A stretch of DNA of 55,980 nt, from positions 1 to 55,980 of IMG/VR virus record IMGVR_UViG_3300012936_002638; one strand, written 5' to 3'. Position 1 is the stretch's first letter. The number at the start of each line of letters is the position of its first letter. Under the pieces are notes generated by a model. That model saw only the letters and a program-made list of their open reading frames with translations, had not been told where the DNA came from and made no database searches. A program made the translations under genes and the position numbers. Origin of the DNA: a virus. This document shows, piece after piece, positions 1 to 55,980 of the stretch.

Positions 1-87
1 AAGAATTTACGAACAAATGAAGAAGACAAATATGAGCCAATCGAATCTAAAGAATATTTGATGTGGCGGTTAGCACAGAGTTACTAA
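1..87 (+). CDS. C-terminal end of an unidentified protein (partial)
   Basis: The window opens inside a reading frame of 28 codons that ends in TAA at 85-87, one base before the next gene's ATG. The visible tail is hydrophilic and acidic and ends in a Trp-Arg-Leu-Ala stretch. Too little is present to name a family. It is probably in the same operon as the PEP carboxykinase gene that follows. Confidence 0.6.
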   Translation, partial: KNLRTNEEDKYEPIESKEYLMWRLAQSY

Positions 88-88
88 A

Positions 89-1279
89 ATGAATATAGAA
101 ATCACTACAAAGCCTACAGGACGTTCACCCGAAAACAAATATTTCTTTGGTAGTAGAACTGAACATCTTGATCTAACACGACCTAAATATAATAAAATCG
201 GTAATGAAGATGATTTTTGGCCTTTGTATTGGCAACTATATGAACATCAAGATCAATATAAACATGAGCTAGTGTTTTACACAAGTGATCTTTGTTTCCG
301 TGTTATGACTAACGATGATAGACATGCACAGTTCGTAAGGAATATGTTTACAGTAGTAGATAAACCTTACGAACACACAGCCGATTGGAGTATATATCAC
401 AACACAGTAGTTGAAAGCGATCCTAGAATCTATGTACATCTTAATGAACAGGTTATGCTTATTGTTGGTACAACATTCTTAGGTGAGATAAAAAAGGGTG
501 TGTTTGGTATTGTAAGTTTTGAAACTCCTGCAAAAAATATACTGCCTATGCATTGTAGTGCTTTTACCTACAACGATAAAACTAACCTTATGTTTGGACT
601 TAGTGGTACAGGCAAAACTACATTGTCAAGTGATCCAGAATATCAACTTATCAGTGATGATGAAGTGTTATGGACTGACAATGGCATACAAATGATTGAA
701 ACAGGTTGCTATGCTAAGAGCGAAGGCTTAACACCAGAAACACATAAAACTATTTTTGATGCAGTAGAACTAGCACGTAGCAGAGATACTTTAGTTATTG
801 AGAATCCCGGAGCCGCAAATGCTAGACTAAGTTATCCACTTGATTGTGTTGAAAATGCTTACCATGAACCGCAACAGTTTAACCATCCAAATAACATATT
901 CTTTTTGACAATGGATGCAAAAGGTGTATTTCCAGCAGTAAGTAAAATAAGTGGTGACACAGTAAGACGTTTCTTTGAAACAGGCTACACTAGCCAAATG
1001 CCAGGCACCGAAGCAGGCAATAATGAAATCAAACCTTTGTTTAGTCCTTGCTATGGATCACCGTTTATGCCAAGAGCTGTAGGCGTTTATAGCAAGTTAC
1101 TAATGGACAAAATAACTGACGAAGTATGTAATGTTTATTTGATTAACACTGGAATGGATACTGATGGCAAAAGATTTGATTTAGACTTTACAAGGAAGTG
1201 TGTAAAGACTGCTATCGATTTAGATGTAGCTGACGATAGCAAAAACGTATTGCAGACATTGGAGGAACTTATTGAATGA
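89..1279 (+). CDS. pckA: compact ATP-type phosphoenolpyruvate carboxykinase
   Basis: This enzyme family converts oxaloacetate and ATP to phosphoenolpyruvate, CO2 and ADP, the entry step of gluconeogenesis. The N-terminal TGRSPENKY motif matches the bacterial substrate-arginine motif. It is followed by GEIKKG (two active-site lysines), MHCSA (metal-binding His), the P-loop GLSGTGKTT near residue 170, DDEVLW (metal-binding Asp, usually DDEHGW), GCYAK, an Arg in NARLSYP, and LINTG near the end. At 396 residues it is about 140 shorter than cellular enzymes of about 540, with shorter ends and loops, yet every catalytic motif is present. The stop overlaps the next gene by four bases. The family call is firm; in vivo activity is inferred. 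Confidence 0.93.
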   Translation: MNIEITTKPTGRSPENKYFFGSRTEHLDLTRPKYNKIGNEDDFWPLYWQLYEHQDQYKHELVFYTSDLCFRVMTNDDRHAQFVRNMFTVVDKPYEHTADWSIYHNTVVESDPRIYVHLNEQVMLIVGTTFLGEIKKGVFGIVSFETPAKNILPMHCSAFTYNDKTNLMFGLSGTGKTTLSSDPEYQLISDDEVLWTDNGIQMIETGCYAKSEGLTPETHKTIFDAVELARSRDTLVIENPGAANARLSYPLDCVENAYHEPQQFNHPNNIFFLTMDAKGVFPAVSKISGDTVRRFFETGYTSQMPGTEAGNNEIKPLFSPCYGSPFMPRAVGVYSKLLMDKITDEVCNVYLINTGMDTDGKRFDLDFTRKCVKTAIDLDVADDSKNVLQTLEELIE

Positions 1280-1614
1280 AATATGTTATAGATATAGACG
1301 GAACTATATGTAAAGAAGTTATTATTCCAGACAGTGGAGGTAAAAAAGATTATGCTAATCATATACCAATGCCAGAGCGTATTGCAAGAGTAAATGCATT
1401 ATATGATGCTGGTCATTCAATCAAATACATGACAGCAAGAGGTTGTGTTAGTGGTGTTGACTACTATGATATAACAAAGAATCAGTTAGATGGTTGGGGT
1501 GCTAAGTATCACGAACTTAGCGTAGGACAGAAAGAAAACTACGATGTATGGATTGACGACAAAGCATTCTGGAGCGAAAACTTTTTCCGAGAAACTGGCG
1601 AAAGCTATGAGTAA
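1276..1614 (+). CDS. HAD-superfamily phosphatase-like protein
   Basis: A protein of 112 residues beginning with the HAD motif I, DIDGT, at residues 6-10. MTARG further on fits motif II, and DVWIDDKAFW near the C-terminus supplies the acidic motif IV. It is a minimal HAD fold without an obvious cap domain, like small phage polynucleotide or sugar phosphatases. The start overlaps the PEPCK stop by four bases, so the two are probably co-translated. The substrate cannot be told from sequence; a role in the sugar-phosphate or nucleotide chemistry of the surrounding operon is inference. Confidence 0.75.
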   Translation: MKYVIDIDGTICKEVIIPDSGGKKDYANHIPMPERIARVNALYDAGHSIKYMTARGCVSGVDYYDITKNQLDGWGAKYHELSVGQKENYDVWIDDKAFWSENFFRETGESYE

Positions 1615-2307
1615 ATGTACTTTATAAGTGCGCCATTTGGTAACTATATAAAGAGAAGTTATGCAATAAGTGTAACTGGAACTTGGACGTTACACCCACG
1701 TCCGGGTAGACTTAAACAAATATTAAAAACATTAAGATATACAAAACAAGGCTGGCGTAATAAATTAGGATTGCGTAACCCTGGACTTAGGGCTGGCATG
1801 TTAAAAACAGATTACAATAGTTGTTTAAGTCTAGCCGCAATACAACCTGAAGATTGGTTAAGTATGTATGGTATTATAAGTAGGCAACGTAATATTGAAC
1901 TTAATATAAGTTGCCCTAACTTAGGCACTCACGAAGATACTACAAACTTTGAAGGGTTTAATCTGTTTACAAATCAACAAAGCCAATGGTGTATAGTAAA
2001 AATACCACCTTTAGCAACTAATGATTTAGTTGACAAAATAGTAGATTTAGGTTATACTCAAATACATGCAAGTAACACATTACCAACTGATAAAGGTGGG
2101 CTAAGTGGCAAAGTACTTGTGCCACATACATTAAGGTTAATAGATTATATAAAACAAAAATATCCACACATAACAGTTATCGCTGGCGGCGGTGTATACT
2201 CAAGAAAAGATGCACAAACATATTTAGATGAGGGTGCAGATCATATAAGTTTAGGTACTGTTTGTTTTACTCCGTGGAAACTAAAAGGAATAGTAAATGA
2301 AACTTAA
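1615..2307 (+). CDS. dihydroorotate dehydrogenase-like flavoprotein
   Basis: The family oxidises dihydroorotate to orotate with FMN in pyrimidine synthesis. The 230-residue protein shows LNISCPN (FMN/orotate loop, with the Cys used by class 1 enzymes), VKIPP (FMN-binding Lys), HASNT, and a C-terminal VIAGGGVYS followed by GADHISLGT, the phosphate-binding end of the TIM barrel. It is about 80-100 residues shorter than typical enzymes, mostly at the N-terminus. ATG directly follows the upstream stop. A phosphoribosyltransferase lies three genes on, which fits an orotate-to-OMP step, but a related FMN oxidoreductase with another substrate is possible. Confidence 0.75.
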   Translation: MYFISAPFGNYIKRSYAISVTGTWTLHPRPGRLKQILKTLRYTKQGWRNKLGLRNPGLRAGMLKTDYNSCLSLAAIQPEDWLSMYGIISRQRNIELNISCPNLGTHEDTTNFEGFNLFTNQQSQWCIVKIPPLATNDLVDKIVDLGYTQIHASNTLPTDKGGLSGKVLVPHTLRLIDYIKQKYPHITVIAGGGVYSRKDAQTYLDEGADHISLGTVCFTPWKLKGIVNET

Positions 2308-3265
2308 TATAGGTATCAATGGCTTTGGACGTATAGGCCGTTGTGTTGCAAGGCATATAATGAGCCAACGTAATGATTTGAATGTAGTTCAAATCAATGC
2401 TTCAGGCGGAGAAGAAGTAAACATGCACTTGCTAAAGTATGACAGTGTGCATGGGCGGTACACAGGTTCTATACATGAACCTTTGCTATGGACAGAAGAA
2501 AGAGATATAAAAGAACTAAAGTGGCACAATGTTGATGTTGTGTTAGAATGTACAGGTGCTTTCAATAACGGTATTCAATGTATACATCATACAATAAATG
2601 GAGCAAAGAAAGTTGTGATAAGTGCGCCTGCTAAAGAATGTAAACGCACAGTAGTATATGGTGTGAACCATCATGACATATTAAAGCACGAACATGTTGT
2701 TAGCAATGCAAGTTGTACAACAAACTGTTTAGCACCACTTGTTAAAGTATTAGATGAAACTTGTGGTATTGTAGCAGGACAAATGACAACAATACATAGT
2801 TACACAGGAGACCAAAGCACTATAGATAAAAAGCACAAAGATCCTTATAGAGCAAGAGCAGGTGCTGTGAATATGATTCCAACAAGCACAGGAGCCGCTA
2901 AGGCACTAGGAGATGTTTATCCTCCTGTCAAAGGTAAAATAATGGGCGGAGCAATAAGAGTACCCACACCTAATGTAAGTTGCATAGATTTAACAGTACA
3001 AGTTGAAGAACAAGTTACTGAAAGCATAGTTAACAAACATATATACGAAAGCACACGTAATGATATGTCTGGCATTATTGGCTACGAGCCATTGCCATTA
3101 GTAAGCAGTGATTTTAATACAACTAAAGAAAGTTGTATTTTTGCACCAGAACAAACACGAGTATCAAATAATCATTTGGTTAGAGTGTTAGCCTGGTATG
3201 ATAACGAATGGGCGTTCAGTTGTAGAATGGCTGACGTTGCAGACCACATAGGGAGATTAACATGA
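2297..3265 (+). CDS. gap: glyceraldehyde-3-phosphate dehydrogenase
   Basis: Interconverts glyceraldehyde 3-phosphate and 1,3-bisphosphoglycerate with NAD(P). The N-terminus carries the Rossmann motif INGFGRIGR. The active-site block SNASCTTNCLAP places the catalytic cysteine at residue 140. The catalytic histidine is in TIHSYTGDQ, and the C-terminus has WYDNEWAFSCRM. At 322 residues it is only slightly shorter than cellular enzymes (about 335). It overlaps the upstream gene by 11 bases and the aldolase gene by four. The catalytic residues are intact, so it is probably active; whether it runs in the glycolytic or gluconeogenic direction is unknown. Confidence 0.95.
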   Translation: MKLNIGINGFGRIGRCVARHIMSQRNDLNVVQINASGGEEVNMHLLKYDSVHGRYTGSIHEPLLWTEERDIKELKWHNVDVVLECTGAFNNGIQCIHHTINGAKKVVISAPAKECKRTVVYGVNHHDILKHEHVVSNASCTTNCLAPLVKVLDETCGIVAGQMTTIHSYTGDQSTIDKKHKDPYRARAGAVNMIPTSTGAAKALGDVYPPVKGKIMGGAIRVPTPNVSCIDLTVQVEEQVTESIVNKHIYESTRNDMSGIIGYEPLPLVSSDFNTTKESCIFAPEQTRVSNNHLVRVLAWYDNEWAFSCRMADVADHIGRLT

Positions 3266-4050
3266 AATTTATAGCCGCAATGGATCATAGTGGAGGTAGC
3301 ACAGGAGGCGTGTTAGAACGTTATGGTCAAAAATATACAGAAAATGATAAAATGGAGAAAGTACATGCTATGCGTTTACGCATGGTAAACAGTAAGTTGT
3401 TCACTAATGATAACATTTGGGCGGCTATACTATATAAAGATACAGTTGATAGAGGTATGGTTCCTGTACTTAAACAAAAAGGTATATTACCTATTTTAAA
3501 AATAGATAGTGGTTGCGAAGAGAATGGATATTTAAAATATTTTAGATGGCACGACATGATTGACTATGCAAAAGAAAATGATTGCTATGGTACTAAGATG
3601 CGTAGTATATTAAAAGATGCTAAAGATATGGACATGATTCTAACACAACAGTTTTCACTAGCAGAAATTATAAGTGAAGCAGGATTAATGCCTATTGTAG
3701 AACCAGAGATTCCTATTGAACATCCTGACAAAGAGTTATATGAATATAAACTACGTGATGAACTTGCAGAAAGATTAGATGCATTTAGAGGCAAATGTAT
3801 ATTAAAACTAACATTGCCTGAACAAGATAACTTTTATAGCAATATTATGCAACACGAAAATGTACATAAGATAGTTGGCTTGAGTGGTGGTTATAGTACA
3901 GAAGAAGCATGTGAAAGATTATCAAAGCAAGAAGGCATGTCAGCAAGTTTCAGTAGAGGTTTAAGCGAAGGTTTGTTTTACAGCCAAACTGAAACTGAGT
4001 TTGAAGAAAGAATAAGCAATAACATTATAATGATTAAGGAGGCAGGATGA
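3262..4050 (+). CDS. fda: class I fructose-1,6-bisphosphate aldolase
   Basis: Cleaves or forms fructose 1,6-bisphosphate through a Schiff base. The protein matches bacterial class I aldolases along its length: AAMDHSGGST at the N-terminus, KIDSG, YGTKMRS, IVEPEI, the Schiff-base lysine (K182) in ILKLTLP, then LSGGYSTEEA and ASFSRGL near the end. At 262 residues it is about 30 shorter than cellular homologues. It overlaps the GAPDH gene at its start and the phosphoribosyltransferase gene at its end by four bases each. With PEPCK and GAPDH it covers three steps of the trunk of gluconeogenesis. Confidence 0.93.
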   Translation: MKFIAAMDHSGGSTGGVLERYGQKYTENDKMEKVHAMRLRMVNSKLFTNDNIWAAILYKDTVDRGMVPVLKQKGILPILKIDSGCEENGYLKYFRWHDMIDYAKENDCYGTKMRSILKDAKDMDMILTQQFSLAEIISEAGLMPIVEPEIPIEHPDKELYEYKLRDELAERLDAFRGKCILKLTLPEQDNFYSNIMQHENVHKIVGLSGGYSTEEACERLSKQEGMSASFSRGLSEGLFYSQTETEFEERISNNIIMIKEAG

Positions 4051-4454
4051 CTTTTTGGGCTCACAATACAGAAGCAAAACTATTTGAAGCAAAGGAGTTT
4101 ACAAGCCATGCAGGTTTGCCTTTGCATTGGAAAATAGAATGTGAAGCTATTAGACCAGAATGGTGGAATGGACTTGCTAGAATGATAATGGATTATCAAA
4201 CAGAACCATTTAGTAAAGTAGTGGGTATTCCTAGAGGCGGACTACCATTGGCGTCAGCTTTACAAGAATATGCTACACCAGGCGATCATCCTTGGATGGT
4301 TGTTGATGATGTATATACTACAGGAACTAGTTTTAGAGAGTTTTGTACAGCCAAAGAAACAATGTTTGCGTACAAATGGTGTGTTTTTGCACGTAAACCT
4401 ATACCGGAACTAGACAAAGTAAATGCACTTTTTACTATGCCTGCTACAAAATAA
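4047..4454 (+). CDS. phosphoribosyltransferase (type I PRTase fold)
   Basis: Transfers a phosphoribosyl group from PRPP to a base. The PRPP loop VVDDVYTTGTS and the pyrophosphate loop GIPRGGLPLAS are both clear in this 135-residue protein. It is short for orotate or hypoxanthine enzymes (about 180-210), as phage versions often are. The base specificity is not visible. The DHODH-like gene in the same operon makes orotate a reasonable guess. It is the last gene before a gap with a promoter, so it probably ends the operon. Confidence 0.82.
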   Translation: MTFWAHNTEAKLFEAKEFTSHAGLPLHWKIECEAIRPEWWNGLARMIMDYQTEPFSKVVGIPRGGLPLASALQEYATPGDHPWMVVDDVYTTGTSFREFCTAKETMFAYKWCVFARKPIPELDKVNALFTMPATK

Positions 4455-4468
4455 CACATAATAAATAC

Positions 4469-4497
4469 TTGACTTTATGGCAGATTTCTGCTATATA
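4469..4497 (+). promoter_or_regulatory. sigma70-type promoter
   Basis: TTGACT at 4469-4474 and TATATA at 4492-4497 are separated by exactly 17 bases. The site lies in the 66-base gap after the metabolic operon and points at the COX IV-like/pseudoazurin genes. The same TTGAC(A/T)-N17-TAT layout recurs in other gaps of the window, which supports it as a real host-RNA-polymerase promoter. Confidence 0.65.
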
Positions 4498-4520
4498 TAA
4501 TATAAAATATGGGGTAAGTA

Positions 4521-4736
4521 ATGGATCCTAAAGCTGAGGCACAAGCAGAAGCTGAAAAAACATTTAATCAGTTTATGCTTTGGACAAAAAGAGTGACAAT
4601 GTACAGTGTCATTTTTTTAGGAGTCGTTGTTGTAGGTTGCAACAGTGGCGTCGAAACGGGTAAGGGTAAAACTGGATCCCAATATAATGGAGAACAATAT
4701 TCTCCAACAAATCTTAATGTAAAGGATAACAAATGA
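4521..4736 (+). CDS. single-pass membrane protein resembling aa3-type cytochrome c oxidase subunit IV
   Basis: A 71-residue protein with a charged N-terminus (residues 1-12), a segment FNQFMLWTKR, one membrane helix (about 24-40) and a polar tail. This matches the short bacterial aa3 oxidase subunit IV of alphaproteobacteria in length and in the pattern of an aromatic-rich stretch before the helix. The tail after the helix is longer than usual, and the helix ends in VVGCNS, so a lipoprotein-like anchor is an alternative. The next gene, four bases overlapped, encodes a copper electron carrier, which fits a respiratory role. Confidence 0.5.
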   Translation: MDPKAEAQAEAEKTFNQFMLWTKRVTMYSVIFLGVVVVGCNSGVETGKGKTGSQYNGEQYSPTNLNVKDNK

Positions 4737-5155
4737 GATTATTAACACTTGGATTTATCCTCGCACTGGCTACACCAGCACTGGCTGAGGATATGACTAT
4801 CGATATGCTTAACAAACGTGATGATGGAGCTAAAATGGTTTTTAGCGAAGACATTGCACGTATTGATGTAGGCGATACTATCACTTGGTTGCCAAAATCA
4901 AAAGGACACAATGTAGAGTTCATTGCTGGTCCAGATGGTTGGGACGCACCTAAAAAGTCTAAAAATGGCAAAGAAGTTGCTATTACATTTGACACACCTG
5001 GTATCTATTTGTACCAGTGTACACCACATGCCACAATGGGTATGATTGCACTTGTTGTAGTTGGTGACGATATGTCAAACTTAGATGATATGAAAGCATT
5101 AAAGTTGCGTGGTAAGTCTAAGAAGAAAATGAAAGCATTACTAGGAGACCTGTAA
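4733..5155 (+). CDS. pseudoazurin-type blue copper protein
   Basis: Small periplasmic electron carrier. A Sec signal peptide (residues 1-18, cleavage after ALA) precedes a cupredoxin fold. The copper ligands are visible as His in KGHNVEF and Cys, His and Met in YQCTPHATMGM. The motif order MLNKRDDGAKMVF, then GDTITW, then GHNVE is characteristic of pseudoazurins, which donate electrons to nitrite reductase, nitrous oxide reductase or cytochrome oxidases. The length of 140 residues is normal and all ligands are kept. The C-terminus is lysine-rich. Such a gene is unexpected in a virus. Confidence 0.9.
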   Translation: MRLLTLGFILALATPALAEDMTIDMLNKRDDGAKMVFSEDIARIDVGDTITWLPKSKGHNVEFIAGPDGWDAPKKSKNGKEVAITFDTPGIYLYQCTPHATMGMIALVVVGDDMSNLDDMKALKLRGKSKKKMKALLGDL

Positions 5156-5199
5156 TGTTAGATCCGGATCACACTTATAGAAAGCGAGTAGGTAAATGA
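5155..5199 (+). CDS. possible 14-residue micro-gene between pseudoazurin and DoxX-like genes
   Basis: An ATG overlapping the pseudoazurin stop (TAATG) opens a 14-codon frame, MLDPDHTYRKRVGK, whose TGA overlaps the next gene's ATG (ATGATG). The double coupling is the same arrangement as for ordinary genes here. The frame may only be a translational bridge to the next gene. Confidence 0.3.
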   Translation: MLDPDHTYRKRVGK

Positions 5200-5612
5200 T
5201 GTCATTTGCTAAAAGGATCACTGCACGTATTCCAGAGTTTTGTATGAGCCATTGGCTTATACGTATTCCGCTTGCTATTGTTTTTTTGCAACAAGGTACA
5301 AGTAAGTTACCATTTGATCCAGAAGACGGAGCCGCCTTTGATTTACCAGCATTGGTATGGTGGTTTGTAGTTTATGGTGAGATAGGTGCAGGTATTGGAT
5401 TACTTGTAGGCGGACTAGTGTTGATCAAGGCTTTAAGTGAGCTCAACGATATTATTACACGTTTCAGTGGTATTGTTGTTTGTAGTATAATGACAGGCGT
5501 TATCTGGGTTGGCCAACCAGAGAGCTTTTGGGACGTCATTTTATACGATAACTTACACGTATTTTTATGGGTAGGTGGGCTATTCTTTGCTCTTAGGGGT
5601 AACAGAACTTGA
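5196..5612 (+). CDS. DoxX-like integral membrane protein
   Basis: A 138-residue protein with four predicted membrane helices. The sequence RIPLAIVFLQQGTSKL after the first helix start matches the DoxX family, where a helix is followed by a G-x-x-K loop. FDLPALVWWFVVYGEIGAG supplies the second helix, and NLHVFLWVGGLFF the last. DoxX proteins associate with membrane redox enzymes such as quinol oxidases. Its position behind pseudoazurin supports a redox role, but function is inference. Confidence 0.65.
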   Translation: MMSFAKRITARIPEFCMSHWLIRIPLAIVFLQQGTSKLPFDPEDGAAFDLPALVWWFVVYGEIGAGIGLLVGGLVLIKALSELNDIITRFSGIVVCSIMTGVIWVGQPESFWDVILYDNLHVFLWVGGLFFALRGNRT

Positions 5613-5818
5613 GCGGACAAAGACGCTTTTTAAAAATGTGGGCAAGAACAGTTGGAATGCCAATAGGTCTTAATGACGATGACAAACCAGAGTTTTTGCC
5701 CATTACACAAACAGATGTTAGGAAGGCACTTGCCTTTAGGACATTTTGGATAGTTTTACACGTTGTTACTTGCTTGTTTATTATAAGCGGTAATGGCAGA
5801 ACATTAGGATTTTGGTAA
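5609..5818 (+). CDS. small membrane protein, function unknown
   Basis: A 69-residue protein with a basic N-terminus, a polar middle containing PIGLNDDDKPEF, and one membrane helix near residues 45-60. The TTG start overlaps the upstream stop (TTGA); an internal ATG at codon 10 is an alternative start. No family is recognised. It lies within the electron-transfer and membrane gene group. Confidence 0.6.
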   Translation: MSGQRRFLKMWARTVGMPIGLNDDDKPEFLPITQTDVRKALAFRTFWIVLHVVTCLFIISGNGRTLGFW

Positions 5819-5946
5819 TGGTTGAAATAGTTGGTATTTTTAGAACGCACACAGTAAAACGTATATTTGATAATGTATGGGACGCAATAGAATATAGAGA
5901 TACACTAGATGCTCATTATGCTAAAGTGCTTTGGAAAGATTTATGA
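5818..5946 (+). CDS. 42-residue protein, function unknown
   Basis: ATG overlaps the upstream TAA (TAATG) and the frame runs 42 codons to a TGA that overlaps the next ATG. The protein begins MVEIVGIFRTHTVKR and is amphipathic, with no membrane segment. The tight coupling on both sides is the main evidence that it is a gene. Confidence 0.55.
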   Translation: MVEIVGIFRTHTVKRIFDNVWDAIEYRDTLDAHYAKVLWKDL

Positions 5947-6167
5947 AGTGGCTAATATTGATATCATTAACTATGGGTGAACCGTTTGCAATAAAGACAT
6001 TGAAGTTTGATACAAAAAATGAATGTGTTGATTATGTAATGAATCCTAAAAACAGTGATGTATTATCAATAGAAGTAATAGCAGTAGCAGGCTTTAATGA
6101 TCCAGTAACTGGTGTAGCATGTTTACCAGCTAATAGAATAACGAAGGAAAATAAAAATGAAACCTAA
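5943..6167 (+). CDS. small exported protein with a paired-cysteine pattern
   Basis: A protein of 74 residues starting MKWLILISLTMGEPF, a short hydrophobic leader, followed by a small domain with Cys in NECVDYV and VACLP. The ATG overlaps the upstream TGA, which decides this start over an upstream TTG. Two other genes in the window (24355 and 45847) share the layout of hydrophobic leader, aromatic strand, first Cys in a helix and second Cys in a strand near the end. This suggests a small family of periplasmic disulfide-bonded proteins; the function is unknown. Confidence 0.6.
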   Translation: MKWLILISLTMGEPFAIKTLKFDTKNECVDYVMNPKNSDVLSIEVIAVAGFNDPVTGVACLPANRITKENKNET

Positions 6168-6375
6168 TAATAATTTTATTTTTTCAGTAAATGATATAGA
6201 AATTATTGAAACAGCCTTGAGAAACAAAATGGGCAGACGTGGCATGGCAATGTTGAAAGGGCAAGGTAACAAGCAACTGCAAATAGAGGCAAGACAGCTA
6301 CAAGATTTGCTAGGACGTATTCATCATCAAAAACATTGGTATAGACCAAAAGACAAAACCTACGTATCAGGTTAA
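6157..6375 (+). CDS. 72-residue protein, function unknown
   Basis: A hydrophilic protein with a helical centre (VNDIEIIETALRNKMG and a following glutamine-rich helix) and a basic C-terminus. It overlaps the upstream gene by 11 bases and is the last gene before a gap with a late-promoter box and a hairpin. No family is recognised. Confidence 0.6.
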   Translation: MKPNNNFIFSVNDIEIIETALRNKMGRRGMAMLKGQGNKQLQIEARQLQDLLGRIHHQKHWYRPKDKTYVSG

Positions 6376-6445
6376 CAACAGGTGTTGCATATAGACAACG
6401 ATCTATCCGTTTATATTCTAAACTGACATATAAAAACACAAAAGA

Positions 6446-6453
6446 TATAAATA
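6446..6453 (+). promoter_or_regulatory. T4-type late promoter box
   Basis: Exact TATAAATA in the 143-base gap between 6375 and 6519, oriented toward the beta-barrel protein gene 66 bases downstream. This is the consensus of T4-family late promoters, which are read by the phage late sigma and sliding clamp. The only other exact plus-strand copies seen also sit just upstream of genes. Confidence 0.65.
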
Positions 6454-6457
6454 AAAT

Positions 6458-6490
6458 GTGGGCCAGGAGTGTTTCCAAGCCCACTTTTTT
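6458..6490 (+). terminator. intrinsic terminator-like hairpin
   Basis: GTGGGC (6458-6463) pairs with GCCCAC (6479-6484) around a 15-base loop and is followed by six T residues. It can end transcription from the upstream genes. It also begins where a transcript from the late box at 6446 should start, so on that transcript it would be a 5' hairpin instead. Confidence 0.6.
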
Positions 6491-6518
6491 ACACACATTA
6501 TGAAGGAAGGAAAATAAT

Positions 6519-7280
6519 ATGCGTAAGGTATTTAGTATATTGGCAGTTTTCTTGTTGGCATCAGCGGCTAATGCGGCAGATCTAACAGGTGACGTTGAAC
6601 TGCAATTTGCTCAAGGCGCAAACGACGACTGGGGTGGAACATTAGACGTAGATGTAGATGTAACAGGTAATGCTGGTGCAGTTGCTTTAGGTTTTGGTGC
6701 TACCGAAGGTGGCAATGTAAGTCTAGACACATGGACAGTTGGCACAGAAGTTAATACTATTGGATTAGCAATGGGTAATGACAATGATGCGTTTGTAAAT
6801 GCTGAAGGTGAACACACTATTTCACAACCAGCACTAACAGAATCTTTGATGGTTTCAATGGGTTCAGCAAAAGTTGCTCTTGGTTTCACAGATTGGAACA
6901 CAGATGTAACTGACTTATCAAGCATCCAAGGTTCTTATACAATGGACATGACCGGCATTTCAGTAACAGCGGCTGGTGACTTAAACTTAGACACTGACAA
7001 TATTATCTTAGGTGCAGAAGTAGGCAATGTTCCAGTTGGTGCGTTAGCATTAGGTGGTACTGCAACTTATGACACAGATGCAGAAATGTTTGCATATGAA
7101 GGCGTTATTGGCATGTCAGGTATCACAGGTTACATGAACGGTGATCAAGATGATGCACTTCAAAACGTTGGTGGTGAGTATGTTTACAACTTAGGTGGAG
7201 CAGATCTAACAGGTGGTGTTAACTATAACATCGACAATGAAGATTGGACCCCATCAGTAACAGTAGGCTTTAGCTTCTAA
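6519..7280 (+). CDS. secreted outer-membrane beta-barrel (porin-like) protein
   Basis: A 253-residue protein with a clean Sec signal peptide (cleavage after ANA-A near residue 20). A series of alternating-polarity strands rich in Gly, Asp, Asn and Thr follows. It ends in VTVGFSF, the aromatic C-terminal signature of outer-membrane barrels. Repeated glycine-rich turns (such as LDVDVDVTGNAG and LGGADLTGGVNY) suggest about a dozen strands. A strong ribosome site (GAAGGAAGG) and a late promoter box precede it, and a strong terminator follows, so it is probably highly expressed alone. It may alter host outer-membrane permeability; function is inferred. Confidence 0.75.
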   Translation: MRKVFSILAVFLLASAANAADLTGDVELQFAQGANDDWGGTLDVDVDVTGNAGAVALGFGATEGGNVSLDTWTVGTEVNTIGLAMGNDNDAFVNAEGEHTISQPALTESLMVSMGSAKVALGFTDWNTDVTDLSSIQGSYTMDMTGISVTAAGDLNLDTDNIILGAEVGNVPVGALALGGTATYDTDAEMFAYEGVIGMSGITGYMNGDQDDALQNVGGEYVYNLGGADLTGGVNYNIDNEDWTPSVTVGFSF

Positions 7281-7308
7281 TAAAAAAAGTAAACTTGTAG
7301 TTTACAAA

Positions 7309-7334
7309 GGGTCGCTTGCAGGCGACCTTTTTTT
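7309..7334 (+). terminator. strong intrinsic terminator
   Basis: GGTCGC (7310-7315) pairs with GCGACC (7322-7327) over a six-base loop and runs straight into seven T residues. It lies 30 bases after the beta-barrel gene stop and isolates that gene as its own transcription unit. Confidence 0.85.
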
Positions 7335-7351
7335 ATGGTAAATATATTACA

Positions 7352-7696
7352 ATGCTAACACATTTACGCAAATATATAGGTGCATATCTTTTGGCTATGG
7401 TTGCTTTGGCAATCTATCTTGATACACCTGATGACAGCTATCCAGTATGGCTATGGTGGATGATAGGTATAATAGTGTTATGGAAGACACCGCCTTTTAG
7501 TATTGGAGATTGGTTTTGGGGTAAGATAACAGATGTTTTATATCGTATAACTACTCCTTTAAGAAACTGGGTACAAACCTGGCCAGCATGGTTACGAGGT
7601 TTGTTTGCAATAATAACAATAATAGTATTAGAAGAATACGCCCTTTCTCCGCTAGGATATACAATATATCCATGGAGAATGGATTTCGGAGGATAA
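7352..7696 (+). CDS. integral membrane protein, function unknown
   Basis: A 114-residue protein with three hydrophobic helices (about residues 9-26, 33-48 and 86-101) and many Trp residues (WLWWMIG, WFWGK). The ATG at 7352 is chosen because an upstream in-frame TTG lies inside the terminator. It has no recognised family; small Trp-rich membrane proteins are common among phage accessory genes. Confidence 0.6.
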   Translation: MLTHLRKYIGAYLLAMVALAIYLDTPDDSYPVWLWWMIGIIVLWKTPPFSIGDWFWGKITDVLYRITTPLRNWVQTWPAWLRGLFAIITIIVLEEYALSPLGYTIYPWRMDFGG

Positions 7697-7698
7697 CA

Positions 7699-7941
7699 AT
7701 GAATAATGTAATAGAAACTAACTTTGGTAAAAAAGCTGATATAAATCGTATAGCAAACGGTTCAGCTTCAAATATAACTAAACAAGGATCGTTTTATATT
7801 TTTTCAATAAGGCTTAGTAATGAAGATATTAGAGAATATTCATTTACTAATCGTGATAGGGCTGTGTCAATGCGTAAAGTATTGATAGGACATTTAGAAC
7901 AAAAGTATATAAATGAAACAAAAAAGGCTATAGGAGCATAA
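7699..7941 (+). CDS. small basic protein, function unknown
   Basis: An 80-residue protein beginning MNNVIETNFGKKADINRI, with a central strand pair (SFYIFSIRLS) and a helical C-terminus. A ribosome site (GGAGG, 7689-7693) stands six bases before ATG 7699, deciding this start over an upstream in-frame codon inside the previous gene. The compact beta-then-helix layout could bind DNA or RNA, but no motif proves it. Confidence 0.55.
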   Translation: MNNVIETNFGKKADINRIANGSASNITKQGSFYIFSIRLSNEDIREYSFTNRDRAVSMRKVLIGHLEQKYINETKKAIGA

Positions 7942-8082
7942 ATGGAATCACAAGGCGATGTACAAGCAGGTATAGAATTTATATACCATATGCGAGAACA
8001 CTTGGTTGATGTAGGCGTAGCAACGGCATACTTATTTGTTTGCTATGGAATCTATCTACTAATGAAGAAATATATAAAGTGA
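7942..8082 (+). CDS. 46-residue single-pass membrane protein
   Basis: The frame begins with ATG directly after the upstream TAA and ends in a TGA that overlaps the next GTG start (GTGA). The N-terminal half is polar (MESQGDVQAGIEF). Residues 25-40 form a membrane helix, and the tail MKKYIK is basic. No family is recognised. Confidence 0.55.
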   Translation: MESQGDVQAGIEFIYHMREHLVDVGVATAYLFVCYGIYLLMKKYIK

Positions 8083-8324
8083 ACTGGAAACTGGCCGCAA
8101 TAAAAGCAACGGCAATCATAGTGCCAACTTATGCAGTAGCATTTGCTACAGAGAAAATGGTTTATACTATGCCTATGTTAGCGGCCGCCACAGTTTTTGT
8201 TACTGCACTAGATTTTGATAGTAGTTTCAAAAAAAAAGAGGACGACGACCACGTGATGAGCGAAGGATCGACGACGACGGAGGAATGGACGGGCTCGAAG
8301 GAAGTTGACATAGAGGGAGAATAA
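8079..8324 (+). CDS. two-helix membrane protein with acidic tail
   Basis: An 81-residue protein started by GTG overlapping the previous stop. Two membrane helices (about residues 5-22 and 28-43) are followed by FKKKEDDDH and a very acidic C-terminal tail. The coding DNA for this tail is unusually G-rich (GACGACGACC and similar) compared with the AT-rich surroundings. Function unknown. Confidence 0.5.
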   Translation: MNWKLAAIKATAIIVPTYAVAFATEKMVYTMPMLAAATVFVTALDFDSSFKKKEDDDHVMSEGSTTTEEWTGSKEVDIEGE

Positions 8325-8325
8325 T

Positions 8326-8805
8326 ATGTATGAATATAGAGCGACAGTACTAAAGGTAGTTGACGGTGATACCGTTGATGTAGACATTGATTTGGGCTTT
8401 GGTGTTGTTTTAACAGACGAACGTGTTAGGATTATGGGTATAGATACACCTGAGTCTCGAACACGAGATAAAGTAGAAGATTTATTTGGTGAAGCCGCAA
8501 AAGCAAGAGTAAAAGAGTTGCTTGGTGAAAAAGTAATTCTTAGAACTGAAATCAATAAAAATGGCGAAGACATGAAAGGCAAGTTTGGCCGAATCTTAGG
8601 TGACTTTCAAATCTATGATGGTAACAAAGATGCATGGAGAATGTTAACTGAAATCCTTATTGACGAAGGACATGCAGTAAAATACCATGGGCAAAACAAA
8701 GATGAAGTGCAAGAAGCACACATTGCCAATAGAGAACGCTTGTTAAATGAAGGAGTTATAAGTAAAGAAGCATATGATGCCGCAGTTGCAAAAATGGAAG
8801 GATAA
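8326..8805 (+). CDS. staphylococcal nuclease-like (thermonuclease) protein
   Basis: SNase-fold proteins cleave DNA or RNA with a Ca-dependent active site. The 159-residue protein shows VVDGDTVDVDID (Ca-binding Asp), RVRIMGIDTPESR (catalytic Arg and Asp) and a later GEAAKARVKELL helix. There is no signal peptide, so it acts in the cytoplasm. Phage members of this family are common and may degrade host nucleic acid; that role is inference. It is spaced two bases from the next gene. Confidence 0.88.
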   Translation: MYEYRATVLKVVDGDTVDVDIDLGFGVVLTDERVRIMGIDTPESRTRDKVEDLFGEAAKARVKELLGEKVILRTEINKNGEDMKGKFGRILGDFQIYDGNKDAWRMLTEILIDEGHAVKYHGQNKDEVQEAHIANRERLLNEGVISKEAYDAAVAKMEG

Positions 8806-8807
8806 AC

Positions 8808-9035
8808 ATGTCATTTAATACTAGACCTAGCACTATAAACGAAATAAATGGTTGGGTAAGTGCTAGACTTTCAAATGTACATAAGCAAATGGAGATAACT
8901 CCAGAAGACGATCCACTTTACGAATATCTTTTAGAAAGAAAACAATATTTAGAGAAATTTATTGAAGCAAGACAATCAATGATTGGTAAAACCTTACCAG
9001 AGAATCCACGTGACAAATGGAAGAAATGGAAATAA
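8808..9035 (+). CDS. 75-residue helical protein, function unknown
   Basis: A charged, mostly helical protein (EYLLERKQYLEKFIEARQ) ending in a Lys/Trp-rich tail, DKWKKWK. It follows the nuclease gene by two bases and is the last gene before a promoter. The basic tail would suit nucleic-acid binding, which is speculative. Confidence 0.55.
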   Translation: MSFNTRPSTINEINGWVSARLSNVHKQMEITPEDDPLYEYLLERKQYLEKFIEARQSMIGKTLPENPRDKWKKWK

Positions 9036-9039
9036 AAGG

Positions 9040-9068
9040 TTGACTTAGATAAAAACTTGCGTTATTGT
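9040..9068 (+). promoter_or_regulatory. sigma70-type promoter
   Basis: TTGACT (9040-9045), 17-base spacer, TATTGT (9063-9068), in the gap before the gene at 9102. It matches the layout of the other gap promoters in this window and argues against an in-frame start upstream of 9102. Confidence 0.65.
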
Positions 9069-9101
9069 AGTAATAGTACTAACTTACTACGGAGCAAAAG
9101 T

Positions 9102-9491
9102 ATGTCGATGCATTTGGTAGGTCCTTATATGACCACAACTAACTACAATCGCAAGCAGAAGAAATCTAAGAGCAAGAAACTACAAAAAGCCCAAACTGAA
9201 CACGACCAGTGGTTGCGTAAGATGGGTGCTCATCCTGATCAGCTTGCTAAGAAGAAAGAAAAGAATGCTAACATTTCTATTTTATCTCATCCTGATTATA
9301 GCACTAATAGGACAGGTCTTCCTACTAGCGATATTGTACCAGGAGGAAGCACCGCCCCCAAAGAAAGACAGATTTACTCTGGCGAGAGAACACTATTGGG
9401 AGTCGCGGTAATGCACAAGAGCAACATGGTTCCTGTGTTTGCAGACAAGAAAGAAGATGCTATTGATATAGCACAAATGCGTAGAAACTAA
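9102..9491 (+). CDS. basic phage protein, function unknown
   Basis: A 129-residue protein beginning MSMHLVGPYMTTTNYN, then a Lys-rich helix and a helix containing HDQWLRKMGAHP, with a less ordered C-terminal half. The start is set by the ribosome site CGGAG (9090-9094) and by the promoter just upstream. Similar short proteins opening with an HLVGP-like phrase and a basic helix are, from memory, widespread in marine T4-like phages, but no function is known to me. Confidence 0.65.
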   Translation: MSMHLVGPYMTTTNYNRKQKKSKSKKLQKAQTEHDQWLRKMGAHPDQLAKKKEKNANISILSHPDYSTNRTGLPTSDIVPGGSTAPKERQIYSGERTLLGVAVMHKSNMVPVFADKKEDAIDIAQMRRN

Positions 9492-9544
9492 TATACATAT
9501 AAAATTCATTAATAATCAACTTAAATAAAGTATGAGGCTGAGTT

Positions 9545-10066
9545 ATGAAGAAGGTAATATTAATAATCACTGCGGTTATGATGACCGCATCATCAACTAC
9601 GTTTGCACAGAATCAAGCACAATATCAATCAAAGATATTTTTTGATCCTACAGTGCAACCTGAGGAATACTGTCTCGCTCTTAACACATATTATGAAACG
9701 AGAAGCAGTAACCTTGCTGACAAGGCTGCCGTAGCAGATGTAGTATTGAATAGGGTAAGAGATAGGCGTTACCCTAACACTATTTGCGAAGTAGTAAAGC
9801 AAGGTCCAGTCAATAGCAAAGGCATGCCTAAAAGACATAGGTGCCAGTTTAGTTGGTATTGTGACGGAAAGTCAGACATGCCAAAAAATGTAGAAAGGTG
9901 GCTTGAAGCCCAATCTATTGCTTATAACATTTTATATCATAAAAAGTATCGTGGTATTACAGAGGGTGCAACCCATTACCACGCAACGTATGTCAGTCCA
10001 AGATGGACAAAAGATATGAATTTGATAGGTAGAATAGGAGCTCATATATACTATCGTTGGGATTAA
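9545..10066 (+). CDS. secreted cell-wall hydrolase, SleB/CwlJ type
   Basis: Peptidoglycan hydrolase, likely the phage lysin. A Sec signal peptide (residues 1-21, TTFA-Q) is followed by a Hydrolase_2 domain. The catalytic Glu is in YYETRS, then DVVLNRV, QFSWYCDGK, and the C-terminal GATHYHATYVSP and IGAHIYYRW. The 173-residue length is normal. The signal peptide means it can reach the periplasm through Sec without a holin. A large coiled-coil membrane protein gene follows within four bases. Confidence 0.88.
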   Translation: MKKVILIITAVMMTASSTTFAQNQAQYQSKIFFDPTVQPEEYCLALNTYYETRSSNLADKAAVADVVLNRVRDRRYPNTICEVVKQGPVNSKGMPKRHRCQFSWYCDGKSDMPKNVERWLEAQSIAYNILYHKKYRGITEGATHYHATYVSPRWTKDMNLIGRIGAHIYYRWD

Positions 10067-10069
10067 TAG

Positions 10070-12307
10070 GTGCGTATATATACGGCCGTAGGGATCAGGT
10101 TAAATAATATAATGATATTTGGAATCTTGGTTATGATTACGGCGCTTTCGATAAGCGCCGTTGCTATCTATTACTCGGTAAGCGGGCTTGTGGCTATTTT
10201 TGCCGCGGCCGCATTGCCTATCATCATAATGGGTGGCGCACTAGAAATAGGTAAACTAGTTACGGCTGTATGGCTACACTGGTATTGGAAAGAAGCTAAG
10301 TGGTGGCTGAAATGGTATTTGACTATTGCAGTTTTAGTTCTAATGTTTATTACCAGTATGGGTATTTTTGGCTTTTTAAGTAAAGCTCACATAGAACAAA
10401 CATCAGCGGCCGAAGAAGGTATAGCACAAATAGAACGTATTGACGAAGAAGTTATACGTCAAGAAAGTTTAATATCAAGAGCCGAACTACGGATAGAAGA
10501 AGCTGAAGCCAGTGTGGGCAAAGGCAACGATGCTATCCAACAACAGATTGATAAAGAACAACAAAGAATAGATACTGCCTACACTCGTATTGAGCCTGCT
10601 ATTGCAGAACAGAATCAAATCATACAAACTCAACTAGGATCACTCGAAGATAAAGTTGCAGTCTATGAAGAAGAGATAACAAGTTTGGATAGCGAACTAG
10701 AGCGTCTAAAAAGTTTGATTGAACAATACAGGAAAGAAATAGAAAGCACAAGTGTTGCAAGTATAGAACAACAAGTACAGCCATATAAAGATCAAATAGC
10801 ACAACTTGACATAGACTTAGAACGTATTAACACACAAGCAAATGACTACGAACAAAGGATAGTTGGTTTACAAATAGATACTAGTGCTATTGAAGTAATA
10901 AAAACACGAATAGCCGCTATTGAAGAAAATATTGTTGTGACTACTAACAAGTTACAAAGTACAGAACGTGCTAAGATACAAGAAGGACAAGCAGTCATTG
11001 GTGTAACTAGTGACGGATTGTTTGGAGGCAATACACGAAGGGCTTTAGCAACATGGGTAGAAGCTCAACAAGAACGTATTGCTCAACTACAAGCACAAGA
11101 AACAGATTTAAGAACACAAGCACAAGCAACACTTGATGCTGAGCGAACACGTTTAACAGATGTTGTTAAAGATTTACGTGGCACACAGACAGATAATATC
11201 AATCAACGTAAGCAAAGTTTACTAGATGCAATAGATAGTATACGAGCAGGTGCAGTTGACGAAGCAAAGACACAGAGAGCCGATATACAAAGAAAGATTG
11301 ATACAGTCTTAGATACAGACATTCCTGCTAACAGGGACGCAAGGCAATCCGCTCAGGATGCAATCACTGTCTTGCGTCAAGCAGACGACCCAAGAATCAA
11401 CGCCGCACGACAAACCATTAAGGATTTACGTGCAGGTGCTGATTCACAGATTTCAGCAAGCAATAATCTTATACAAAAACTTCGTGAAAGTTTAACTGTG
11501 GGTAAAGATGATTCAGTTGAAAAAATAGTTGCTGATCAGCAAACTAAAATAGTAACTGCCAACAATACTATTGATTCTTTGACAGAAGAAAAGTATGCGT
11601 TGCAAGCAGAATATAGAAAATTAGAAGCAGAAGTAGGACCGATAAAATATCTTGCTGAATTTATATATGGAGAAACAGACCAAGATATACTCGAAGAGGC
11701 TGTGAGGTGGGTAATCATTACAATAATATTTGTTTTTGATCCTCTAGCAGTTCTACTTCTAATAGCCAGCCAAGCTACATTTGACATGCGTAGGAAAGAC
11801 CGCGAAGATCCTTTCGATTGGAAATCCTATGAGCGAGCAAGGGCACAAATGATAGTTGATAATCCTGGCGTTGAGGAGAATAACAATGACAATGAGAGCG
11901 ATGATAATATCGATGATGAACCTGCACAATCCGGAGATAGCGACCAAGAAGGACCTGATGAGGCCCCCGCCTCCGTCGATACCGCAGAAGATGAAGACAC
12001 CAAGCCAAATGCCTGGTTGCCTGACTCAACTGGAACCGGACCTGAAGGAGGAAGCACTACCAATAAACTTTCTCCTGAACAAACAAGACAACGACAGGAT
12101 TACTTAGAAGAACGTGAAACAGAGCAAGTGTATCGTGAACAAAAACAAAACTGGAAAAATGATAATCCAGAAGATACACTTAAAAGACACAAAGAGGCAT
12201 ATATAATGGGTAAGATTGATGAACTTCCGTGGGATGGATACTCACAGAATAGTGAACAATCAGATAACACAATATGGCAACGTTTAAAAGATAATGACAA
12301 AGATTAA
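10070..12307 (+). CDS. large membrane-anchored coiled-coil protein
   Basis: A 745-residue protein that starts with GTG (an ATG at codon 15 is an alternative). Three to four N-terminal membrane helices lie in about residues 15-110. A coiled-coil of about 380 residues rich in Gln, Glu and Arg follows. It is interrupted near residue 310 by GVTSDGLFGGNTRRAL, which resembles a peptidoglycan-binding-domain turn. A further membrane segment (VIITIIFVFDPLAVLLL) and an acidic tail of about 150 residues complete it. The layout suggests an envelope-spanning scaffold. Similar proteins occur, from memory, in other marine myoviruses. Its coupling to the lysin gene hints at a lysis or envelope role. Confidence 0.7.
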   Translation: MRIYTAVGIRLNNIMIFGILVMITALSISAVAIYYSVSGLVAIFAAAALPIIIMGGALEIGKLVTAVWLHWYWKEAKWWLKWYLTIAVLVLMFITSMGIFGFLSKAHIEQTSAAEEGIAQIERIDEEVIRQESLISRAELRIEEAEASVGKGNDAIQQQIDKEQQRIDTAYTRIEPAIAEQNQIIQTQLGSLEDKVAVYEEEITSLDSELERLKSLIEQYRKEIESTSVASIEQQVQPYKDQIAQLDIDLERINTQANDYEQRIVGLQIDTSAIEVIKTRIAAIEENIVVTTNKLQSTERAKIQEGQAVIGVTSDGLFGGNTRRALATWVEAQQERIAQLQAQETDLRTQAQATLDAERTRLTDVVKDLRGTQTDNINQRKQSLLDAIDSIRAGAVDEAKTQRADIQRKIDTVLDTDIPANRDARQSAQDAITVLRQADDPRINAARQTIKDLRAGADSQISASNNLIQKLRESLTVGKDDSVEKIVADQQTKIVTANNTIDSLTEEKYALQAEYRKLEAEVGPIKYLAEFIYGETDQDILEEAVRWVIITIIFVFDPLAVLLLIASQATFDMRRKDREDPFDWKSYERARAQMIVDNPGVEENNNDNESDDNIDDEPAQSGDSDQEGPDEAPASVDTAEDEDTKPNAWLPDSTGTGPEGGSTTNKLSPEQTRQRQDYLEERETEQVYREQKQNWKNDNPEDTLKRHKEAYIMGKIDELPWDGYSQNSEQSDNTIWQRLKDNDKD

Positions 12308-12680
12308 TATTATTACACCACCAGATGTAGTACACAATCAATCGACTAGTTTTTTTCTAATACAACCTAGTGTAGATGTAAGAGATCAGTTTCAAAACCT
12401 AATGGCAAAGTTTGAAAAACCATTCAATGTGTATCTTTATGATCCACAAACTGAAGATGACTTAGCTTACGATTGGGTATTGAATATATCAAAAATGGTT
12501 GATTTTGTTATTTTAGATGTAGACCAATGTGAACCTATTATGCGTAACCTTTGTAGTTATTTAATTAGTTTACCGAACACTTTTTACTTGACAAACGACG
12601 AACAAACACCGTATAATATGCTTAGTGTCAATAGGATATTTAATCTTGATTGGCTGTATGAAAAACTAAAAGAGGAATAA
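12294..12680 (+). CDS. phage protein, possible nucleotide-binding alpha/beta fold
   Basis: A 128-residue protein that overlaps the previous gene by 14 bases. Alternating strands and helices (INIITPPDVV, NVYLYDP, VDFVILDVDQCE, TFYLTNDEQ) suggest a small Rossmann-like fold, similar in outline to nucleoside deoxyribosyltransferase or TIR-type folds. No catalytic motif can be named. Confidence 0.55.
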   Translation: MTKINIITPPDVVHNQSTSFFLIQPSVDVRDQFQNLMAKFEKPFNVYLYDPQTEDDLAYDWVLNISKMVDFVILDVDQCEPIMRNLCSYLISLPNTFYLTNDEQTPYNMLSVNRIFNLDWLYEKLKEE

Positions 12681-12926
12681 ATGGCCAGAAACAACTACCG
12701 ACACGACCAAGACGTCTTTGTAGGCGGATTGCGTGTAGAAGTAAAGAATAACGACTTAGGCAAAGCAATGCGTAAGTTTAAGAAAAAAGTTGCAGAAGAT
12801 GGCATTCTTCAAGAACTTCGTAAACGTGAATACTTTGAAAGTAAAGGCACTAAACGTAGACTTGAGAAGCAAGCCGCTATTAGACGTTGGAAGAAAAAAA
12901 GGGCTAAAGAACAGGATAACTGGTAA
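12681..12926 (+). CDS. rpsU: ribosomal protein bS21
   Basis: bS21 sits near the 3' end of 16S rRNA in the small subunit and aids mRNA selection. The 81-residue protein has the family pattern: a beta strand [10 protein letters not shown], a helix with [13 protein letters not shown], then [11 protein letters not shown] followed by a very basic helix ending KKKRAKEQ. The N-terminus is extended by about 14 residues compared with E. coli. It is one of the few ribosomal proteins known to be virus-encoded, and reported cases include marine phages. It may bias initiation toward viral mRNA. Confidence 0.87.
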
Positions 12927-14095
12927 TGCGTATAGAAGAAGACATCAAGTTAGATTACAAAGATGTGCTTATACGGCCTAAGCGGAGTACATTACAAAGC
13001 CGCAAACAAGTTCGTTTAACTAGAAAATTCACATACAGGAACTATAGACCTTATGAAGAAATAGCTATCAAAACGCACCACTACGAAGGCATTCCTATTA
13101 TGGCAAGTAATATGGATGGTGTCGGTACGTTTGATATAGCAGATAAACTTGCTGAAGCTGACATATTTACTTGCTTGGTTAAAACCTATAGTGTAGATGA
13201 GTTAGTTGCATACTTTCAAGAAAACATGCCAGAACGTACAAACAATGTTGCTATGAGCATTGGTGCTGGCGAAGCAGATTATGAAAAACTAAGAATGGTA
13301 TGTGAAACAGTTGGTAAAAAATTAAAATACGTGTGCATGGATATTGCAAATGGTTACAGTGATCATTTTGCAGATAGAGTACGCAAAGTTCGTCACAGTT
13401 TTCCACAGTTAGTTATTATTGCTGGAAACGTTGTTACTAGAGAAATGACAGAGGAGTTGATACTTGCAGGAGCAGACATCGTCAAAGTCGGAATCGGACC
13501 AGGGTCTGTTTGTACGACTCGCATACAAACTGGGGTGGGCTATCCCCAACTTAGTTCGGTTATTGAGTGTGCCGATGCGGCGCATGGACTTGGAGGACAT
13601 ATTATTGCTGACGGGGGTTGTAATAATCCTGGTGATGTGGCTAAGGCTTTCGCAGGAGGTGCCGATTTTGTAATGCTTGGAGGTATGCTTGCTGGACACG
13701 ACGAAGGTGGCGGAGATATTATAACAAAATATTACAAAACTGGAGAATGGGTCAAAGAAGAGCAACAAGCCGCAAAAGGCGGACCTATTAGTATAAGTTG
13801 GAAAGACGGAATAGAACAGAAGAAGTTTGTACAGTTTTACGGAATGAGTAGCGAAAGTGCAAACGATAAACATTTTGGTGGACTTAAAGATTATCGTTCA
13901 TCAGAAGGACGCACAGTGCTTGTGCCTTATAGAGGACCTGTAGCTAGAACAGTACAGGAAATACTAGGAGGTGTGCGTAGTACTTGCACTTATGTAGGTG
14001 CAATGAAACTCAAGCAACTTAGTAAGTGTGCAACATTTATTCGTTGTACACAGACCCATAACTCGGTTTATGAAGGATCGACAATTGGTAAATAA
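12926..14095 (+). CDS. guaC: GMP reductase (IMPDH/GMPR family)
   Basis: Converts GMP to IMP with NADPH, allowing recycling of host guanine nucleotides. The N-terminus [17 protein letters not shown] matches GuaC, and [10 protein letters not shown] follows. The catalytic loop [11 protein letters not shown] holds the active-site Cys; [11 protein letters not shown] and MLGGMLAGH form the phosphate site. It lacks the CBS domains of IMP dehydrogenases. At 389 residues it is longer than E. coli GuaC (347). The start overlaps the bS21 stop by one base (TAATG). Confidence 0.9.
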
Positions 14096-14099
14096 CTAT

Positions 14100-14119
14100 G
14101 AGCGCCGGAAGGGCTCTTT
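14100..14119 (+). terminator. weak hairpin after GMP reductase gene
   Basis: GAGC (14100-14103) can pair with GCTC (14113-14116), with an inner CC/GG and a GGAA-type loop, followed by TTT. It is a short stem with a short T-run, so partial termination or mRNA end protection is as likely as full termination. Confidence 0.35.
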
Positions 14120-14149
14120 AACATATCTTGCTTATAAAGGAGAAATGAA

Positions 14150-14599
14150 ATGACAAGATTTACAACACTAGACTTACCCCATCTACACAGACAAACTATA
14201 GGATTCGATAGAATGTTCGATGCACTAGAGGCTACATTCGCTAATAGTCCTAAGTCACAAGGGTATCCACCATATAACGTTGTGCAGGAAAATGATGATG
14301 AGTATACTATCTCATTAGCAGTTGCTGGTTTCACAATGGCAGACTTGGATATCACTGTAGAAAAAAATGTACTAACCGTAGTAGGCAAATCACCAGATGA
14401 ACCAGAAGATAAAAACTATCTACACAAAGGCATCGGTGGTAGAAACTTTACAAGAGAGTTCACATTAGCTGAACATATTGAAGTTACTGGTGCTGACTTA
14501 GAAAACGGTATGTTACATATTAACTTAGTACGTGACATTCCAGAAGCACAGAAACCAAAGAAAATTGGTATCCGTGAAGTTGGAACTATCGAAGGCTAA
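14150..14599 (+). CDS. small heat shock protein, Hsp20 family
   Basis: Holdase chaperone with an alpha-crystallin domain. The 149-residue protein has NVVQENDDEYTISLAVAGF, ADLDITVEKNVLTVVG, a GIGGRNFTREFTL strand pair and a C-terminal I-x-I-like element (KKIGIREVG). Length and layout match bacterial IbpA-type proteins and the Hsp20 of T4-like marine phages, where it may help virion folding. AAAGGAG (14137-14143) gives a good ribosome site. Confidence 0.93.
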   Translation: MTRFTTLDLPHLHRQTIGFDRMFDALEATFANSPKSQGYPPYNVVQENDDEYTISLAVAGFTMADLDITVEKNVLTVVGKSPDEPEDKNYLHKGIGGRNFTREFTLAEHIEVTGADLENGMLHINLVRDIPEAQKPKKIGIREVGTIEG

Positions 14600-14607
14600 A
14601 AAGTCTA

Positions 14608-14643
14608 GGAGGGTAAGTTATGTTATTTCATTGTTTACCCTCC
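14608..14643 (+). promoter_or_regulatory. perfect 9-bp hairpin in the hsp20-clpS leader
   Basis: GGAGGGTAA (14608-14616) is fully complementary to TTACCCTCC (14635-14643), with 18 bases between. The 5' arm is a strong Shine-Dalgarno sequence and an ATG (14620) sits in the loop. No T-run follows, so it is not a standard terminator. It could hide the ribosome site for a longer ClpS form, stabilise the mRNA, or mark a processing site. Confidence 0.5.
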
Positions 14644-14664
14644 AATGATAAAGGAATGTTAAAA

Positions 14665-14964
14665 ATGACAGTAGATGTAGTATTAGATGAAAAGATCAGT
14701 ATAGATCTTAAAGAACCAAAAAAATACAAAGTTATTTTCCTTAATGACGACAGTACACCTATGGAGTTTGTTATTGAGGTATTGACAAAAATATTTAAAC
14801 ACAATGTTGAAACGGCAACGAATCTAACAATGAAAATACATGAAGAAGGTAGCGGCATTGTTGGAATCTATACTCATGAGATTGCAGAAATGAAAGCAAC
14901 AGAAACTGTTAGTCTTGCCCGTAATCACGGTTTTCAACTACAGATAAAGTTAGAGGAAGAATGA
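14665..14964 (+). CDS. clpS: ClpS, N-end-rule adaptor for ClpAP
   Basis: ClpS delivers N-degron substrates to ClpA-ClpP. The core YKVIFLNDDSTPMEFV, FKHN, a helix ending in THEIAEMKA and a final FQLQIKLEEE match the family. ATG 14665 is preferred because AAGGA lies about ten bases upstream. In-frame ATGs at 14656 and at 14620 (in the hairpin loop) would extend the N-terminus by 3 or 15 residues. The window also encodes ClpP (36734), so the virus supplies two parts of the host Clp system. Confidence 0.9.
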   Translation: MTVDVVLDEKISIDLKEPKKYKVIFLNDDSTPMEFVIEVLTKIFKHNVETATNLTMKIHEEGSGIVGIYTHEIAEMKATETVSLARNHGFQLQIKLEEE

Positions 14965-15278
14965 TAGTTTTCATCATCGGTTACTTAATAATGTTTTTTA
15001 ATGAAGGCTTTGTGATTATGCGTCACGTAAGTCCTTGGTTTGCTACAAAACGCAAACAGTTACATAATAAATTTGGAAGAGAAAGAGTAAAACGTATTCA
15101 CGGACTCACTGATTGGACATGGATTATTTTACTTGCAATAGGAATATATTTAGATTTAGAAAACTGGAAAGTGTATGCAGTTATTGTATTTGCTTTTTGG
15201 ATCGTAGTAGCAGTAGGAGTTTATCTTCCTATGCTATATAGAAAAATAAGACAACAACCAACAGGATATGTAAAATGA
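14961..15278 (+). CDS. integral membrane protein, function unknown
   Basis: A 105-residue protein with three membrane helices (about residues 1-18, 50-65 and 70-90) separated by a basic loop (KRKQLHNKFGRERVKR). It overlaps ClpS and the heme oxygenase gene by four bases each. The tight coupling to heme oxygenase suggests a linked membrane role, which is not shown by any motif. Confidence 0.6.
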   Translation: MIVFIIGYLIMFFNEGFVIMRHVSPWFATKRKQLHNKFGRERVKRIHGLTDWTWIILLAIGIYLDLENWKVYAVIVFAFWIVVAVGVYLPMLYRKIRQQPTGYVK

Positions 15279-15808
15279 GCAAACTTAAAGAACTTACATG
15301 GGAAAACCATCAAAAAGCAGAACGCAAAGTTATTGCAAGAAAACTGCTTAAAGGAATGGAACCAAGAGAATATCATAGATTTTTATACAACCAATATGTG
15401 CAATATGCGGCTTTAGAAAGTTTTGCACAAGATAGAGGCATACTTGAAGGTATAGAAGATATTTGTAGAGCACCAGGCTTTAGAGCAGACATGGAAGAAC
15501 TTGAAACAGAACATAGCATTGAGCGTGAGCCAGAAATGTTATGCGATGTAGTGCCTGACTATGTACGTTATGTAAGCACCCTTGATGATGAAGGATTGCT
15601 ATCACATATCTACGTAAGACACTTTGGTGAGTTACATGGTGGACAAATGATTAAGAAACGTGCGCCTGGTAGTGGTACATGTTATGATTTCAATAACCCA
15701 GAAAAACTTATTAGTGATGTGCGTGAAAGATTACATGATGGAATGGCACCTGAAGCTAATACATGTTTTGAATATGCAATGAAACTTTTTGAGGAGTTAG
15801 AGCAATGA
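15275..15808 (+). CDS. ho1: heme oxygenase
   Basis: Opens heme to biliverdin, CO and iron. The 177-residue all-helical protein has the proximal His near residue 12 in ENHQKAER and a distal helix YVRHFGELHGGQM, corresponding to the Y-x-R-x-x-G-D-L-x-G-G-Q signature of bacterial and cyanophage enzymes. It is shorter than cyanobacterial HO1 (about 240). In non-photosynthetic hosts it could release iron or alter heme-dependent respiration; that role is inference. Confidence 0.85.
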   Translation: MSKLKELTWENHQKAERKVIARKLLKGMEPREYHRFLYNQYVQYAALESFAQDRGILEGIEDICRAPGFRADMEELETEHSIEREPEMLCDVVPDYVRYVSTLDDEGLLSHIYVRHFGELHGGQMIKKRAPGSGTCYDFNNPEKLISDVRERLHDGMAPEANTCFEYAMKLFEELEQ

Positions 15809-16269
15809 TCAATATACAAGTTGGCAAAACATATGAAATAAATGCATACTTTAAGAAAAGTCTGTTTGAAATAGAACAATATCAACACGAAGATGGCCGT
15901 ATGCTAAACACAGAGATTATGTGGCGTAATGGTACATTCTTTATTCATGTGTGCAACGAAGAAGAAGCAGAAGAACTTCAAAGTTGTATAGGCGAAGATG
16001 GTGAAATATGGGACTTTGAAACCTACGAAGAGATTGAAATGGATAGTTGTTTCGATGGTTGTAGTGAAGATTTTGTACACTACGGCAATCACTTTACCGA
16101 AGAAGAACAAGAAGCACTTGCAGAAGAATATGAAGAGCAACTAGACAGTGATGAATGGCAAGGACGCTATGAATGGCTAGAAGAACGTGGCTTTGAAAGT
16201 TTAGGCTGTAACTGGCAAATACATGGTGGCATCGAAGCAGTAGAATCAGATCATGAGCTTTGCATATGA
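15805..16269 (+). CDS. acidic protein, function unknown
   Basis: A 154-residue, strongly acidic protein with Glu-rich helices (EEEQEALAEEYEEQ) and several Cys residues (SCIGEDGE, DSCFDGCSED). It overlaps heme oxygenase by four bases and the next gene by four. The strong negative charge would suit DNA mimicry or protein binding, but no family is recognised. Confidence 0.6.
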   Translation: MINIQVGKTYEINAYFKKSLFEIEQYQHEDGRMLNTEIMWRNGTFFIHVCNEEEAEELQSCIGEDGEIWDFETYEEIEMDSCFDGCSEDFVHYGNHFTEEEQEALAEEYEEQLDSDEWQGRYEWLEERGFESLGCNWQIHGGIEAVESDHELCI

Positions 16270-16952
16270 GCGAAGTATGGGATACCTTAATAGAGATCCA
16301 AGACAGACTTATACATGCTTTTGGAAACACAGGACATGAAATAGAAGAACCTGGTATGGAACGATTTAACCAGCCAGGTTGGATCAATAGAGTTTGGGAA
16401 AGCAGTAGTTATAGACGAGCTCACATTGATGTTGTAGATGCACGTGAGTCTAAAGGCTTATGGATGATGCATTGTTGCGTGTTTCCACATTTAGATAATG
16501 ATGGACCTATATTTGGACTAGACGTTATTGCTGGAAAGAAAAAGATAACAGGTTTCTTCCACGATTACAGTAGAACAATATCAGAATCACATCCTATGAT
16601 ACATGCATTTGGTGATGAAGTAGCAAAACTAGAATGGCGTAAAGAACGTGAACTACCTGAATGGGCTAGAGCAATATTTTCGCCACATATGGTAGCCGCT
16701 GGTAATGTTAGTAAAACAGAAGAACTTGATCAGTTGTTAGCATTAAGTTTAGATAGTGTAGATGCATACTTAACAGATATTTCAAACTATAATGAATCTG
16801 CGGATGAAGAAGAAGTCAAGGCGGCACAAAATCGTTATGCACATTATCAAAAACAAAATCCACATACGCCAAGGACTATGACGAGTTTAGGGTTAGACGA
16901 AGAGGATGTTCGTGTATTTGTACAAGAATGTTTGTTTCCTGACATTAAATAA
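16266..16952 (+). CDS. phage protein, function unknown
   Basis: A 228-residue soluble protein. ATG 16266 overlaps the upstream TGA and is preferred over a TTG two codons earlier. The N-terminal half is an alpha/beta domain (SSYRRAHIDVVDARESKG, GPIFGLDVIAG) and the C-terminal half is helical. The stop overlaps the radical SAM start by one base. No family is recognised. Confidence 0.6.
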   Translation: MSEVWDTLIEIQDRLIHAFGNTGHEIEEPGMERFNQPGWINRVWESSSYRRAHIDVVDARESKGLWMMHCCVFPHLDNDGPIFGLDVIAGKKKITGFFHDYSRTISESHPMIHAFGDEVAKLEWRKERELPEWARAIFSPHMVAAGNVSKTEELDQLLALSLDSVDAYLTDISNYNESADEEEVKAAQNRYAHYQKQNPHTPRTMTSLGLDEEDVRVFVQECLFPDIK

Positions 16953-17971
16953 TGCCGCAATGCAAAGCTCTAACTAATCAAATACATTACAATATAGATG
17001 GTAACTTTTTACCTTGTTGTGCATTTGATACAGAGCTTGTATTCCCTGTAAGTGAATATACACCTATTGAGTTTCTAACTAGCCCGTTTATGCATGACAT
17101 TAGAAATGAAATGCAAACAGGCTGGCATAACGGTTGCATTATATGTAAACGTAATGAAGATGCAAACAAGTTTAGTCTAAGACAACATTATAACTTATGG
17201 TGTAGACAAAATGATGTTATAGAGTTTTTAGATTTATCTCTTAATAATACTTGTAACCTAACATGCAGAATGTGTGATGAAATCAGCAGTAGTAAATGGG
17301 CAGAAATAAAACAAACAGTTGGGCATAGACATAACTTTGCGGATATAATAAATCATTTACCAGATATAAAATATATAAAATATGTTGGCGGCGAACCTTT
17401 TATTACACCCGAAGTAAAAGATATAATAGATTATGCGGCAGAAAAACATATTACATTAACAGTAAACACAAACGGCACATTCTTTCCATATAAACATCTT
17501 AATAAACTAAAGTTAACAAAAAGTTTAAATGTAGGTGTGAGTATAGACGGATACCAATATACAAATGATTATATAAGAAACGGTAGTAACTTTGAACAAA
17601 TAAGCAAAGTTATGGCAGAATGGATAAACTTTTATAAGGAACACAAAGGTATCCTTTCTATAGATACTACAGTACAGGCTTATAATCTACACGATCTTTC
17701 AAATATAAAACTTTATGCAAATACAATAGGTGTGCAGTGGTTACCGCAACTACTTGAAAAACCAATGCACTATAATATAAATGCACTACCAGAAAACTAT
17801 ATTGATGAAATATTAGACGAAACTAATACACAGTTTGTTAAAAACTACAAGTTTGACGAGCTTGCCTGGAATGCATTATGCAGTCAAACAAAACTTAATG
17901 ACACATTGTTTAATAAAAATATTGCAGACTATAATCCTATCTTGCATAAATACATTAACGGAGAAGCCTAA
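16952..17971 (+). CDS. radical SAM protein with N-terminal cysteine (SPASM/twitch-like) domain
   Basis: Radical SAM enzymes use a 4Fe-4S cluster and S-adenosylmethionine to start radical chemistry. The cluster motif CNLTCRMC places the three cysteines at 101, 105 and 108, and YVGGEPF is the GGE motif. Before it lies a cysteine-rich block (LPCCAF, then GCIICKRN) that should bind an auxiliary cluster. The 339-residue protein resembles the radical SAM proteins at 47.8-56 kb but stands alone here, coupled to the nuclease-like gene downstream. The substrate is unknown. Confidence 0.82.
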   Translation: MPQCKALTNQIHYNIDGNFLPCCAFDTELVFPVSEYTPIEFLTSPFMHDIRNEMQTGWHNGCIICKRNEDANKFSLRQHYNLWCRQNDVIEFLDLSLNNTCNLTCRMCDEISSSKWAEIKQTVGHRHNFADIINHLPDIKYIKYVGGEPFITPEVKDIIDYAAEKHITLTVNTNGTFFPYKHLNKLKLTKSLNVGVSIDGYQYTNDYIRNGSNFEQISKVMAEWINFYKEHKGILSIDTTVQAYNLHDLSNIKLYANTIGVQWLPQLLEKPMHYNINALPENYIDEILDETNTQFVKNYKFDELAWNALCSQTKLNDTLFNKNIADYNPILHKYINGEA

Positions 17972-18975
17972 TGCGTTTTGTTGAATTTAGAGAAAATAAT
18001 AAAAAGCCATTATTTGAATATGATGCTAATATTCCAGATCAAGAACTAAAAGATCTTATTGTTCAACGGTTACAAACTGAAGACGATAGAAACATGCTGG
18101 ATAAAATTTACCAAGCATTAGAAGCAAGTACTCTTGATGAACGTATCAAGGAAACACTTGGACAAGATACTGACGCAAAAAGTAGATTACAAATTTTTGC
18201 TGGTATGGTTATGAATACTGAAGGCACATATGCTGAGAAACAAGAGTTTATAGACAACTATGCAGAAGGTTATATTGACACTCAAAAACTTACAACACCA
18301 AATCAAATACATCAATACGGAGAATGGATTGTTGGACCACCGTTTGTAGAGCGTGTATATGATCAACTTTATACTTACACACCACAAGGAATCGGACCTG
18401 GTGAGTATGCATTAGCAGTTCTTAGTCCACGTATTTCAGCAAGCGGGCGTAGTGCTGAAATGGCTGGGGATCTTGTTATAGATGGTGCAATGTGTGAAGT
18501 AAAAGCAAAACAACAAAGCGGAGGACGTTTTAGCGATAACAGAAAAGCTAAAATGAATATAAGAGCAACAGAACAGGCTTTTAATAAACTAGGTATAGAA
18601 GTTGGTAAAGGTATAAGCGGACTAATGTTTGCACGTGACATACGACCTCAACTGGATCCTAAAGACCTTGCAACATTATGTAAAATAATAGTTGACAATG
18701 CATTTTCATTTGTAAGTAAGGGTCAAAAAGGTGCCTTGGTAACAGCACTCGAAGGTGGAGACGGGCGACAGATTGCACATGAGTGGGGTATGCTTAGTTT
18801 TCACAACTATAAGTTGATGAGTAAGTTTGAAACAATGTTATTGTTAGATGGGCCTAAGAGACATAGTTTATATTTTACTGACATCAATAATGTCAGTGCA
18901 GTTATAAATGCTGGTCAACCATATGTAGTTGGACCAGAGCAACAGATACATCCGCAGATGACATTCAAGATTTAA
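17971..18975 (+). CDS. PD-(D/E)XK nuclease-like protein
   Basis: A 334-residue protein with a helical N-terminal half and a C-terminal part containing GIGPGEYALAVLSPR and then GDLVIDGAMCEVKAK. The latter is an acidic residue followed by E-x-K, as in restriction-type nuclease cores. A second protein in the window (30798) has the same order, GVGAGELVLPLLLS then KTYKTEIKK. This suggests paralogous nucleases, perhaps for host DNA breakdown. The fold call rests on motif spacing only. Confidence 0.55.
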   Translation: MRFVEFRENNKKPLFEYDANIPDQELKDLIVQRLQTEDDRNMLDKIYQALEASTLDERIKETLGQDTDAKSRLQIFAGMVMNTEGTYAEKQEFIDNYAEGYIDTQKLTTPNQIHQYGEWIVGPPFVERVYDQLYTYTPQGIGPGEYALAVLSPRISASGRSAEMAGDLVIDGAMCEVKAKQQSGGRFSDNRKAKMNIRATEQAFNKLGIEVGKGISGLMFARDIRPQLDPKDLATLCKIIVDNAFSFVSKGQKGALVTALEGGDGRQIAHEWGMLSFHNYKLMSKFETMLLLDGPKRHSLYFTDINNVSAVINAGQPYVVGPEQQIHPQMTFKI

Positions 18976-18991
18976 TATTGTTGGAGATAAG

Positions 18992-19468
18992 ATGAGACTA
19001 TTAATCATCGCCGTTGCATTTTTTTTGTTAATTGTAAGACCTAGTGGAGGTGGTGCAGATCTTATACATCACTTCAAGTCACCTGCCTTTAATGGTCAAG
19101 GTTATAGTGCTCACATGCTAAGTTTAGAGCAACTTACCTATAACAGAAAAAAAGACATGGAAGACGAAGCACAACGTGAAGCAGATCGTATAGAACGTGA
19201 ACTTGAAAACACAGTGCTAAACAAGTTTATACGTAACTTAGAATCACGTATATATGCAACACTTTCTAAGCAGTTGGTTGATAACATGTTTGCGGCCTGT
19301 GGAGAAGAAGATCAACCTGCATGTGCAAATACAGGTAGCACCGAAGTTGAAGGTGCAACTATAACATGGAGCAAAGACGAAACTACTGGCGACATTACAT
19401 TAGTAGTAGATGGTCCTGATGGTTATACTGAAATAACTATCCCAGGTGCTGGAGAGTTTACATTTTGA
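18992..19468 (+). CDS. csgF: CsgF-like curli assembly protein
   Basis: CsgF caps the CsgG outer-membrane pore and couples secretion to curlin nucleation. The 158-residue protein has a signal peptide (about residues 1-22). The mature N-terminus ADLIHHFKSPAFNGQG corresponds to the CsgF segment that inserts into CsgG. The central NKFIRNLESRIYATLSKQL matches the CsgF helix. The next gene is csgG, overlapped by four bases, which strongly supports the assignment. No CsgE or CsgC was found in the window. Confidence 0.85.
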   Translation: MRLLIIAVAFFLLIVRPSGGGADLIHHFKSPAFNGQGYSAHMLSLEQLTYNRKKDMEDEAQREADRIERELENTVLNKFIRNLESRIYATLSKQLVDNMFAACGEEDQPACANTGSTEVEGATITWSKDETTGDITLVVDGPDGYTEITIPGAGEFTF

Positions 19469-20268
19469 AACATCTAGTATTGATAGCGTTTATATTCCTT
19501 ACTAGTTGTGCTCAAAAAGGACAAGTGCCTACAAGTTTGCAAAGGGAACCAACACTACAGCCTAATCCTATGGTGTTAGAACTAAATGAACTACAACCAT
19601 TAGATGGTCCTGTAATGACTGTAGGCGTATATGAGTTTTCTGATAAAACAGGGCAACGTAAACCAGCAGACAATATTGCAAATCTAAGTAGTGCAGTTAC
19701 ACAAGGTGCAGAAGCATGGGTAATAGATGCATTATTGCAAGCGGGCAACGGAACATGGTTTGAAGTTGTAGAACGTGTTGGTATGGATCATGTAATAAAA
19801 GAACGTCAACTAATACGTAACACTAGAGATAACTATGAAAAAGAAAATGCTACACCTTTAAAACCTATGAAGTTTGCAGGACTATTAGTAGAAGGTGGTA
19901 TTGTAGGATATGACAGTAACATAGAAACTGGCGGTAATGGTGCTATGTATTTAGGTATAGGCACAGCAGTTGAATATAGAGTAGACACTGTAACGGTTGC
20001 TATGCGCCTTGTAAGCGTTAGTACAGGGCGTGTACTTATAAGTGTAGCAACAGAAAAAACTATTGCAAGTTACAGACAAGGTGCAAACGCATTTAAGTTT
20101 TTTGATTTAGGCACAGAGGCACTAGAAATAGAAACTGGTTACAGTGTTAATGAGCCTACAAACTACGCTGTTAGACAAGCAATAGAATCAGCTGTGATAG
20201 AAGTTATCATTCAAGGTGAAAAACAAGGGCTTTGGAAGTTTAAGAAAGACAAAACTTCTTCATCTTAG
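19465..20268 (+). CDS. csgG: CsgG-like curli secretion channel lipoprotein
   Basis: CsgG forms the nonameric outer-membrane channel for curlin subunits. A lipoprotein signal ends in LTSC (Cys 15). The body carries the family blocks VGVYEFSDKTGQRKP, TWFEVVERVGMDHVIKERQ, GLLVEGGIVGYDSN and a C-terminal NYAVRQAIESAVIEVI. At 267 residues it is the usual length. A TTG start overlaps the csgF stop. Its 3' end overlaps the convergent HTH gene by 29 bases, so transcription of that gene would run antisense into csgG. Confidence 0.9.
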   Translation: MKHLVLIAFIFLTSCAQKGQVPTSLQREPTLQPNPMVLELNELQPLDGPVMTVGVYEFSDKTGQRKPADNIANLSSAVTQGAEAWVIDALLQAGNGTWFEVVERVGMDHVIKERQLIRNTRDNYEKENATPLKPMKFAGLLVEGGIVGYDSNIETGGNGAMYLGIGTAVEYRVDTVTVAMRLVSVSTGRVLISVATEKTIASYRQGANAFKFFDLGTEALEIETGYSVNEPTNYAVRQAIESAVIEVIIQGEKQGLWKFKKDKTSSS

Positions 20269-20527
20269 CCAATAACGTTTCTCTTTTAATACCAAGTTTT
20301 TTAGCGGCATGTGTACGATTGTTGTTACACTCTTTTAATGCTTCTACAACCTTATCTAAAATATAATCGTCAATATCTTGTTGAAGGCAATAGTCTTCTT
20401 CTTGTTGCTTTTCATCTTCTGATGTTGGCGGCCATATATCATTAAAAACTTCCCAAAAATATTGTTGCTCTTTATAGTTCTTTTCTGCTTGTGCTAATGC
20501 ATTCATTACTATTTTTCTTTCCATCAT
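20240..20527 (-). CDS. Fis-type helix-turn-helix regulator
   Basis: A 95-residue protein whose last 40 residues (VVEALKECNNNRTHAAKKLG then IKRETLLAKMKKF) form the Fis/NtrC-type HTH: a helix, N-N-x-T-x-A-A-K-x-L-G, and a recognition helix. The N-terminal half is an acidic helix pair. It has no ATPase or receiver domain. It sits on the opposite strand between csgG and the curlin gene, with its own late-promoter box at 20573-20580. This suggests it regulates the curli module or later gene expression. Confidence 0.75.
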   Translation of the reverse strand: MMERKIVMNALAQAEKNYKEQQYFWEVFNDIWPPTSEDEKQQEEDYCLQQDIDDYILDKVVEALKECNNNRTHAAKKLGIKRETLLAKMKKFCLS

Positions 20528-20543
20528 TATATACGCCTATAAA

Positions 20544-20559
20544 TGTAAAAATATTTACA
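20544..20559. promoter_or_regulatory. 16-base dyad, possible operator
   Basis: TGTAAA (20544-20549) and TTTACA (20554-20559) form perfect inverted arms around four bases, in the gap between the HTH gene and the curlin gene. Its position and symmetry suit a binding site for the HTH protein made next to it. Confidence 0.4.
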
Positions 20560-20572
20560 CTAAATATTTATG

Positions 20573-20580
20573 TATTTATA
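20573..20580 (-). promoter_or_regulatory. T4-type late promoter box, minus strand
   Basis: TATTTATA on the plus strand is TATAAATA on the minus strand, 46 bases upstream of the HTH gene start. A near copy (CATAAATA on the minus strand) abuts it at 20565-20572. It is divergent to the box at 20596. Confidence 0.6.
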
Positions 20581-20595
20581 AAAATGAGCGGTTGA

Positions 20596-20603
20596 TATAA
20601 ATA
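20596..20603 (+). promoter_or_regulatory. T4-type late promoter box for curlin gene
   Basis: Exact TATAAATA, 32 bases before the ATG of the first curlin-repeat gene, leaving room for a short leader with the ribosome-binding region AAAGG (20623-20627). It would place curlin, FecR-domain and second curlin genes under late control. Confidence 0.65.
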
Positions 20604-20634
20604 CTACTGGCTATTAGGCCGAAAGGTTAAAAAC

Positions 20635-21372
20635 ATGAGGGCAATAATATGGGCTTCACTCCTTGCATTGGTTCTCGGCACGTCTACTAGTGCAAACGAG
20701 ATTTACATTGAACAAATTGGTGATACTTTAGATCTAGACATAACTCAAGATGGCGAGAACAACCAGTTTGGTGATAGTACTACTGATGTAACATTGGATG
20801 GTGATAGCATGACATTTGATATTACACAAACAGGTAACAGCAACGATATCGCGGCTGTTATTAAAGGTAACACGTATACAGGTACATGGGAGTTTACTGG
20901 AAATAATAACACAGTAGATTTACTCTGTGATAGTACAAGTGGTACAAACTGTGAAAATGTAACCCTTAATATTACAACAACAGGTAATACAAACAAGTTT
21001 AACCTTAAAGTAGGACAAACAGACGATGCTGACAGTGCAGAAATAGATTTTGTAATTGACGGCGATGGTAACGTCTTAATAAGTGAAATCGACGGCTCAT
21101 CAGCAATACTTGATATTACAGTAGACAACAGTAATAGTAACAGTACTGCACAGTTTACAGATTCAGATACAAACTTACAAACAGGACAAGGTGGTGTCTT
21201 AGTTGTTACAGACCAAGATGGTGATGGCGACTCAGCAGGACACACTATAAAACTTGACGTTACCGGTGGCGGAAGCCGCTATGATATAAAGCAAAGTGGA
21301 GTCAACGATAATTTGTTTGACGGCACTTTCCAAGGTGACGGGCATGAAGTGGATATTATACAGTCTGATTAG
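20635..21372 (+). CDS. secreted curlin-repeat protein (CsgA/CsgB-like), first copy
   Basis: A 245-residue protein with a Sec signal peptide (cleavage near STSA-N). The mature sequence opens NEIYIEQIGD and continues with imperfect repeats of the curlin pattern, Q-x-G-x-x-N about every 20-30 residues (ITQDGENNQFG, ITQTGNSNDIA, a late IKQSGVNDNLF). It is rich in Asp, Asn, Thr and Gly and has no Cys-rich region apart from one loop with two Cys. It is a candidate amyloid subunit for the CsgF/CsgG channel encoded upstream. Repeats in the middle are degenerate. Confidence 0.8.
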   Translation: MRAIIWASLLALVLGTSTSANEIYIEQIGDTLDLDITQDGENNQFGDSTTDVTLDGDSMTFDITQTGNSNDIAAVIKGNTYTGTWEFTGNNNTVDLLCDSTSGTNCENVTLNITTTGNTNKFNLKVGQTDDADSAEIDFVIDGDGNVLISEIDGSSAILDITVDNSNSNSTAQFTDSDTNLQTGQGGVLVVTDQDGDGDSAGHTIKLDVTGGGSRYDIKQSGVNDNLFDGTFQGDGHEVDIIQSD

Positions 21373-22453
21373 TATAGTACTGGCTACACCAGCATATAGC
21401 AACATTGGAATAATCGCAGAACACAAAGGTTCCAGCACGATTGAACGTAAGGATGACAAGTACACTGGAGAAACAGGACTTGGACTAGAAATGCGTGACA
21501 GGATAATAACTGGCAAAGGTTCACTACGTATGGATTTTGTAGATGATACTAGAGTAGATGTTACTGAACACAGTCGTATGACTATAGATGAGTTTATATA
21601 CAATCCTACTACACGTACTGGTGCATTATCAATGAAAGCTACATTAGGTGCTGTGCGTTATGCTAGTGGTCAAATAGCTAAGAATAGCAGACAACGTGTA
21701 AACATTAGGACACCTAGTGCTACTATTAATGTGCGTGGAACAGACTTTATAATGGTTGTAGATGAAATAGGTGGTAGTATGATTACATTACTACCTAGTT
21801 GCGATTCATCAGGATTGTGTGTTGTTGGCGAAATAGAAGTTGAATCTGATGTAGGCAGAGTAATAATAAATCAAGCATTTCAAACTACAGTAGTAGGACA
21901 TCATGGACAAGTACCTGGACCAACTGTTGTATTAGATTTACCCGAAAACATGCTTACTGCTATGCTGATTATACGTAAAGTTTCCCCATACACAGAAGAA
22001 ATACTTAAAACATATCCTGATACAAATCTTTTAGACATTGACTTTTTGAAGTTTGATGAACTAGATAGAGACCCATTAGTAGATGGTATAAAAAGTATTT
22101 GGGTTACTGATTTAGATAACATGACTTACTTAGATCCAGTATGGATAGATGAAATGGAGCGTCAGTTGGCTGCCATATTAGCACAATGGTTTGACGAGCT
22201 TTCTCAACAAAACGTAGAATTTTTTGATGAAAAGTTTTTAGGTTTAGATCCAGAAACAGGAATATTTTATGATGAAGAGTATCCATCATTTATTGTGAGT
22301 AGGCGTGAGGGTGTACAACATTATTTTAGATTAAAATTATCACAAGGATATGGATACATGATTGATATGGAACAGGAGGGCTTTTATGCGTACGGCTACC
22401 GTGTTGGCGTTGGCGGCGGTAATAGTATTACTATCATGCAACGTGGCTTCTAG
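21344..22453 (+). CDS. secreted FecR-domain protein
   Basis: A 369-residue protein with a signal peptide (MKWILYSLISIVLATPAYS). A FecR-type domain follows, covering GSLRMDFVDDTRVDVTEHS, GAVRYASGQIA, and VNIRTPSATINVRGTDF, the classic FecR strand set. The C-terminal half is unique and ends in an aromatic Gly-rich stretch. ATG 21344 lies within the end of the curlin gene after AAGGTGA, giving a 29-base overlap. FecR-domain proteins either relay signals to ECF sigma factors or bind surface polymers. With no ECF sigma gene nearby, a structural or surface role beside curlin is more likely. Confidence 0.8.
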   Translation: MKWILYSLISIVLATPAYSNIGIIAEHKGSSTIERKDDKYTGETGLGLEMRDRIITGKGSLRMDFVDDTRVDVTEHSRMTIDEFIYNPTTRTGALSMKATLGAVRYASGQIAKNSRQRVNIRTPSATINVRGTDFIMVVDEIGGSMITLLPSCDSSGLCVVGEIEVESDVGRVIINQAFQTTVVGHHGQVPGPTVVLDLPENMLTAMLIIRKVSPYTEEILKTYPDTNLLDIDFLKFDELDRDPLVDGIKSIWVTDLDNMTYLDPVWIDEMERQLAAILAQWFDELSQQNVEFFDEKFLGLDPETGIFYDEEYPSFIVSRREGVQHYFRLKLSQGYGYMIDMEQEGFYAYGYRVGVGGGNSITIMQRGF

Positions 22454-23414
22454 TAATGAAATTTATATAAATCAAGTTGGCGATAATAGTGACTACACTA
22501 TAACGCAAGATGGAGAGGACAATAAGATTCACAGTTTAAACACTGTTAGTGGTAGTGCAAGCCTTGGTGGCAACAACAAAACATTTACACTCGAACAAAC
22601 AGGTAATAACAACCGTGCAGGATTTTGGACACACGGTGGCAATCAAGTTATTAGCTTGATACAGGACGGAGATAACAATGTTAGTGCTATGGATAATCAT
22701 GGCAACAACAACGACATGAGTGTAGACATTGAAGGTGATGGAAACGTTACGCATACCGAAATAGGCAATGGTGGCGATGAATTTAATGAGATTGATGTAA
22801 TAATCGATGGCGATGATAACAACGTATATGCAGAAGTATTAGATGGCGATAGCAATGAGTTTGATATACAAATACATAACCAAGATGATAATTTAGTAAG
22901 AGTAATTGTTTCAGGCGATGATAACAAAGTTACAGCATGGCAAGGTAAACACGAAAACGGAACTGTGGATTTAAGTGAAATAGGTGACAATGAAGTGTAT
23001 TGGATTGTACAGGGTAATAATAATGAACTAGAAAGTTACCAGACTGATGATAATAATCAAGGTGGCTTACACATAGCAAACTATATAACCGGTGATGACA
23101 ACACAGTAAAACACACACAGCGTGGTGGCGGTGAACATGATGGCTTTATCGAAATAGGTGGCGATGGCAATGATGTTACACTTACACAACGTGGCAATAC
23201 TGATACACAGTTTGCTGATATAGTATTAGATGATGGACATACCGTAGATGTATTTCAACGCTATGGATCACACACAGCAAATGTTGATTTAACTAATGGC
23301 GGTGGTGGCTACACATTAGATTTAGATCAGATAGGCACTGCAAACAAAACCTATAACTTAACTGGCATCTGCACAAATAACGCAGGCTGTGCAGTTAGTG
23401 TCACACAAAATTAA
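22386..23414 (+). CDS. secreted curlin-repeat protein, second copy
   Basis: A 342-residue protein beginning MRTATVLALAAVIVLLSC; the LLSC could be a lipobox, or cleavage may follow VASS. Mature sequence NEIYINQVGD parallels the first curlin protein and is followed by many Asn/Gly/Asp-rich repeats (ITQDGEDNKI, LEQTGNNNRA, LIQDGDNNVS, LTQRGN). They are more regular than in the first copy. AGGAGG (22373-22378) sets the start. It overlaps the FecR gene by 68 bases. If lipidated, it could be the membrane-anchored nucleator (CsgB role) while the first copy is the polymer. Confidence 0.8.
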   Translation: MRTATVLALAAVIVLLSCNVASSNEIYINQVGDNSDYTITQDGEDNKIHSLNTVSGSASLGGNNKTFTLEQTGNNNRAGFWTHGGNQVISLIQDGDNNVSAMDNHGNNNDMSVDIEGDGNVTHTEIGNGGDEFNEIDVIIDGDDNNVYAEVLDGDSNEFDIQIHNQDDNLVRVIVSGDDNKVTAWQGKHENGTVDLSEIGDNEVYWIVQGNNNELESYQTDDNNQGGLHIANYITGDDNTVKHTQRGGGEHDGFIEIGGDGNDVTLTQRGNTDTQFADIVLDDGHTVDVFQRYGSHTANVDLTNGGGGYTLDLDQIGTANKTYNLTGICTNNAGCAVSVTQN

Positions 23415-23415
23415 T

Positions 23416-23423
23416 CATAAATA
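23416..23423 (+). promoter_or_regulatory. near-consensus late promoter box
   Basis: CATAAATA, one base from the TATAAATA consensus, lies in the 48-base gap after the second curlin gene and 40 bases before the gene at 23463. Confidence 0.35.
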
Positions 23424-23462
23424 TTTGTAAGCAGAGGGCAACTGCTGGAAAAGTGAGGAATA

Positions 23463-23945
23463 ATGATAGATCCAGTAACCGCTATAGGTATGGCATCAGC
23501 CGCCTACAATGGGCTTAAGAGAGCAATAAACACAGGTAAAGAACTGCATGACATGGGGAGTCAACTATCAAAGTGGGCAGGAGCTATTTCAGATTTAGAC
23601 TTTGCACACAAACAATCTGAAAATCCTCCTATGTTCAAAAAAATATTTGGTGCATCCAATATCGAACAGAATGCACTAGAAGTATGGGGCCATAAACAAA
23701 AAGCTAAAGAAATGAGAGAAGATTTACGATCTCATATTAGTTTATTTTATGGACCGTCAGCATGGGATGAAATAGTTCGAATCGAAGCAGAGATGCGTAA
23801 AAAACGTAGAGAAGAGGCGTATGCCGCTGAAGAACGTAAACAGCTTATACTCGAATGGATAGTAGGAATAACTACATTTGCAGTATGTGGTGGCATTGTA
23901 GTAGGCATAATATACTTGATTGGTCTTGGCCAAGGCCGATGGTGA
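23463..23945 (+). CDS. phage protein with C-terminal membrane helix
   Basis: A 160-residue protein with an N-terminal Ala-rich amphipathic segment (IDPVTAIGMASAAYNGLKRA), a charged helical middle, and one C-terminal membrane helix (about residues 138-155). Proteins with this exact opening pattern are, from memory, common in marine T4-like phages. The tail-anchored layout suggests an inner-membrane or virion-assembly role; the function is unknown. Confidence 0.65.
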   Translation: MIDPVTAIGMASAAYNGLKRAINTGKELHDMGSQLSKWAGAISDLDFAHKQSENPPMFKKIFGASNIEQNALEVWGHKQKAKEMREDLRSHISLFYGPSAWDEIVRIEAEMRKKRREEAYAAEERKQLILEWIVGITTFAVCGGIVVGIIYLIGLGQGRW

Positions 23946-23971
23946 TAAATTAAAGAGTAAATAAATATCAT

Positions 23972-24355
23972 ATGTTCAAATGGTTGTTTAAATCGCTATT
24001 AGAAGAACACGTGAACGAACTAGTAGATAAACGTTTTAAGGAGCGTGTATATGAAAGGTACTGGGAACAGCGACAATCCCAGATGGAAGAAAGGATCCGA
24101 CGAGTCAAAGAATCCCTTGGTACATCGTCACATGGGGTGGACGCAAAAAAGGCGCAACGAATACAAAAGCCCAGTAGTATACTGGAGGTATCCGGATCAA
24201 AAGAATCCGGGATACAATCGAAGGCTACTAAAGTAAATCAAGAAACATGGTTTGAAGATACATTAGAAGATGTAGCAAAAGCTAGGGAAATACAGGCTAA
24301 GCGTAAAGAAATGGACTCACTCAGATCTAAACTAACAGGAGGAAAGAAAAAATAA
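23972..24355 (+). CDS. charged coiled-coil protein, function unknown
   Basis: A 127-residue basic protein with an N-terminal helix rich in Glu/Arg (VDKRFKERVYERYWEQRQ), a Ser-rich linker and a C-terminal helix ending in KLTGGKKK. It is coupled to the next gene by a TAATG overlap. The linker is encoded in unusually G- and C-rich DNA for this genome. No family is recognised. Confidence 0.5.
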   Translation: MFKWLFKSLLEEHVNELVDKRFKERVYERYWEQRQSQMEERIRRVKESLGTSSHGVDAKKAQRIQKPSSILEVSGSKESGIQSKATKVNQETWFEDTLEDVAKAREIQAKRKEMDSLRSKLTGGKKK

Positions 24356-24537
24356 TGTGGGCATTAATATGGTTAGCACTTACATCTTCTCAAAATATGG
24401 AAACATATCATTTAGGAAATTTTGAAGATAAAGAAACATGTGTCTCTGCTATGAGTACAGCCAGTGTACTTGTTACAGATAAAAATCAAACAGTAGATTG
24501 TATCTACCTTAACGTCAATAAACGTTTCACAAAATGA
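24355..24537 (+). CDS. small exported protein with paired cysteines
   Basis: A 60-residue protein: a short hydrophobic leader (MWALIWLALTSS), an aromatic strand (METYHLGNF), Cys in ETCVSAM and a second Cys in VDCIYLNV. The layout is shared with the proteins at 5943 and 45847. It overlaps the cyclase gene start by four bases. A periplasmic disulfide-bonded mini-domain is inferred. Confidence 0.6.
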   Translation: MWALIWLALTSSQNMETYHLGNFEDKETCVSAMSTASVLVTDKNQTVDCIYLNVNKRFTK

Positions 24538-26579
24538 AAAAGTTAGCATTCTCACCTATATGGAGTATCATACTTTTAGGCTGTCTTGCTTGGGTAATGC
24601 ATATCAACCCAACATTTGTAGAAAGTCTAAAACTGCGATATTTTGATACGCTGATTATAAATCAACAACCAGTTGATAATAACATTTTTACAGTAAACAT
24701 TGATGAACCAAGTTTAGAGGAATACGGGCAATGGCCTTGGCCGAGAGGTGATTACGGTAGCCTTATAGAGGATTTATATGCCAGAGGCGCTGGACTAGTT
24801 GTGTTTAATGTACTAATGAGTGAAACAGATCGTCAAGGCGAAGATGATATGCTCGCCTTGACAATGTCTAACTTTCCAGTTATAATAACTATGTTAGGTG
24901 CAGAGGAGAATAAGAATGAACCAATTAATCCAGGTGCTACTATCGTTAACAGCGATTACATGTATCTTATACCTAGTGTTCCGGGTATTATTGCAAACGT
25001 TCCGGATATCGAAAATAACGCCGTTGGATCAGGCATCACAAACAGCTGGCCAGAAGTCGACGGAGTTACTAGACGCATACCGTTGGTGGTAGAAAGCGGC
25101 GGTACATTATATCCAAATGTTACTATGGAGGTTCTGCGTGTAATAGCAGGCGATCCTAGCTTTCAAATAAAACTATCACCACTAGGTGTTGATAAGTTAC
25201 GTATTCCGCAGTTTGGTTTTATCAATACATCACCAACTGGAGAAATATGGATTGATTGGAGTCAACAATACAAAAGTTACAGTGCAGTAGACTTGCCAGA
25301 TGATTTTGCAGGTGGTATTGTTTTTGTTGGACCAACTGCCGCAGGTGTTACACAACCTTTAGCTACTGCCGCAGGTTCTGTATTTCCGCATGAAATCCAA
25401 GCTACTATGCTAGGAACAGTGTTTAATGAATCAAACATTGCTAGGCAACCTGATGCAGAGCAATGGGCAGAGTTAGCCGCTTTTGTTGTGGCTGGTATTT
25501 TACTAATTTTAATCGCTCGATGGCCGTATGTAGGCATAGCCTTTTTTGTGGGAACTGTAGGCGGCAGTGTATATATTAGTTACTATATATTCGAACAGTA
25601 TGGATTGCTCGTGGACGGGTTGATACCAGCAACATTTCTAACTCTAGTAGGTCTGAGTCGCTATGTAATAAAGTTTGTAGACGAGTTTTTGCAAAAGCAA
25701 GAAATAAAGAAACAGTTTGCAGGCTATGCTTCACCAACAGTAGTAAGACTATTGCAGGAAAATCCTGCACTGGTTAAAGATGGTATGAAGAAGGACATCA
25801 GCATAGTGTTCTCAGATTTACGTGGCTTTACACCATTAGGTGAAAGTTTTGGTGATGACGTTAAAGGACTTACTCGCATTATGAATGGATACATGGATAG
25901 CATTACACAGCCAGTGCTTGACATGGACGGAATGATAATAAAATACATAGGCGATGCTAGTATGCACATACACAATGCACCTATAGATGATCCTGAACAT
26001 GCTCACTCAGCTGTACATTGTGGCTTAGAAATGCTTAGAGCTGTAGAAACATTTAATGAAAAAGTTATTATTCCAGAAGGTAGACCTCCTGTTGGAATGG
26101 GTGCAGGCATCAATACAGGACTTGGCTATCTAGGTGAAATGGGTAGTACAAAAAGACACAGTTATGATGTACTTGGTGATGCTGTAAGTACAGCGGCTCG
26201 TATAGAAAGTAAATGTAAAGAATATGGTTGTTTGTTATTAGTGGGAGAATCTACATATGAAAAAACTAAGGATGATTTCTTTTATTTAAAAGTAGATGAT
26301 TTACAAGTAAAAGGAAAAAGTGTAGGACTAAGCATATATACAGTTTTAGATAACACAACTCCTGCATGGAAAGTTCCACAACGTAAGCACGATTCAATGC
26401 ATGCCGCATATAAAGCACAAGACTTTGACGAAGCAATAAGTTTGTGTGAAACTATATATACAAGTTTTGATCATAAAATGGAAAAATATTATGACATGTG
26501 GATAGAGCGTTGTCAATATATGAAAACACAAGATTTACCCCAAGACTGGAATGGAGTATTCATCGCAACGAGTAAATAA
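24534..26579 (+). CDS. CHASE2-domain membrane adenylyl/guanylyl cyclase (class III)
   Basis: Makes a cyclic nucleotide from ATP or GTP. The 681-residue protein has an N-terminal helix and a periplasmic CHASE2 sensor (VNIDEPSLEEYGQWPWPR, near residue 50, through about 300). Three membrane helices (about 305-375) lead to a cytosolic class III catalytic domain (about 420-580). The metal-binding aspartates are present (D428 in FSDLRGF, D474 in YIGDAS), as is the transition-state Arg (R556). The usual Asn four residues before it is Ser (S552 in DAVSTAARIES). The Lys of IIKYIGD favours ATP. A membrane sensor-cyclase is very unusual in a virus. Confidence 0.88.
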   Translation: MKKLAFSPIWSIILLGCLAWVMHINPTFVESLKLRYFDTLIINQQPVDNNIFTVNIDEPSLEEYGQWPWPRGDYGSLIEDLYARGAGLVVFNVLMSETDRQGEDDMLALTMSNFPVIITMLGAEENKNEPINPGATIVNSDYMYLIPSVPGIIANVPDIENNAVGSGITNSWPEVDGVTRRIPLVVESGGTLYPNVTMEVLRVIAGDPSFQIKLSPLGVDKLRIPQFGFINTSPTGEIWIDWSQQYKSYSAVDLPDDFAGGIVFVGPTAAGVTQPLATAAGSVFPHEIQATMLGTVFNESNIARQPDAEQWAELAAFVVAGILLILIARWPYVGIAFFVGTVGGSVYISYYIFEQYGLLVDGLIPATFLTLVGLSRYVIKFVDEFLQKQEIKKQFAGYASPTVVRLLQENPALVKDGMKKDISIVFSDLRGFTPLGESFGDDVKGLTRIMNGYMDSITQPVLDMDGMIIKYIGDASMHIHNAPIDDPEHAHSAVHCGLEMLRAVETFNEKVIIPEGRPPVGMGAGINTGLGYLGEMGSTKRHSYDVLGDAVSTAARIESKCKEYGCLLLVGESTYEKTKDDFFYLKVDDLQVKGKSVGLSIYTVLDNTTPAWKVPQRKHDSMHAAYKAQDFDEAISLCETIYTSFDHKMEKYYDMWIERCQYMKTQDLPQDWNGVFIATSK

Positions 26580-26582
26580 TTT

Positions 26583-27245
26583 ATGCAACCAATAAAAGAA
26601 TATTTTGCCAACTGGTTTGGCTTATATGCGACAGAACAAATACGTACAACGGATGATGATCTAAACGTTATATGGATACATGGTGCAAATCAAACAAGTT
26701 TAAGTTTTGAATACTTGCGTGAAAAAACAGATTTTACAAATGAAATATTAGTTAACTACAGTAGCACAGATAAATTTGATTACAACTTAGATAAAATATC
26801 AGAACAAATAAAAGATAAAGGTCCACATTTTATAATAGGACACAGCATGGGCGGCTTGTATGCTTTACATCTTACTCAACGTCATAGGATACTAGGAGGT
26901 GTAAGTATAAGCACACCATTTGCTGGTAGTTGGACAGCTGATTGGGCAAAATATATAGTGCCTAGCTATCCATTGTTTAAAGATGTAGGACGTAGAAGCA
27001 TACCTATAAGAACTTGTATGAATATTGAACTAACTATACCATGGACACAAATTATTACCACACATGGCATGGTTCCATATCATGGTGGACCTAATGACGG
27101 TGTTGTTACTATTGAAAGTATGCGAGCTCGTAATGATATGACGCAAATAGAAGTACCACACACTCACTATGAAACAATGGTGTCTAGTCGTGTTGCTGAG
27201 ATTTTGCAGTCTTGTTATGCTCGTGCTTCAACAACAACGCATTAA
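26583..27245 (+). CDS. alpha/beta hydrolase (lipase/esterase-like)
   Basis: A 220-residue alpha/beta hydrolase. The oxyanion strand VIWIHGANQ, the nucleophile elbow GHSMGGLYAL (catalytic Ser) and a C-terminal His in VPHTHYETM are visible, with an Asp in NDGVVTIESM as third triad member. There is no signal peptide. The pattern GHSMGG and the N-D-G-V-V motif are found in triacylglycerol lipases and PGAP1-like esterases. Substrate unknown. The 3' end overlaps the convergent minus-strand gene. Confidence 0.82.
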   Translation: MQPIKEYFANWFGLYATEQIRTTDDDLNVIWIHGANQTSLSFEYLREKTDFTNEILVNYSSTDKFDYNLDKISEQIKDKGPHFIIGHSMGGLYALHLTQRHRILGGVSISTPFAGSWTADWAKYIVPSYPLFKDVGRRSIPIRTCMNIELTIPWTQIITTHGMVPYHGGPNDGVVTIESMRARNDMTQIEVPHTHYETMVSSRVAEILQSCYARASTTTH

Positions 27246-27423
27246 CTTCGTCTGTCTTTATAAGCCACCCGGCTTTGTTAACTACAAAAACATCTCCTGG
27301 TTTATATAAATGATTACCTTTGTATTTGCCGTCTTCCTGTAAGCCCATGATTTCTCCTGGCCAGTCGCCTCTTATAGTAAAATTTTCACCTGCCTGATCG
27401 ATAGTATAATCTACCCACATCAT
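27184..27423 (-). CDS. 79-residue protein, function unknown
   Basis: A beta-rich small protein (TIRGDWPGEIM, KPGDVFVVNKAGWLIK) that resembles an SH3-like or KOW-type barrel, with a basic His-rich tail. It lies at the end of a minus-strand block. It overlaps the hydrolase end by 62 bases tail to tail and the previous minus gene by four. Confidence 0.6.
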   Translation of the reverse strand: MMWVDYTIDQAGENFTIRGDWPGEIMGLQEDGKYKGNHLYKPGDVFVVNKAGWLIKTDEVNALLLKHEHNKTAKSQQHD

Positions 27424-27692
27424 ATTGGTTCTCCTAATGGATAAGTGTTTGAATATTTTAAAGCAAAGAGTGTATGATCTTTGCTATCCTCAATATCTAC
27501 ATAGATATCACAACGACAATAAACATCACCAGGCAATGCTTGACTATTGCTTCTTAAATATACTAGTTCAAAGCCAGGCATGTTACATTGCTTAAACATC
27601 TCATCACCTACTTCTCTACGTACCCATAGATGTTCCATGTCAGTATTTGCGTGTGACCATTTGTATTCGCAGTTACCTATATAATATCGCAT
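27420..27692 (-). CDS. 90-residue protein, function unknown
   Basis: A compact beta-rich protein (MRYYIGNCEYKW, FELVYLRSN, DVYCRCDIYVDI) with four Cys residues. Near-consensus late box CATAAATA (minus strand) lies just upstream, around 27697-27704. It starts a short minus-strand pair. No family is recognised. Confidence 0.6.
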   Translation of the reverse strand: MRYYIGNCEYKWSHANTDMEHLWVRREVGDEMFKQCNMPGFELVYLRSNSQALPGDVYCRCDIYVDIEDSKDHTLFALKYSNTYPLGEPI

Positions 27693-27719
27693 ACATCTAT
27701 TTATGATAAAGTGCGTATT

Positions 27720-28043
27720 TTATTTTTTCTTTTTTCCGGTAGTATCAAACTTGTCTTGCGAATGTTTATACTCGTCAACAAGTCTTTGCAGTTCGTCTTG
27801 CCTTTGTGGATTAAGTTTAGCTCTGTATTCTAAAACCATGCTTAACTTACTATTAAGTCTAATCATATCGTTGTCTAGCATACGAACACGATCAACTAAC
27901 TTTATAAGAGTACCCATTGTTTCACCTATAACAGGATCTATAACTTCTGTTACCCATTTCCATATAAAATATATGAAATAGCCCATTCCAATAGCGGCCA
28001 TAATAGGAAATCCATATTCACTGATAATAGCGGCTATGTTCAT
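27720..28043 (-). CDS. holin-like membrane protein (BhlA/YvrJ-type), first copy
   Basis: A 107-residue protein: an N-terminal membrane segment with the phrase EYGFPIMAAIGMGYFI, then a long charged helix and a Lys-rich end. Small phage holin-like proteins of the BhlA/YvrJ group have the same G-F-P motif at the start of a single membrane helix followed by a coiled coil. The protein at 28221 is a clear relative. ATG at 28043 overlaps the upstream stop (ATGA). A lysis role is inferred. Confidence 0.6.
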   Translation of the reverse strand: MNIAAIISEYGFPIMAAIGMGYFIYFIWKWVTEVIDPVIGETMGTLIKLVDRVRMLDNDMIRLNSKLSMVLEYRAKLNPQRQDELQRLVDEYKHSQDKFDTTGKKKK

Positions 28044-28240
28044 GGACCACCAAACATCTGTATTAGAGGTGGACCAAATACTGCTCCAGCCCAGCCCATT
28101 GCAACAATAGCTATGACTCCCATTACTAACCATTTCATTTTGAAATCGTCAACGTTCATTTCTATTGCTATAAGCTCATTACCAAGTATCCTTACAGATA
28201 CTTCTAGTTTTCCTTTATCGTCAGTCACGTCTGGCATCAT
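28040..28240 (-). CDS. small single-pass membrane protein
   Basis: About 66 residues: a beta/charged N-terminus (KLEVSVRILGNELIAIEM) and a C-terminal membrane helix (WLVMGVIAIVAMGWAGAVFG). The start is set by AAGGA upstream of an ATGATG pair inside the end of the preceding gene. It lies between the two holin-like genes and is probably expressed with them. Confidence 0.55.
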   Translation of the reverse strand: MMPDVTDDKGKLEVSVRILGNELIAIEMNVDDFKMKWLVMGVIAIVAMGWAGAVFGPPLIQMFGGP

Positions 28241-28499
28241 CTTTTCCTTCATTTGCGGCGATCCTATCAATGTTCGGTCTTACATTAAGTGCATAACTTA
28301 ATAAAGCATCGATCTTAACAAGATCATTGTTCATGGTCTGGACCCTATTGTCCAGTTGTCCAATAATATTTTTTAGTGTAGTTACACTCCCTGTAACCCC
28401 AGCTAATATAAATTTCAATGTTAGGAATACAAAGCCACCTGCGGCTATGGCACCTGCTATTGGAAATCCTACATCAGCTACTAAACTTAAAAAATCCAT
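28221..28499 (-). CDS. holin-like membrane protein (BhlA/YvrJ-type), second copy
   Basis: A 92-residue protein with an N-terminal helix DVGFPIAGAIAAGGFVFL, then a helical region in which LDNRVQTMNNDLVKIDALLS aligns with LVDRVRMLDNDMIRLNSKLS of the first copy. The shared G-F-P helix and coiled coil mark the two as paralogues. It heads the three-gene holin-like group. Confidence 0.6.
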   Translation of the reverse strand: MDFLSLVADVGFPIAGAIAAGGFVFLTLKFILAGVTGSVTTLKNIIGQLDNRVQTMNNDLVKIDALLSYALNVRPNIDRIAANEGKDDARRD

Positions 28500-28529
28500 A
28501 ACGCCCTCACGCTCTGCAATAGTATTTAC

Positions 28530-29441
28530 CTAAAATGGTCCATATCTATTAATTGGTAGTATAAAATCTATACCTAAGTATGTAAGTATATACTTTACAT
28601 CTTCGTAAGTTAACAAATCATGCATTCCACTATGAAAGCCACTAACACAAATGTCAAGTTCATCAGATCTAGTCTTTATATGCTCTGCTAGTTGCTCAAT
28701 GTCCATTTTTTCTCTATGTATATAGTGCATCCATAAAGTTGTATTGTTATTGTTACGGGTGCCATCCCAATCTCTATTGTTTGTTTTAAGTTCAAATAGT
28801 TCGTACAATATAAATTCAGCAGGACTAACATCAGGCCTACGAGAAGTGTCGTTAAACCACATTACAAAGTCCAAGTTGCTACCAAAACGTTTTACTAATC
28901 GTCTAGCTACATTAGTTTTGAATATGTACGGAGTTGTATTAGCTCTTAACTTCAGTTGGTGTCCTGGATATATTAAATCTAATTTTTTACAACACGCCTT
29001 TGTCCATTGTGTTACTCCTGGTAGTGTCCAATATCCGTGTGGATATGTATTATCTATGTTATTAATATTACATTTTTTTATAAAAAAGTTTTTACTATCT
29101 ATTATTATATACTTAGGAGTTTTAATCTTTTGTGCTACTAGAAGTTTTAAGACTTGTTGCTTCACCCATCCTCCAGAACGGTATACAGGATCGTTACTAC
29201 CATATAGCTCATCAGGATATAAGTCTTCTGCATTGTGCATTACAATGCCAAACTTTTTTAAGTTTTTACTATTGATAGGAGCAAACCATTCTAACCACTC
29301 TTCATATTTGCTTTTTATTTCATTGTAAACAATAATGATGTTACATGGTTCTAAGAATAGTTTCATGCTTCTGCATAGCATTTCAAACTTCCATTTATCT
29401 TTATGACAAGTAACAATCACTAAAGTTCTTTCGGTTGACAT
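28530..29441 (-). CDS. glycosyltransferase-like protein (DUF6492 type)
   Basis: A 303-residue protein opening ERTLVIVTCHKDKWKFE, a nucleotide-sugar-like Rossmann start. PKYIIIDSKNFF follows, where a D-x-x-x-F takes the place of the usual D-x-D, and later YWTLPG and TPYIFKT appear. This layout fits the DUF6492 glycosyltransferase-like family seen in phages and bacteria. It would modify a surface or virion glycan; donor and acceptor are unknown. It is the first gene of the minus block, divergent from 29494. Confidence 0.6.
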   Translation of the reverse strand: MSTERTLVIVTCHKDKWKFEMLCRSMKLFLEPCNIIIVYNEIKSKYEEWLEWFAPINSKNLKKFGIVMHNAEDLYPDELYGSNDPVYRSGGWVKQQVLKLLVAQKIKTPKYIIIDSKNFFIKKCNINNIDNTYPHGYWTLPGVTQWTKACCKKLDLIYPGHQLKLRANTTPYIFKTNVARRLVKRFGSNLDFVMWFNDTSRRPDVSPAEFILYELFELKTNNRDWDGTRNNNNTTLWMHYIHREKMDIEQLAEHIKTRSDELDICVSGFHSGMHDLLTYEDVKYILTYLGIDFILPINRYGPF

Positions 29442-29493
29442 ATACTAGCTCCTTTGCTATATTTAATGTATATGTATATTGGAGAGAAATAAA

Positions 29494-29685
29494 ATGATAG
29501 TTTCTGGTTATCGAACAGGTGCAAACTTTATGGCGGCTGAACAAGTAATCACCAAACACACTGCATTTTCTAAAAGAGATGCAAAGCACATTGTTGATCA
29601 TATCAAAGAAGGAAAGTGTGTAAATCTTCCTGATGATTGGGTTTTACGTGAAGACCTTGAAGACCTACAGTTTAAGGTAGAATAA
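29494..29685 (+). CDS. 63-residue protein, function unknown
   Basis: A small protein (MIVSGYRTGANFMAAEQV, then a Lys/His helix and DDWVLREDLEDL). ATG 29494 has GGAGAG (29480-29485) just upstream, so the in-frame TTG at 29479 is less likely. It overlaps the next gene by one base (TAATG). Confidence 0.55.
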   Translation: MIVSGYRTGANFMAAEQVITKHTAFSKRDAKHIVDHIKEGKCVNLPDDWVLREDLEDLQFKVE

Positions 29686-29870
29686 TGGTAAATAACTTTT
29701 ATAAGGTAGAAGACATATTTCCTAACTGGGGTGCAACAGACGAAGATGTTCTAATGAATATTCCAGATGAAATATTAACCGAAATGGGCTGGAAGGCCGG
29801 AGACACATTGGGATTTACATGGGAGGACGGATCAATCTCTATAACTAAGGTAACGAATGGCAAAAAATAG
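29685..29870 (+). CDS. AbrB/MazE-like DNA-binding domain protein
   Basis: A 61-residue protein whose core [19 protein letters not shown] then SISITK has the swapped-hairpin AbrB pattern: an I-P-x-E-I-L turn, G-W-x-x-G-D, and a closing strand. Phage proteins of this type are common and could regulate transcription or be an orphan antitoxin-like protein. No toxin gene lies beside it; the next gene is IF-1, overlapped by 14 bases. Confidence 0.65.
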
Positions 29871-30075
29871 TGATGTATTAGAAGTTGAAGGCACTATCAC
29901 TGATGTTTTACCAAACCAAACTTTCAAAGTTGAGTTAGATAATAGCCACAAAGTCGTATGTTATACTGGCGGAAAGATGCGGCAGTTTAAAATAAGACTT
30001 GTAGCTGGGGACAGAGTCAAAGTAGAAATGACTCCGTATGATTTAAATAAAGGTAGGATTACCTACAGATTATAG
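29857..30075 (+). CDS. infA: translation initiation factor IF-1
   Basis: IF-1 binds the ribosomal A site during initiation. The 72-residue protein is exactly the length of E. coli IF-1 and matches throughout: [50 protein letters not shown] and [17 protein letters not shown]. The OB fold and the YDL-x-KGRI signature are complete. A virus-encoded initiation factor together with bS21 and tRNAs suggests active control of translation. Function in translation is inferred from the family. Confidence 0.93.
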
Positions 30076-30076
30076 G

Positions 30077-30105
30077 TTGACACTGCTTAACTGTTATGCT
30101 ATAAA
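30077..30105 (+). promoter_or_regulatory. sigma70-type promoter
   Basis: TTGACA (30077-30082), 17-base spacer, TATAAA (30100-30105), followed by AGGAGGG and the ATG at 30125. This is one of the two best promoters in the window. Confidence 0.75.
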
Positions 30106-30124
30106 GTAAAAACAGGAGGGCACA

Positions 30125-30412
30125 ATGGCCGTATTAGAATACAACAGTTACAAACCTAAGCCTGCTTTAGATGGTACACAGGTTATATTGTTTTTTGGTG
30201 ATTACGAACTAAGCATCGTAAGTCATAGTGGTAGCTATGGCGGCCAAAAAGGACTTTACGAAATCGGAGTGTTTAAAGGCAACGATATGATTCAGTTGCC
30301 AGGCATCACTGAGGAAGGTGATACTGTAAAAGGCTTCTTGACAGAAGATGATGTAAGTGCTATAATAAAGAAGATGTATTTTTTAACAGGAAACAATCCG
30401 AGGCAACTATGA
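30125..30412 (+). CDS. 95-residue protein, function unknown
   Basis: A compact mixed protein (GTQVILFFGDYELSIVSHSG, YEIGVFKGN, a C-terminal helix). A strong promoter and ribosome site precede it, so it probably belongs to an early-expressed operon reaching to Dam or beyond. The stop overlaps the metallopeptidase gene by four bases. Confidence 0.6.
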   Translation: MAVLEYNSYKPKPALDGTQVILFFGDYELSIVSHSGSYGGQKGLYEIGVFKGNDMIQLPGITEEGDTVKGFLTEDDVSAIIKKMYFLTGNNPRQL

Positions 30413-30801
30413 TTACAGTAAATGGCGCATCTAAAACGCAACGTAAGTATGCTGAAAGCATGGCTGTGTTTGTATGTAAAAAGTTCGGCATTAGTCCTGA
30501 AATAGAAATAAACTTTAGACGCATGACTAAAGATGAAAACTTTGGCTATTGCTGTCACTTAGAAGAAAAAGAGTTTGAAGTAGACGTAAAACGTTCACTT
30601 AGGTTACGTGACATGCTTACAACACTTGCACATGAACTAGTGCATGTAAAGCAATATATAAATGATGAAATGCCCGATGAGTTAGAAGGTGACTATTGGG
30701 ATAGACCGCATGAAATAGAAGCTCACGGAAGAGAAACAGGTTTGTTTATTCGTTGGGCAGAACAAAATAAGCTATCGCATTATAAGTGGACTAAGGTATG
30801 A
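30409..30801 (+). CDS. SprT/WSS1-like zinc metallopeptidase domain protein
   Basis: A 130-residue protein with the zinc motif TLAHELVHVKQY (HExxH) and a downstream EIEAHGRE that supplies a third ligand. An N-terminal helix-strand part contains GISPEIEINF. It resembles the phage family of small HExxH proteins related to SprT. A role in removing DNA-bound proteins or in virion maturation is possible but unproven. Confidence 0.7.
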   Translation: MITVNGASKTQRKYAESMAVFVCKKFGISPEIEINFRRMTKDENFGYCCHLEEKEFEVDVKRSLRLRDMLTTLAHELVHVKQYINDEMPDELEGDYWDRPHEIEAHGRETGLFIRWAEQNKLSHYKWTKV

Positions 30802-31682
30802 AATATTTAGATAAGTTAGAAACATTAGCAGAGAGTCGCGGCATCACAGGACATAGAGCGGCTACAAGATTTATACATGATCTTAAGACAAATCTAGTAT
30901 ATCATGAACTTATGGGTTATGGTAAAGCAGAAGATGTTGTTGAGTTGTTATCAGATGACAATAACCTTACAGATAATGCAAAACTCAATACAAACTTTAG
31001 ATCAGGATTTGACGGACTTATTAGTCCAGCACTACGTAACAATGAAAACTTTATGGCAACGTTTAGAGTTGTGTTAGATAATAACGGTAAAGGTGTAGGA
31101 GCAGGTGAGCTAGTATTACCGTTACTATTGAGTAACTATCGTTTCAGTAATGACAGTGATGGTGAGTTTGATTATAATGGTAAAACATATAAAACAGAAA
31201 TAAAGAAAAACGGTGCAAGTCTAAAGCCAGTTAAAACAGGCCTTACACAAAAAGGTCATATTGATGAACTTAACAAAAAATATTTTAATGGAACAGTACC
31301 TGGTAAACGTAGCAAAAGAAAACAAGACGCACATCTTGCTACAGTAAATGACCCTAATGTTTATAGAGAATATTTCGAACAAGTTTATGTAGGTTGTGAT
31401 ACTACACTTTTATGTGAAGAAATCATAAATGGAGATTATAAAGATATAGATTATTTTACAACTAAGTTAGGACAGTTTGCACTCCGTGAATACAAAAAGG
31501 TTGACGGATGGCACAATATCATGTATATTGATGGTGATAAAGAGATAGTTGTAAATATTACTGATATTGATAGTATTGATAATGCTTTGGGTATATACTT
31601 TGCTCCTGTAATGCATCGTGGAGGAGATGTACAAGCCATTGCAGATGGATATGTTAACGTACAAATAAAGGCAAAAATATGA
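30798..31682 (+). CDS. PD-(D/E)XK nuclease-like protein, second copy
   Basis: A 294-residue protein: a helical N-terminus (TGHRAATRFIHDLKTNLVY), then GVGAGELVLPLLLS and a strand pair ending KTYKTEIKK. The G-x-G-E helix and the E-x-K strand follow the same order and spacing as in the protein at 17971. An acidic residue before the strand (FDYNGKTY) could complete a nuclease core. It directly precedes the Dam methylase gene (four-base overlap), which might pair a nuclease with a methylase. Confidence 0.5.
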   Translation: MKYLDKLETLAESRGITGHRAATRFIHDLKTNLVYHELMGYGKAEDVVELLSDDNNLTDNAKLNTNFRSGFDGLISPALRNNENFMATFRVVLDNNGKGVGAGELVLPLLLSNYRFSNDSDGEFDYNGKTYKTEIKKNGASLKPVKTGLTQKGHIDELNKKYFNGTVPGKRSKRKQDAHLATVNDPNVYREYFEQVYVGCDTTLLCEEIINGDYKDIDYFTTKLGQFALREYKKVDGWHNIMYIDGDKEIVVNITDIDSIDNALGIYFAPVMHRGGDVQAIADGYVNVQIKAKI

Positions 31683-32605
31683 AACCATTATATATGTGGG
31701 CAGGCGGTAAGAACAAAATGATATCTAAATACTTGGAGAATCCTGGTATTCCAACAAGTGGCTTTGATACGTTTGTAGAGCCGTTCTTTGGTGGCGGAGC
31801 AATGACTATTTGGGTATATGAAAACTGTCCTAATGTTCAGCGTTTTATTATTAATGATATAAAAGAAGAACTAGTAGGCATTTATAAAGCTATAAAAAAT
31901 GATGTTGATAACTTTATAAAACGTATGGATGTATTAGAAGCTCAATACTTACCACTAGACAAAGACAAACGTAAAGAATGGTTTTATGCACTACGTACAC
32001 CATATGCAACCAATACACATAGTTGGAATGCTACTGATGAAAGTGCAACATTGTATTTTTTAATGAAAACTGCATTCAACGGTATTTGGCAAACTACAAA
32101 ACGTGCTAATGGTAGATTTGATACTCCGTTTGGTTTAGGCAATCAAACTAGTGTATATGACAAAAGCAATGTTTTAGAATGGCATGACTTTTTACAAAAG
32201 GTAGATATTCATTGTGGAGATTGGAAAAATGCATGTGTGTCTGTTAATGATGACGAACGTGCATTTTATTTCTTTGATCCGCCTTATAGAGATAGCTTTA
32301 CAAGTTATGGTGAAGGCTTTACAGATGATGATCATATTGCATTGATAAATTATTGTAAGGATAGAAATACAAACGGTCATGTTGTGTTTTATTGTAATCG
32401 CGATGATGCACAAGATGGATTTTTTCCTAAGCATAAAGGACAGTTACAAGATAGTTACTTTGATATCACATACACAGTTGGTCGTAAAGCTACTGAAGAT
32501 GATGGAGAACGTACTGCTAAAAGTGCAAAGGAAATATTGTTGCATAGTAAAATAATAAAAGAACCAGAGTTTTTTGGTAATGGGTTGATGTTAGTAAATG
32601 AGTAG
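31679..32605 (+). CDS. dam: DNA adenine methyltransferase (T4 Dam-like)
   Basis: Transfers methyl from SAM to N6 of adenine. The 308-residue alpha-group enzyme has motif I YMWAGGKNKM (the SAM loop form of Dam), FVEPFFGGGAMTI, a helical recognition domain, and catalytic motif IV FFDPPYRDSF (DPPY). Length and motif order match T4 Dam and D12-class methylases. It could protect phage DNA from host or viral nucleases; the target site cannot be read from sequence alone. Confidence 0.9.
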   Translation: MKPLYMWAGGKNKMISKYLENPGIPTSGFDTFVEPFFGGGAMTIWVYENCPNVQRFIINDIKEELVGIYKAIKNDVDNFIKRMDVLEAQYLPLDKDKRKEWFYALRTPYATNTHSWNATDESATLYFLMKTAFNGIWQTTKRANGRFDTPFGLGNQTSVYDKSNVLEWHDFLQKVDIHCGDWKNACVSVNDDERAFYFFDPPYRDSFTSYGEGFTDDDHIALINYCKDRNTNGHVVFYCNRDDAQDGFFPKHKGQLQDSYFDITYTVGRKATEDDGERTAKSAKEILLHSKIIKEPEFFGNGLMLVNE

Positions 32606-32613
32606 GATATCGA

Positions 32614-33129
32614 TTGAGTATTTTCAGTTGGAGTAGGATAGAAAAAGAGTTAGAACAAATGCAGTCTAACTCAGTATATAAAGATTTTATAAGTAAATTT
32701 GTAGATTGTAAAACTGTAGGTTACGTAGCACATGGTGGTAATCTAGGAATAGCAGATCATGCGGCTATAGATGCTACAAGACATACTGATAAAATGTGTT
32801 ATGCACCAGGCAGTGGAGTTGTTACAACTAGTTTAATCAACGACTTTGATAGTTTATGGCAACGTGAATGGATTAGACGATCAAAGTTAGATGCTTATGT
32901 AATATTAACTGCAAGTGGTTCTAGCACTAGTATCAGTCGTGCAGTGAACTACTTAGAAGTACAAAATATACCGCACATAGTCCTTACTGGAATAGCTCAT
33001 AACTTTAAAAATCAAGTAGTACTTGACTTAGAACATTATCACGAATACGAAGTGGCCGCATTAGCCGCTACTTATATGATGCTTGATACAGGAGGCTATA
33101 ATTGCCCAAAGATAAAAGAAAAATCGTAG
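32614..33129 (+). CDS. SIS-domain sugar isomerase-like protein
   Basis: A 171-residue protein like phosphoheptose isomerase (GmhA). GYVAHGGNLGIADHAAIDAT matches the SIS loop with active-site His, and VILTASGSSTSISRAVNYL is the S-G-x-S phosphate-binding loop. A TTG start follows the Dam stop by eight bases. The 3' end overlaps the CMP-sugar synthetase gene by 28 bases. The pair suggests synthesis of an activated acidic or heptose-type sugar for a surface glycan. Confidence 0.75.
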   Translation: MSIFSWSRIEKELEQMQSNSVYKDFISKFVDCKTVGYVAHGGNLGIADHAAIDATRHTDKMCYAPGSGVVTTSLINDFDSLWQREWIRRSKLDAYVILTASGSSTSISRAVNYLEVQNIPHIVLTGIAHNFKNQVVLDLEHYHEYEVAALAATYMMLDTGGYNCPKIKEKS

Positions 33130-34742
33130 CATTACAAACTGCCAGAGGTGGTAGTAAAAGTATACCCAAAAAGAATCTTTTAGAAGTCAACGGTCATCCG
33201 TTGTTTGCCCACAGTGTAATGGCGGCCACTGGTTGCCAATATATTAAAAGTGTATGGTGTAGTACAGATGATGATACTATAAAAAGTTATAGTGAAGAAT
33301 ATGATTTCAATGTTATTGATAGGCCACCTGAACTAAGTGGCGACAACGATAGTCATTTAGAAGTTATTAGACATGGCATTCTTGAAATAGAAAAGCAAAT
33401 AGGTAAGCAAGACATTGTGGTTTTATTGCTTGGCAATGTTTCAGGAATAGATGCTCAAAGTTTATCTGATGCTATAGATCAACTAGGTGATTATGATAGT
33501 TGTGTTAGTGTTAGTAAATTTAACATGTTCAACCCATATCGTGCTATGCAAATACGTGACCAACAGTTGGAAACATTCTTACCACAACAAGAAATTATAA
33601 CTAACACACAAGCAAATGATAAAAACAGTGCCGGTGACATATATTACTGTAATGGTAACTTTTGGGTAATGAAACGTGATACAGTATTTCATCATAACAA
33701 TAAACTGCCTTTTCAATGGTTAGGTAAAAGAATCAAACCATTTGTACAAGATGTATTTTTAGAACTAGATGCTCCTTGGCAAAAAGACTATGTTATAGCA
33801 AGTTCTACAAATCATAAAGGACAAGAATGTATTTGGGAGCAAGGAACCCGTAAAGCACATAAACACGCCGGAATGAAAAAGTTATATGGTAAAGACCATT
33901 GGGACAGGTTTTTAGAAACACATGATTATTACTTTGTAGAGTTTTGTAACTGTATAAAACCATACATGAAAACTTTAGGAAACTTCAACAAGCCTGAGAT
34001 TGACAAATATAAAAAATACGTTGCTTGGCATGGTTATCAGGAAGACTACAATACATGGTTTCAGTCTTGTATGAAGTCAGGACAAATTTTACAATCTTTT
34101 GATTATACATTTTTTGGACATAGAAAAGACGATATGTTTAAACGTAAAGAGTTTGGGCAGGCATGTATATTAATAGAAGAAATATATACAAATGGATCTT
34201 ACAACTATCCTTGTTTTAGATGGCAAGGTCCTGATCATTTAGCAGTACATCCAGGAAACCACTTGAACTTTGTTAAAACATACTTAGGCATGCCAATAAA
34301 AGGTTTTATGAGTTTTCCTAAGAAGGAAAGGTCTAAGTGGATTGATGAAATACATGCATTGTGTGAAATGCAAATAATAAAAAAGATAAAAAACGATCAA
34401 CAGGTTAAAAAAATATTAGGAACTAATCAAATAGCGGCATGGATTCAAGATTATCATAATCAACTTGTGCCTAGTTTCTATCCAAGTATACCAAGACCAA
34501 CATGGTCAGGATATGACCAAAATGGACATACAGACTGGCCCTGGAATGACGTAACAACTTATCATGAACTGTTTGAAAAAACACGAGCTTCTAGGATAAT
34601 AGACAGTATACTAGATGGAGATCCAATAACAAAGTGGGCAAAAGTTAAAACTAACTATGCTACACCAACAATAGAACTAAACAATTTTTGTGCATTTTTA
34701 TTGACAAACAAAGATAAAGATAACAACTTTGAACTAATTTAG
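33102..34742 (+). CDS. CMP-sugar (sialic/KDO-type) cytidylyltransferase fused to an unknown domain
   Basis: A 546-residue two-part protein. The first 220 residues match CMP-Neu5Ac synthetases: ALQTARGGSKSIPKKNLL (CTP-binding R-x-x-S-K-x-x-x-x-K-N), HPLFAHSVMAA, VWCSTDDD, and the usual FNMFNPYRAMQ region. The remaining about 320 residues are unfamiliar, with Trp/His-rich helices (QDYHNQLVPSFYPS) and no nuclease or transferase motif that I can name. A TTG start is used inside the SIS gene. Activation of a sugar for surface glycan modification is the likely role. Confidence 0.72.
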   Translation: MPKDKRKIVALQTARGGSKSIPKKNLLEVNGHPLFAHSVMAATGCQYIKSVWCSTDDDTIKSYSEEYDFNVIDRPPELSGDNDSHLEVIRHGILEIEKQIGKQDIVVLLLGNVSGIDAQSLSDAIDQLGDYDSCVSVSKFNMFNPYRAMQIRDQQLETFLPQQEIITNTQANDKNSAGDIYYCNGNFWVMKRDTVFHHNNKLPFQWLGKRIKPFVQDVFLELDAPWQKDYVIASSTNHKGQECIWEQGTRKAHKHAGMKKLYGKDHWDRFLETHDYYFVEFCNCIKPYMKTLGNFNKPEIDKYKKYVAWHGYQEDYNTWFQSCMKSGQILQSFDYTFFGHRKDDMFKRKEFGQACILIEEIYTNGSYNYPCFRWQGPDHLAVHPGNHLNFVKTYLGMPIKGFMSFPKKERSKWIDEIHALCEMQIIKKIKNDQQVKKILGTNQIAAWIQDYHNQLVPSFYPSIPRPTWSGYDQNGHTDWPWNDVTTYHELFEKTRASRIIDSILDGDPITKWAKVKTNYATPTIELNNFCAFLLTNKDKDNNFELI

Positions 34743-34743
34743 G

Positions 34744-34772
34744 TTGACATATGTACATATACCTGCTATAAA
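34744..34772 (+). promoter_or_regulatory. sigma70-type promoter
   Basis: TTGACA (34744-34749), 17-base spacer, TATAAA (34767-34772). It lies two bases after the CMP-sugar synthetase stop, ahead of the small gene at 34805. Confidence 0.75.
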
Positions 34773-34804
34773 AAGTTATAACGTTAATGTAATAGGGGCA
34801 AATA

Positions 34805-34978
34805 ATGCATATACAAGATACACTAGAGGCTATTGATAATAAACTAAACGAAGTAGATGAACTCATTATGAGTCTGCCACTTCAAGATAGTGTAAAACAC
34901 GACTTGGTAAAACATATATATACAATGTATGCTGAGGTAGAAGAAGCAATCGACCTTCGTCCTGCAGACTTTAACTAG
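34805..34978 (+). CDS. 57-residue acidic helical protein
   Basis: ATG 34805 follows a strong promoter and AGGGGC. The protein (MHIQDTLEAIDNKLNEVDEL, then a helix ending in DLRPADFN) is short, acidic and helical. The promoter and the position before a regular gene make it a credible gene; its function is unknown. Confidence 0.6.
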   Translation: MHIQDTLEAIDNKLNEVDELIMSLPLQDSVKHDLVKHIYTMYAEVEEAIDLRPADFN

Positions 34979-34989
34979 GAGCCACAGAT

Positions 34990-35688
34990 ATGACTGATTA
35001 TCCTACACAAGAATTATTACTCTTATCTTTTAGTGCATATAGAGTTAACAAGGGCTATGAAAAAACTACACGTAGGCATAGCGAATCTCCGCCTACATTC
35101 AGTAACAAAGAGTTGATTGCATATACTATAAGTAGTCGCTATGAACAATCTCCTTTTATTCCAGAAGACTTTACACCTTTGAAAGTAACAGAAGCAGATA
35201 AAAAAGCAAAAGAGTCTGCTGATAAGCATATGCGTAGATATACAATGCTTGCTATGGGTGATCTTCCTGACTTTGAATCTGATCTCTTCAGTGCTTATAG
35301 TAGTGAAAGAATGCCTATTGGACGTATTGGTTTATTAGCATATCTTCCTGCTTTTGTAGATAGAGAGATTGAAGCTAAAATGTACAAGCAACGTTTGAAA
35401 AACGAGTTTGAACAAAGTAATTATATCCTACATAATATTACTGAAGCAACAGATGTAGAAATATTGAAGGTTATTCCACTAAATAATGCGATATATGATG
35501 CACCTGCTTTTTTGCATTTCGGTTGTATTGGCAAAGACTTAGTTTGCTTTAGTAAAAAAGAAAAATTTGCAGTAGGCAAAACTTACGAGATCGTAGGCAA
35601 AATAAAAGGGCAGGACAAAGAACGTGATAGCGGACTGCCAATGACTCGCTTGAACTACGTCAAAGTAAGGAATGCAGAAGCAGTATGA
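34990..35688 (+). CDS. phage protein with possible C-terminal OB-like domain
   Basis: A 232-residue protein: a helical N-terminal two thirds and a C-terminal beta part (FGCIGKDLVCFSKKEKF, TYEIVGKIKGQDKER, TRLNYVKVR) resembling an OB barrel. Such C-termini occur, from memory, in conserved T4-like marine phage proteins of unknown role. A nucleic-acid-binding function is plausible but not shown. Confidence 0.6.
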   Translation: MTDYPTQELLLLSFSAYRVNKGYEKTTRRHSESPPTFSNKELIAYTISSRYEQSPFIPEDFTPLKVTEADKKAKESADKHMRRYTMLAMGDLPDFESDLFSAYSSERMPIGRIGLLAYLPAFVDREIEAKMYKQRLKNEFEQSNYILHNITEATDVEILKVIPLNNAIYDAPAFLHFGCIGKDLVCFSKKEKFAVGKTYEIVGKIKGQDKERDSGLPMTRLNYVKVRNAEAV

Positions 35689-35879
35689 TTGATTTATATG
35701 GAAGTATTTTTATTTTCGTAACCGCAATAGTGTTTACATTAGTAGGTAGATACTTTGCTAAACAAGAAGACATAGAAATTGTGACTGGCATAGTTGACAA
35801 TCTAATCAAAGAAGGTTATATTAAAACTAAAGGCACAGGCGCTGATCAAGAACTTTTAAAACATTGGGAAAAACCATGA
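35685..35879 (+). CDS. 64-residue membrane-anchored protein
   Basis: An N-terminal membrane helix (YGSIFIFVTAIVFTLVG) is followed by a short cytosolic helix (DIEIVTGIVDNLIKEGYIKT). It overlaps its neighbours by four bases on each side. No family is recognised. Confidence 0.6.
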   Translation: MIDLYGSIFIFVTAIVFTLVGRYFAKQEDIEIVTGIVDNLIKEGYIKTKGTGADQELLKHWEKP

Positions 35880-36031
35880 GTAAACTTTTTGTAATATTAA
35901 CTCCTGCAACCGAATACCATATTTACGCAATGGATACTGAAGATGCGTTAAATACTTTTGACGGAGACGTTCACGACATTCTATCTATAGCCGAGTATGA
36001 AAATGCCGGCCCAACCGATACAATCCATTGA
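35876..36031 (+). CDS. 51-residue protein, function unknown
   Basis: ATG overlaps the upstream TGA (ATGA). The protein MSKLFVILTPATEYHIYAMD is a small mixed fold, with the phrase Y-A-M-D-T-E-D-A typical of small domains that pair strand and helix. Its stop is eight bases before the next gene's preferred ATG. Confidence 0.55.
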   Translation: MSKLFVILTPATEYHIYAMDTEDALNTFDGDVHDILSIAEYENAGPTDTIH

Positions 36032-36038
36032 GGACACT

Positions 36039-36245
36039 ATGGACGACCATGATTACTTAGGATTCGAAAATACTCTTGAGGATGATGACTACGGGGTTAT
36101 TATTGATAAAGAAGGTAACCTGAAAGGCATCTGGGTACCTCAGTGTATGGAGGACAAAGATGTCCCGGATGCTATAGTACAACTTTTGAAAGAAAAATGG
36201 GGTGTTGATCCCAACGATGATGTAGTATACGGTACAATACATTGA
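36039..36245 (+). CDS. 68-residue acidic protein, function unknown
   Basis: A strongly acidic protein (MDDHDYLGFENTLEDDDYG, then VIIDKEGNLKGIWVP and a helix). The GAGG at 36030-36033 before ATG 36039 decides this start; an ATG at 35997 would add 14 residues and lie inside the previous gene. Its stop overlaps a TTG start (TTGA). Confidence 0.55.
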   Translation: MDDHDYLGFENTLEDDDYGVIIDKEGNLKGIWVPQCMEDKDVPDAIVQLLKEKWGVDPNDDVVYGTIH

Positions 36246-36472
36246 CACCATTAGAAATACATGAATATAAACTAGGGTGGAAACCTGGCTATACAGTGAG
36301 GTTACATAGTGATGTAGTTGATAAAGGCAAAACATGGTGTCGTAGGAACCTGCAACGGCATCAGTGGAGTATGTCACAATATACTGCACCATATGAACAT
36401 ACGTTTCATTTTGAAGATATAAAACCAGCAGAAATATTTACAACCGAAATGGGGAGATTTGCTAACCAATGA
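36242..36472 (+). CDS. 76-residue protein, function unknown
   Basis: A TTG-started basic protein (WKPGYTVRLHSDVVDKGK, TWCRRNLQRHQWSMSQ) with a strand-rich N-terminus. It overlaps its neighbours by four bases. The family is not recognised. Confidence 0.55.
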   Translation: MTPLEIHEYKLGWKPGYTVRLHSDVVDKGKTWCRRNLQRHQWSMSQYTAPYEHTFHFEDIKPAEIFTTEMGRFANQ

Positions 36473-36759
36473 CAGAAGAAAACTTAACCAAAACAGAAGC
36501 AGTAGGTCGATTAATCAGTTTAGCTAGAGAAGTTGAGATTAAAGACCCTGTTGATTGGTCTTCTATTAAAGTAACTGAACAACAAGTGTATGAAACAATG
36601 GCATCTAGTGCTATTGATCAGATTTACAGTTTACCAGAAGATCATAGACAATCAGTTGCAATGGCAACTATAACAAAGTTACTTGTAGAAAACTTTGTCT
36701 TAACACAAAACTTATCAATAGAAAGGTCAAAGAATGCCACTAGTTCCAATAGTAGTTGA
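36469..36759 (+). CDS. helical protein upstream of ClpP
   Basis: A 96-residue all-helical acidic protein ([32 protein letters not shown]) that overlaps the clpP start by 26 bases. The overlap suggests translational coupling with the protease, but nothing identifies a function. Confidence 0.6.
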
Positions 36760-37351
36760 ACAAGAAGCAAAAGGTGAACGTAGCTACGATATTTACAGTA
36801 GGCTACTAAAAGACCGCATTATTATGCTTAACGGTCCTGTTGAAGATATGACTTCTAATTTAGTTGTAGCTCAACTACTGTTTCTAGAAAGTCAGTCACC
36901 GGATAAAGATATTAATTTGTACATCAACTCGCCAGGTGGATTAGTTACAGCCGGCTTAGCAATATATGATACAATGCAGTTTATTAAATGTGATGTTAAA
37001 ACTATTGTAATGGGTCAAGCCTGTAGCATGGGTAGTTTCTTAGCACAAGCTGGGGCACCTGGAAAACGTTTAGTGTTACCAGAATCTAGGACTATGATAC
37101 ACAGGGTAAGCTCAGGCACTCCTGGCACAAGTGGAAGTGTTCATGTACAAGAGCTACAGTTTGAAGATGCAAAAAGACACTATGAAGAATCACAAAAGAT
37201 TAACAAACGTCTTACTGAACTTTATGTTAAACACAACACGGCAGGTAAAACATATGAAGAACTATTTGAAACAATGAAGTTTGATACATTCCTAACCGCT
37301 GAAGAAGCAGTTACGAATGGATTAGCAGACAAGGTTGTGGAGAATAGATGA
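36734..37351 (+). CDS. clpP: ClpP protease subunit
   Basis: Barrel-forming serine protease of the Clp system. The 205-residue protein is full length, with the catalytic Ser in GQACSMGSF, His in MIHRVSSG and Asp in [10 protein letters not shown], plus [11 protein letters not shown] in the substrate groove. There is no propeptide beyond the normal start. No ClpA or ClpX is encoded in this window, so it must use host ATPases. Viral ClpS lies at 14665. It may replace or mix with host ClpP. Confidence 0.93.
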
Positions 37352-37971
37352 AATACAGCCTAGGTATAGACTTCAAGTTGCCAGACATGTACAGTATGTA
37401 CTGGCATGAGTTTGGCAGAAAACTACAATATGAAGAACTATACTTTGCTGATAAACGTATACTACCAGTTGTTACAGGCTTTCTTATAACTGCAAAAGAT
37501 ATAGATTGGCCTGTGTGGAATCTAATGTCTGCACTAGATTTAGAACTACATACTGCAAGGTTGTTTGTAACCAACCCACACCGCAAGCTATTAATACACA
37601 GAGATTGTGTTGCAGGAAGCGATAAACTTAGAGAATGGGCAATAAATGTTCCTATTGCACATTGTGATATGGGTACAAATGAATGGTTTGCAGATGATGA
37701 CAACGACTTTGGTGATGAACAGTTTGCCCCGGGTGGTAGTGCTATCACTCCACAATGGTTTGATAAAGATTATGTAATAAGCGAAAGCAGTCTGCTTAAT
37801 GGTATTAGACTCATTAGAACTGATGTTATGCATCGTAGTAACAACATGGGAAATGATAATAGAAGAGCAGTACTAAGTTTACGTGGAGATCCAAATATAA
37901 CATATGAAGAAGTAGCGGAGAGAATAAATGACCACAACAGAAGATGTGCAGAAGACTATAGCAGACCTTAA
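37348..37971 (+). CDS. 2OG-Fe(II) oxygenase / aspartyl hydroxylase-like protein
   Basis: A 207-residue protein with [20 protein letters not shown] (the H-x-D metal pair with following strand) and, about 85 residues on, DVMHRSNN then RRAVLSLRG (second His and 2-oxoglutarate-binding Arg). This is the double-stranded beta-helix order of aspartyl/prolyl hydroxylase-like enzymes. Three other proteins in the window have the same motif order. The substrate is unknown. Confidence 0.6.
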
Positions 37972-38278
37972 AGGTATTCCTACTAGGGAAGAACTTGTAG
38001 AAACGTTAGGCAATGAGATTGTTGATGTAACATTTAAGAAGTTAAGTGGTGACGAGCGTAAAATGAAATGCACTCTTATTCCTAGTATGTTGCCACCTGC
38101 TCAACGTGATGATAAACTTAGCCAAACAAAAATACGTAACCTAGAAGAAAAAACTATTGTAGTATGGGCTATTGATATTGAACCTAGTGCTTGGCGTAGT
38201 TTTAGGTACGATCGGATAACAAAGGTTGAAGTTGATAAGTATTATGGCAATGGAACAGAGGACACGGCAAACTATTGA
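37928..38278 (+). CDS. SH3-barrel phage protein (DUF2693-like)
   Basis: A 116-residue protein with a helical start, then VTFKKLSGDERKMKCTLIPS, VVWAIDIEPSAWRSFRYDRI. The R-x-M-x-C-T-L and A-W-R-S-F-R phrases are the hallmark of a small barrel family widespread in T4-like marine phages and their hosts. It overlaps the upstream gene by 44 bases. The molecular function is not established. Confidence 0.65.
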   Translation: MTTTEDVQKTIADLKGIPTREELVETLGNEIVDVTFKKLSGDERKMKCTLIPSMLPPAQRDDKLSQTKIRNLEEKTIVVWAIDIEPSAWRSFRYDRITKVEVDKYYGNGTEDTANY

Positions 38279-38793
38279 TACAAGAGATACATTTAGACAT
38301 TGACTGCAATCACTTTTTAAATGCAGACTACTCACAACATTATGGTTCATGCATTTCATACCAGGTGCGTGAACAAAAAGATTTACATGTAGGTGGCTTT
38401 CCTAAAAGCTACACAGAAGATAACACAAGAATACAACAACTATGGTGGGATCATTTTCCGCTGTCTGGCAAAGACTTAGGCATGGAAATTATCACAGTTA
38501 GTACAATATTACAACCTCCTGGTAATACTGTTACATGTCACAGAGATACATTTTTTCAAATTAATAAAAGATATCCTAATGACACACGTAAAAAAGTAAG
38601 AGCAAATATATATTTGCAAGACTGGAAGCCAGGACATTTGATACACTACCAAGATGCAAACAAAGAATGGCAGTCAAGCACACATTGGAAAGCTGGTGAT
38701 GGATTTATATGGGATTCAGATCATTTGCATCTAAGTGGTAACTGTGGATTGGAAGACAAATATACACTACAGGTTTCAGGTTTTTTACAATAA
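38275..38793 (+). CDS. 2OG-Fe(II) oxygenase-like protein
   Basis: A 172-residue double-stranded beta-helix protein: TVTCHRDTFFQ (H-x-D), ANIYLQDWKPGHLIHYQD, WKAGDGFIWDSDHLHLSGN (second His) and KYTLQVSGFL. The motif order is that of 2-oxoglutarate-dependent dioxygenases, but an Arg for the cosubstrate is not obvious. A TTG start overlaps the upstream stop. It ends an operon before a promoter. Confidence 0.6.
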   Translation: MIQEIHLDIDCNHFLNADYSQHYGSCISYQVREQKDLHVGGFPKSYTEDNTRIQQLWWDHFPLSGKDLGMEIITVSTILQPPGNTVTCHRDTFFQINKRYPNDTRKKVRANIYLQDWKPGHLIHYQDANKEWQSSTHWKAGDGFIWDSDHLHLSGNCGLEDKYTLQVSGFLQ

Positions 38794-38798
38794 AAAGG

Positions 38799-38834
38799 TT
38801 GACAAACTAGTAGTAGTATAATAAAGTATAAATA
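38799..38834 (+). promoter_or_regulatory. TTGACA element plus exact T4-type late box
   Basis: TTGACA at 38799-38804 has only a weak -10 candidate at the normal 17-base distance. TATAAATA at 38827-38834 is an exact late-promoter box, 24 bases before the ATG of the lipoprotein-like gene at 38859. Both host-type and late transcription may start here; the late box is the better supported element. Confidence 0.55.
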
Positions 38835-38858
38835 TAGGCAACAACGGAAGGCACTATT

Positions 38859-39362
38859 ATGAAAAAGATTATTTTGGCATTATTTGTGATCGCGGCAGGC
38901 TGTTCGCCAGCGGCGGCTGAATCAGTACAAGCAACCATTACTTATGTAGAACCACGATATGAAACGTCATGGCAAGACGTACCACAAAATCGTTGCGAAA
39001 CAGTGCAAGTACCAATCTATGGAACTGTACAAGGCGGAGGTGCTTCAGGTGGTGATGTCCTAACAGGAATGATTATAGGTGGACTACTTGGAAAAGGCTT
39101 AACAGGTAAAGATAATGGAGCGGCCGCTGGTGCAGTATTAGGTGGCGTGATATCAGCAGATAAAAACAATCAACAGAGAGTGATTACTGGATATCAAAAT
39201 CAACAACAATGTTATACTTCATACAATCGGCAGAAAGTACAAACTCTAAAAAACTACTTTATACGATTTGAGTATAACGGTATGCAAGGAACTGCATATA
39301 CTTACAACAACTATCAAGTTGGACAACGTATTCCAGTAAGTATTCAACTACGGGCTGACTAA
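38859..39362 (+). CDS. glycine-zipper outer-membrane lipoprotein-like protein
   Basis: A 167-residue protein with a signal (MKKIILALFVIAAGC) in which AAGC could be a lipobox; cleavage after PAAA is the alternative. A central glycine-zipper (GDVLTGMIIGGLLGKGL then NGAAAGAVLGGVISA) matches the 17-kDa-antigen/SlyB type. The C-terminal half is a beta domain with QNQQQCYTSYN. It lies behind a late box. Phage-coded envelope proteins of this kind may aid lysis or adsorption exclusion; that is inference. Confidence 0.75.
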   Translation: MKKIILALFVIAAGCSPAAAESVQATITYVEPRYETSWQDVPQNRCETVQVPIYGTVQGGGASGGDVLTGMIIGGLLGKGLTGKDNGAAAGAVLGGVISADKNNQQRVITGYQNQQQCYTSYNRQKVQTLKNYFIRFEYNGMQGTAYTYNNYQVGQRIPVSIQLRAD

Positions 39363-39535
39363 TGCAAAGCGAAATACTTAGCTTATTGTATGATATCCTT
39401 GATAGGGTAGAACGCATTGAAGAAGTTGTGGTTGGCAAGAGGCCTGAACCTCCTGCAAAAACTGAAAAACCAGAACTTATTATTGTAGAAACGGAAGCTG
39501 ATGAAACGGTGGTAGAGTTCCCAAAACTGGACTAA
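39362..39535 (+). CDS. 57-residue helical acidic protein
   Basis: ATG overlaps the upstream TAA (TAATG). The N-terminal helix (MQSEILSLLYDILDRVERIE) is coiled-coil-like and the C-terminal half is Pro/Glu-rich. Its 3' end overlaps the convergent aminotransferase gene by 56 bases. Function unknown. Confidence 0.55.
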   Translation: MQSEILSLLYDILDRVERIEEVVVGKRPEPPAKTEKPELIIVETEADETVVEFPKLD

Positions 39536-40292
39536 TACACCGCCGTTCATCATCTATCAATCCAAACAGTATACAATCACTTTGCTCCATATCATGTTCT
39601 TGACATATTTCTATTTGCTTCATTCTATACTTCTTAGTAATAAAGTCACTAGCAAAGTTTTCCATAAGTTTTAGATGAAGTCCTAATGTAGGATGATTTA
39701 CATACATATGTTTATTCAACACACTTGCAGGACCTGCGGTGTGTTGTTTTGTATATACGACACCACATCTAAAAAATCCAGTGTCAAATGCTTTGCTAAA
39801 ACTAAATGAAACGTGTGTAATACAGTTACGTCTACAGTCAAGCCTTCCTATACTTACACCTGCTAAACAAGCATCTACGAATACTTTGATCTTGTTGTCT
39901 TCACAAAATCTCAAAATACTATCCCATTCTTTATGTGGGTTGCCGGTAGCGGCAAATGGATAACTTATAATCAATCTACTGCCTGCAGGAATATTCTTAT
40001 ATTTTGTTTCTGTTGCTCTTCCTGCGTCTCTATGATACGTATATTCGCCGTGTAGCACGTAACAAGGCTCTGTGTATACTTCGTTAAATGCTTCTGTACA
40101 ACCAGCTGTTACAAACCCAGTATAACGCTCTAAACCCTCTATATAAAACGTATTGTTACCATATGTTAACCATTCTCTATGTCTATCTACAAAGTGAGCT
40201 GGAGAATGTATTGCTCCTATCATTAGTCCGTGTTTATGAGAAAAGGTAATAACTTCTTCATCACGTATTGCTATTGCCTTGCTACTAAACAT
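39480..40292 (-). CDS. PLP-dependent aminotransferase-like protein
   Basis: A 270-residue fold-type I enzyme. GFVTAGCTEAFNEV is the cofactor-phosphate helix start, RLIISYPFAATGNPH the substrate loop, VFVDACLAGVSIG the Asp that contacts the PLP nitrogen, and SFSFSKAFDTGFFRCG the Schiff-base Lys. It lacks the usual C-terminal small domain, being about 100 residues shorter than typical enzymes. It is the last of four minus-strand genes that combine amino-group, amidino-group and oxygenase chemistry. Confidence 0.72.
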   Translation of the reverse strand: MFSSKAIAIRDEEVITFSHKHGLMIGAIHSPAHFVDRHREWLTYGNNTFYIEGLERYTGFVTAGCTEAFNEVYTEPCYVLHGEYTYHRDAGRATETKYKNIPAGSRLIISYPFAATGNPHKEWDSILRFCEDNKIKVFVDACLAGVSIGRLDCRRNCITHVSFSFSKAFDTGFFRCGVVYTKQHTAGPASVLNKHMYVNHPTLGLHLKLMENFASDFITKKYRMKQIEICQEHDMEQSDCILFGLIDDERRCISPVLGTLPPFHQLPFLQ

Positions 40293-40995
40293 TTACAACC
40301 TGTGCCTTAAAAAAGTTAAAAAAACCTGTAAGTGTTAATCTAACATTTTCTCCAGCATCCTTATCTACCCGAGTTATACCATGTACAACATTTTTACCAA
40401 TAAGCACCAATCTATTTGGCTTGGGTGCAATAAAGTATCCTAAGCCATGTTCTATTAAGTGTTTTTGTTTTTGTGCTTGTTCAAACATTTCTAATGTGCC
40501 TACACTAGCATATGTATCTTTTTGTTTAGTACCTGGTAGTTTTCTCATCATTTGCTTATATTCAACACTGTCCTTAGGCATTACTAACAACATACTATCC
40601 CAGTTGATTTGCCAATGCTTGTGCAAGTAATAACTATAAGTAACTCCGCCCATGTCTGTATGCCAAGGATTTTTTGATCCTATAGGGTATGCATGACAAC
40701 GCATAGCAATATCTGTATAGCCTTTTACAAAGTCTTGTGCATCGTCACATGTATCTGCAAAAGTTTTTATAGCATCTGCCCATATATCATAGTTATCATC
40801 AAATGGTGCATCCTTAACAAATCTTTTACTTGCTTTATAGTTTGATCCGTCAGTAATATGCCAATACTTATCATCCGTTTGACTTTGAGTCCATTCATCA
40901 CATTGTACTTGGTTAATTAACTTATCTTGACACTCTTGTGTTAAAAAGTTGTCCACTACCAAAACTTCGGGTGTTTTCATAACAACGTTGTACAT
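40285..40995 (-). CDS. 2OG-Fe(II) oxygenase
   Basis: A 236-residue protein with NPWHTDMGGVTYSYY (H-x-D metal pair), NRLVLIGKNVVHGITRV (second His) and ENVRLTLTGFF (2-oxoglutarate Arg). It fits the prolyl-hydroxylase/PKHD-like fold of marine phages. It overlaps the aminotransferase gene by eight bases and the SGNH-like gene by one base. It is the best preserved of the four oxygenase-like proteins of this window. Confidence 0.78.
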   Translation of the reverse strand: MYNVVMKTPEVLVVDNFLTQECQDKLINQVQCDEWTQSQTDDKYWHITDGSNYKASKRFVKDAPFDDNYDIWADAIKTFADTCDDAQDFVKGYTDIAMRCHAYPIGSKNPWHTDMGGVTYSYYLHKHWQINWDSMLLVMPKDSVEYKQMMRKLPGTKQKDTYASVGTLEMFEQAQKQKHLIEHGLGYFIAPKPNRLVLIGKNVVHGITRVDKDAGENVRLTLTGFFNFFKAQVVNV

Positions 40996-41684
40996 TATAA
41001 TATTTCTCCTATGTTCAGTACATTATTTTTAGTTATAGATTCTGCTACAGCCTTTCCAAATTCTGCATGAGCTCTTTCTCCAGCGTGTTTATTATCAAAA
41101 GCAAGCGGAGTTATTCTCCTATAGTTGTCAAAGAATACATTTTGTATTTTACAATCTAAGATATATTTTATATGTTTTCGTGGAAAATCTTTGAAAAAAT
41201 TTGTTCCTGTGCTAGTTTGCAACATATGATAATTAGGAATGTTCTTAGAATCTAAATATAACATTGCATGGCTTATACACTGTGCAGTATCTAAAACACT
41301 ATCATAACTTTGATAACAATATTTATACCACGCCCTGGCCGCTTTACTTTCATCTACAGCCCAAGGTCCCCAATGGCTATATGTTTTATGGTCTACAAAC
41401 AATGTATGCCTATTTGTGTGCGACCATAGTATACATACTACATCTTGACCATAATCATAGTTTAGTATTTTATACAAAATATGTCTGTTTGATGCTCCTG
41501 GCACAGCTTGGTTATTGTGTTTTAAATGTAATTTTCGTGCAACAATATTTCCCCAAGCGTACTTGCTTGGATAGGCGTCTCCGTTGTGTCTTTTTTGCAG
41601 ATGCATATCGTCAGCATCATATATGTCTGGCATGCAAGAACCCCATGTATGACTACATCCAAAACTTATTAAATTAACTGACAT
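40995..41684 (-). CDS. SGNH/GDSL-hydrolase-like protein
   Basis: A 229-residue protein that begins VNLISFGCSHTWGSCM, the phage form of the G-D-S block. NNQAVPGASNRHIL (Gly/Asn block), VCILWSHTNRH and a C-terminal DNKHAGERAH (the D-x-x-H catalytic pair) follow. Such proteins de-acylate or otherwise edit glycans. An in-frame near relative starts at the right end of the window (55938). It overlaps the amidinotransferase gene by 11 bases. Confidence 0.72.
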   Translation of the reverse strand: MSVNLISFGCSHTWGSCMPDIYDADDMHLQKRHNGDAYPSKYAWGNIVARKLHLKHNNQAVPGASNRHILYKILNYDYGQDVVCILWSHTNRHTLFVDHKTYSHWGPWAVDESKAARAWYKYCYQSYDSVLDTAQCISHAMLYLDSKNIPNYHMLQTSTGTNFFKDFPRKHIKYILDCKIQNVFFDNYRRITPLAFDNKHAGERAHAEFGKAVAESITKNNVLNIGEIL

Positions 41685-42675
41685 AACTTTCGCACTTACC
41701 TTCTCTTGTTAAATCTAATGTTACACAGTGCAATCCGCTATCCCAAAAAAACTTATGCCTAAAGTTAAACGGCACCATTTCTATACCATGACTTTTTAGT
41801 TGTGTAGCAATGTTCTTATCATAGCCATTTGTTATTACAAGTTCTGGATTTACACTTATAACATTGACATCAAATATTGTTTCGTCTACGTGTCCTATCC
41901 AACTGTCTAACCAAGTTGCAACATTTTTGGCTCTTAATGGTTGCATTTTGCTTTGCCAAAACTGCTCTGGCACAGGCTGTTTAGGAACTACTATATAATC
42001 CCAATCGCTTAGTTCAGTTGGTATCATTTCGGGTAACCAACACATTAACAATCCTGGCTTTAACAAGGCAATCTTACCATCAGCATGTCCACTTTCTGGA
42101 ATACCTATCCATTTTGCATCTACTCTATCTTGTATCCATTCAAGCCCTGCCTTTGTACCTCTACCAAACTGTCTTGTCATAGGATATGAACTGTCATTGT
42201 ATGGTTCGGTGTATAATAATGTGTCACCACACTTTAACATATTAGCGGCATGATATAAAGGTGTGCCTTCTAATGCAACATATGGCTGGTAAAAGCCTCC
42301 AAGTGTTGGAGTAGGCATAGCACTATATCGTCTATCCATATTGTGAATAATATCATTATAATGTTGGCGTTCATAAAATCTATTAGGGTCACCGCCTATT
42401 GTAGCAATGACTTGATCACCATAAACAAAATGCATATCACGTGGACAAACAGCAGGATATCTAAAGTCACCTTTATATTCGCATTTTGGTCTATGAACAG
42501 TAACGTCATAACTACGTAGCAGTTCTGCTAAATCAAAAAAATCTTCTTCTGATTCTTCGAAAATACGTTGTAGTCCATTACGAAACTCTACATCTTCAAT
42601 GTGTTCTATATCAGTTGGATCATACACTCGTCCAACTATCATTTCTTTTAGTGGATCCCATTCTGTCCATATCAT
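41674..42675 (-). CDS. amidinotransferase (glycine/inosamine type)
   Basis: Transfers the amidino group of arginine to an amine through a Cys intermediate. The 333-residue protein opens IWTEWDPLKEMIVGRVYD, then CPRDMHFVYGDQVIATIGG, a central PESGHADGKIALLKPGLLM (catalytic His and Asp), DSWIGHVDETIFDVNVIS, and the C-terminal GLHCVTLDLTREG with the nucleophile Cys. Length and motif order match GATM-type enzymes. With an aminotransferase in the same operon, it may build a guanidino-modified sugar or amino acid. Confidence 0.87.
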   Translation of the reverse strand: MIWTEWDPLKEMIVGRVYDPTDIEHIEDVEFRNGLQRIFEESEEDFFDLAELLRSYDVTVHRPKCEYKGDFRYPAVCPRDMHFVYGDQVIATIGGDPNRFYERQHYNDIIHNMDRRYSAMPTPTLGGFYQPYVALEGTPLYHAANMLKCGDTLLYTEPYNDSSYPMTRQFGRGTKAGLEWIQDRVDAKWIGIPESGHADGKIALLKPGLLMCWLPEMIPTELSDWDYIVVPKQPVPEQFWQSKMQPLRAKNVATWLDSWIGHVDETIFDVNVISVNPELVITNGYDKNIATQLKSHGIEMVPFNFRHKFFWDSGLHCVTLDLTREGKCESYVS

Positions 42676-42707
42676 AAAACTATTTACGAAAAAGTGGCAT
42701 TTAATGG

Positions 42708-42736
42708 TTGACTTCTGATATATAGTACACTATATT
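42708..42736 (+). promoter_or_regulatory. sigma70-type promoter for tRNA cluster
   Basis: TTGACT (42708-42713), 17-base spacer, TATATT (42731-42736), with the first tRNA starting 12 bases further on. It lies in the divergent gap next to the minus-strand amidinotransferase gene. Confidence 0.75.
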
Positions 42737-42747
42737 AAGCAAACAAT

Positions 42748-42821
42748 ATGGGTGTGGTGTAGTGGCAACACGTCAGTCTCCAAAACTGAAGATGAGGGTT
42801 CGATTCCTTCCACCTGTGCCA
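42748..42821 (+). tRNA. tRNA-Trp (CCA anticodon)
   Basis: A 74-base cloverleaf. The D stem is GTGT/ACAC, the anticodon stem TCAGT/ACTGA with loop CTCCAAA (anticodon CCA), and the T arm GAGGG-TTCGATT-CCTTC. The acceptor stem contains two G-T wobbles, the discriminator is G, and the 3' CCA is encoded. Confidence 0.88.
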
Positions 42822-42825
42822 AAAA

Positions 42826-42909
42826 GGGCGATATGCTACAAGGTGTGGCAGGGGACTGTAAATCCTCCGGGGAAACCCACGCCAGGTTCGATTCCTGGAT
42901 CGCCCACCA
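42826..42909 (+). tRNA. tRNA-Tyr (GTA anticodon)
   Basis: 84 bases with a perfect acceptor stem (GGGCGAT/ATCGCCC), an anticodon loop CTGTAAA, the long variable arm typical of tyrosine tRNA, a T arm CCAGG-TTCGATT-CCTGG and an encoded CCA. Confidence 0.92.
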
Positions 42910-42914
42910 AATAT

Positions 42915-42990
42915 GTGCGTGTGTCCGGAATGGTTACGGAACGGATTGCAAATCCGTCTTATGCTGGTTCAAGTCCAGTCACGCACTCCA
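42915..42990 (+). tRNA. tRNA-Cys (GCA anticodon)
   Basis: 76 bases. The acceptor is GTGCGTG/CACGCAC, the anticodon stem ACGGA/TCCGT with loop TTGCAAA. The discriminator is U, as in cysteine tRNAs, and the 3' CCA is encoded. Confidence 0.92.
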
Positions 42991-42993
42991 AAT

Positions 42994-43066
42994 GCGGCGT
43001 TTCTCCTGGGAGAGGACTCAGCCTTCCAAGCTGATGGAATCGGTTCGAATCCGGTACGCCGCTCCA
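42994..43066 (+). tRNA. tRNA-Gly (TCC anticodon)
   Basis: 73 bases. The acceptor is GCGGCGT/ACGCCGC, the anticodon stem TCAGC/GCTGA with loop CTTCCAA, discriminator U, encoded CCA. It would read GGA and GGG, of which GGA is common in these genes. Confidence 0.9.
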
Positions 43067-43068
43067 CT

Positions 43069-43155
43069 GCCTCCTTGGTGGAATAGGTAGACACAACAGA
43101 CTTAAAATCTGTCGCTGAATACAGCGTGCCAGTTCGAGTCTGGCAGGAGGCACCA
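43069..43155 (+). tRNA. tRNA-Leu (TAA anticodon)
   Basis: 87 bases with the leucine-type long variable arm (CGCTG/CAGCG), an acceptor GCCTCCT/AGGAGGC, an anticodon loop CTTAAAA and an encoded CCA. It reads TTA and TTG, the dominant leucine codons in the window. Confidence 0.92.
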
Positions 43156-43157
43156 AT

Positions 43158-43233
43158 GCAGGAGTAGCTTAGTGGTTAAAGCCCCCCGCTCATAACGGGT
43201 TGATCGTAGGTTCGAATCCTACCTCCTGCACCA
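43158..43233 (+). tRNA. tRNA-Met or tRNA-Ile2 (CAT anticodon)
   Basis: 76 bases. The acceptor is GCAGGAG/CTCCTGC, the D stem GCTT/AAGC, the anticodon loop CTCATAA, the T arm GTAGG-TTCGAAT-CCTAC and CCA is encoded. The G1-C72 pair excludes an initiator tRNA. The outer anticodon-stem pair is mismatched. Elongator Met and lysidine-modified Ile cannot be told apart by eye. Confidence 0.88.
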
Positions 43234-43241
43234 TTACCTAT

Positions 43242-43249
43242 TATAAATA
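43242..43249 (+). promoter_or_regulatory. T4-type late promoter box
   Basis: Exact TATAAATA between the last tRNA and the gene at 43255. Transcription would begin almost at that gene's ATG, so either that mRNA is leaderless or the box serves the genes further down. Confidence 0.5.
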
Positions 43250-43254
43250 TCTTT

Positions 43255-43482
43255 ATGTACAGTGTAGAATTTGATCACGATGAGGTTTGCATAACCGTAA
43301 TGGATGACACTGGAGTACACGGTGATCTTAAAATACGGTCATATGAAGATATAGTCTATATTACTCAAGATGATGAAGAACTAGATGTTGAGTTTATTTT
43401 AGAAATAAATCCTAAGATGTGGGAAGACCTCATAGCCGCTATACATTCTCCCGAAGGCTTTTTTATGAGGAAGAGGCGTTGA
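43255..43482 (+). CDS. 75-residue acidic protein, function unknown
   Basis: A small beta-rich acidic protein (MYSVEFDHDEVCITVMDDTG, LDVEFILEINPKMWED). The ATG lies six bases after a late-promoter box, with no ribosome site visible. Its TGA overlaps the following TTG start. No family is recognised. Confidence 0.55.
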   Translation: MYSVEFDHDEVCITVMDDTGVHGDLKIRSYEDIVYITQDDEELDVEFILEINPKMWEDLIAAIHSPEGFFMRKRR

Positions 43483-43958
43483 CAAATAACGAAGACATAT
43501 TAGTCTTCGATTATGATTTTGACAAGTCTTTATTACTTGATTTTTGGAATCAGAATCAAGACAAAACTCAGCCCTACACTGACAAGCGTTTTGGCAAGTT
43601 TGTTATGAATAACTGGCGTATACTTAATGACATTGAAATAGAATATTCTAATATATTATGTAAACAGTTTGATATAGATGCAATACCAAAGTTTTATATA
43701 CTAGAAGCAAACACACAGTTACTTCCACATGTAGATCAAGATACAACTTGCAGTATTAACTTTTTATTAAGTGACGGTGCGGCTCCTGTTCGTTTTACAG
43801 ATAATGAATACTATTATAAATCTGCTTTATTAAACACTACACGTAAACATTCGGTTGACAAATACCCAAAAGATCGTATACTATTTAAGCTAAGTGTTAA
43901 AGATGAGGGATTTGATACAGTGAAGCAAAAAATACTAAATACATTATCGAGGAGATAA
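43479..43958 (+). CDS. 2OG-Fe(II) oxygenase-like protein
   Basis: A 159-residue protein. A TTG start overlaps the upstream stop (TTGA). The core TQLLPHVDQDTTCSINFLL (H-x-D pair) and, about 55 residues later, TRKHSVDKYPKDRILFKLSV (second His and Arg) follow the oxygenase order. It is among the shortest of the four oxygenase-like proteins here. Substrate unknown. Confidence 0.65.
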   Translation: MTNNEDILVFDYDFDKSLLLDFWNQNQDKTQPYTDKRFGKFVMNNWRILNDIEIEYSNILCKQFDIDAIPKFYILEANTQLLPHVDQDTTCSINFLLSDGAAPVRFTDNEYYYKSALLNTTRKHSVDKYPKDRILFKLSVKDEGFDTVKQKILNTLSRR

Positions 43959-43961
43959 CCT

Positions 43962-44723
43962 ATGGGTGGTAAAGTATTTGATGGCACTGGTGATTTTGAT
44001 CATAATGCTATAGAAGAACTGTTAGACTTAGTTAATAACAACATTCTTAAAGGAACTGGCATTGAATGTATTCCAGTTGGTAGTGCGGCAACACCCACAC
44101 CTGGCAAACGTTCAGGTGATTTAGATGTTATTGTAGATCAAAATGCTGTTATGCAACATTTTAACAGTAAAGATGTAAAAGAAGCACGAGCTCAACTAGC
44201 AGAGTTTATACGCAGTGTTGGATTCGAAACTGCACAATCAGGTACAAATGTACATGTTAAGATGCCATTAGGCTCTGAGTTCCACCAACTAGATATTATG
44301 GTTGTTGACAATGCGCCTACAGTGGCTAAATTTCATACACATGTATTGCCAGCACAAAGTCCATATAAAGGCATACACAAGCAACTAGCTATTGCAAAAA
44401 TAGCAAAAGCAAACGGTATGTTATGGAGTGCGTGGAAAGGACTTTTTGTACGTGACGAAAAAGGCAAAGCTGGAGAATTTATTTCAAGCGATTTGAACGT
44501 AATAGCACAGAGGTTATTAGGTGGCAATCGTAATGCTACTGATTTGAATAGTTTAGAAAGTATTTTAGCAACAATGCCAAAAGACAAAGCAGATGCATTA
44601 ATGGCTGAACTAGAACAAGATAGAAACTGGAATGTACCTAGAACAGAAAGTGTAATCACACTAGCAGATGCAAATCACAACAGGATTGTAGAACTTATCA
44701 ATAGATTGGCTGACAGCAGATGA
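43962..44723 (+). CDS. nucleotidyltransferase-fold protein (pol-beta type)
   Basis: A 253-residue protein with CIPVGSAATPTPGKRSGDLD, the G-S plus D-x-D core of the pol-beta nucleotidyltransferase fold (as in tRNA- and antibiotic-nucleotidyltransferases). HQLDIMVVDN gives the third Asp. The C-terminal half is helical. It overlaps the ligase-like gene by four bases. This pair appears, from memory, in many marine T4-like phages. The substrate is unknown. Confidence 0.68.
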   Translation: MGGKVFDGTGDFDHNAIEELLDLVNNNILKGTGIECIPVGSAATPTPGKRSGDLDVIVDQNAVMQHFNSKDVKEARAQLAEFIRSVGFETAQSGTNVHVKMPLGSEFHQLDIMVVDNAPTVAKFHTHVLPAQSPYKGIHKQLAIAKIAKANGMLWSAWKGLFVRDEKGKAGEFISSDLNVIAQRLLGGNRNATDLNSLESILATMPKDKADALMAELEQDRNWNVPRTESVITLADANHNRIVELINRLADSR

Positions 44724-45850
44724 GATATCAAGAACTAATAGAAGAAAAACAGTTAGGCAGAGCTTTCAATCATTTGGAAGATCTTGTGTTCTTCTATGGC
44801 AGTGCAGGAACAATAGAAGCTCTTGAACATTTAAAGGATATTGCTACAGAATCAGGCGCACAAAGTATTAGAATGAAGTGGGATGGTAACCCGCAAATAT
44901 ATTGGGGTAGAGCTAAAAAAGGTGGGCCATTAATATTTGGAGGACACAATGCATGGAGCAGAGGCAATGCGGCTACAAGTGCAGAAGAAGTGCAAGACTT
45001 CATTGCAAATAAAAGCGGTTCTCCTAAAAGTCCAGAAGATAAAAAAGCTAGAGATGCATTTGCAAATCAGTTTGCTAGTATGTATCCATACTTTGACAGA
45101 GCTACACCAAAAGACTTTATTGGTTTTGTTTACGCAGATGGATTATTTTTAGATCCTCCTACTGAAGAAAATGGTGTATACACATTTTGTCCAAATCCTA
45201 AATCAAAAACTTGTTATCATGTTAAAGCATCAAGCGAACTTGGTAGACGTATATCACGTGCAAAGCTAATGGTAGTAGGACATGCATACTTTCCAGAATG
45301 GGGATTACCTGATAGTTCACAGGAACCAATGCAAGACTTTAGTGCTTTTGACAATGATCCAAGATTAATAGTCTTAGGGCCTGTTTACAATAGTAAACCT
45401 GTAAGTGTAAACACCCAAGGAATAGATAGAGCAGAAACATACGTCAGATCTAACGGAAATAAAATAGACCAGTTTCTACAACCTGTAAGAGGACTTGCAG
45501 ATTTAAAAAATATAATATATACCTATGTTAATCAGACAGCAAAAGCAAAACAGTTAGATAGACTAAGCGGATCACATTTTGGGCAGTGGTTACAAGCTAG
45601 TAGAGTTAGTGCTAATAAACAAGCAAAAATAAAAGAGTTAAACGAACAACACGATAATGCTATTGAAGCAATACTCGAGTTAGTGAAAATGATTCAAGAG
45701 GTCAAAGACGATGTTATTGACCAAGTTGAAGGTGAACAAGGAGACATTTGGGATAGCAATGGCGAAGGACGAGTTCGTTATGCAGATCCTTTGACCAAGC
45801 AGTTTGGTAATGTAAAACTTGTTCCTAGAAAAAGGTGGACACCGTCATGA
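44720..45850 (+). CDS. ATP-dependent ligase-like protein (KxDG motif)
   Basis: A 376-residue protein with IRMKWDGNPQIYWGR, where K-W-D-G is the adenylated-lysine motif I of ATP-dependent ligases. DFIGFVYADGLFL is a possible motif IIIa/IV, and a basic KLVPRKRW terminates it. Phage homologues exist with the same K-x-D-G-x-P opening, but they are not characterised as far as I know. Its partner is the nucleotidyltransferase gene before it. RNA end repair or tRNA processing is possible. Confidence 0.6.
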   Translation: MRYQELIEEKQLGRAFNHLEDLVFFYGSAGTIEALEHLKDIATESGAQSIRMKWDGNPQIYWGRAKKGGPLIFGGHNAWSRGNAATSAEEVQDFIANKSGSPKSPEDKKARDAFANQFASMYPYFDRATPKDFIGFVYADGLFLDPPTEENGVYTFCPNPKSKTCYHVKASSELGRRISRAKLMVVGHAYFPEWGLPDSSQEPMQDFSAFDNDPRLIVLGPVYNSKPVSVNTQGIDRAETYVRSNGNKIDQFLQPVRGLADLKNIIYTYVNQTAKAKQLDRLSGSHFGQWLQASRVSANKQAKIKELNEQHDNAIEAILELVKMIQEVKDDVIDQVEGEQGDIWDSNGEGRVRYADPLTKQFGNVKLVPRKRWTPS

Positions 45851-46062
45851 GTATAACAGATGCAGTAGTATTAGTAATAACAATGTGGGGTAAGACAGCC
45901 AGCGGCGAATGGGTTTACATTGGCAACCAGTATGTCAATCAAACTCCAATGCCATTAACAGAATGTTCAGAAATGATATCTCCAGATAACTGGGAAATAT
46001 TTGCAGACAATGAATATTATCGTGTAGAGCTTGCTTGCTATCATGTTCCTGAGGAGCAATAA
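45847..46062 (+). CDS. small exported protein with paired cysteines
   Basis: A 71-residue protein with a hydrophobic leader (MSITDAVVLVITMWG), an aromatic strand (WVYIGNQY), Cys in LTECSEMI and a second Cys in VELACYHVP. ATG 45847 overlaps the upstream stop. The layout is shared with 5943 and 24355. Function unknown. Confidence 0.6.
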   Translation: MSITDAVVLVITMWGKTASGEWVYIGNQYVNQTPMPLTECSEMISPDNWEIFADNEYYRVELACYHVPEEQ

Positions 46063-46652
46063 TGAAACTAAGAGAACTATTTGAAGCACCAGGCGAAACA
46101 GTAGGTCTTATATTTGGAAGATTCAATCCTCCACACAAAGGACACAAAGCCGCTTGGGAAATGGCGGCGCAAGAAACACATTGGTATGTTGGTACTAACC
46201 AAAGCACTATAGGTCCTAAAGATCCATTACCTGCACAAGTTAAAGTTCTTGCAATGGAAACTATAATGCCTGAAGTTAAAGAGCATATTATTTTTAGTCA
46301 AAGTTGGCTCACACTTGCAAGTGAACTATATAAGCAACATCCTGATGCAACATTGGTTTTATTTACTGACGAAGGTTGGGTGCCAAAAACAATAGCACAA
46401 TACAATGGCAAAGAAGGTCCTCATGGCGTATATAACTTTGCAGGTATAGAAACTAAACCTACACCAAGACTAAGCAGTGCAACGGCATTGCGTAAAGCAG
46501 TGCTTGACAACAGCCCTGAAGAGTTTGCCGACGCGGCAGGTGTACCAGCAGACACAATAATTGATGTACCAGGTGAAAATGTAACATTTTTTGATATGGT
46601 AGCAAAATATCTTGAGCCACATAGAGAAAAACTTCTTGCAAAAAAGAAGTAA
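46062..46652 (+). CDS. nucleotidyltransferase of the HxGH (NMNAT/cytidylyltransferase) family
   Basis: A 196-residue protein with GLIFGRFNPPHKGHKAAWEM; the H-x-G-H sits in P-P-H-K-G-H. GTNQSTIGPKDPLPAQVK resembles the second nucleotide-binding region, and PTPRLSSATALRKAV the I-S-S-T-x-x-R signature. Members make NAD or activate small phosphorylated groups; phage forms of this type are frequent. The starting MKLRELFEAP resembles a leader found in marine phage proteins. Confidence 0.8.
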   Translation: MKLRELFEAPGETVGLIFGRFNPPHKGHKAAWEMAAQETHWYVGTNQSTIGPKDPLPAQVKVLAMETIMPEVKEHIIFSQSWLTLASELYKQHPDATLVLFTDEGWVPKTIAQYNGKEGPHGVYNFAGIETKPTPRLSSATALRKAVLDNSPEEFADAAGVPADTIIDVPGENVTFFDMVAKYLEPHREKLLAKKK

Positions 46653-46670
46653 TCGTATTATAATCATATA

Positions 46671-47852
46671 ATGTATTTCTTACTTGATAACGTGTTGCAA
46701 GCGCCTCACGGCGGAACAATATTGAAGTTACCTGGTGACGACACTCATACACGACCAATAGATTATATATTAGGACATTTTGATGACTTTAACTATAGAG
46801 ATTTTTATCATATAAATCGTATTGGTTTGTTAAATCCAAATACAACAAAGTTTATATTTAATGTTGTTCACATGCCCGAATGGGTTGACATTGTACTTTC
46901 TCAAGAAAGCATAAAGTTGTTAAATGACGATCCTAATACATATCTATGCATTATGAGTGTGTTAGAATATTTAATCAGTCCAAAGAAGTTAGCAAATGAA
47001 ATACAAAGATTAAACATACCTTTAAACAAAGTTGTTGTTTTGTGCAGTAACCATGAGGCACATTTTAAAACAATAGAAGGTATAAGGTATATATGTATTA
47101 ACTTTTGGGAAAGTATTAGTAGACATCATCATCAAACTTTACCACACACAACAGTTACAACTCCAGACGAACTAGATATTGATAATGCTAAGAAAAAGTT
47201 TTTATGTTTAAATCGTAACATTAAACCGCATAGAATATGGCTTATGTACAGTATACTTAAAAGCAAGATACTAGAAGAAGGACATGTAAGCTATGCTTTA
47301 CCTGATGTAGCAAGAGGCGAACACGAAGAAGTCAGCAAGGGCGAACACACTCTAAAACGTATACCAGAAGATCTACATGACGATTACTATATGCATCTTC
47401 TACAAAACATGTATACTCGTAAACTTGATATCTTAGATACTTTGAATGTTATAAACTATAATGATACACTCAAACCTTTTTACAATGACAGTGTAGTAAG
47501 CGTTGTAACAGAAAGTGATAGTACAAAAAACTTTATCACAGAAAAAACTTATAAAGCAATAATGAACTTACATCCGTTTTTTATTGTAGGCAATCCTGAA
47601 ATGCATACATTGTTAAGAGCAAGAGGCTATGAAACATTTGAAGAACTGTTTGGTTTGACACAAGTTACAAACTATAGACATGCAATGGTATTATGGCATA
47701 AACTAAAAACAACGGATTTACAAATCCTAAAAAAGAAAGTTAAGGAAGAATATTTAGATAAATTAATACATAATCAGAACTTATTTCTAAGTAGAACTGT
47801 AAGTTGGAAAGACATAAAAAATAATCTTGAAACTGTGCTAGGAAAAAATTGA
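46671..47852 (+). CDS. glycosyltransferase-like protein
   Basis: A 393-residue protein. FLCLNRNIKPHRIWLMYSIL and the C-terminal SVVTESDSTKNFITEKTYKA, then HPFFIVGNPEMH and ARGYETFEELF form the F-x-T-E-K, P-F-x-x-x-G and G-Y/F-x-T-F motif set of viral and bacterial GT-B-like transferases. It lies directly before six radical SAM genes and overlaps the first by four bases. This suggests a combined glycan or glycopeptide pathway. Confidence 0.65.
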   Translation: MYFLLDNVLQAPHGGTILKLPGDDTHTRPIDYILGHFDDFNYRDFYHINRIGLLNPNTTKFIFNVVHMPEWVDIVLSQESIKLLNDDPNTYLCIMSVLEYLISPKKLANEIQRLNIPLNKVVVLCSNHEAHFKTIEGIRYICINFWESISRHHHQTLPHTTVTTPDELDIDNAKKKFLCLNRNIKPHRIWLMYSILKSKILEEGHVSYALPDVARGEHEEVSKGEHTLKRIPEDLHDDYYMHLLQNMYTRKLDILDTLNVINYNDTLKPFYNDSVVSVVTESDSTKNFITEKTYKAIMNLHPFFIVGNPEMHTLLRARGYETFEELFGLTQVTNYRHAMVLWHKLKTTDLQILKKKVKEEYLDKLIHNQNLFLSRTVSWKDIKNNLETVLGKN

Positions 47853-49072
47853 CCCAAGACTTCAAAAAACATTTTTGCATGGCGCCTTGGACACACATGA
47901 GCGTTTGGCAGAACGGAGATTCGTATCCGTGCTGTATATACCATTGGGACATGCCAGTAGGCAATATAAACACAGCAGGCTTTAAGGGTGTATGGAACAG
48001 TCAAAAAATGCGTGATTTACGATTGCGTATGCTAGGAAATGTAGCCAGTGAAGGTTGTAAAAAATGTATTAACTATGACGAACAAGGTATAATAAGTTAT
48101 AGACACAAGTTTAACACAGAATACGATCATCATTTTAATCTTGTTGAAAGCACTAAAGCAGATGGTACAGTAGACCAAATGAACTTAGCATACTTTGATG
48201 TGCGGTTTAGTAATCTGTGCAATATGAAATGTCGTAGTTGTGGTCCACACTTCAGCAGTAAGTGGGCAGAGGATTACACAGGCAAACCCGAAATAGTACA
48301 AATCAATCATCAAGACATGTGGGAAGAAATAGAAGAAATACTACCTACTATAGAAGAAGTATACTTTACAGGCGGCGAAAGTTTGTTTATGCCACAGCAT
48401 TATAGATTGCTAGATATGCTTATAGAGCGTGGACTCAAACCGAGACTGACATATAACAGCAACGCCACACGCCTTAGTCTTAAAGGCAAACACATTAAAG
48501 ATTATTGGAGTCATTTTGATAAGATTTTTTATTGTGTTAGTTGTGATCAAGTAGGACCTAAAGCTGAATACACAAGAGCAGGACAAAAATGGCAAACTGT
48601 TTTTGACAACCTATGTTACATACGTGATAACTTTGAACACAGTTATGATAAGGGAGTAATCATACAACCTAACCCAACTATTAGCGTTTTAAACATTTTA
48701 GATTTACGTAAAATATTAAACTTTTTGTTTGATAATAACATTCCTACAGATTACGATATAAATCTAAGTAATGTTTTAGTCGGTCCTGAATGGTTAAGTA
48801 TTACTATATTGCCAAAGCATATAAAAGATTTGGCTAAAGAAAATTTATTACTGTTCAAACAAGATGTTGAAAAGCTATACAATGACAAAAAAATATATCA
48901 TCAAAGACGTGACTTTCTTGATGATGGAATAGATAATATTATTAACTTTATGTATAACAGTGATGACACACGTTTGATTCCTAAGTTTAGACAGGAAATG
49001 CAAAAGATAGATAGAGCACGTAGAGAAAACTTTGTATATGTTTTTCCGGAGTTGAAGGATTTGTATGTCTGA
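47849..49072 (+). CDS. radical SAM protein with N-terminal SPASM/twitch-like domain (cluster 1)
   Basis: A 407-residue protein. The N-terminal block KHFCMAPWTHMSVWQNG, SYPCCIYH, then GCKKCINYDEQG should bind an auxiliary iron-sulfur cluster. The core has CNMKCRSC (Cys 124, 128, 131) and YFTGGES (GGE). It starts with TTG overlapping the glycosyltransferase stop. The Cys-rich domain lies before the radical core, whereas SPASM domains normally follow it. It is closely related to the next gene. The substrate is unknown. Confidence 0.85.
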   Translation: MTQDFKKHFCMAPWTHMSVWQNGDSYPCCIYHWDMPVGNINTAGFKGVWNSQKMRDLRLRMLGNVASEGCKKCINYDEQGIISYRHKFNTEYDHHFNLVESTKADGTVDQMNLAYFDVRFSNLCNMKCRSCGPHFSSKWAEDYTGKPEIVQINHQDMWEEIEEILPTIEEVYFTGGESLFMPQHYRLLDMLIERGLKPRLTYNSNATRLSLKGKHIKDYWSHFDKIFYCVSCDQVGPKAEYTRAGQKWQTVFDNLCYIRDNFEHSYDKGVIIQPNPTISVLNILDLRKILNFLFDNNIPTDYDINLSNVLVGPEWLSITILPKHIKDLAKENLLLFKQDVEKLYNDKKIYHQRRDFLDDGIDNIINFMYNSDDTRLIPKFRQEMQKIDRARRENFVYVFPELKDLYV

Positions 49073-50282
49073 AGCGTTAAAAAATAGCAAACATTTTTGT
49101 ATGATGCCTTGGATACATTTACACATGTGGCCTGCTGGTACTACATATCCTTGTTGTATGAGCGATCCTATACACCCTGTAGGAAATACACAAACACAAA
49201 GTCTGCAAGACATATGGAATGGTGAACAGATGCGTGAGCTACGTATGAACATGCTACACGATAAGCCAAGTAAAGAGTGCAGACGTTGTTATGAACTAGA
49301 AGAAAACGGTATGGGTACGTTACGACAAGGTAGTATACGTAATCACGGTGTAAACCATTGGGATAAAGTACATTCAACTGCTGACGATGGCAGTGCTGGT
49401 GATGTTAATATGGCATACATGGATATACGATTTAGTAATCTTTGTAATCTAAAATGTCGTAGTTGCGGACCACAGTTTAGTAGTAGTTGGTTTGAAGATC
49501 ATAAAGCATTACATGGTGACCCAGGACATAAGAAAATATTAAAAGTACGTGAAGACATGCGAAACTTTATGGACGAACTAGAACCATTGTTAGGAGCAGT
49601 TGAACAAGTATATTGGGCAGGAGGAGAACCTCTTATTACAGAAGAACATTATCGTGTGCTTGATAAATGGATTGAAATGGGCAAGCATGATGTTAAAATG
49701 GATTACACTACAAACTTTACTCAAATGTACTATAAGAAGAAAACAGCATTTGAATATTGGAATAAGTTTGAACATGTAAGAGTGGCTGGTAGTATTGATG
49801 CTAATCATGCTAGGGCAGAATACTTGCGTAAAAATATGATATGGTCACAAGTAGTACAAAATAGACGCACTATGTTAGAGCAGTGTCCACATGTATATTT
49901 TGAACTAACCCCCACAGTAAGCGTTTATAACGTGTTAAACCTGCCGGATTTCCACAAAGAGTGGATTGAAGAAGGACTTTTAGAACCTGCAAACCTACGT
50001 ATCAATATTCTACTGGATCCAACGTATATGCGGTTAAGTATATTACCACCCTGGATTAAAGAGCGTGTTATGAGAAGGTATGATGAACACTTAGATTATC
50101 TTAAACAGTTTGAAGAAATCAAAATGGAAAGTATTAGGCAAGATTATAAAAATATTTTGCAGTTTATGGAACAAGATAGAACTAATGAAATAAGAATGTT
50201 TATGTATAAAACACGTAAAACTGATAGTCTTAGAGAAGAAGATGTGTTTCAAGTTTTTCCTGAACTAAGGGAAATAGCGTAA
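49065..50282 (+). CDS. radical SAM protein with N-terminal SPASM/twitch-like domain (cluster 2)
   Basis: A 405-residue paralogue of the preceding protein. KHFCMMPWIHLHMWPAG, TYPCCMSD, ECRRCYELEENG form the N-terminal Cys block, CNLKCRSCGPQFSSSW carries the radical cluster (Cys 127, 131, 134) and YWAGGEP the GGE. The C-terminal part ends in FQVFPELREI, like FVYVFPELKDLY in the first copy, so the tandem arose by duplication. The stop overlaps the next start by one base. Confidence 0.85.
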   Translation: MSEALKNSKHFCMMPWIHLHMWPAGTTYPCCMSDPIHPVGNTQTQSLQDIWNGEQMRELRMNMLHDKPSKECRRCYELEENGMGTLRQGSIRNHGVNHWDKVHSTADDGSAGDVNMAYMDIRFSNLCNLKCRSCGPQFSSSWFEDHKALHGDPGHKKILKVREDMRNFMDELEPLLGAVEQVYWAGGEPLITEEHYRVLDKWIEMGKHDVKMDYTTNFTQMYYKKKTAFEYWNKFEHVRVAGSIDANHARAEYLRKNMIWSQVVQNRRTMLEQCPHVYFELTPTVSVYNVLNLPDFHKEWIEEGLLEPANLRINILLDPTYMRLSILPPWIKERVMRRYDEHLDYLKQFEEIKMESIRQDYKNILQFMEQDRTNEIRMFMYKTRKTDSLREEDVFQVFPELREIA

Positions 50283-52438
50283 TGGGTTTTTTCGAACAAG
50301 CAAAAAAGGATAGGAAAGCACCTGATCGTCCTACGTTTAGCGAAGACAAACATGTTGCTACATTACAAGCTATTGCAAAATATAGTAAGCCTGCCCAAAA
50401 AGGATTAGAAAATCTAGAAATCGAATACAATATAAACAGAACTACAAGACTATGTTTATGTTTGTTACCAGAATGGGATCCAAGTTTTCCTCCTTATAAC
50501 ACAGCAAAGTTAGCAAGTGCGGCAAAACGTGCAGGCTATGCTGTAAAAAGTTTTGACATAAATGTAGAAGCATGGGATAGATATAAAACAGAAAAATGGC
50601 AGATCCCTTTCAACCCTTGGGATCCACTACGTGATTGGCACTGGTTACCTGAACATTACTTTGATGATATACATGAATATTTGCAACCACTACTAGATGA
50701 AAAGATAAAAGAGATTGTAGAGTTTAAGCCAGACGTAGTAGGATTTACATTATACTATTGTAATAATGCACCAACTAGATATATGACGCAAAAAATAAAA
50801 GAACAAATACCAAATGTAACTATTATGGTTGGCGGTCCAAGCACTCATAGTAGTTATTACAAAGGTGATGAGTTATTTGATTATGTTGTTAATGGTGAAG
50901 GTGAACAACCTTTGTTACTAGCATTAGCAAGTATAGAAGGCAAAAAAGGTATACAATACACAGAAAAAGAAACTAGTAAGATTATACGTCAACCTGAAAA
51001 CCAACGTTACAATCTTAGTACACTACCTTTGCCAGATTATAGTGACTTCGACTTTCAAAAGTATAAGTTTCCTAATGGTGCTTTATGTGAAATATCAAGA
51101 GGTTGTATTGCAAAGTGTACTTTCTGTGAAGAAACACACTTTTGGAAATACAGACAACGTAATGCTACAAGCACATTAGATGAGATTGAACATATGTATT
51201 ATGAACATGGCACTAATGTATTTTGGTTTATTGACAGTTTAGTAAATGGCAATCTTAATGAACTACGTGGATTTGTTGTAGGCGTTGCTGAAAAAGGATT
51301 AGATATACATTGGACTGGTTATTGTAGATGTGACGGACGTATGGATTTAGATTTCTATAAGGATTTAAAAGCAGGTGGTTGTGAAGTGCTTAACTATGGC
51401 ATAGAATCAGGCAGTCAAAAAGTTTTAGATCTAATGGATAAAAAAGTTACAGTAGAAGAAATGGAAGCAAACTTCCGTGACGGCTATGCTGTTGGTATAG
51501 ATGCAATGACTAACTGGATAGTAGGCTTTCCAAATGAAGGTTATAAAGAACTAGAAGATACTTTAACTTTTTTATATAGAGTAAAAGATCAAGGATTGAT
51601 TGCTATAAGCCAAGGCACTGGATTCAGTGTAGGTGTAGATACTATTGTTGGACAAAACTTTAACAAGTTTGACTTGTCTCCTTTTTATTATTATGATCAC
51701 TGGATTACAAACGATTATAAACTTAGTATTGTACACAAACTTATAAGAATGAAAACTTTTAGTATTTTTACAGACTTTTTAAACACAGAAAAAATATGTA
51801 GTAAACCTACAAGAAATAATCTGGCGGAAAAGCATTATAAAATAGAGTTACACAATCCTGATAAAGAACTTCAAATAGAATATGATTACGATGACTTTAA
51901 CTATGACATTATACAACCTGGAATCAGCAACTTTGCAGATAGTCTAGTTAACGAGATTTGGCCATTCTTAAGAATAATGTGGCGTACAAGAGGAGGTTAC
52001 ACACTTAATCTAAAGTTTGTCAAAGAATGGGAATACGAAGAATGGGGAGAACGAAATGCGGCTCCTTTAAATGCAGAATACAAGTTTGAAATAGATGATG
52101 CTGGTAACTGGACTGCTGACTTTTGGTGGGATTATCAACAAGACGAATACACTGATTGGAACGACAAGTATTGGATAGAAGATGGCAAAATGAGAATGAG
52201 TCCTGATCCATGGAGCCCTGTTTGGAGTATTATGGACTTCACACGGGATAACAGTAACAGTGTTATACGTGCTAGAAAACTAGCATGGAAAGGTGATGAA
52301 AAGTACAAAGGCAGAGATCCATATAGTGCAACAGATTTAAATGTATTTAGACAGCATGAAAGAGATTTTTTAAGAGCAAGAAATATTGATTTTAGTTTTA
52401 AGTATGACTGGCAAGGAAGTGGTAAATGGACAGTATGA
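50282..52438 (+). CDS. B12-binding-type radical SAM protein (cluster 3)
   Basis: A 718-residue protein. After a helical N-terminus comes a cobalamin-binding-like Rossmann domain (about residues 55-225: SFPPYNTAKLASAAKRAGY, KPDVVGFTLYY, TIMVGGPSTH, YVVNGEGEQPLL). The radical SAM domain follows, with CIAKCTFCEE (Cys 275, 279, 282), LNYGIESGSQ and NWIVGFPNEG. The last 200 residues are Trp/Asp-rich and unfamiliar. No classical D-x-H-x-x-G cobalamin-His motif was seen, so B12 binding may be base-off without that His. Such enzymes often methylate or rearrange unreactive carbons. Confidence 0.85.
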   Translation: MGFFEQAKKDRKAPDRPTFSEDKHVATLQAIAKYSKPAQKGLENLEIEYNINRTTRLCLCLLPEWDPSFPPYNTAKLASAAKRAGYAVKSFDINVEAWDRYKTEKWQIPFNPWDPLRDWHWLPEHYFDDIHEYLQPLLDEKIKEIVEFKPDVVGFTLYYCNNAPTRYMTQKIKEQIPNVTIMVGGPSTHSSYYKGDELFDYVVNGEGEQPLLLALASIEGKKGIQYTEKETSKIIRQPENQRYNLSTLPLPDYSDFDFQKYKFPNGALCEISRGCIAKCTFCEETHFWKYRQRNATSTLDEIEHMYYEHGTNVFWFIDSLVNGNLNELRGFVVGVAEKGLDIHWTGYCRCDGRMDLDFYKDLKAGGCEVLNYGIESGSQKVLDLMDKKVTVEEMEANFRDGYAVGIDAMTNWIVGFPNEGYKELEDTLTFLYRVKDQGLIAISQGTGFSVGVDTIVGQNFNKFDLSPFYYYDHWITNDYKLSIVHKLIRMKTFSIFTDFLNTEKICSKPTRNNLAEKHYKIELHNPDKELQIEYDYDDFNYDIIQPGISNFADSLVNEIWPFLRIMWRTRGGYTLNLKFVKEWEYEEWGERNAAPLNAEYKFEIDDAGNWTADFWWDYQQDEYTDWNDKYWIEDGKMRMSPDPWSPVWSIMDFTRDNSNSVIRARKLAWKGDEKYKGRDPYSATDLNVFRQHERDFLRARNIDFSFKYDWQGSGKWTV

Positions 52439-53643
52439 GTGATACATATTGCGTATATCCTTTTATAAACGTACATACAAACACCGACGGCAGATGCAAA
52501 CTTTGTTGTCACGTTTATAGTGAAGACTACATTCAAGTAGATGGCAAAGATGCTGTGCTTGGCAAAACTGATTGGAACAATATATGGAACAGTCAATACA
52601 TGTTAGATGTAAGGGCAAAAATGTTAGCAGGCATGCAAGTGAAAGAATGCAAACGCTGTATCGAGCATGAAGGGAAAGGTTTACAAAGTAGTAGGCAGTG
52701 GGCAAACGAAAACTATAGAGCACCCATGTTGCATAGCAATCCTACTCACCTGGAACTTCGGCTTGGTAATAAATGTAATCTCAAATGTAATAGTTGCTGG
52801 AGCGTAAGCAGTAATCAAATATATAAAGAACGTAAAAAAATATTAGCAAATGAAACTGTACCTAAATGGTTAGATGATCAATGGCAACACGAAATAAAAA
52901 GTGTAGAAGCATTTGACTATGCTTGGTATGAAACACAAGAGTTTCGTGATTTTGTAGACCAAGTTGCACCAACATTAGAACGTTTGTATATGACAGGTGG
53001 TGAGCCAACTATGATTGATGCTAATCAATATGTGCTTGACAAACTTGTAGAAGCTGGTAACACAAAATGCCACGTTGCTTGGACAACAAATATGACAACT
53101 TGGCCTGAAGGCTTTTATGACAAACTAGATTTTTTTGATAGCAGTGAAATACAGATGAGTATTGACGGTTATGGTAGTCACAATATGTATATCCGTTATC
53201 CAACAGCCTGGAACAAAGTAGAACAAAACTTTGAAAAGGCAATGCGTTTACCGTCTAAAGTTCAGTTGAAGATATATTTTGTATATCAAGCATGGAATGT
53301 ATTTGATGTAGACAGATTAATAAACTGGTTAGAATCAAAACAAACTAGACGTGTAGACTTTGTACCTATATTTTTAGAACATCCGGATCAACTACATAGT
53401 TGTGTTTGGCCAACTGAAATAAAACATAAAATAATAGGCAAGTTGTTCACATTAGATACAACAATGCATAGAGATCCTGTACAAAGAATCATAAACTACA
53501 CACAAAATACCAATAAATATTCACAGCAGAACATTGAAAGAATGAAAGAGTTTATAGCTATTAATGATAGATATCGCAAATATAAATTTGCTGATGTATT
53601 TCCAATGCTAAACTATATATTGGAAGACGTATGCAAAACATAA
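52435..53643 (+). CDS. radical SAM protein with N-terminal SPASM/twitch-like domain (cluster 4)
   Basis: A 402-residue protein started by ATG overlapping the upstream TGA. The N-terminal block TYCVYPFINVHTNTDG, KLCCHVY, ECKRCIEHEGKG is followed by CNLKCNSCWSVSS (Cys 114, 118, 121) and YMTGGEPT. It ends FADVFPMLNYI, the same V-F-P ending as clusters 1 and 2. It belongs to the same paralogous group. Its 3' end overlaps the next gene by 13 bases. Confidence 0.85.
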   Translation: MSDTYCVYPFINVHTNTDGRCKLCCHVYSEDYIQVDGKDAVLGKTDWNNIWNSQYMLDVRAKMLAGMQVKECKRCIEHEGKGLQSSRQWANENYRAPMLHSNPTHLELRLGNKCNLKCNSCWSVSSNQIYKERKKILANETVPKWLDDQWQHEIKSVEAFDYAWYETQEFRDFVDQVAPTLERLYMTGGEPTMIDANQYVLDKLVEAGNTKCHVAWTTNMTTWPEGFYDKLDFFDSSEIQMSIDGYGSHNMYIRYPTAWNKVEQNFEKAMRLPSKVQLKIYFVYQAWNVFDVDRLINWLESKQTRRVDFVPIFLEHPDQLHSCVWPTEIKHKIIGKLFTLDTTMHRDPVQRIINYTQNTNKYSQQNIERMKEFIAINDRYRKYKFADVFPMLNYILEDVCKT

Positions 53644-54623
53644 AGGCTATATTACCTGCCAAAGATAAATGGGTAAGCATTGTATGGCAAGTCAACGATT
53701 GGTGCAACTTTCGTTGCACATATTGTAGTGAATGGAACTGGGCAGGTAGAAATAAAAATGATAGTGATATAGATTTGATTGTTCAAACACTAGAACGTAT
53801 AATGTTGCACTACAAAAATAAAGGCTATCAATATTTTAAACTTTATCTCAGTGGAGGCGAACCTACCTTTTGGAAAGCATTACTACCTGTTGTTGAAAAG
53901 TTTAGAGAAATAGCAGAATGGCCTGGCAGTTGTGTAGGCATAAACACAAACTTCAGTAGGCCATTAAAATGGTGGCATGAGCATCATCATTTGTTCGAAG
54001 ACATTGTTGCAAGCTATCATGCGGAATGGAGCAAAGACGACAAATATATTGATACATATAAATTTTTACAAGATAAGAAAAACTATCTTTGTAGCCGTAT
54101 TATGATGCACCACGACCATTTTGAACAATGCGTTGCATTTGGTGACAGAATAAAGAATGAGTGCGACAACTATATGATTGAGTATGCTCCTGTATATGAC
54201 GAACTACGTCCTAGCACAAGTCCATACTGGTATGAAGAAGAATGGAAAATGGATTTCTTCAAAACAAATAGTACAGTGCAACAGCAAAGTATTCCAATAC
54301 ACAAAGAGCCTAGTTATGCATGGGCTAAAACATGGTTCGAAGATGACACAATAGAACCAATAAACACTAATGGTATTATTACAGAAGGAAAAAACTTCTT
54401 TCAAGGTTGGTTATGTAACATACACGAAAGTTTACATATACATCCTAATGGACAAATACAACAAGCAAGTTGCGGTGTAGGTCCTATAGTAGGCAATATC
54501 GTTAAAGGCGAGTTCAATACAACAATGAGTGATGGAGTGTGGTGTCCAAAAACTCATTGTCATTGTGCCGCAGATTTTAACATCACTAAAGCAAGGCCAG
54601 AGTATGCAGAACAAATTAGATAA
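53631..54623 (+). CDS. radical SAM protein, short form with C-terminal Cys motif (cluster 5)
   Basis: A 330-residue protein of a different subtype. The radical motif lies at the N-terminus (CNFRCTYC, Cys 25, 29, 32), with YLSGGEPTF following. The C-terminal region holds a second Cys group (WLCNIHESLHIHPNG, QASCGVGPIVGN, KTHCHCAAD) in the place usual for SPASM domains. The mixture of N- and C-terminal Cys domains within one operon is notable. The 3' end overlaps the next gene by 20 bases. Confidence 0.83.
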   Translation: MQNIKAILPAKDKWVSIVWQVNDWCNFRCTYCSEWNWAGRNKNDSDIDLIVQTLERIMLHYKNKGYQYFKLYLSGGEPTFWKALLPVVEKFREIAEWPGSCVGINTNFSRPLKWWHEHHHLFEDIVASYHAEWSKDDKYIDTYKFLQDKKNYLCSRIMMHHDHFEQCVAFGDRIKNECDNYMIEYAPVYDELRPSTSPYWYEEEWKMDFFKTNSTVQQQSIPIHKEPSYAWAKTWFEDDTIEPINTNGIITEGKNFFQGWLCNIHESLHIHPNGQIQQASCGVGPIVGNIVKGEFNTTMSDGVWCPKTHCHCAADFNITKARPEYAEQIR

Positions 54624-55941
54624 GTTACCAGAAAAGTTTTGTATGCTTGCAATGCAAGGATTCAGTACACATGCACATGGCAGAACAAGACCTTGTTGTT
54701 TTAGTCGTATAGGTACAAATACTTACATGCCTGGAGTTCAAATACAAGGTATGAAAGAATGGGAACATCACGGTAATAGCAATGCAGAAACATTAGAAGA
54801 TTTTATTAACGATCCCGCAGTTATGAAACTTAGACAAGGACTATTGAAAAATGAAGTACCTGATGGTTGTAAAGGTTGTTTTGAACTAGAGGATCAAGGC
54901 ATAAGAAGTTTTAGACAAACCTGGAACGAAATATACGAACAAGATATAGACACTAGTCTAAAAAACATAAGTGAAGATGGACATTTAGATCCACAAGCAC
55001 TAACATACTTAGATATCAGTTTAGGCAATGTATGTAATCTAAAGTGTCGTAGCTGTAATCCTTGGGCAAGTCATAGGTGGATTGAAGAAGGGCCTACTGT
55101 ACCACATACAGATTGGGATAAAACTGCATATCATATTGCAAAACTTAGCAGTGAAGATCCTTGGTTTGTGAAAGCATTTGCCGAAGGCTGGTATGACGAT
55201 GTTTTACCCAATATTAGAGTTATAAATTTTATAGGTGGCGAACCATTAGTAGTACAAGAACATTATACATGGCTAGAGCATATTATTGATATGGGGCTTG
55301 CAAAACACATAGAACTACATTACAATACAAATGGCACTACAATACCTAAAAGGTTGTTAGATATTTGGGATAAGTTTAGAGGTGTTATATTAAGTTTAAG
55401 TATTGATGCTGTAGGCGACTTAGCATATTATGTAAGGTTTCCTAGTAAGTGGAAAATAATAGATAGGAACATAGAAAAGCTAAAGGAGTTTAGTGCTACA
55501 CGTAAGGGCGTATTAGTGCATACACACGTTACATTGAGCTTGCTTAACCTACATGACTTGCCAAACTTATTAGACTGGTGTAAGAAGCAGTATGATACAT
55601 GGCATTACACACATGATTGGGGAAACTATGGTTATCAAAACTGTTTACCGCATTTCAACATTGTAGAAAATCCAAGATATCTAAATATTAGAAACTTACC
55701 TGATGAGCGTAAAGCATTAATGAATACTATGTTAGAAGAACAACATCAAAGATTTAAAAATGCAAAACTGCCTGAGTGGGAACAATGGGCAGTTGATAAT
55801 ATTATTAGTTTGAAAAATATTTTAAATCAACCTCCAGATGAGGGCGATTGGCAAGTATTCATAGAGAATACACTTGCAAGTGATAAGTTTAGAAATGTAG
55901 ATATAAAAAAGTATATTCCATGGATGGAGAAATATTTTTGA
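54604..55941 (+). CDS. radical SAM protein with N-terminal SPASM/twitch-like domain (cluster 6)
   Basis: A 445-residue protein. ATG 54604 within the end of the previous gene is preferred over an upstream ATG because MQNKLDKLPEKFCML aligns with the other N-termini. The block FCMLAMQGFSTHAHG, RPCCFSR, GCKGCFELEDQG precedes CNLKCRSCNPWASHRW (Cys 144, 148, 151) and FIGGEP. The C-terminus ends DIKKYIPWMEKYF. It is the longest of the paralogous group and is coupled to the SGNH-like start that follows. Confidence 0.85.
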   Translation: MQNKLDKLPEKFCMLAMQGFSTHAHGRTRPCCFSRIGTNTYMPGVQIQGMKEWEHHGNSNAETLEDFINDPAVMKLRQGLLKNEVPDGCKGCFELEDQGIRSFRQTWNEIYEQDIDTSLKNISEDGHLDPQALTYLDISLGNVCNLKCRSCNPWASHRWIEEGPTVPHTDWDKTAYHIAKLSSEDPWFVKAFAEGWYDDVLPNIRVINFIGGEPLVVQEHYTWLEHIIDMGLAKHIELHYNTNGTTIPKRLLDIWDKFRGVILSLSIDAVGDLAYYVRFPSKWKIIDRNIEKLKEFSATRKGVLVHTHVTLSLLNLHDLPNLLDWCKKQYDTWHYTHDWGNYGYQNCLPHFNIVENPRYLNIRNLPDERKALMNTMLEEQHQRFKNAKLPEWEQWAVDNIISLKNILNQPPDEGDWQVFIENTLASDKFRNVDIKKYIPWMEKYF

Positions 55942-55980
55942 AACTTATAAGTTTTGGTGATGAACTCACACTTAATCCTT
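55938..55980 (+). CDS. start of an SGNH-hydrolase-like gene (partial)
   Basis: A TTG codon overlapping the last stop (TTGA) opens a frame reading MKLISFGDELTLNP, cut by the window end. LISFGDELT resembles the GDS block of SGNH proteins and the start of the protein at 40995 (NLISFGCSHTWG). Only 14 residues are visible. Confidence 0.5.
   Translation, partial: MKLISFGDELTLNP

Follow-up and report, generated by a model that had tools for sequence, protein, structure and literature searches.

The phage gene at 24534-26579 encodes a CHASE2 class III nucleotidyl cyclase homologue lying at the end of a curli (T8SS) module with a FecR-domain gene; the sensor and catalytic halves of this cyclase family have been swapped between phages, and its active site is of a variant Asp/Ser type. 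That phage curli modules carry FecR and cyclase genes was already known; in the open PMC literature we did not find the half exchange, the Asp545/Ser552 type, or a pairing of FecR with CHASE2 cyclases in bacteria without curli. From sequence and predicted structure, we lean slightly towards an adenylyl cyclase that would sense the envelope, be linked to FecR/curli export and make cAMP. The window, meaning the whole stretch of DNA analysed, is IMG/VR virus record IMGVR_UViG_3300012936_002638, of 55,980 nt.

The cyclase ORF begins with ATG, contains no internal stops, and at its start codon shares 4 bases with the preceding 60-aa ORF. Its features are:

24534-26579 (+): CHASE2-TM-class III nucleotidyl cyclase, 681 aa (Pfam, phrog match, AlphaFold2 model)
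24540-24605 (+): N-terminal transmembrane segment, residues 3-24 (hydropathy; model helix 9-24)
24594-25502 (+): CHASE2 sensor domain, predicted to be periplasmic, residues 21-323, sensor type A in our own grouping (PF05226, E 5.4e-36)
25455-25658 (+): three transmembrane helices, residues about 308-375 (hydropathy and model)
25659-25727 (+): linker, residues about 376-398, taken as the recombination junction (identity patterns switch in sliding identity)
25788-26321 (+): class III cyclase catalytic domain, residues 419-596 (Pfam Guanylate_cyc PF00211, E 4.5e-18; structure)
26166-26168 (+): Asp545, the second of the base-recognition residues, where cellular CHASE2 relatives have Ser/Thr (alignment)
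26187-26189 (+): Ser552, in place of the transition-state Asn of all cellular CHASE2 relatives examined (alignment)
26349-26576 (+): helical C-terminal extension, residues 606-681 (sequence comparison and model)

Both Pfam domains score well over their gathering cut-offs, and hydropathy places one segment ahead of CHASE2 and three behind, so that Pfam, hydropathy and model agree on the layout of a CHASE2 receptor, with the N-terminal sensor between one and three transmembrane segments. The AlphaFold2 model, built with 79 aligned relatives, has a mean pLDDT of 91.2 and helices at 308-327, 331-356 and 363-395. Its catalytic part superimposes on Pseudomonas aeruginosa CyaB (3r5g) with Z 27.0 and rmsd 1.6 Å over 189 aligned residues; a search of solved structures with the whole model matched cyclase domains only. 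The full-length architecture of the original prediction is thus borne out. A chance ORF was ruled out by the end-to-end match to phrog_35576 (E 1.7e-170) and by relatives at 82 IMG/VR loci (a broader query gave at least 600 matches). With the catalytic fold, two metal aspartates and the transition-state Arg all present, the product is almost certainly a class III cyclase homologue. The bacterial CHASE2 adenylate cyclases CyaD1, CyaD2 and CyaK of Sinorhizobium (S.) meliloti, likened here by their descriptions, have the same CHASE2-TM-class III order and relay signals from the outer membrane to an inner-membrane cyclase.

The surrounding genes form a curli module:

18992-19468 (+): CsgF of the T8SS (PF10614, E 1.9e-10)
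19465-20268 (+): CsgG, the outer-membrane pore, with an LTSC lipobox at residue 12 (PF03783, E 7.1e-51)
20635-21372 (+): curlin-repeat protein 1, signal-peptide-like N-terminus (PF07012, E 1.9e-4)
21296-22453 (+): FecR-domain protein, predicted exported, proposed CHASE2 partner (PF04773, E 3.9e-7; adjacency in cells)
22362-23414 (+): curlin-repeat protein 2, listed from TTG, true start may be further in (PF07012, E 1.2e-10; NF007470)
23463-24537 (+): three small ORFs (160, 127 and 60 aa) between curlin 2 and cyclase, the first being phrog_32327
26583-27245 (+): alpha/beta hydrolase, 3 bases past the cyclase stop codon (Pfam)

Inspection by eye shows N-termini resembling signal peptides in the FecR and curlin ORFs. 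The cyclase had been described as lying directly after phage membrane-protein genes; the genes in question are the curli module (18992-23414), with the three small ORFs intervening. The order csgF-csgG-curlin-FecR-curlin-cyclase is common to the window, Methylophilales phage Melnitz and Pelagibacter phage HTVC008M, and CsgF, CsgG, curlin and FecR stand ahead of the cyclase in each of the 57 viral loci whose upstream sequence exceeds 7 kb, a set gathered by pattern-based scans rather than at random. The hydrolase occurs in close relatives of the window only, and may be an add-on to the module. Among the upstream ORFs, scanned in part, that at 16952 is a radical SAM protein, that at 17971 gave no match, and no histidine kinase was recognised; podovirus T8SS modules are reported to have a histidine kinase ahead of them.

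The original prediction knew of no described phage protein with this architecture. That claim falls, because a pelagiphage curli module with FecR and adenylate cyclase was published in 2022 (Wittmers et al.; PMC9599517). The module described there has the same gene order and belongs to the same viral clade, including HTVC008M; the window adds the three small ORFs and the hydrolase. In the available main text the gene is called only "adenylate cyclase", and the word "CHASE2" is absent. The Melnitz and HTVC008M proteins are both annotated adenylate cyclase, and an entry from an uncultured phage in BFVD was already named a COG4252 sensor. The Melnitz paper (PMC9004378) discusses csgGF as a lysis pore and does not contain the word "cyclase".

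Comparison with these two isolates reveals the exchange. The Melnitz cyclase (QZI94387.1, genome MZ577095) is 51% identical to that of the window at 99% coverage, and the HTVC008M cyclase (AGE60353.1), with the same architecture and the same position in the curli module, is 33% identical. Divided by domain, identity between window and Melnitz is 32% for CHASE2 and 83% for linker plus catalytic domain, whereas Melnitz and HTVC008M are 59% identical in the sensor and 38% in linker plus catalytic domain (37% in the catalytic core). Melnitz therefore shares with the window its Asp/Ser catalytic type and C-terminal extension, while its sensor is of another CHASE2 type, common to HTVC008M; the latter has a canonical Ser/Asn class IIIb-type site and lacks the extension. 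Sliding identity switches at residues ~380-400, right behind the last helix. In maximum-likelihood trees of either domain the viral sequences form one group (support 100), yet the two trees conflict within it: by AU test the shared-sensor group is incompatible with the catalytic tree (p 5e-45), as is the shared-catalytic, Asp/Ser group with the sensor tree, there at the modest value of p 0.021. Sensor and catalytic halves have been swapped between phages, and a difference in rate alone is ruled out by the same two tests as the source of the discordance. In the open PMC literature, including the available part of PMC9599517, we found no report of this exchange or of the Asp545/Ser552 site.

We examined the neighborhood of CHASE2 cyclases in cells for the FecR partner. 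The 79 cellular relatives with loci, drawn from genome_contigs, are about 30% identical to the window protein, and for 52 of them 2.5 kb or more of sequence is available on each side. Of these 52, 25 have FecR somewhere in the flank retrieved and 13 have it within 250 bp, in 12 of the 13 on the same strand as the cyclase. Twenty such genomes hold 89 FecR domains in total (about 4.5 each), from which chance adjacency is estimated in well under 1% of loci, for a sample that is partly non-independent (several Bradyrhizobium). Pfam confirmed FecR in 8/8 partners scanned, two of which also have RTX repeats, and one of these two cadherin-like repeats as well. Viral-seeded profiles found neither CsgF nor CsgG in the 79 cellular loci, and CsgG is present anywhere in only 6 of 36 genomes with cellular CHASE2 cyclases. 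FecR, rather than curli, thus looks like the ancestral partner of CHASE2 cyclases; we did not find this adjacency in bacteria without curli reported in the open PMC literature. In Burkholderia a CHASE2 histidine kinase occurs with a FecR/LysM protein (PMC5192318), and the S. meliloti CHASE2 cyclases function downstream of the outer-membrane receptor NsrA (PMC7529298, PMC13001267). Across phages, the FecR identity matrix correlates with that of CHASE2 at r 0.53 and with that of the catalytic domain at r 0.47, so that co-variation gives weak support for direct pairing.

One locus, L100 (JADHSL010000081.1), was excluded from the cellular set, and is the sole exception to its lack of csgF and csgG. 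Filed under a Pirellulales MAG, it bears a viral curli-FecR-cyclase cassette with a cyclase 53% identical to that of the window, and looks like a misbinned phage contig.

The window cyclase keeps metal-binding Asp428 and Asp474, Lys470, Arg556 and Lys593. The original prediction was right about the metal aspartates and the transition-state Arg, and missed that the usual partner of the Arg, Asn, is here Ser552 and that the second base residue is Asp545; the window thus departs from the canonical class IIIb pattern of Ser/Thr with an Asn-Arg pair. Among 150 distinct viral sequences, D428, K470 and D474 are conserved in all, and R556 in all 149 that reach its position. These 149 have exactly three pairs at 545/552: Asp/Ser (72, the window included), Ser/Asn (65) and Thr/Asn (12). 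Nearly all Asp/Ser and Thr/Asn copies have the C-terminal extension, and Ser/Asn copies are without it. Position 545 is Ser or Thr and position 552 is Asn in all 79 cellular relatives, and likewise in the 11 best fully readable catalytic matches among 240 alphaproteobacterial genomes, so neither set contains a cellular source of the Asp/Ser site. Since the Asp/Ser sequences form one clade (support 100, maximum-likelihood tree), they probably represent one evolutionary change and not 72, with 545 and 552 altered together on the branch leading to them.

Lys470/Asp545 reads as the ATP-type pair. Without the catalytic Asn the protein could be poorly active or serve a different function; however, Mycobacterium (M.) avium Ma1120, which has Lys, Asp, Arg, and Ala where Asn would be, works as an adenylyl cyclase and is inactivated by introduction of Asn (PMC4215837). 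Asn loss in the phage cyclase therefore does not imply loss of function, nor is Asn required for class III membership; further class III cyclases without it are known (PMC4886424). The structure of Ma1120 (4wp8) aligns with the model at Z 22.5, and the two are alike in the Lys/Asp pair, the non-Asn residue and the retained Arg; they differ in overall sequence (about 23% identity over the catalytic domain by structural alignment), in Ala against Ser, and in that no CHASE2 is described for Ma1120 in the part of that paper available. We consider the catalytic domain of the window probably active.

A receptor for the product was sought in phages and in probable hosts. Twelve phage records, two of them the complete genomes of Melnitz and HTVC008M, gave no match to the cNMP_binding domain (PF00027). 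An alphaproteobacterial order with genomes of 1.0-1.5 Mb and proteorhodopsin in 13 of 14 is probably SAR11; a class III cyclase was found in 0/58 of its genomes and a cNMP-binding domain in only 4/58, which leaves this order with no receptor of known type for the product. Similarity of tmRNA was rejected as a means of naming the host order: the best match, G246, belongs to an order represented by only 4 genomes, and the second, G249, to the large probable SAR11 order. A rise in host cyclic nucleotide through the phage cyclase is plausible.

These results bear on two other readings of the active site. The protein might be a conserved pseudo-enzyme, whose Asn-to-Ser domain would bind a nucleotide or a partner as a structural or regulatory scaffold; Ser552 in all 72 members of one viral type, against Asn in all cellular CHASE2 relatives examined, would suit such a role, as would the receptor searches. 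We think this unlikely, for both metal aspartates, Lys470 and Arg556 are kept wherever sequence reaches, Asp545 completes the ATP-type pair, and Ma1120 and other Asn-less cyclases are known. Alternatively the product may be cGMP, cCMP or cUMP, serving as a phage signal or disturbing a Pycsar-type nucleotide-based defence. The joint alteration of two active-site positions on the Asp/Ser branch and the scarcity of CRP-type receptors in phage records and probable hosts are consistent with this, as is a weak resemblance to PycC in PADLOC (best E 1.5e-13); but that resemblance spans the shared cyclase domain only, and no Pyc effector accompanies the cyclase among the neighbors at 21296, 23463 and 26583, none of which has a PADLOC match. 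Lys470/Asp545 is also the pair classically associated with ATP, and a cyclase with a CHASE2 sensor and linked to curli suggests signalling at the envelope and not defence. We rate a product other than cAMP as quite unlikely.

The gene could also be a passenger: a regulator that came with the curli module out of an alphaproteobacterium, persists through linkage and plays no part in infection today. Viral copies do form one clade apart from the sampled cellular copies (hosts mostly Alphaproteobacteria), and the same origin of the module was inferred in 2022 (PMC9599517). Synonymous sites are nonetheless saturated in both domains (pS about 0.7) and catalytic pN is about 0.1 within type, so the catalytic domain is under strong purifying selection, and its high identity reflects constraint; recent spread of the domain is ruled out as the cause by the same saturation. 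The cyclase has moreover been kept at all viral loci where the module was found, and no decayed copies occur among the 150 viral sequences, although there are fragments at contig ends. A mere passenger is accordingly improbable.

Contamination by host DNA, the refuting case named in the original prediction, or misassembly has a negligible chance, for the cyclase is in two isolated phage types, Melnitz and HTVC008M, the same synteny holds in 57 loci, and neighboring window genes match Melnitz genes (28221-28499 at 79%, 27720-28133 at 57%). The search of virus databases proposed there yielded the 82 loci, the phrog and the two isolates.

Megablast of window positions 1-24000 against isolate phages gave no match. 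PEP carboxykinase (89-1279, +; PF01293, E 2e-91) and glyceraldehyde-3-phosphate dehydrogenase (2297-3265, +; PF02800, E 1e-55) lie about 1 kb apart; IMG/VR yielded 13 relatives of the former, 65-79% identical, and one of these (L314) shares a contig with a cyclase relative (L050). At least six radical-SAM-type ORFs, all (+), occur at 16952-17971, 47849-49072, 49065-50282, 50282-52438, 52426-53643 and 54529-55941, one with a B12-binding domain and five following one another almost without a break at the right end. Also on the (+) strand are a 745-residue coiled-coil membrane protein (10070-12307) with weak tetraspanin and MscS-porin matches under cut-offs, an IMP dehydrogenase/GMP reductase-like protein (12926-14095), heme oxygenase (15275-15808), a D12-class N6-adenine DNA methyltransferase (31679-32605), a cytidylyltransferase-domain protein (33102-34742), ClpP protease (36734-37351), and six clustered tRNA genes (42748-43233: Trp, Tyr, Cys, Gly, Leu, Met).

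The envelope-sensing adenylyl cyclase remains our preferred reading. The protein would sit in the inner membrane, where its periplasmic CHASE2 would monitor the condition, at the envelope, of the curli/FecR proteins that the phage itself exports; FecR/curli is marginally our best bet for this input. The three helices and coiled linker would pass control to the cytoplasmic catalytic domain, which most likely would turn ATP into cAMP, with an ATP-type Lys470/Asp545 pair, Arg556 kept and Ser552 replacing Asn; both activity and product we infer from the active site. A more far-reaching proposal, doubtful and put forward tentatively, is that marine phages carry a self-contained envelope-to-cytoplasm circuit of curli pore, curlin, FecR and CHASE2 cyclase, with halves exchanged between phages, which would bring cyclic-nucleotide signalling to hosts that lack both a class III cyclase and any known receptor, the Asp/Ser form being a catalytic type of its own, read by a receptor still to be discovered.

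Phage curli modules have been reported without known purpose, the proposals so far being a lysis pore, sibling capture and uptake. Exchange of sensor and output suggests an input tuned to module or host while the enzyme is held fixed; the strict Asp/Ser type raises a question that biochemistry can address directly. Probable hosts seem to lack receptors of known type, which points to a target yet to be discovered. With the CHASE2 receptor paired with FecR in bacteria, even without curli, what had been a regulatory gene without a known use becomes a model that can be tested, in which the phage would monitor its own envelope export and signal within the cell.

Follow-up and report, generated by a model that had tools for sequence, protein, structure and literature searches.

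Introduction

Modules of several radical-SAM (rSAM) genes in T4-like phages are known from earlier work, namely from PMC2853527 and from the passages on such genes in PMC5332604 and PMC7029224. The T4-like Campylobacter phages CP220 and CPt10 encode 11-12 rSAM proteins per genome (PMC2853527), and in CP220 five of the rSAM genes stand together close to baseplate genes, in one block with a gene for an amidinotransferase and two genes of NDP-sugar-transferase fold. For the marine T4-like genome TARA_ERS488813_N000010, 12 rSAM genes and an A-type carrier are described (PMC5332604), and for pelagimyophages rSAM cassettes inside the host-recognition cluster (PMC7029224); the passages concerned touch on the rSAM genes only in passing and say nothing of their families, gene order, conservation or function. 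An earlier note on the DNA studied here had named no characterised pathway of such composition; modules of many rSAM genes in T4-like phages had, however, already been published.

Here we analysed a viral DNA of 55,980 nucleotides (positions 1 to 55,980 of IMG/VR record IMGVR_UViG_3300012936_002638, hereafter the window), in which positions 46671-55941 hold one gene for a GT-B-fold glycosyltransferase (GT) and then six overlapping rSAM genes, R1 to R6. The likeness to TARA_ERS488813_N000010 and the pelagimyophages, as far as the passages cited describe them, lies in a marine T4-like background, many rSAM genes, an A-type Fe-S carrier and a hypervariable host-recognition island with glycosyltransferases and curli genes. 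The five-gene block of CP220 lacks the N-twitch architecture found here, its core Cys motifs beginning at residues 7-39, its rSAM proteins match R1-R6 weakly and its gene order is unrelated. Three CP220 proteins were scored against the family NF033640 and all stayed below its cut-off, and the CP220 proteins compared with the cassette GT included no relative of it. By sequence comparison, the CP220 module is alike in composition but does not consist of the same genes. In the Vibrio phages K566 and K567, NF033640 genes are interleaved with GT8 and GT4-like genes, rSAM with GT as here, but they differ in that identity is 25%, that the rSAM genes number three to four, that R5 and a B12-rSAM are lacking and that the GT families are others.

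We found a run of five to seven rSAM genes, conserved and fixed in order and locked to a sugar-transferase gene, in many phages of the ocean and in some of fresh water. As to its function we lean, at slightly better than an even chance, towards a phage-encoded glycan-tailoring pathway.

Results

Arrangement of the cassette

All seven genes lie on the plus strand, in the order GT (46671..47852), R1 (47849..49072), R2 (49065..50282), R3 (50282..52438), R4 (52426..53643), R5 (53631..54623) and R6 (54604..55941), with overlaps of 4 bp (GT/R1), 8 bp (R1/R2), 1 bp (R2/R3), 13 bp (R3/R4), 13 bp (R4/R5) and 20 bp (R5/R6). The CxxxCxxC motif was found at residues 124-131 in R1, 127-134 in R2, 275-282 in R3, 117-124 in R4 and 25-32 in R5, and near residues 146-153 in R6 when numbered from a start at 54598. 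The run of six consecutive rSAM genes with short overlaps, proposed in the earlier note, was thereby confirmed for all motifs and overlaps. From the sequence, the start of R6 is most likely ATG 54604 instead of GTG 54529; the 20-bp overlap of R5 and R6 was seen likewise in several relatives. The cassette stops at R6, because the gene after R6 in relatives is a non-rSAM gene, itself followed by a DUF6071/SGNH-like gene.

Five of the six array proteins passed the Pfam cut-off for PF04055; R2 stayed below it (20.7 vs 29.5 bits). The whole window contains seven PF04055 matches, the further one being R0 (16952..17971, plus strand), which lies apart from the cassette. No NCBIfam equivalog scored above its own cut-off for any of R1-R6, so that none of the six could be assigned a reaction, and we count this against a role in glycan tailoring.

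The N-twitch proteins and their descent

An N-terminal twitch/SPASM Cys block is present in R1, R2, R4 and R6, and all four exceeded the curated cut-off of 170 bits for NF033640 (N_Twi_rSAM, twitch domain-containing radical SAM protein) with scores of 362, 395, 304 and 329 bits, respectively. R0 passed it as well (187.5 bits; PF04055 2.7e-12). To our knowledge NF033640 is a named family without assigned function. The cassette proteins resemble it in the N-terminal twitch block, the rSAM core and the C-terminal region, with an FPEL-like end in R1 and R2. In the cassette four members stand in a fixed-order array, together with GT, with an rSAM protein of R5 type and, in some loci, with a B12-rSAM.

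The Fe-S cysteines were intact rather than degenerate. Cys 10, 28, 29, 70 and 73 of R1, together with 124/128/131, were kept in 96-100% of orthologues, the auxiliary C12, C30, C31, C72 and C75 of R2 were present in 23/23 orthologues, the twitch and core Cys of R6 were invariant (22 orthologues), and the core triad was 100% conserved in each class examined. In sequence, the closest solved relative of R2 (AlphaFold2 model, pLDDT 88.4) was the twitch domain of BtrN, an enzyme that oxidises an aminocyclitol; with solved enzymes R2 has only the core fold in common (TM ≤ ~0.53). BtrN/sugar-type rSAM dehydrogenases and SPASM peptide maturases likewise combine an auxiliary twitch/SPASM cluster with an rSAM core, but their auxiliary domain is C-terminal, whereas it is N-terminal in the N-twitch proteins of the cassette.

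In the phylogenetic tree R1, R2 and R4 each formed a separate clade and R6 one main clade, common to widely diverged phages; R4 orthologues fell into a single clade in 32/32 cases (support 100). We concluded from the tree that the paralogues are old orthologous groups whose duplications are ancient. The duplication suggested in the earlier note thus held as common descent within one curated family, while recent tandem copying was ruled out by the separate clades across diverged phages. The V-F-P ending that had been taken as a sign of duplication is general in the wider family, found as FPEL across orthologues, and is therefore no mark of recent duplication.

R5, R3 and the question of a protein substrate

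In R5 (29.6 bits to PF04055) the Cys block is positioned after the radical core. C25, C29, C32, C262, C281, C305, C310 and C312 were invariant, a homologue from Bdellovibrionales included. R3 is a B12-binding rSAM protein of class-B type, with Pfam matches to PF02310 (2e-9) and PF04055 (1e-14), both above cut-off. With the four NF033640 proteins, this agrees with the domain types first read from the letters. Roughly one in three non-redundant loci lacked R3, although contig ends cut through some of these.

The best NCBIfam match of R3 was TIGR03975, a RiPP C-methyltransferase family, with 103 bits, under the cut-off of 281.85. SPASM/twitch rSAM enzymes mostly modify peptides or proteins, which we count against a glycan substrate. 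It could be that a virion protein such as the tail fibre is the target of the rSAM enzymes, which would introduce crosslinks or epimerised or methylated residues, that GT glycosylates the same protein and that the cassette serves tail-fibre maturation; the twitch/SPASM domains and the nearness of R3 to RiPP C-methyltransferases (TIGR03975, ApyD) would fit. The genes of the window array overlap throughout and leave no space for a RiPP precursor gene inside the array itself, as had been noted before, and the recurrent neighbours are sugar enzymes, not proteases, leader-binding domains or precursors. Both argue against protein modification, which we consider unlikely.

The glycosyltransferase

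The AlphaFold2 model of GT (pLDDT 91.9, pTM 0.90) was searched with Foldseek against the PDB, and the top matches were nearly all GT-B glycosyltransferases (OtsA, FucT, PimA, BshA and others), the alpha-1,3-fucosyltransferase 2nzw among them; the TM values of 0.3-0.46 support the fold class only. Matches in BFVD included GT10/fucosyltransferase proteins and a 788-aa protein named UDP-Glc dehydrogenase. Residues E291 and K292, a GT10-like E-K motif, were invariant in 21 relatives. GT gave no match to a Pfam or NCBIfam family. As modelled, GT is a two-Rossmann GT-B-fold glycosyltransferase, in line with the glycosyltransferase-like lead gene of the earlier note.

GT adjoins the rSAM array in 25/31 non-redundant loci and is the only non-rSAM gene tied to it. 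It lies upstream of the array in the type of locus found in the window and downstream in the type represented by L025, L031 and L063. Among window-type phages the rSAM proteins were mostly 72-90% identical and GT only 38-62%, a pattern that would suit a fixed chemistry with a variable acceptor.

Recurrence and spread

The order GT-R1-R2-(R3)-R4-R5-R6 was found again in IMG/VR across diverged phages, therefore the array is not due to chance. R5 alone had 168 confirmed relatives there. Relatives of R5 were placed at 40 non-redundant loci in viruses, and each of these loci has an NF033640 gene as neighbour. Scattered single homologues, which the earlier note had named as a refuting result, were thus rejected for the viral relatives of R5. 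R2 and R5 are the most widely shared members, and R2-type genes stand next to R5-type genes in phages as well as in Bdellovibrionota. In two related contigs the rSAM genes number 17 and 18. The dN/dS of cassette genes (0.02-0.19) indicated purifying selection. Many bacterial NF033640 homologues are single and in mixed contexts, which speaks against a glycan function.

One could regard the genes as general auxiliary metabolic genes for heme/tetrapyrrole or other host metabolism, held together by modular exchange with no shared pathway. A swappable, non-essential metabolic module has been proposed for the Campylobacter phages (PMC2853527). R0 lies beside bilin-reductase and heme-oxygenase-like genes, and R1-R6 match the heme enzymes NirJ/AhbD weakly, but only with about 17-29 bits at cut-offs of 500 or more. 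The fixed order, translational coupling and co-occurrence in diverged phages and bacteria argue for one joint function, and we regard a loose metabolic collection as very improbable.

Genomic surroundings

Distant versions of the cassette (roughly 25-58% identity) have glycosyltransferase-like and RfaE-type nucleotidyltransferase/MannoseP_isomerase genes immediately on one side of the array, and immediately on the other glycosyltransferase, UDP-Glc/GDP-Man dehydrogenase, C-methyltransferase (PF08484) and NAD-epimerase genes. In G008 the island continues with genes for a DegT aminotransferase, an epimerase, a cupin, a ribulose-P epimerase, SIS and a carbamoyltransferase, and then a second rSAM array. 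The glycan-type context supposed in the earlier note was thus clear in relatives; the window's own flanking genes gave no clear sugar pathway, a point against that context here.

Of the feeder genes named in that note, neither the SIS domain in 32614-33129 nor the SGNH domain in 40995-41684 was detected by Pfam, a further point against a sugar context in the window, and the aminotransferase match was weak (E 5e-6). The CMP-sugar gene was borne out by a cytidylyltransferase domain (33102..34742, plus strand; PF02348 4.7e-13), a possible sugar-nucleotide source. The amidinotransferase-like gene (41674..42675) held up as well, with the inosamine-phosphate amidinotransferase StrB (1bwd) as best solved relative (phmmer, 4.6e-16); lying on the opposite strand, it may possibly feed the cassette pathway.

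StrB and BtrN, the best solved relatives, both act on small molecules and would also suit a cassette that makes a small molecule (a modified nucleoside, a cofactor or an aminocyclitol-like compound) serving infection directly, with GT glycosylating that compound. CP220 likewise combines rSAM genes with an amidinotransferase, and viperin- and MoaA-like cores were among the top fold matches, but such core-fold likeness is general among rSAM enzymes (TM 0.3-0.5). The contexts hold mostly sugar-nucleotide and glycosyltransferase genes, neither an exporter nor a resistance gene could be recognised, and we give a small-molecule product little credence.

The island of distant versions begins directly after tail-fibre genes, which counts against a glycan product and for modification of a virion protein. 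In L061/L068-type contigs the fibre gene ahead of it has a YGYGYG run, and in G001 the cassette lies ~9 kb ahead of giant fibre-like genes. A strict link was not found for the YGYGYG run as an rSAM substrate when fibre relatives were compared: the fibre genes of three contigs, L175-L177, lack it, and NF033640 genes are still present, which tells against modification of a virion protein. Related phages encode the Fe-S delivery proteins A-type (PF01521) and Nfu (PF01106), and the A-type gene immediately precedes a giant tail-fibre-like gene.

Neither promoters nor terminators stood out clearly above background when scanned for, and with 6 copies against about 10 expected the T4-type late promoter TATAAATA was not more frequent than by chance. 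One TATAAATA copy lies at 43242-43249, ahead of the gene run leading to the cassette. The GT, R5 and 44720 proteins gave no matches by tblastn against the phage collection.

Discussion

We prefer a glycan-tailoring pathway because the array is tied to a single non-rSAM gene, which encodes a GT-B-fold glycosyltransferase, because distant versions sit among sugar genes and K566 alternates NF033640 with GT genes, and because the closest solved twitch sequence is that of BtrN. The higher conservation of the rSAM proteins over GT, the conserved predicted ligands, the low dN/dS and the Fe-S delivery proteins of related phages are further reasons. Its probable role is to make or reshape an unusual sugar on the surface of the phage or of its host, through a radical chemistry that is not known to have been described.

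From these data we infer the reaction types, the order of steps, the substrate and the biological purpose as follows. R1, R2, R4, R6 and R5 are each predicted to bind a SAM-cleaving [4Fe-4S] cluster and an auxiliary cluster, and the N-twitch enzymes and R5 would carry out successive radical steps, candidates being dehydrogenation, deoxygenation or epimerisation, on a sugar, sugar nucleotide or glycan intermediate. R3, where present, may add a C- (or P-) methyl group. GT would then move the product onto an acceptor, most likely either the surface polysaccharide of the host, where it would change receptors or keep other phages out, or a tail protein of the virion. More specifically, and at somewhat less than an even chance, N-twitch paralogues around an R2-R5 core pair would form a multi-step radical pathway for a sugar or glycan modification of an undescribed type, installed by a dedicated GT-B enzyme; phages with two arrays, of 17-18 rSAM genes, could write two different ones.

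With 168 relatives of R5 and contigs of 17-18 rSAM genes, marine phages would be a large and little explored source of radical enzymes. Should a glycan prove to be the product, the NF033640 family would gain a function, R2 and R5 would be the minimal pair, and the cultured and sequenced Vibrio phage K566 would be a system where deletions may be practicable. The finding would also show how phages of the nutrient-poor ocean, with Fe-S delivery genes of their own, afford a chemistry costly in iron and SAM; the cost would presumably be repaid because a change of surface glycan strongly affects competition between phages.

Composition of the cassette

The window record is linear (55,980 bases, IMG/VR) and carries seven plus-strand genes from 46671 to 55941, with successive overlaps of 4, 8, 1, 13, 13 and 20 bp. 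An earlier note, made from the sequence alone, had described six radical SAM (rSAM) genes, here R1 to R6 (47849-55941), joined by short overlaps behind a glycosyltransferase-like gene (GT, 46671-47852). This arrangement was borne out, the overlaps being 4-20 bp except for the 1 bp between R2 and R3.

The first gene encodes a GT of 393 aa for which no family match was found in Pfam or NCBIfam. Its AlphaFold2 model, built from an alignment with 21 viral relatives, was confident (pLDDT 91.9, pTM 0.90), and the best PDB matches were nearly all GT-B glycosyltransferases (OtsA, the alpha-1,3-fucosyltransferase 2nzw, SdgB, PimA and BshA), in agreement with the first description. With TM-scores of 0.3-0.46 these matches fix the fold class and not the substrate. 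Matches in a viral structure library included fucosyltransferases, proteins of GT10 type and, over 378 aligned columns, a phage protein of 788 aa that is annotated as UDP-glucose dehydrogenase. Residues E291-K292 were invariant across the 21 relatives; we take this pair to resemble the donor-binding E-K of GT10.

The four proteins said to carry an N-terminal twitch-like block all scored above the cut-off (170 bits) of the NCBIfam family NF033640, N-terminal twitch domain rSAM proteins: R1 with 362, R2 with 395, R4 with 304 and R6 with 329 bits. R3, the predicted cobalamin-type member, has B12-binding and rSAM domains and reached no curated NCBIfam cut-off (best TIGR03975, 103 of 282 bits), and in the rSAM protein R5 the Cys block is indeed C-terminal to the core. 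The R2 model (pLDDT 88.4) gave low overall TM-scores, 0.3-0.53, against viperin, MoaA, anSME, SuiB and EpeE, and the closest solved sequence to its N-terminal block was the twitch of BtrN, which is C-terminal in that enzyme. We concluded that R2 has an auxiliary-cluster rSAM architecture with the auxiliary domain placed N-terminally. A fifth NF033640 member of the window, R0 (16952-17971, plus strand), is set apart from the cassette; it clusters with a heme-oxygenase-like gene and a bilin reductase gene (PF05996) at 15275-17971.

Recurrence and conservation in viral loci

IMG/VR was scanned with R3 (24 loci) and R2 (42 loci) as queries, and removal of near-identical loci left 31 with at least four cassette genes. 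The order GT-R1-R2-(R3)-R4-R5-R6 and nearly identical overlaps were kept in most window-type loci, R3 being optional, and the R1/R2 overlap was 8 bp in every locus having both genes. A separate R5 scan confirmed 168 relatives, from which 79 loci were kept, 40 of them non-redundant. Rather than being scattered singly, R5 had NF033640 neighbours in 40/40 of these, and loci with just one or two such neighbours were truncated by the contig end. The locus sets depend on the query, so that these co-occurrence counts apply to relatives of the three query genes R2, R3 and R5 rather than to NF033640 genes at large.

The rSAM motifs are intact and not degenerate: the core triad and auxiliary Cys ligands were 96-100% conserved in R1, R2, R4 and R6 and invariant in R5. 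Four pairs gave dN/dS of 0.02-0.19; the window pair is a rough estimate, its dS being near saturation, and the closer pairs agree. Across the same window-type phages GT identity was 38-62%, whereas the rSAM enzymes mostly kept 72-90%.

Gene surroundings

In the window the cassette flanks are mixed. In six distant relatives (L025, L031, L063, L064, L065, L068) the array lies downstream of tail-fibre-like, glycosyltransferase-like and RfaE/cupin genes and is followed by GT, UDP-Glc/GDP-Man dehydrogenase, C-methyltransferase, methyltransferase and epimerase genes. On the 57.7-kb contig G008 a second array follows, and between it and the first lie genes for a DegT aminotransferase, an epimerase, a cupin, a ribulose-phosphate epimerase, a SIS protein and a carbamoyltransferase. 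PF04055 matches numbered 17 on G008 (L150-L152, two arrays) and 18 on G004 (L154-L155), to our knowledge, within the open-access literature, among the highest for a phage. NF033640 arrays repeatedly have a carbamoyltransferase gene close by (L057, L070 and bacterial L104), and in Vibrio phage K566 NF033640 genes are interleaved with GT8 and GT4-like genes. The cassette consists of coupled, intact rSAM genes under selection that are linked to a glycosyltransferase; in relatives they lie within sugar-gene islands. That its genes serve auxiliary metabolism without a shared pathway is very improbable.

The 134-kb contig G001 is syntenic with the window and shows the region past the cassette. A-type Fe-S carrier genes stand immediately upstream of giant tail-fibre-like genes (2185-2409 aa) on two different phage contigs (L157:3485-3844, L163:5156-5518): in G001 the carrier (PF01521) directly precedes a 2,185-aa fibre-like gene ~9 kb beyond the cassette, and in G002 the same gene is upstream of a 2,409-aa gene. 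This placement resembles the region termed the host-recognition cluster in PMC7029224. Modification of a virion protein by the cassette enzymes was also considered, and we regard it as unlikely. Elsewhere G001 has a NifU-domain (Nfu-type) Fe-S scaffold gene (L160:8839-9225, minus strand; PF01106, 1e-23) and, judged by sequence appearance, CtaG-like and cytochrome c oxidase subunit I-like genes (G001:34704-36892, L160).

Genes for a CsgG-like secretion channel and for curlin repeats lie at 19465-23414 of the window and are kept in G001; such genes have been reported for pelagimyophages, which suggests a pelagimyophage-like virus. PEP carboxykinase and GAPDH genes form a block of central-carbon enzymes at 89-4050, adjoined by a possible sugar-phosphate aldolase-like gene.

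Origin of the paralogues

In a FastTree phylogeny of 158 NF033640-type proteins, with long branches flagged, all 32 R4 rows fell into one clade (support 100). R1 had a clade of its own, as did the main group of R2 and that of R6, and the additional upstream genes of distant phages (U1, U2, Rm) made up still others. The proposed duplication therefore holds in that the paralogues belong to one family, but the duplications took place before these phage lineages diverged. The V-F-P ending, once taken as a hint of duplication, is a general trait of NF033640.

Bdellovibrionota, Bacteroidota, Elusimicrobia and other groups also have related proteins. When 291 genomes were sampled from the phylum to which a Bdellovibrionales bacterium belongs, 16 proved to have an R5 homologue (E <= 1e-30); an NF033640-type gene lay beside it in 11 of the 16, and the trio of R2-type, R5 and short NF033640-type genes was present in 4. 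These neighbourhoods point to an R2-R5 core pair common to phages and bacteria. Bacterial proteins of ~650 aa with an R5-like domain were seen in L265, L266 and L271, one of them next to what look like the end of a carbamoyltransferase-like gene and a gene for a membrane protein.

Known multi-rSAM phages and proposed function

Multi-rSAM modules in T4-like phages are already known, and the cassette is a variant of such modules. CP220 and CPt10 have 11-12 rSAM proteins, and five of the rSAM genes make up a swappable block together with an amidinotransferase gene (PMC2853527). The CP220 block additionally has NDP-sugar-transferase-fold genes; its rSAM genes and R1-R6 are not orthologous, but its amidinotransferase is related (4e-14) to the product of the window gene at 41674, which among solved proteins is closest to StrB, an enzyme of streptomycin biosynthesis. 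A small-molecule product of the cassette is nevertheless quite unlikely. For a marine T4-like genome, 12 rSAM genes have been reported together with an A-type carrier (PMC5332604), and rSAM gene cassettes are mentioned for pelagimyophages (PMC7029224); the accessible portions of both accounts are silent on rSAM families, gene order and function.

On balance we slightly favour a pathway in which a sugar or glycan intermediate is altered by radical chemistry and then transferred by the GT. The rSAM enzymes would act in succession on the intermediate, R3, where present, may methylate it, and the GT would attach the product either to glycan on the host surface or to a protein of the virion. The faster divergence of the GT fits a fixed chemistry with a changing acceptor.
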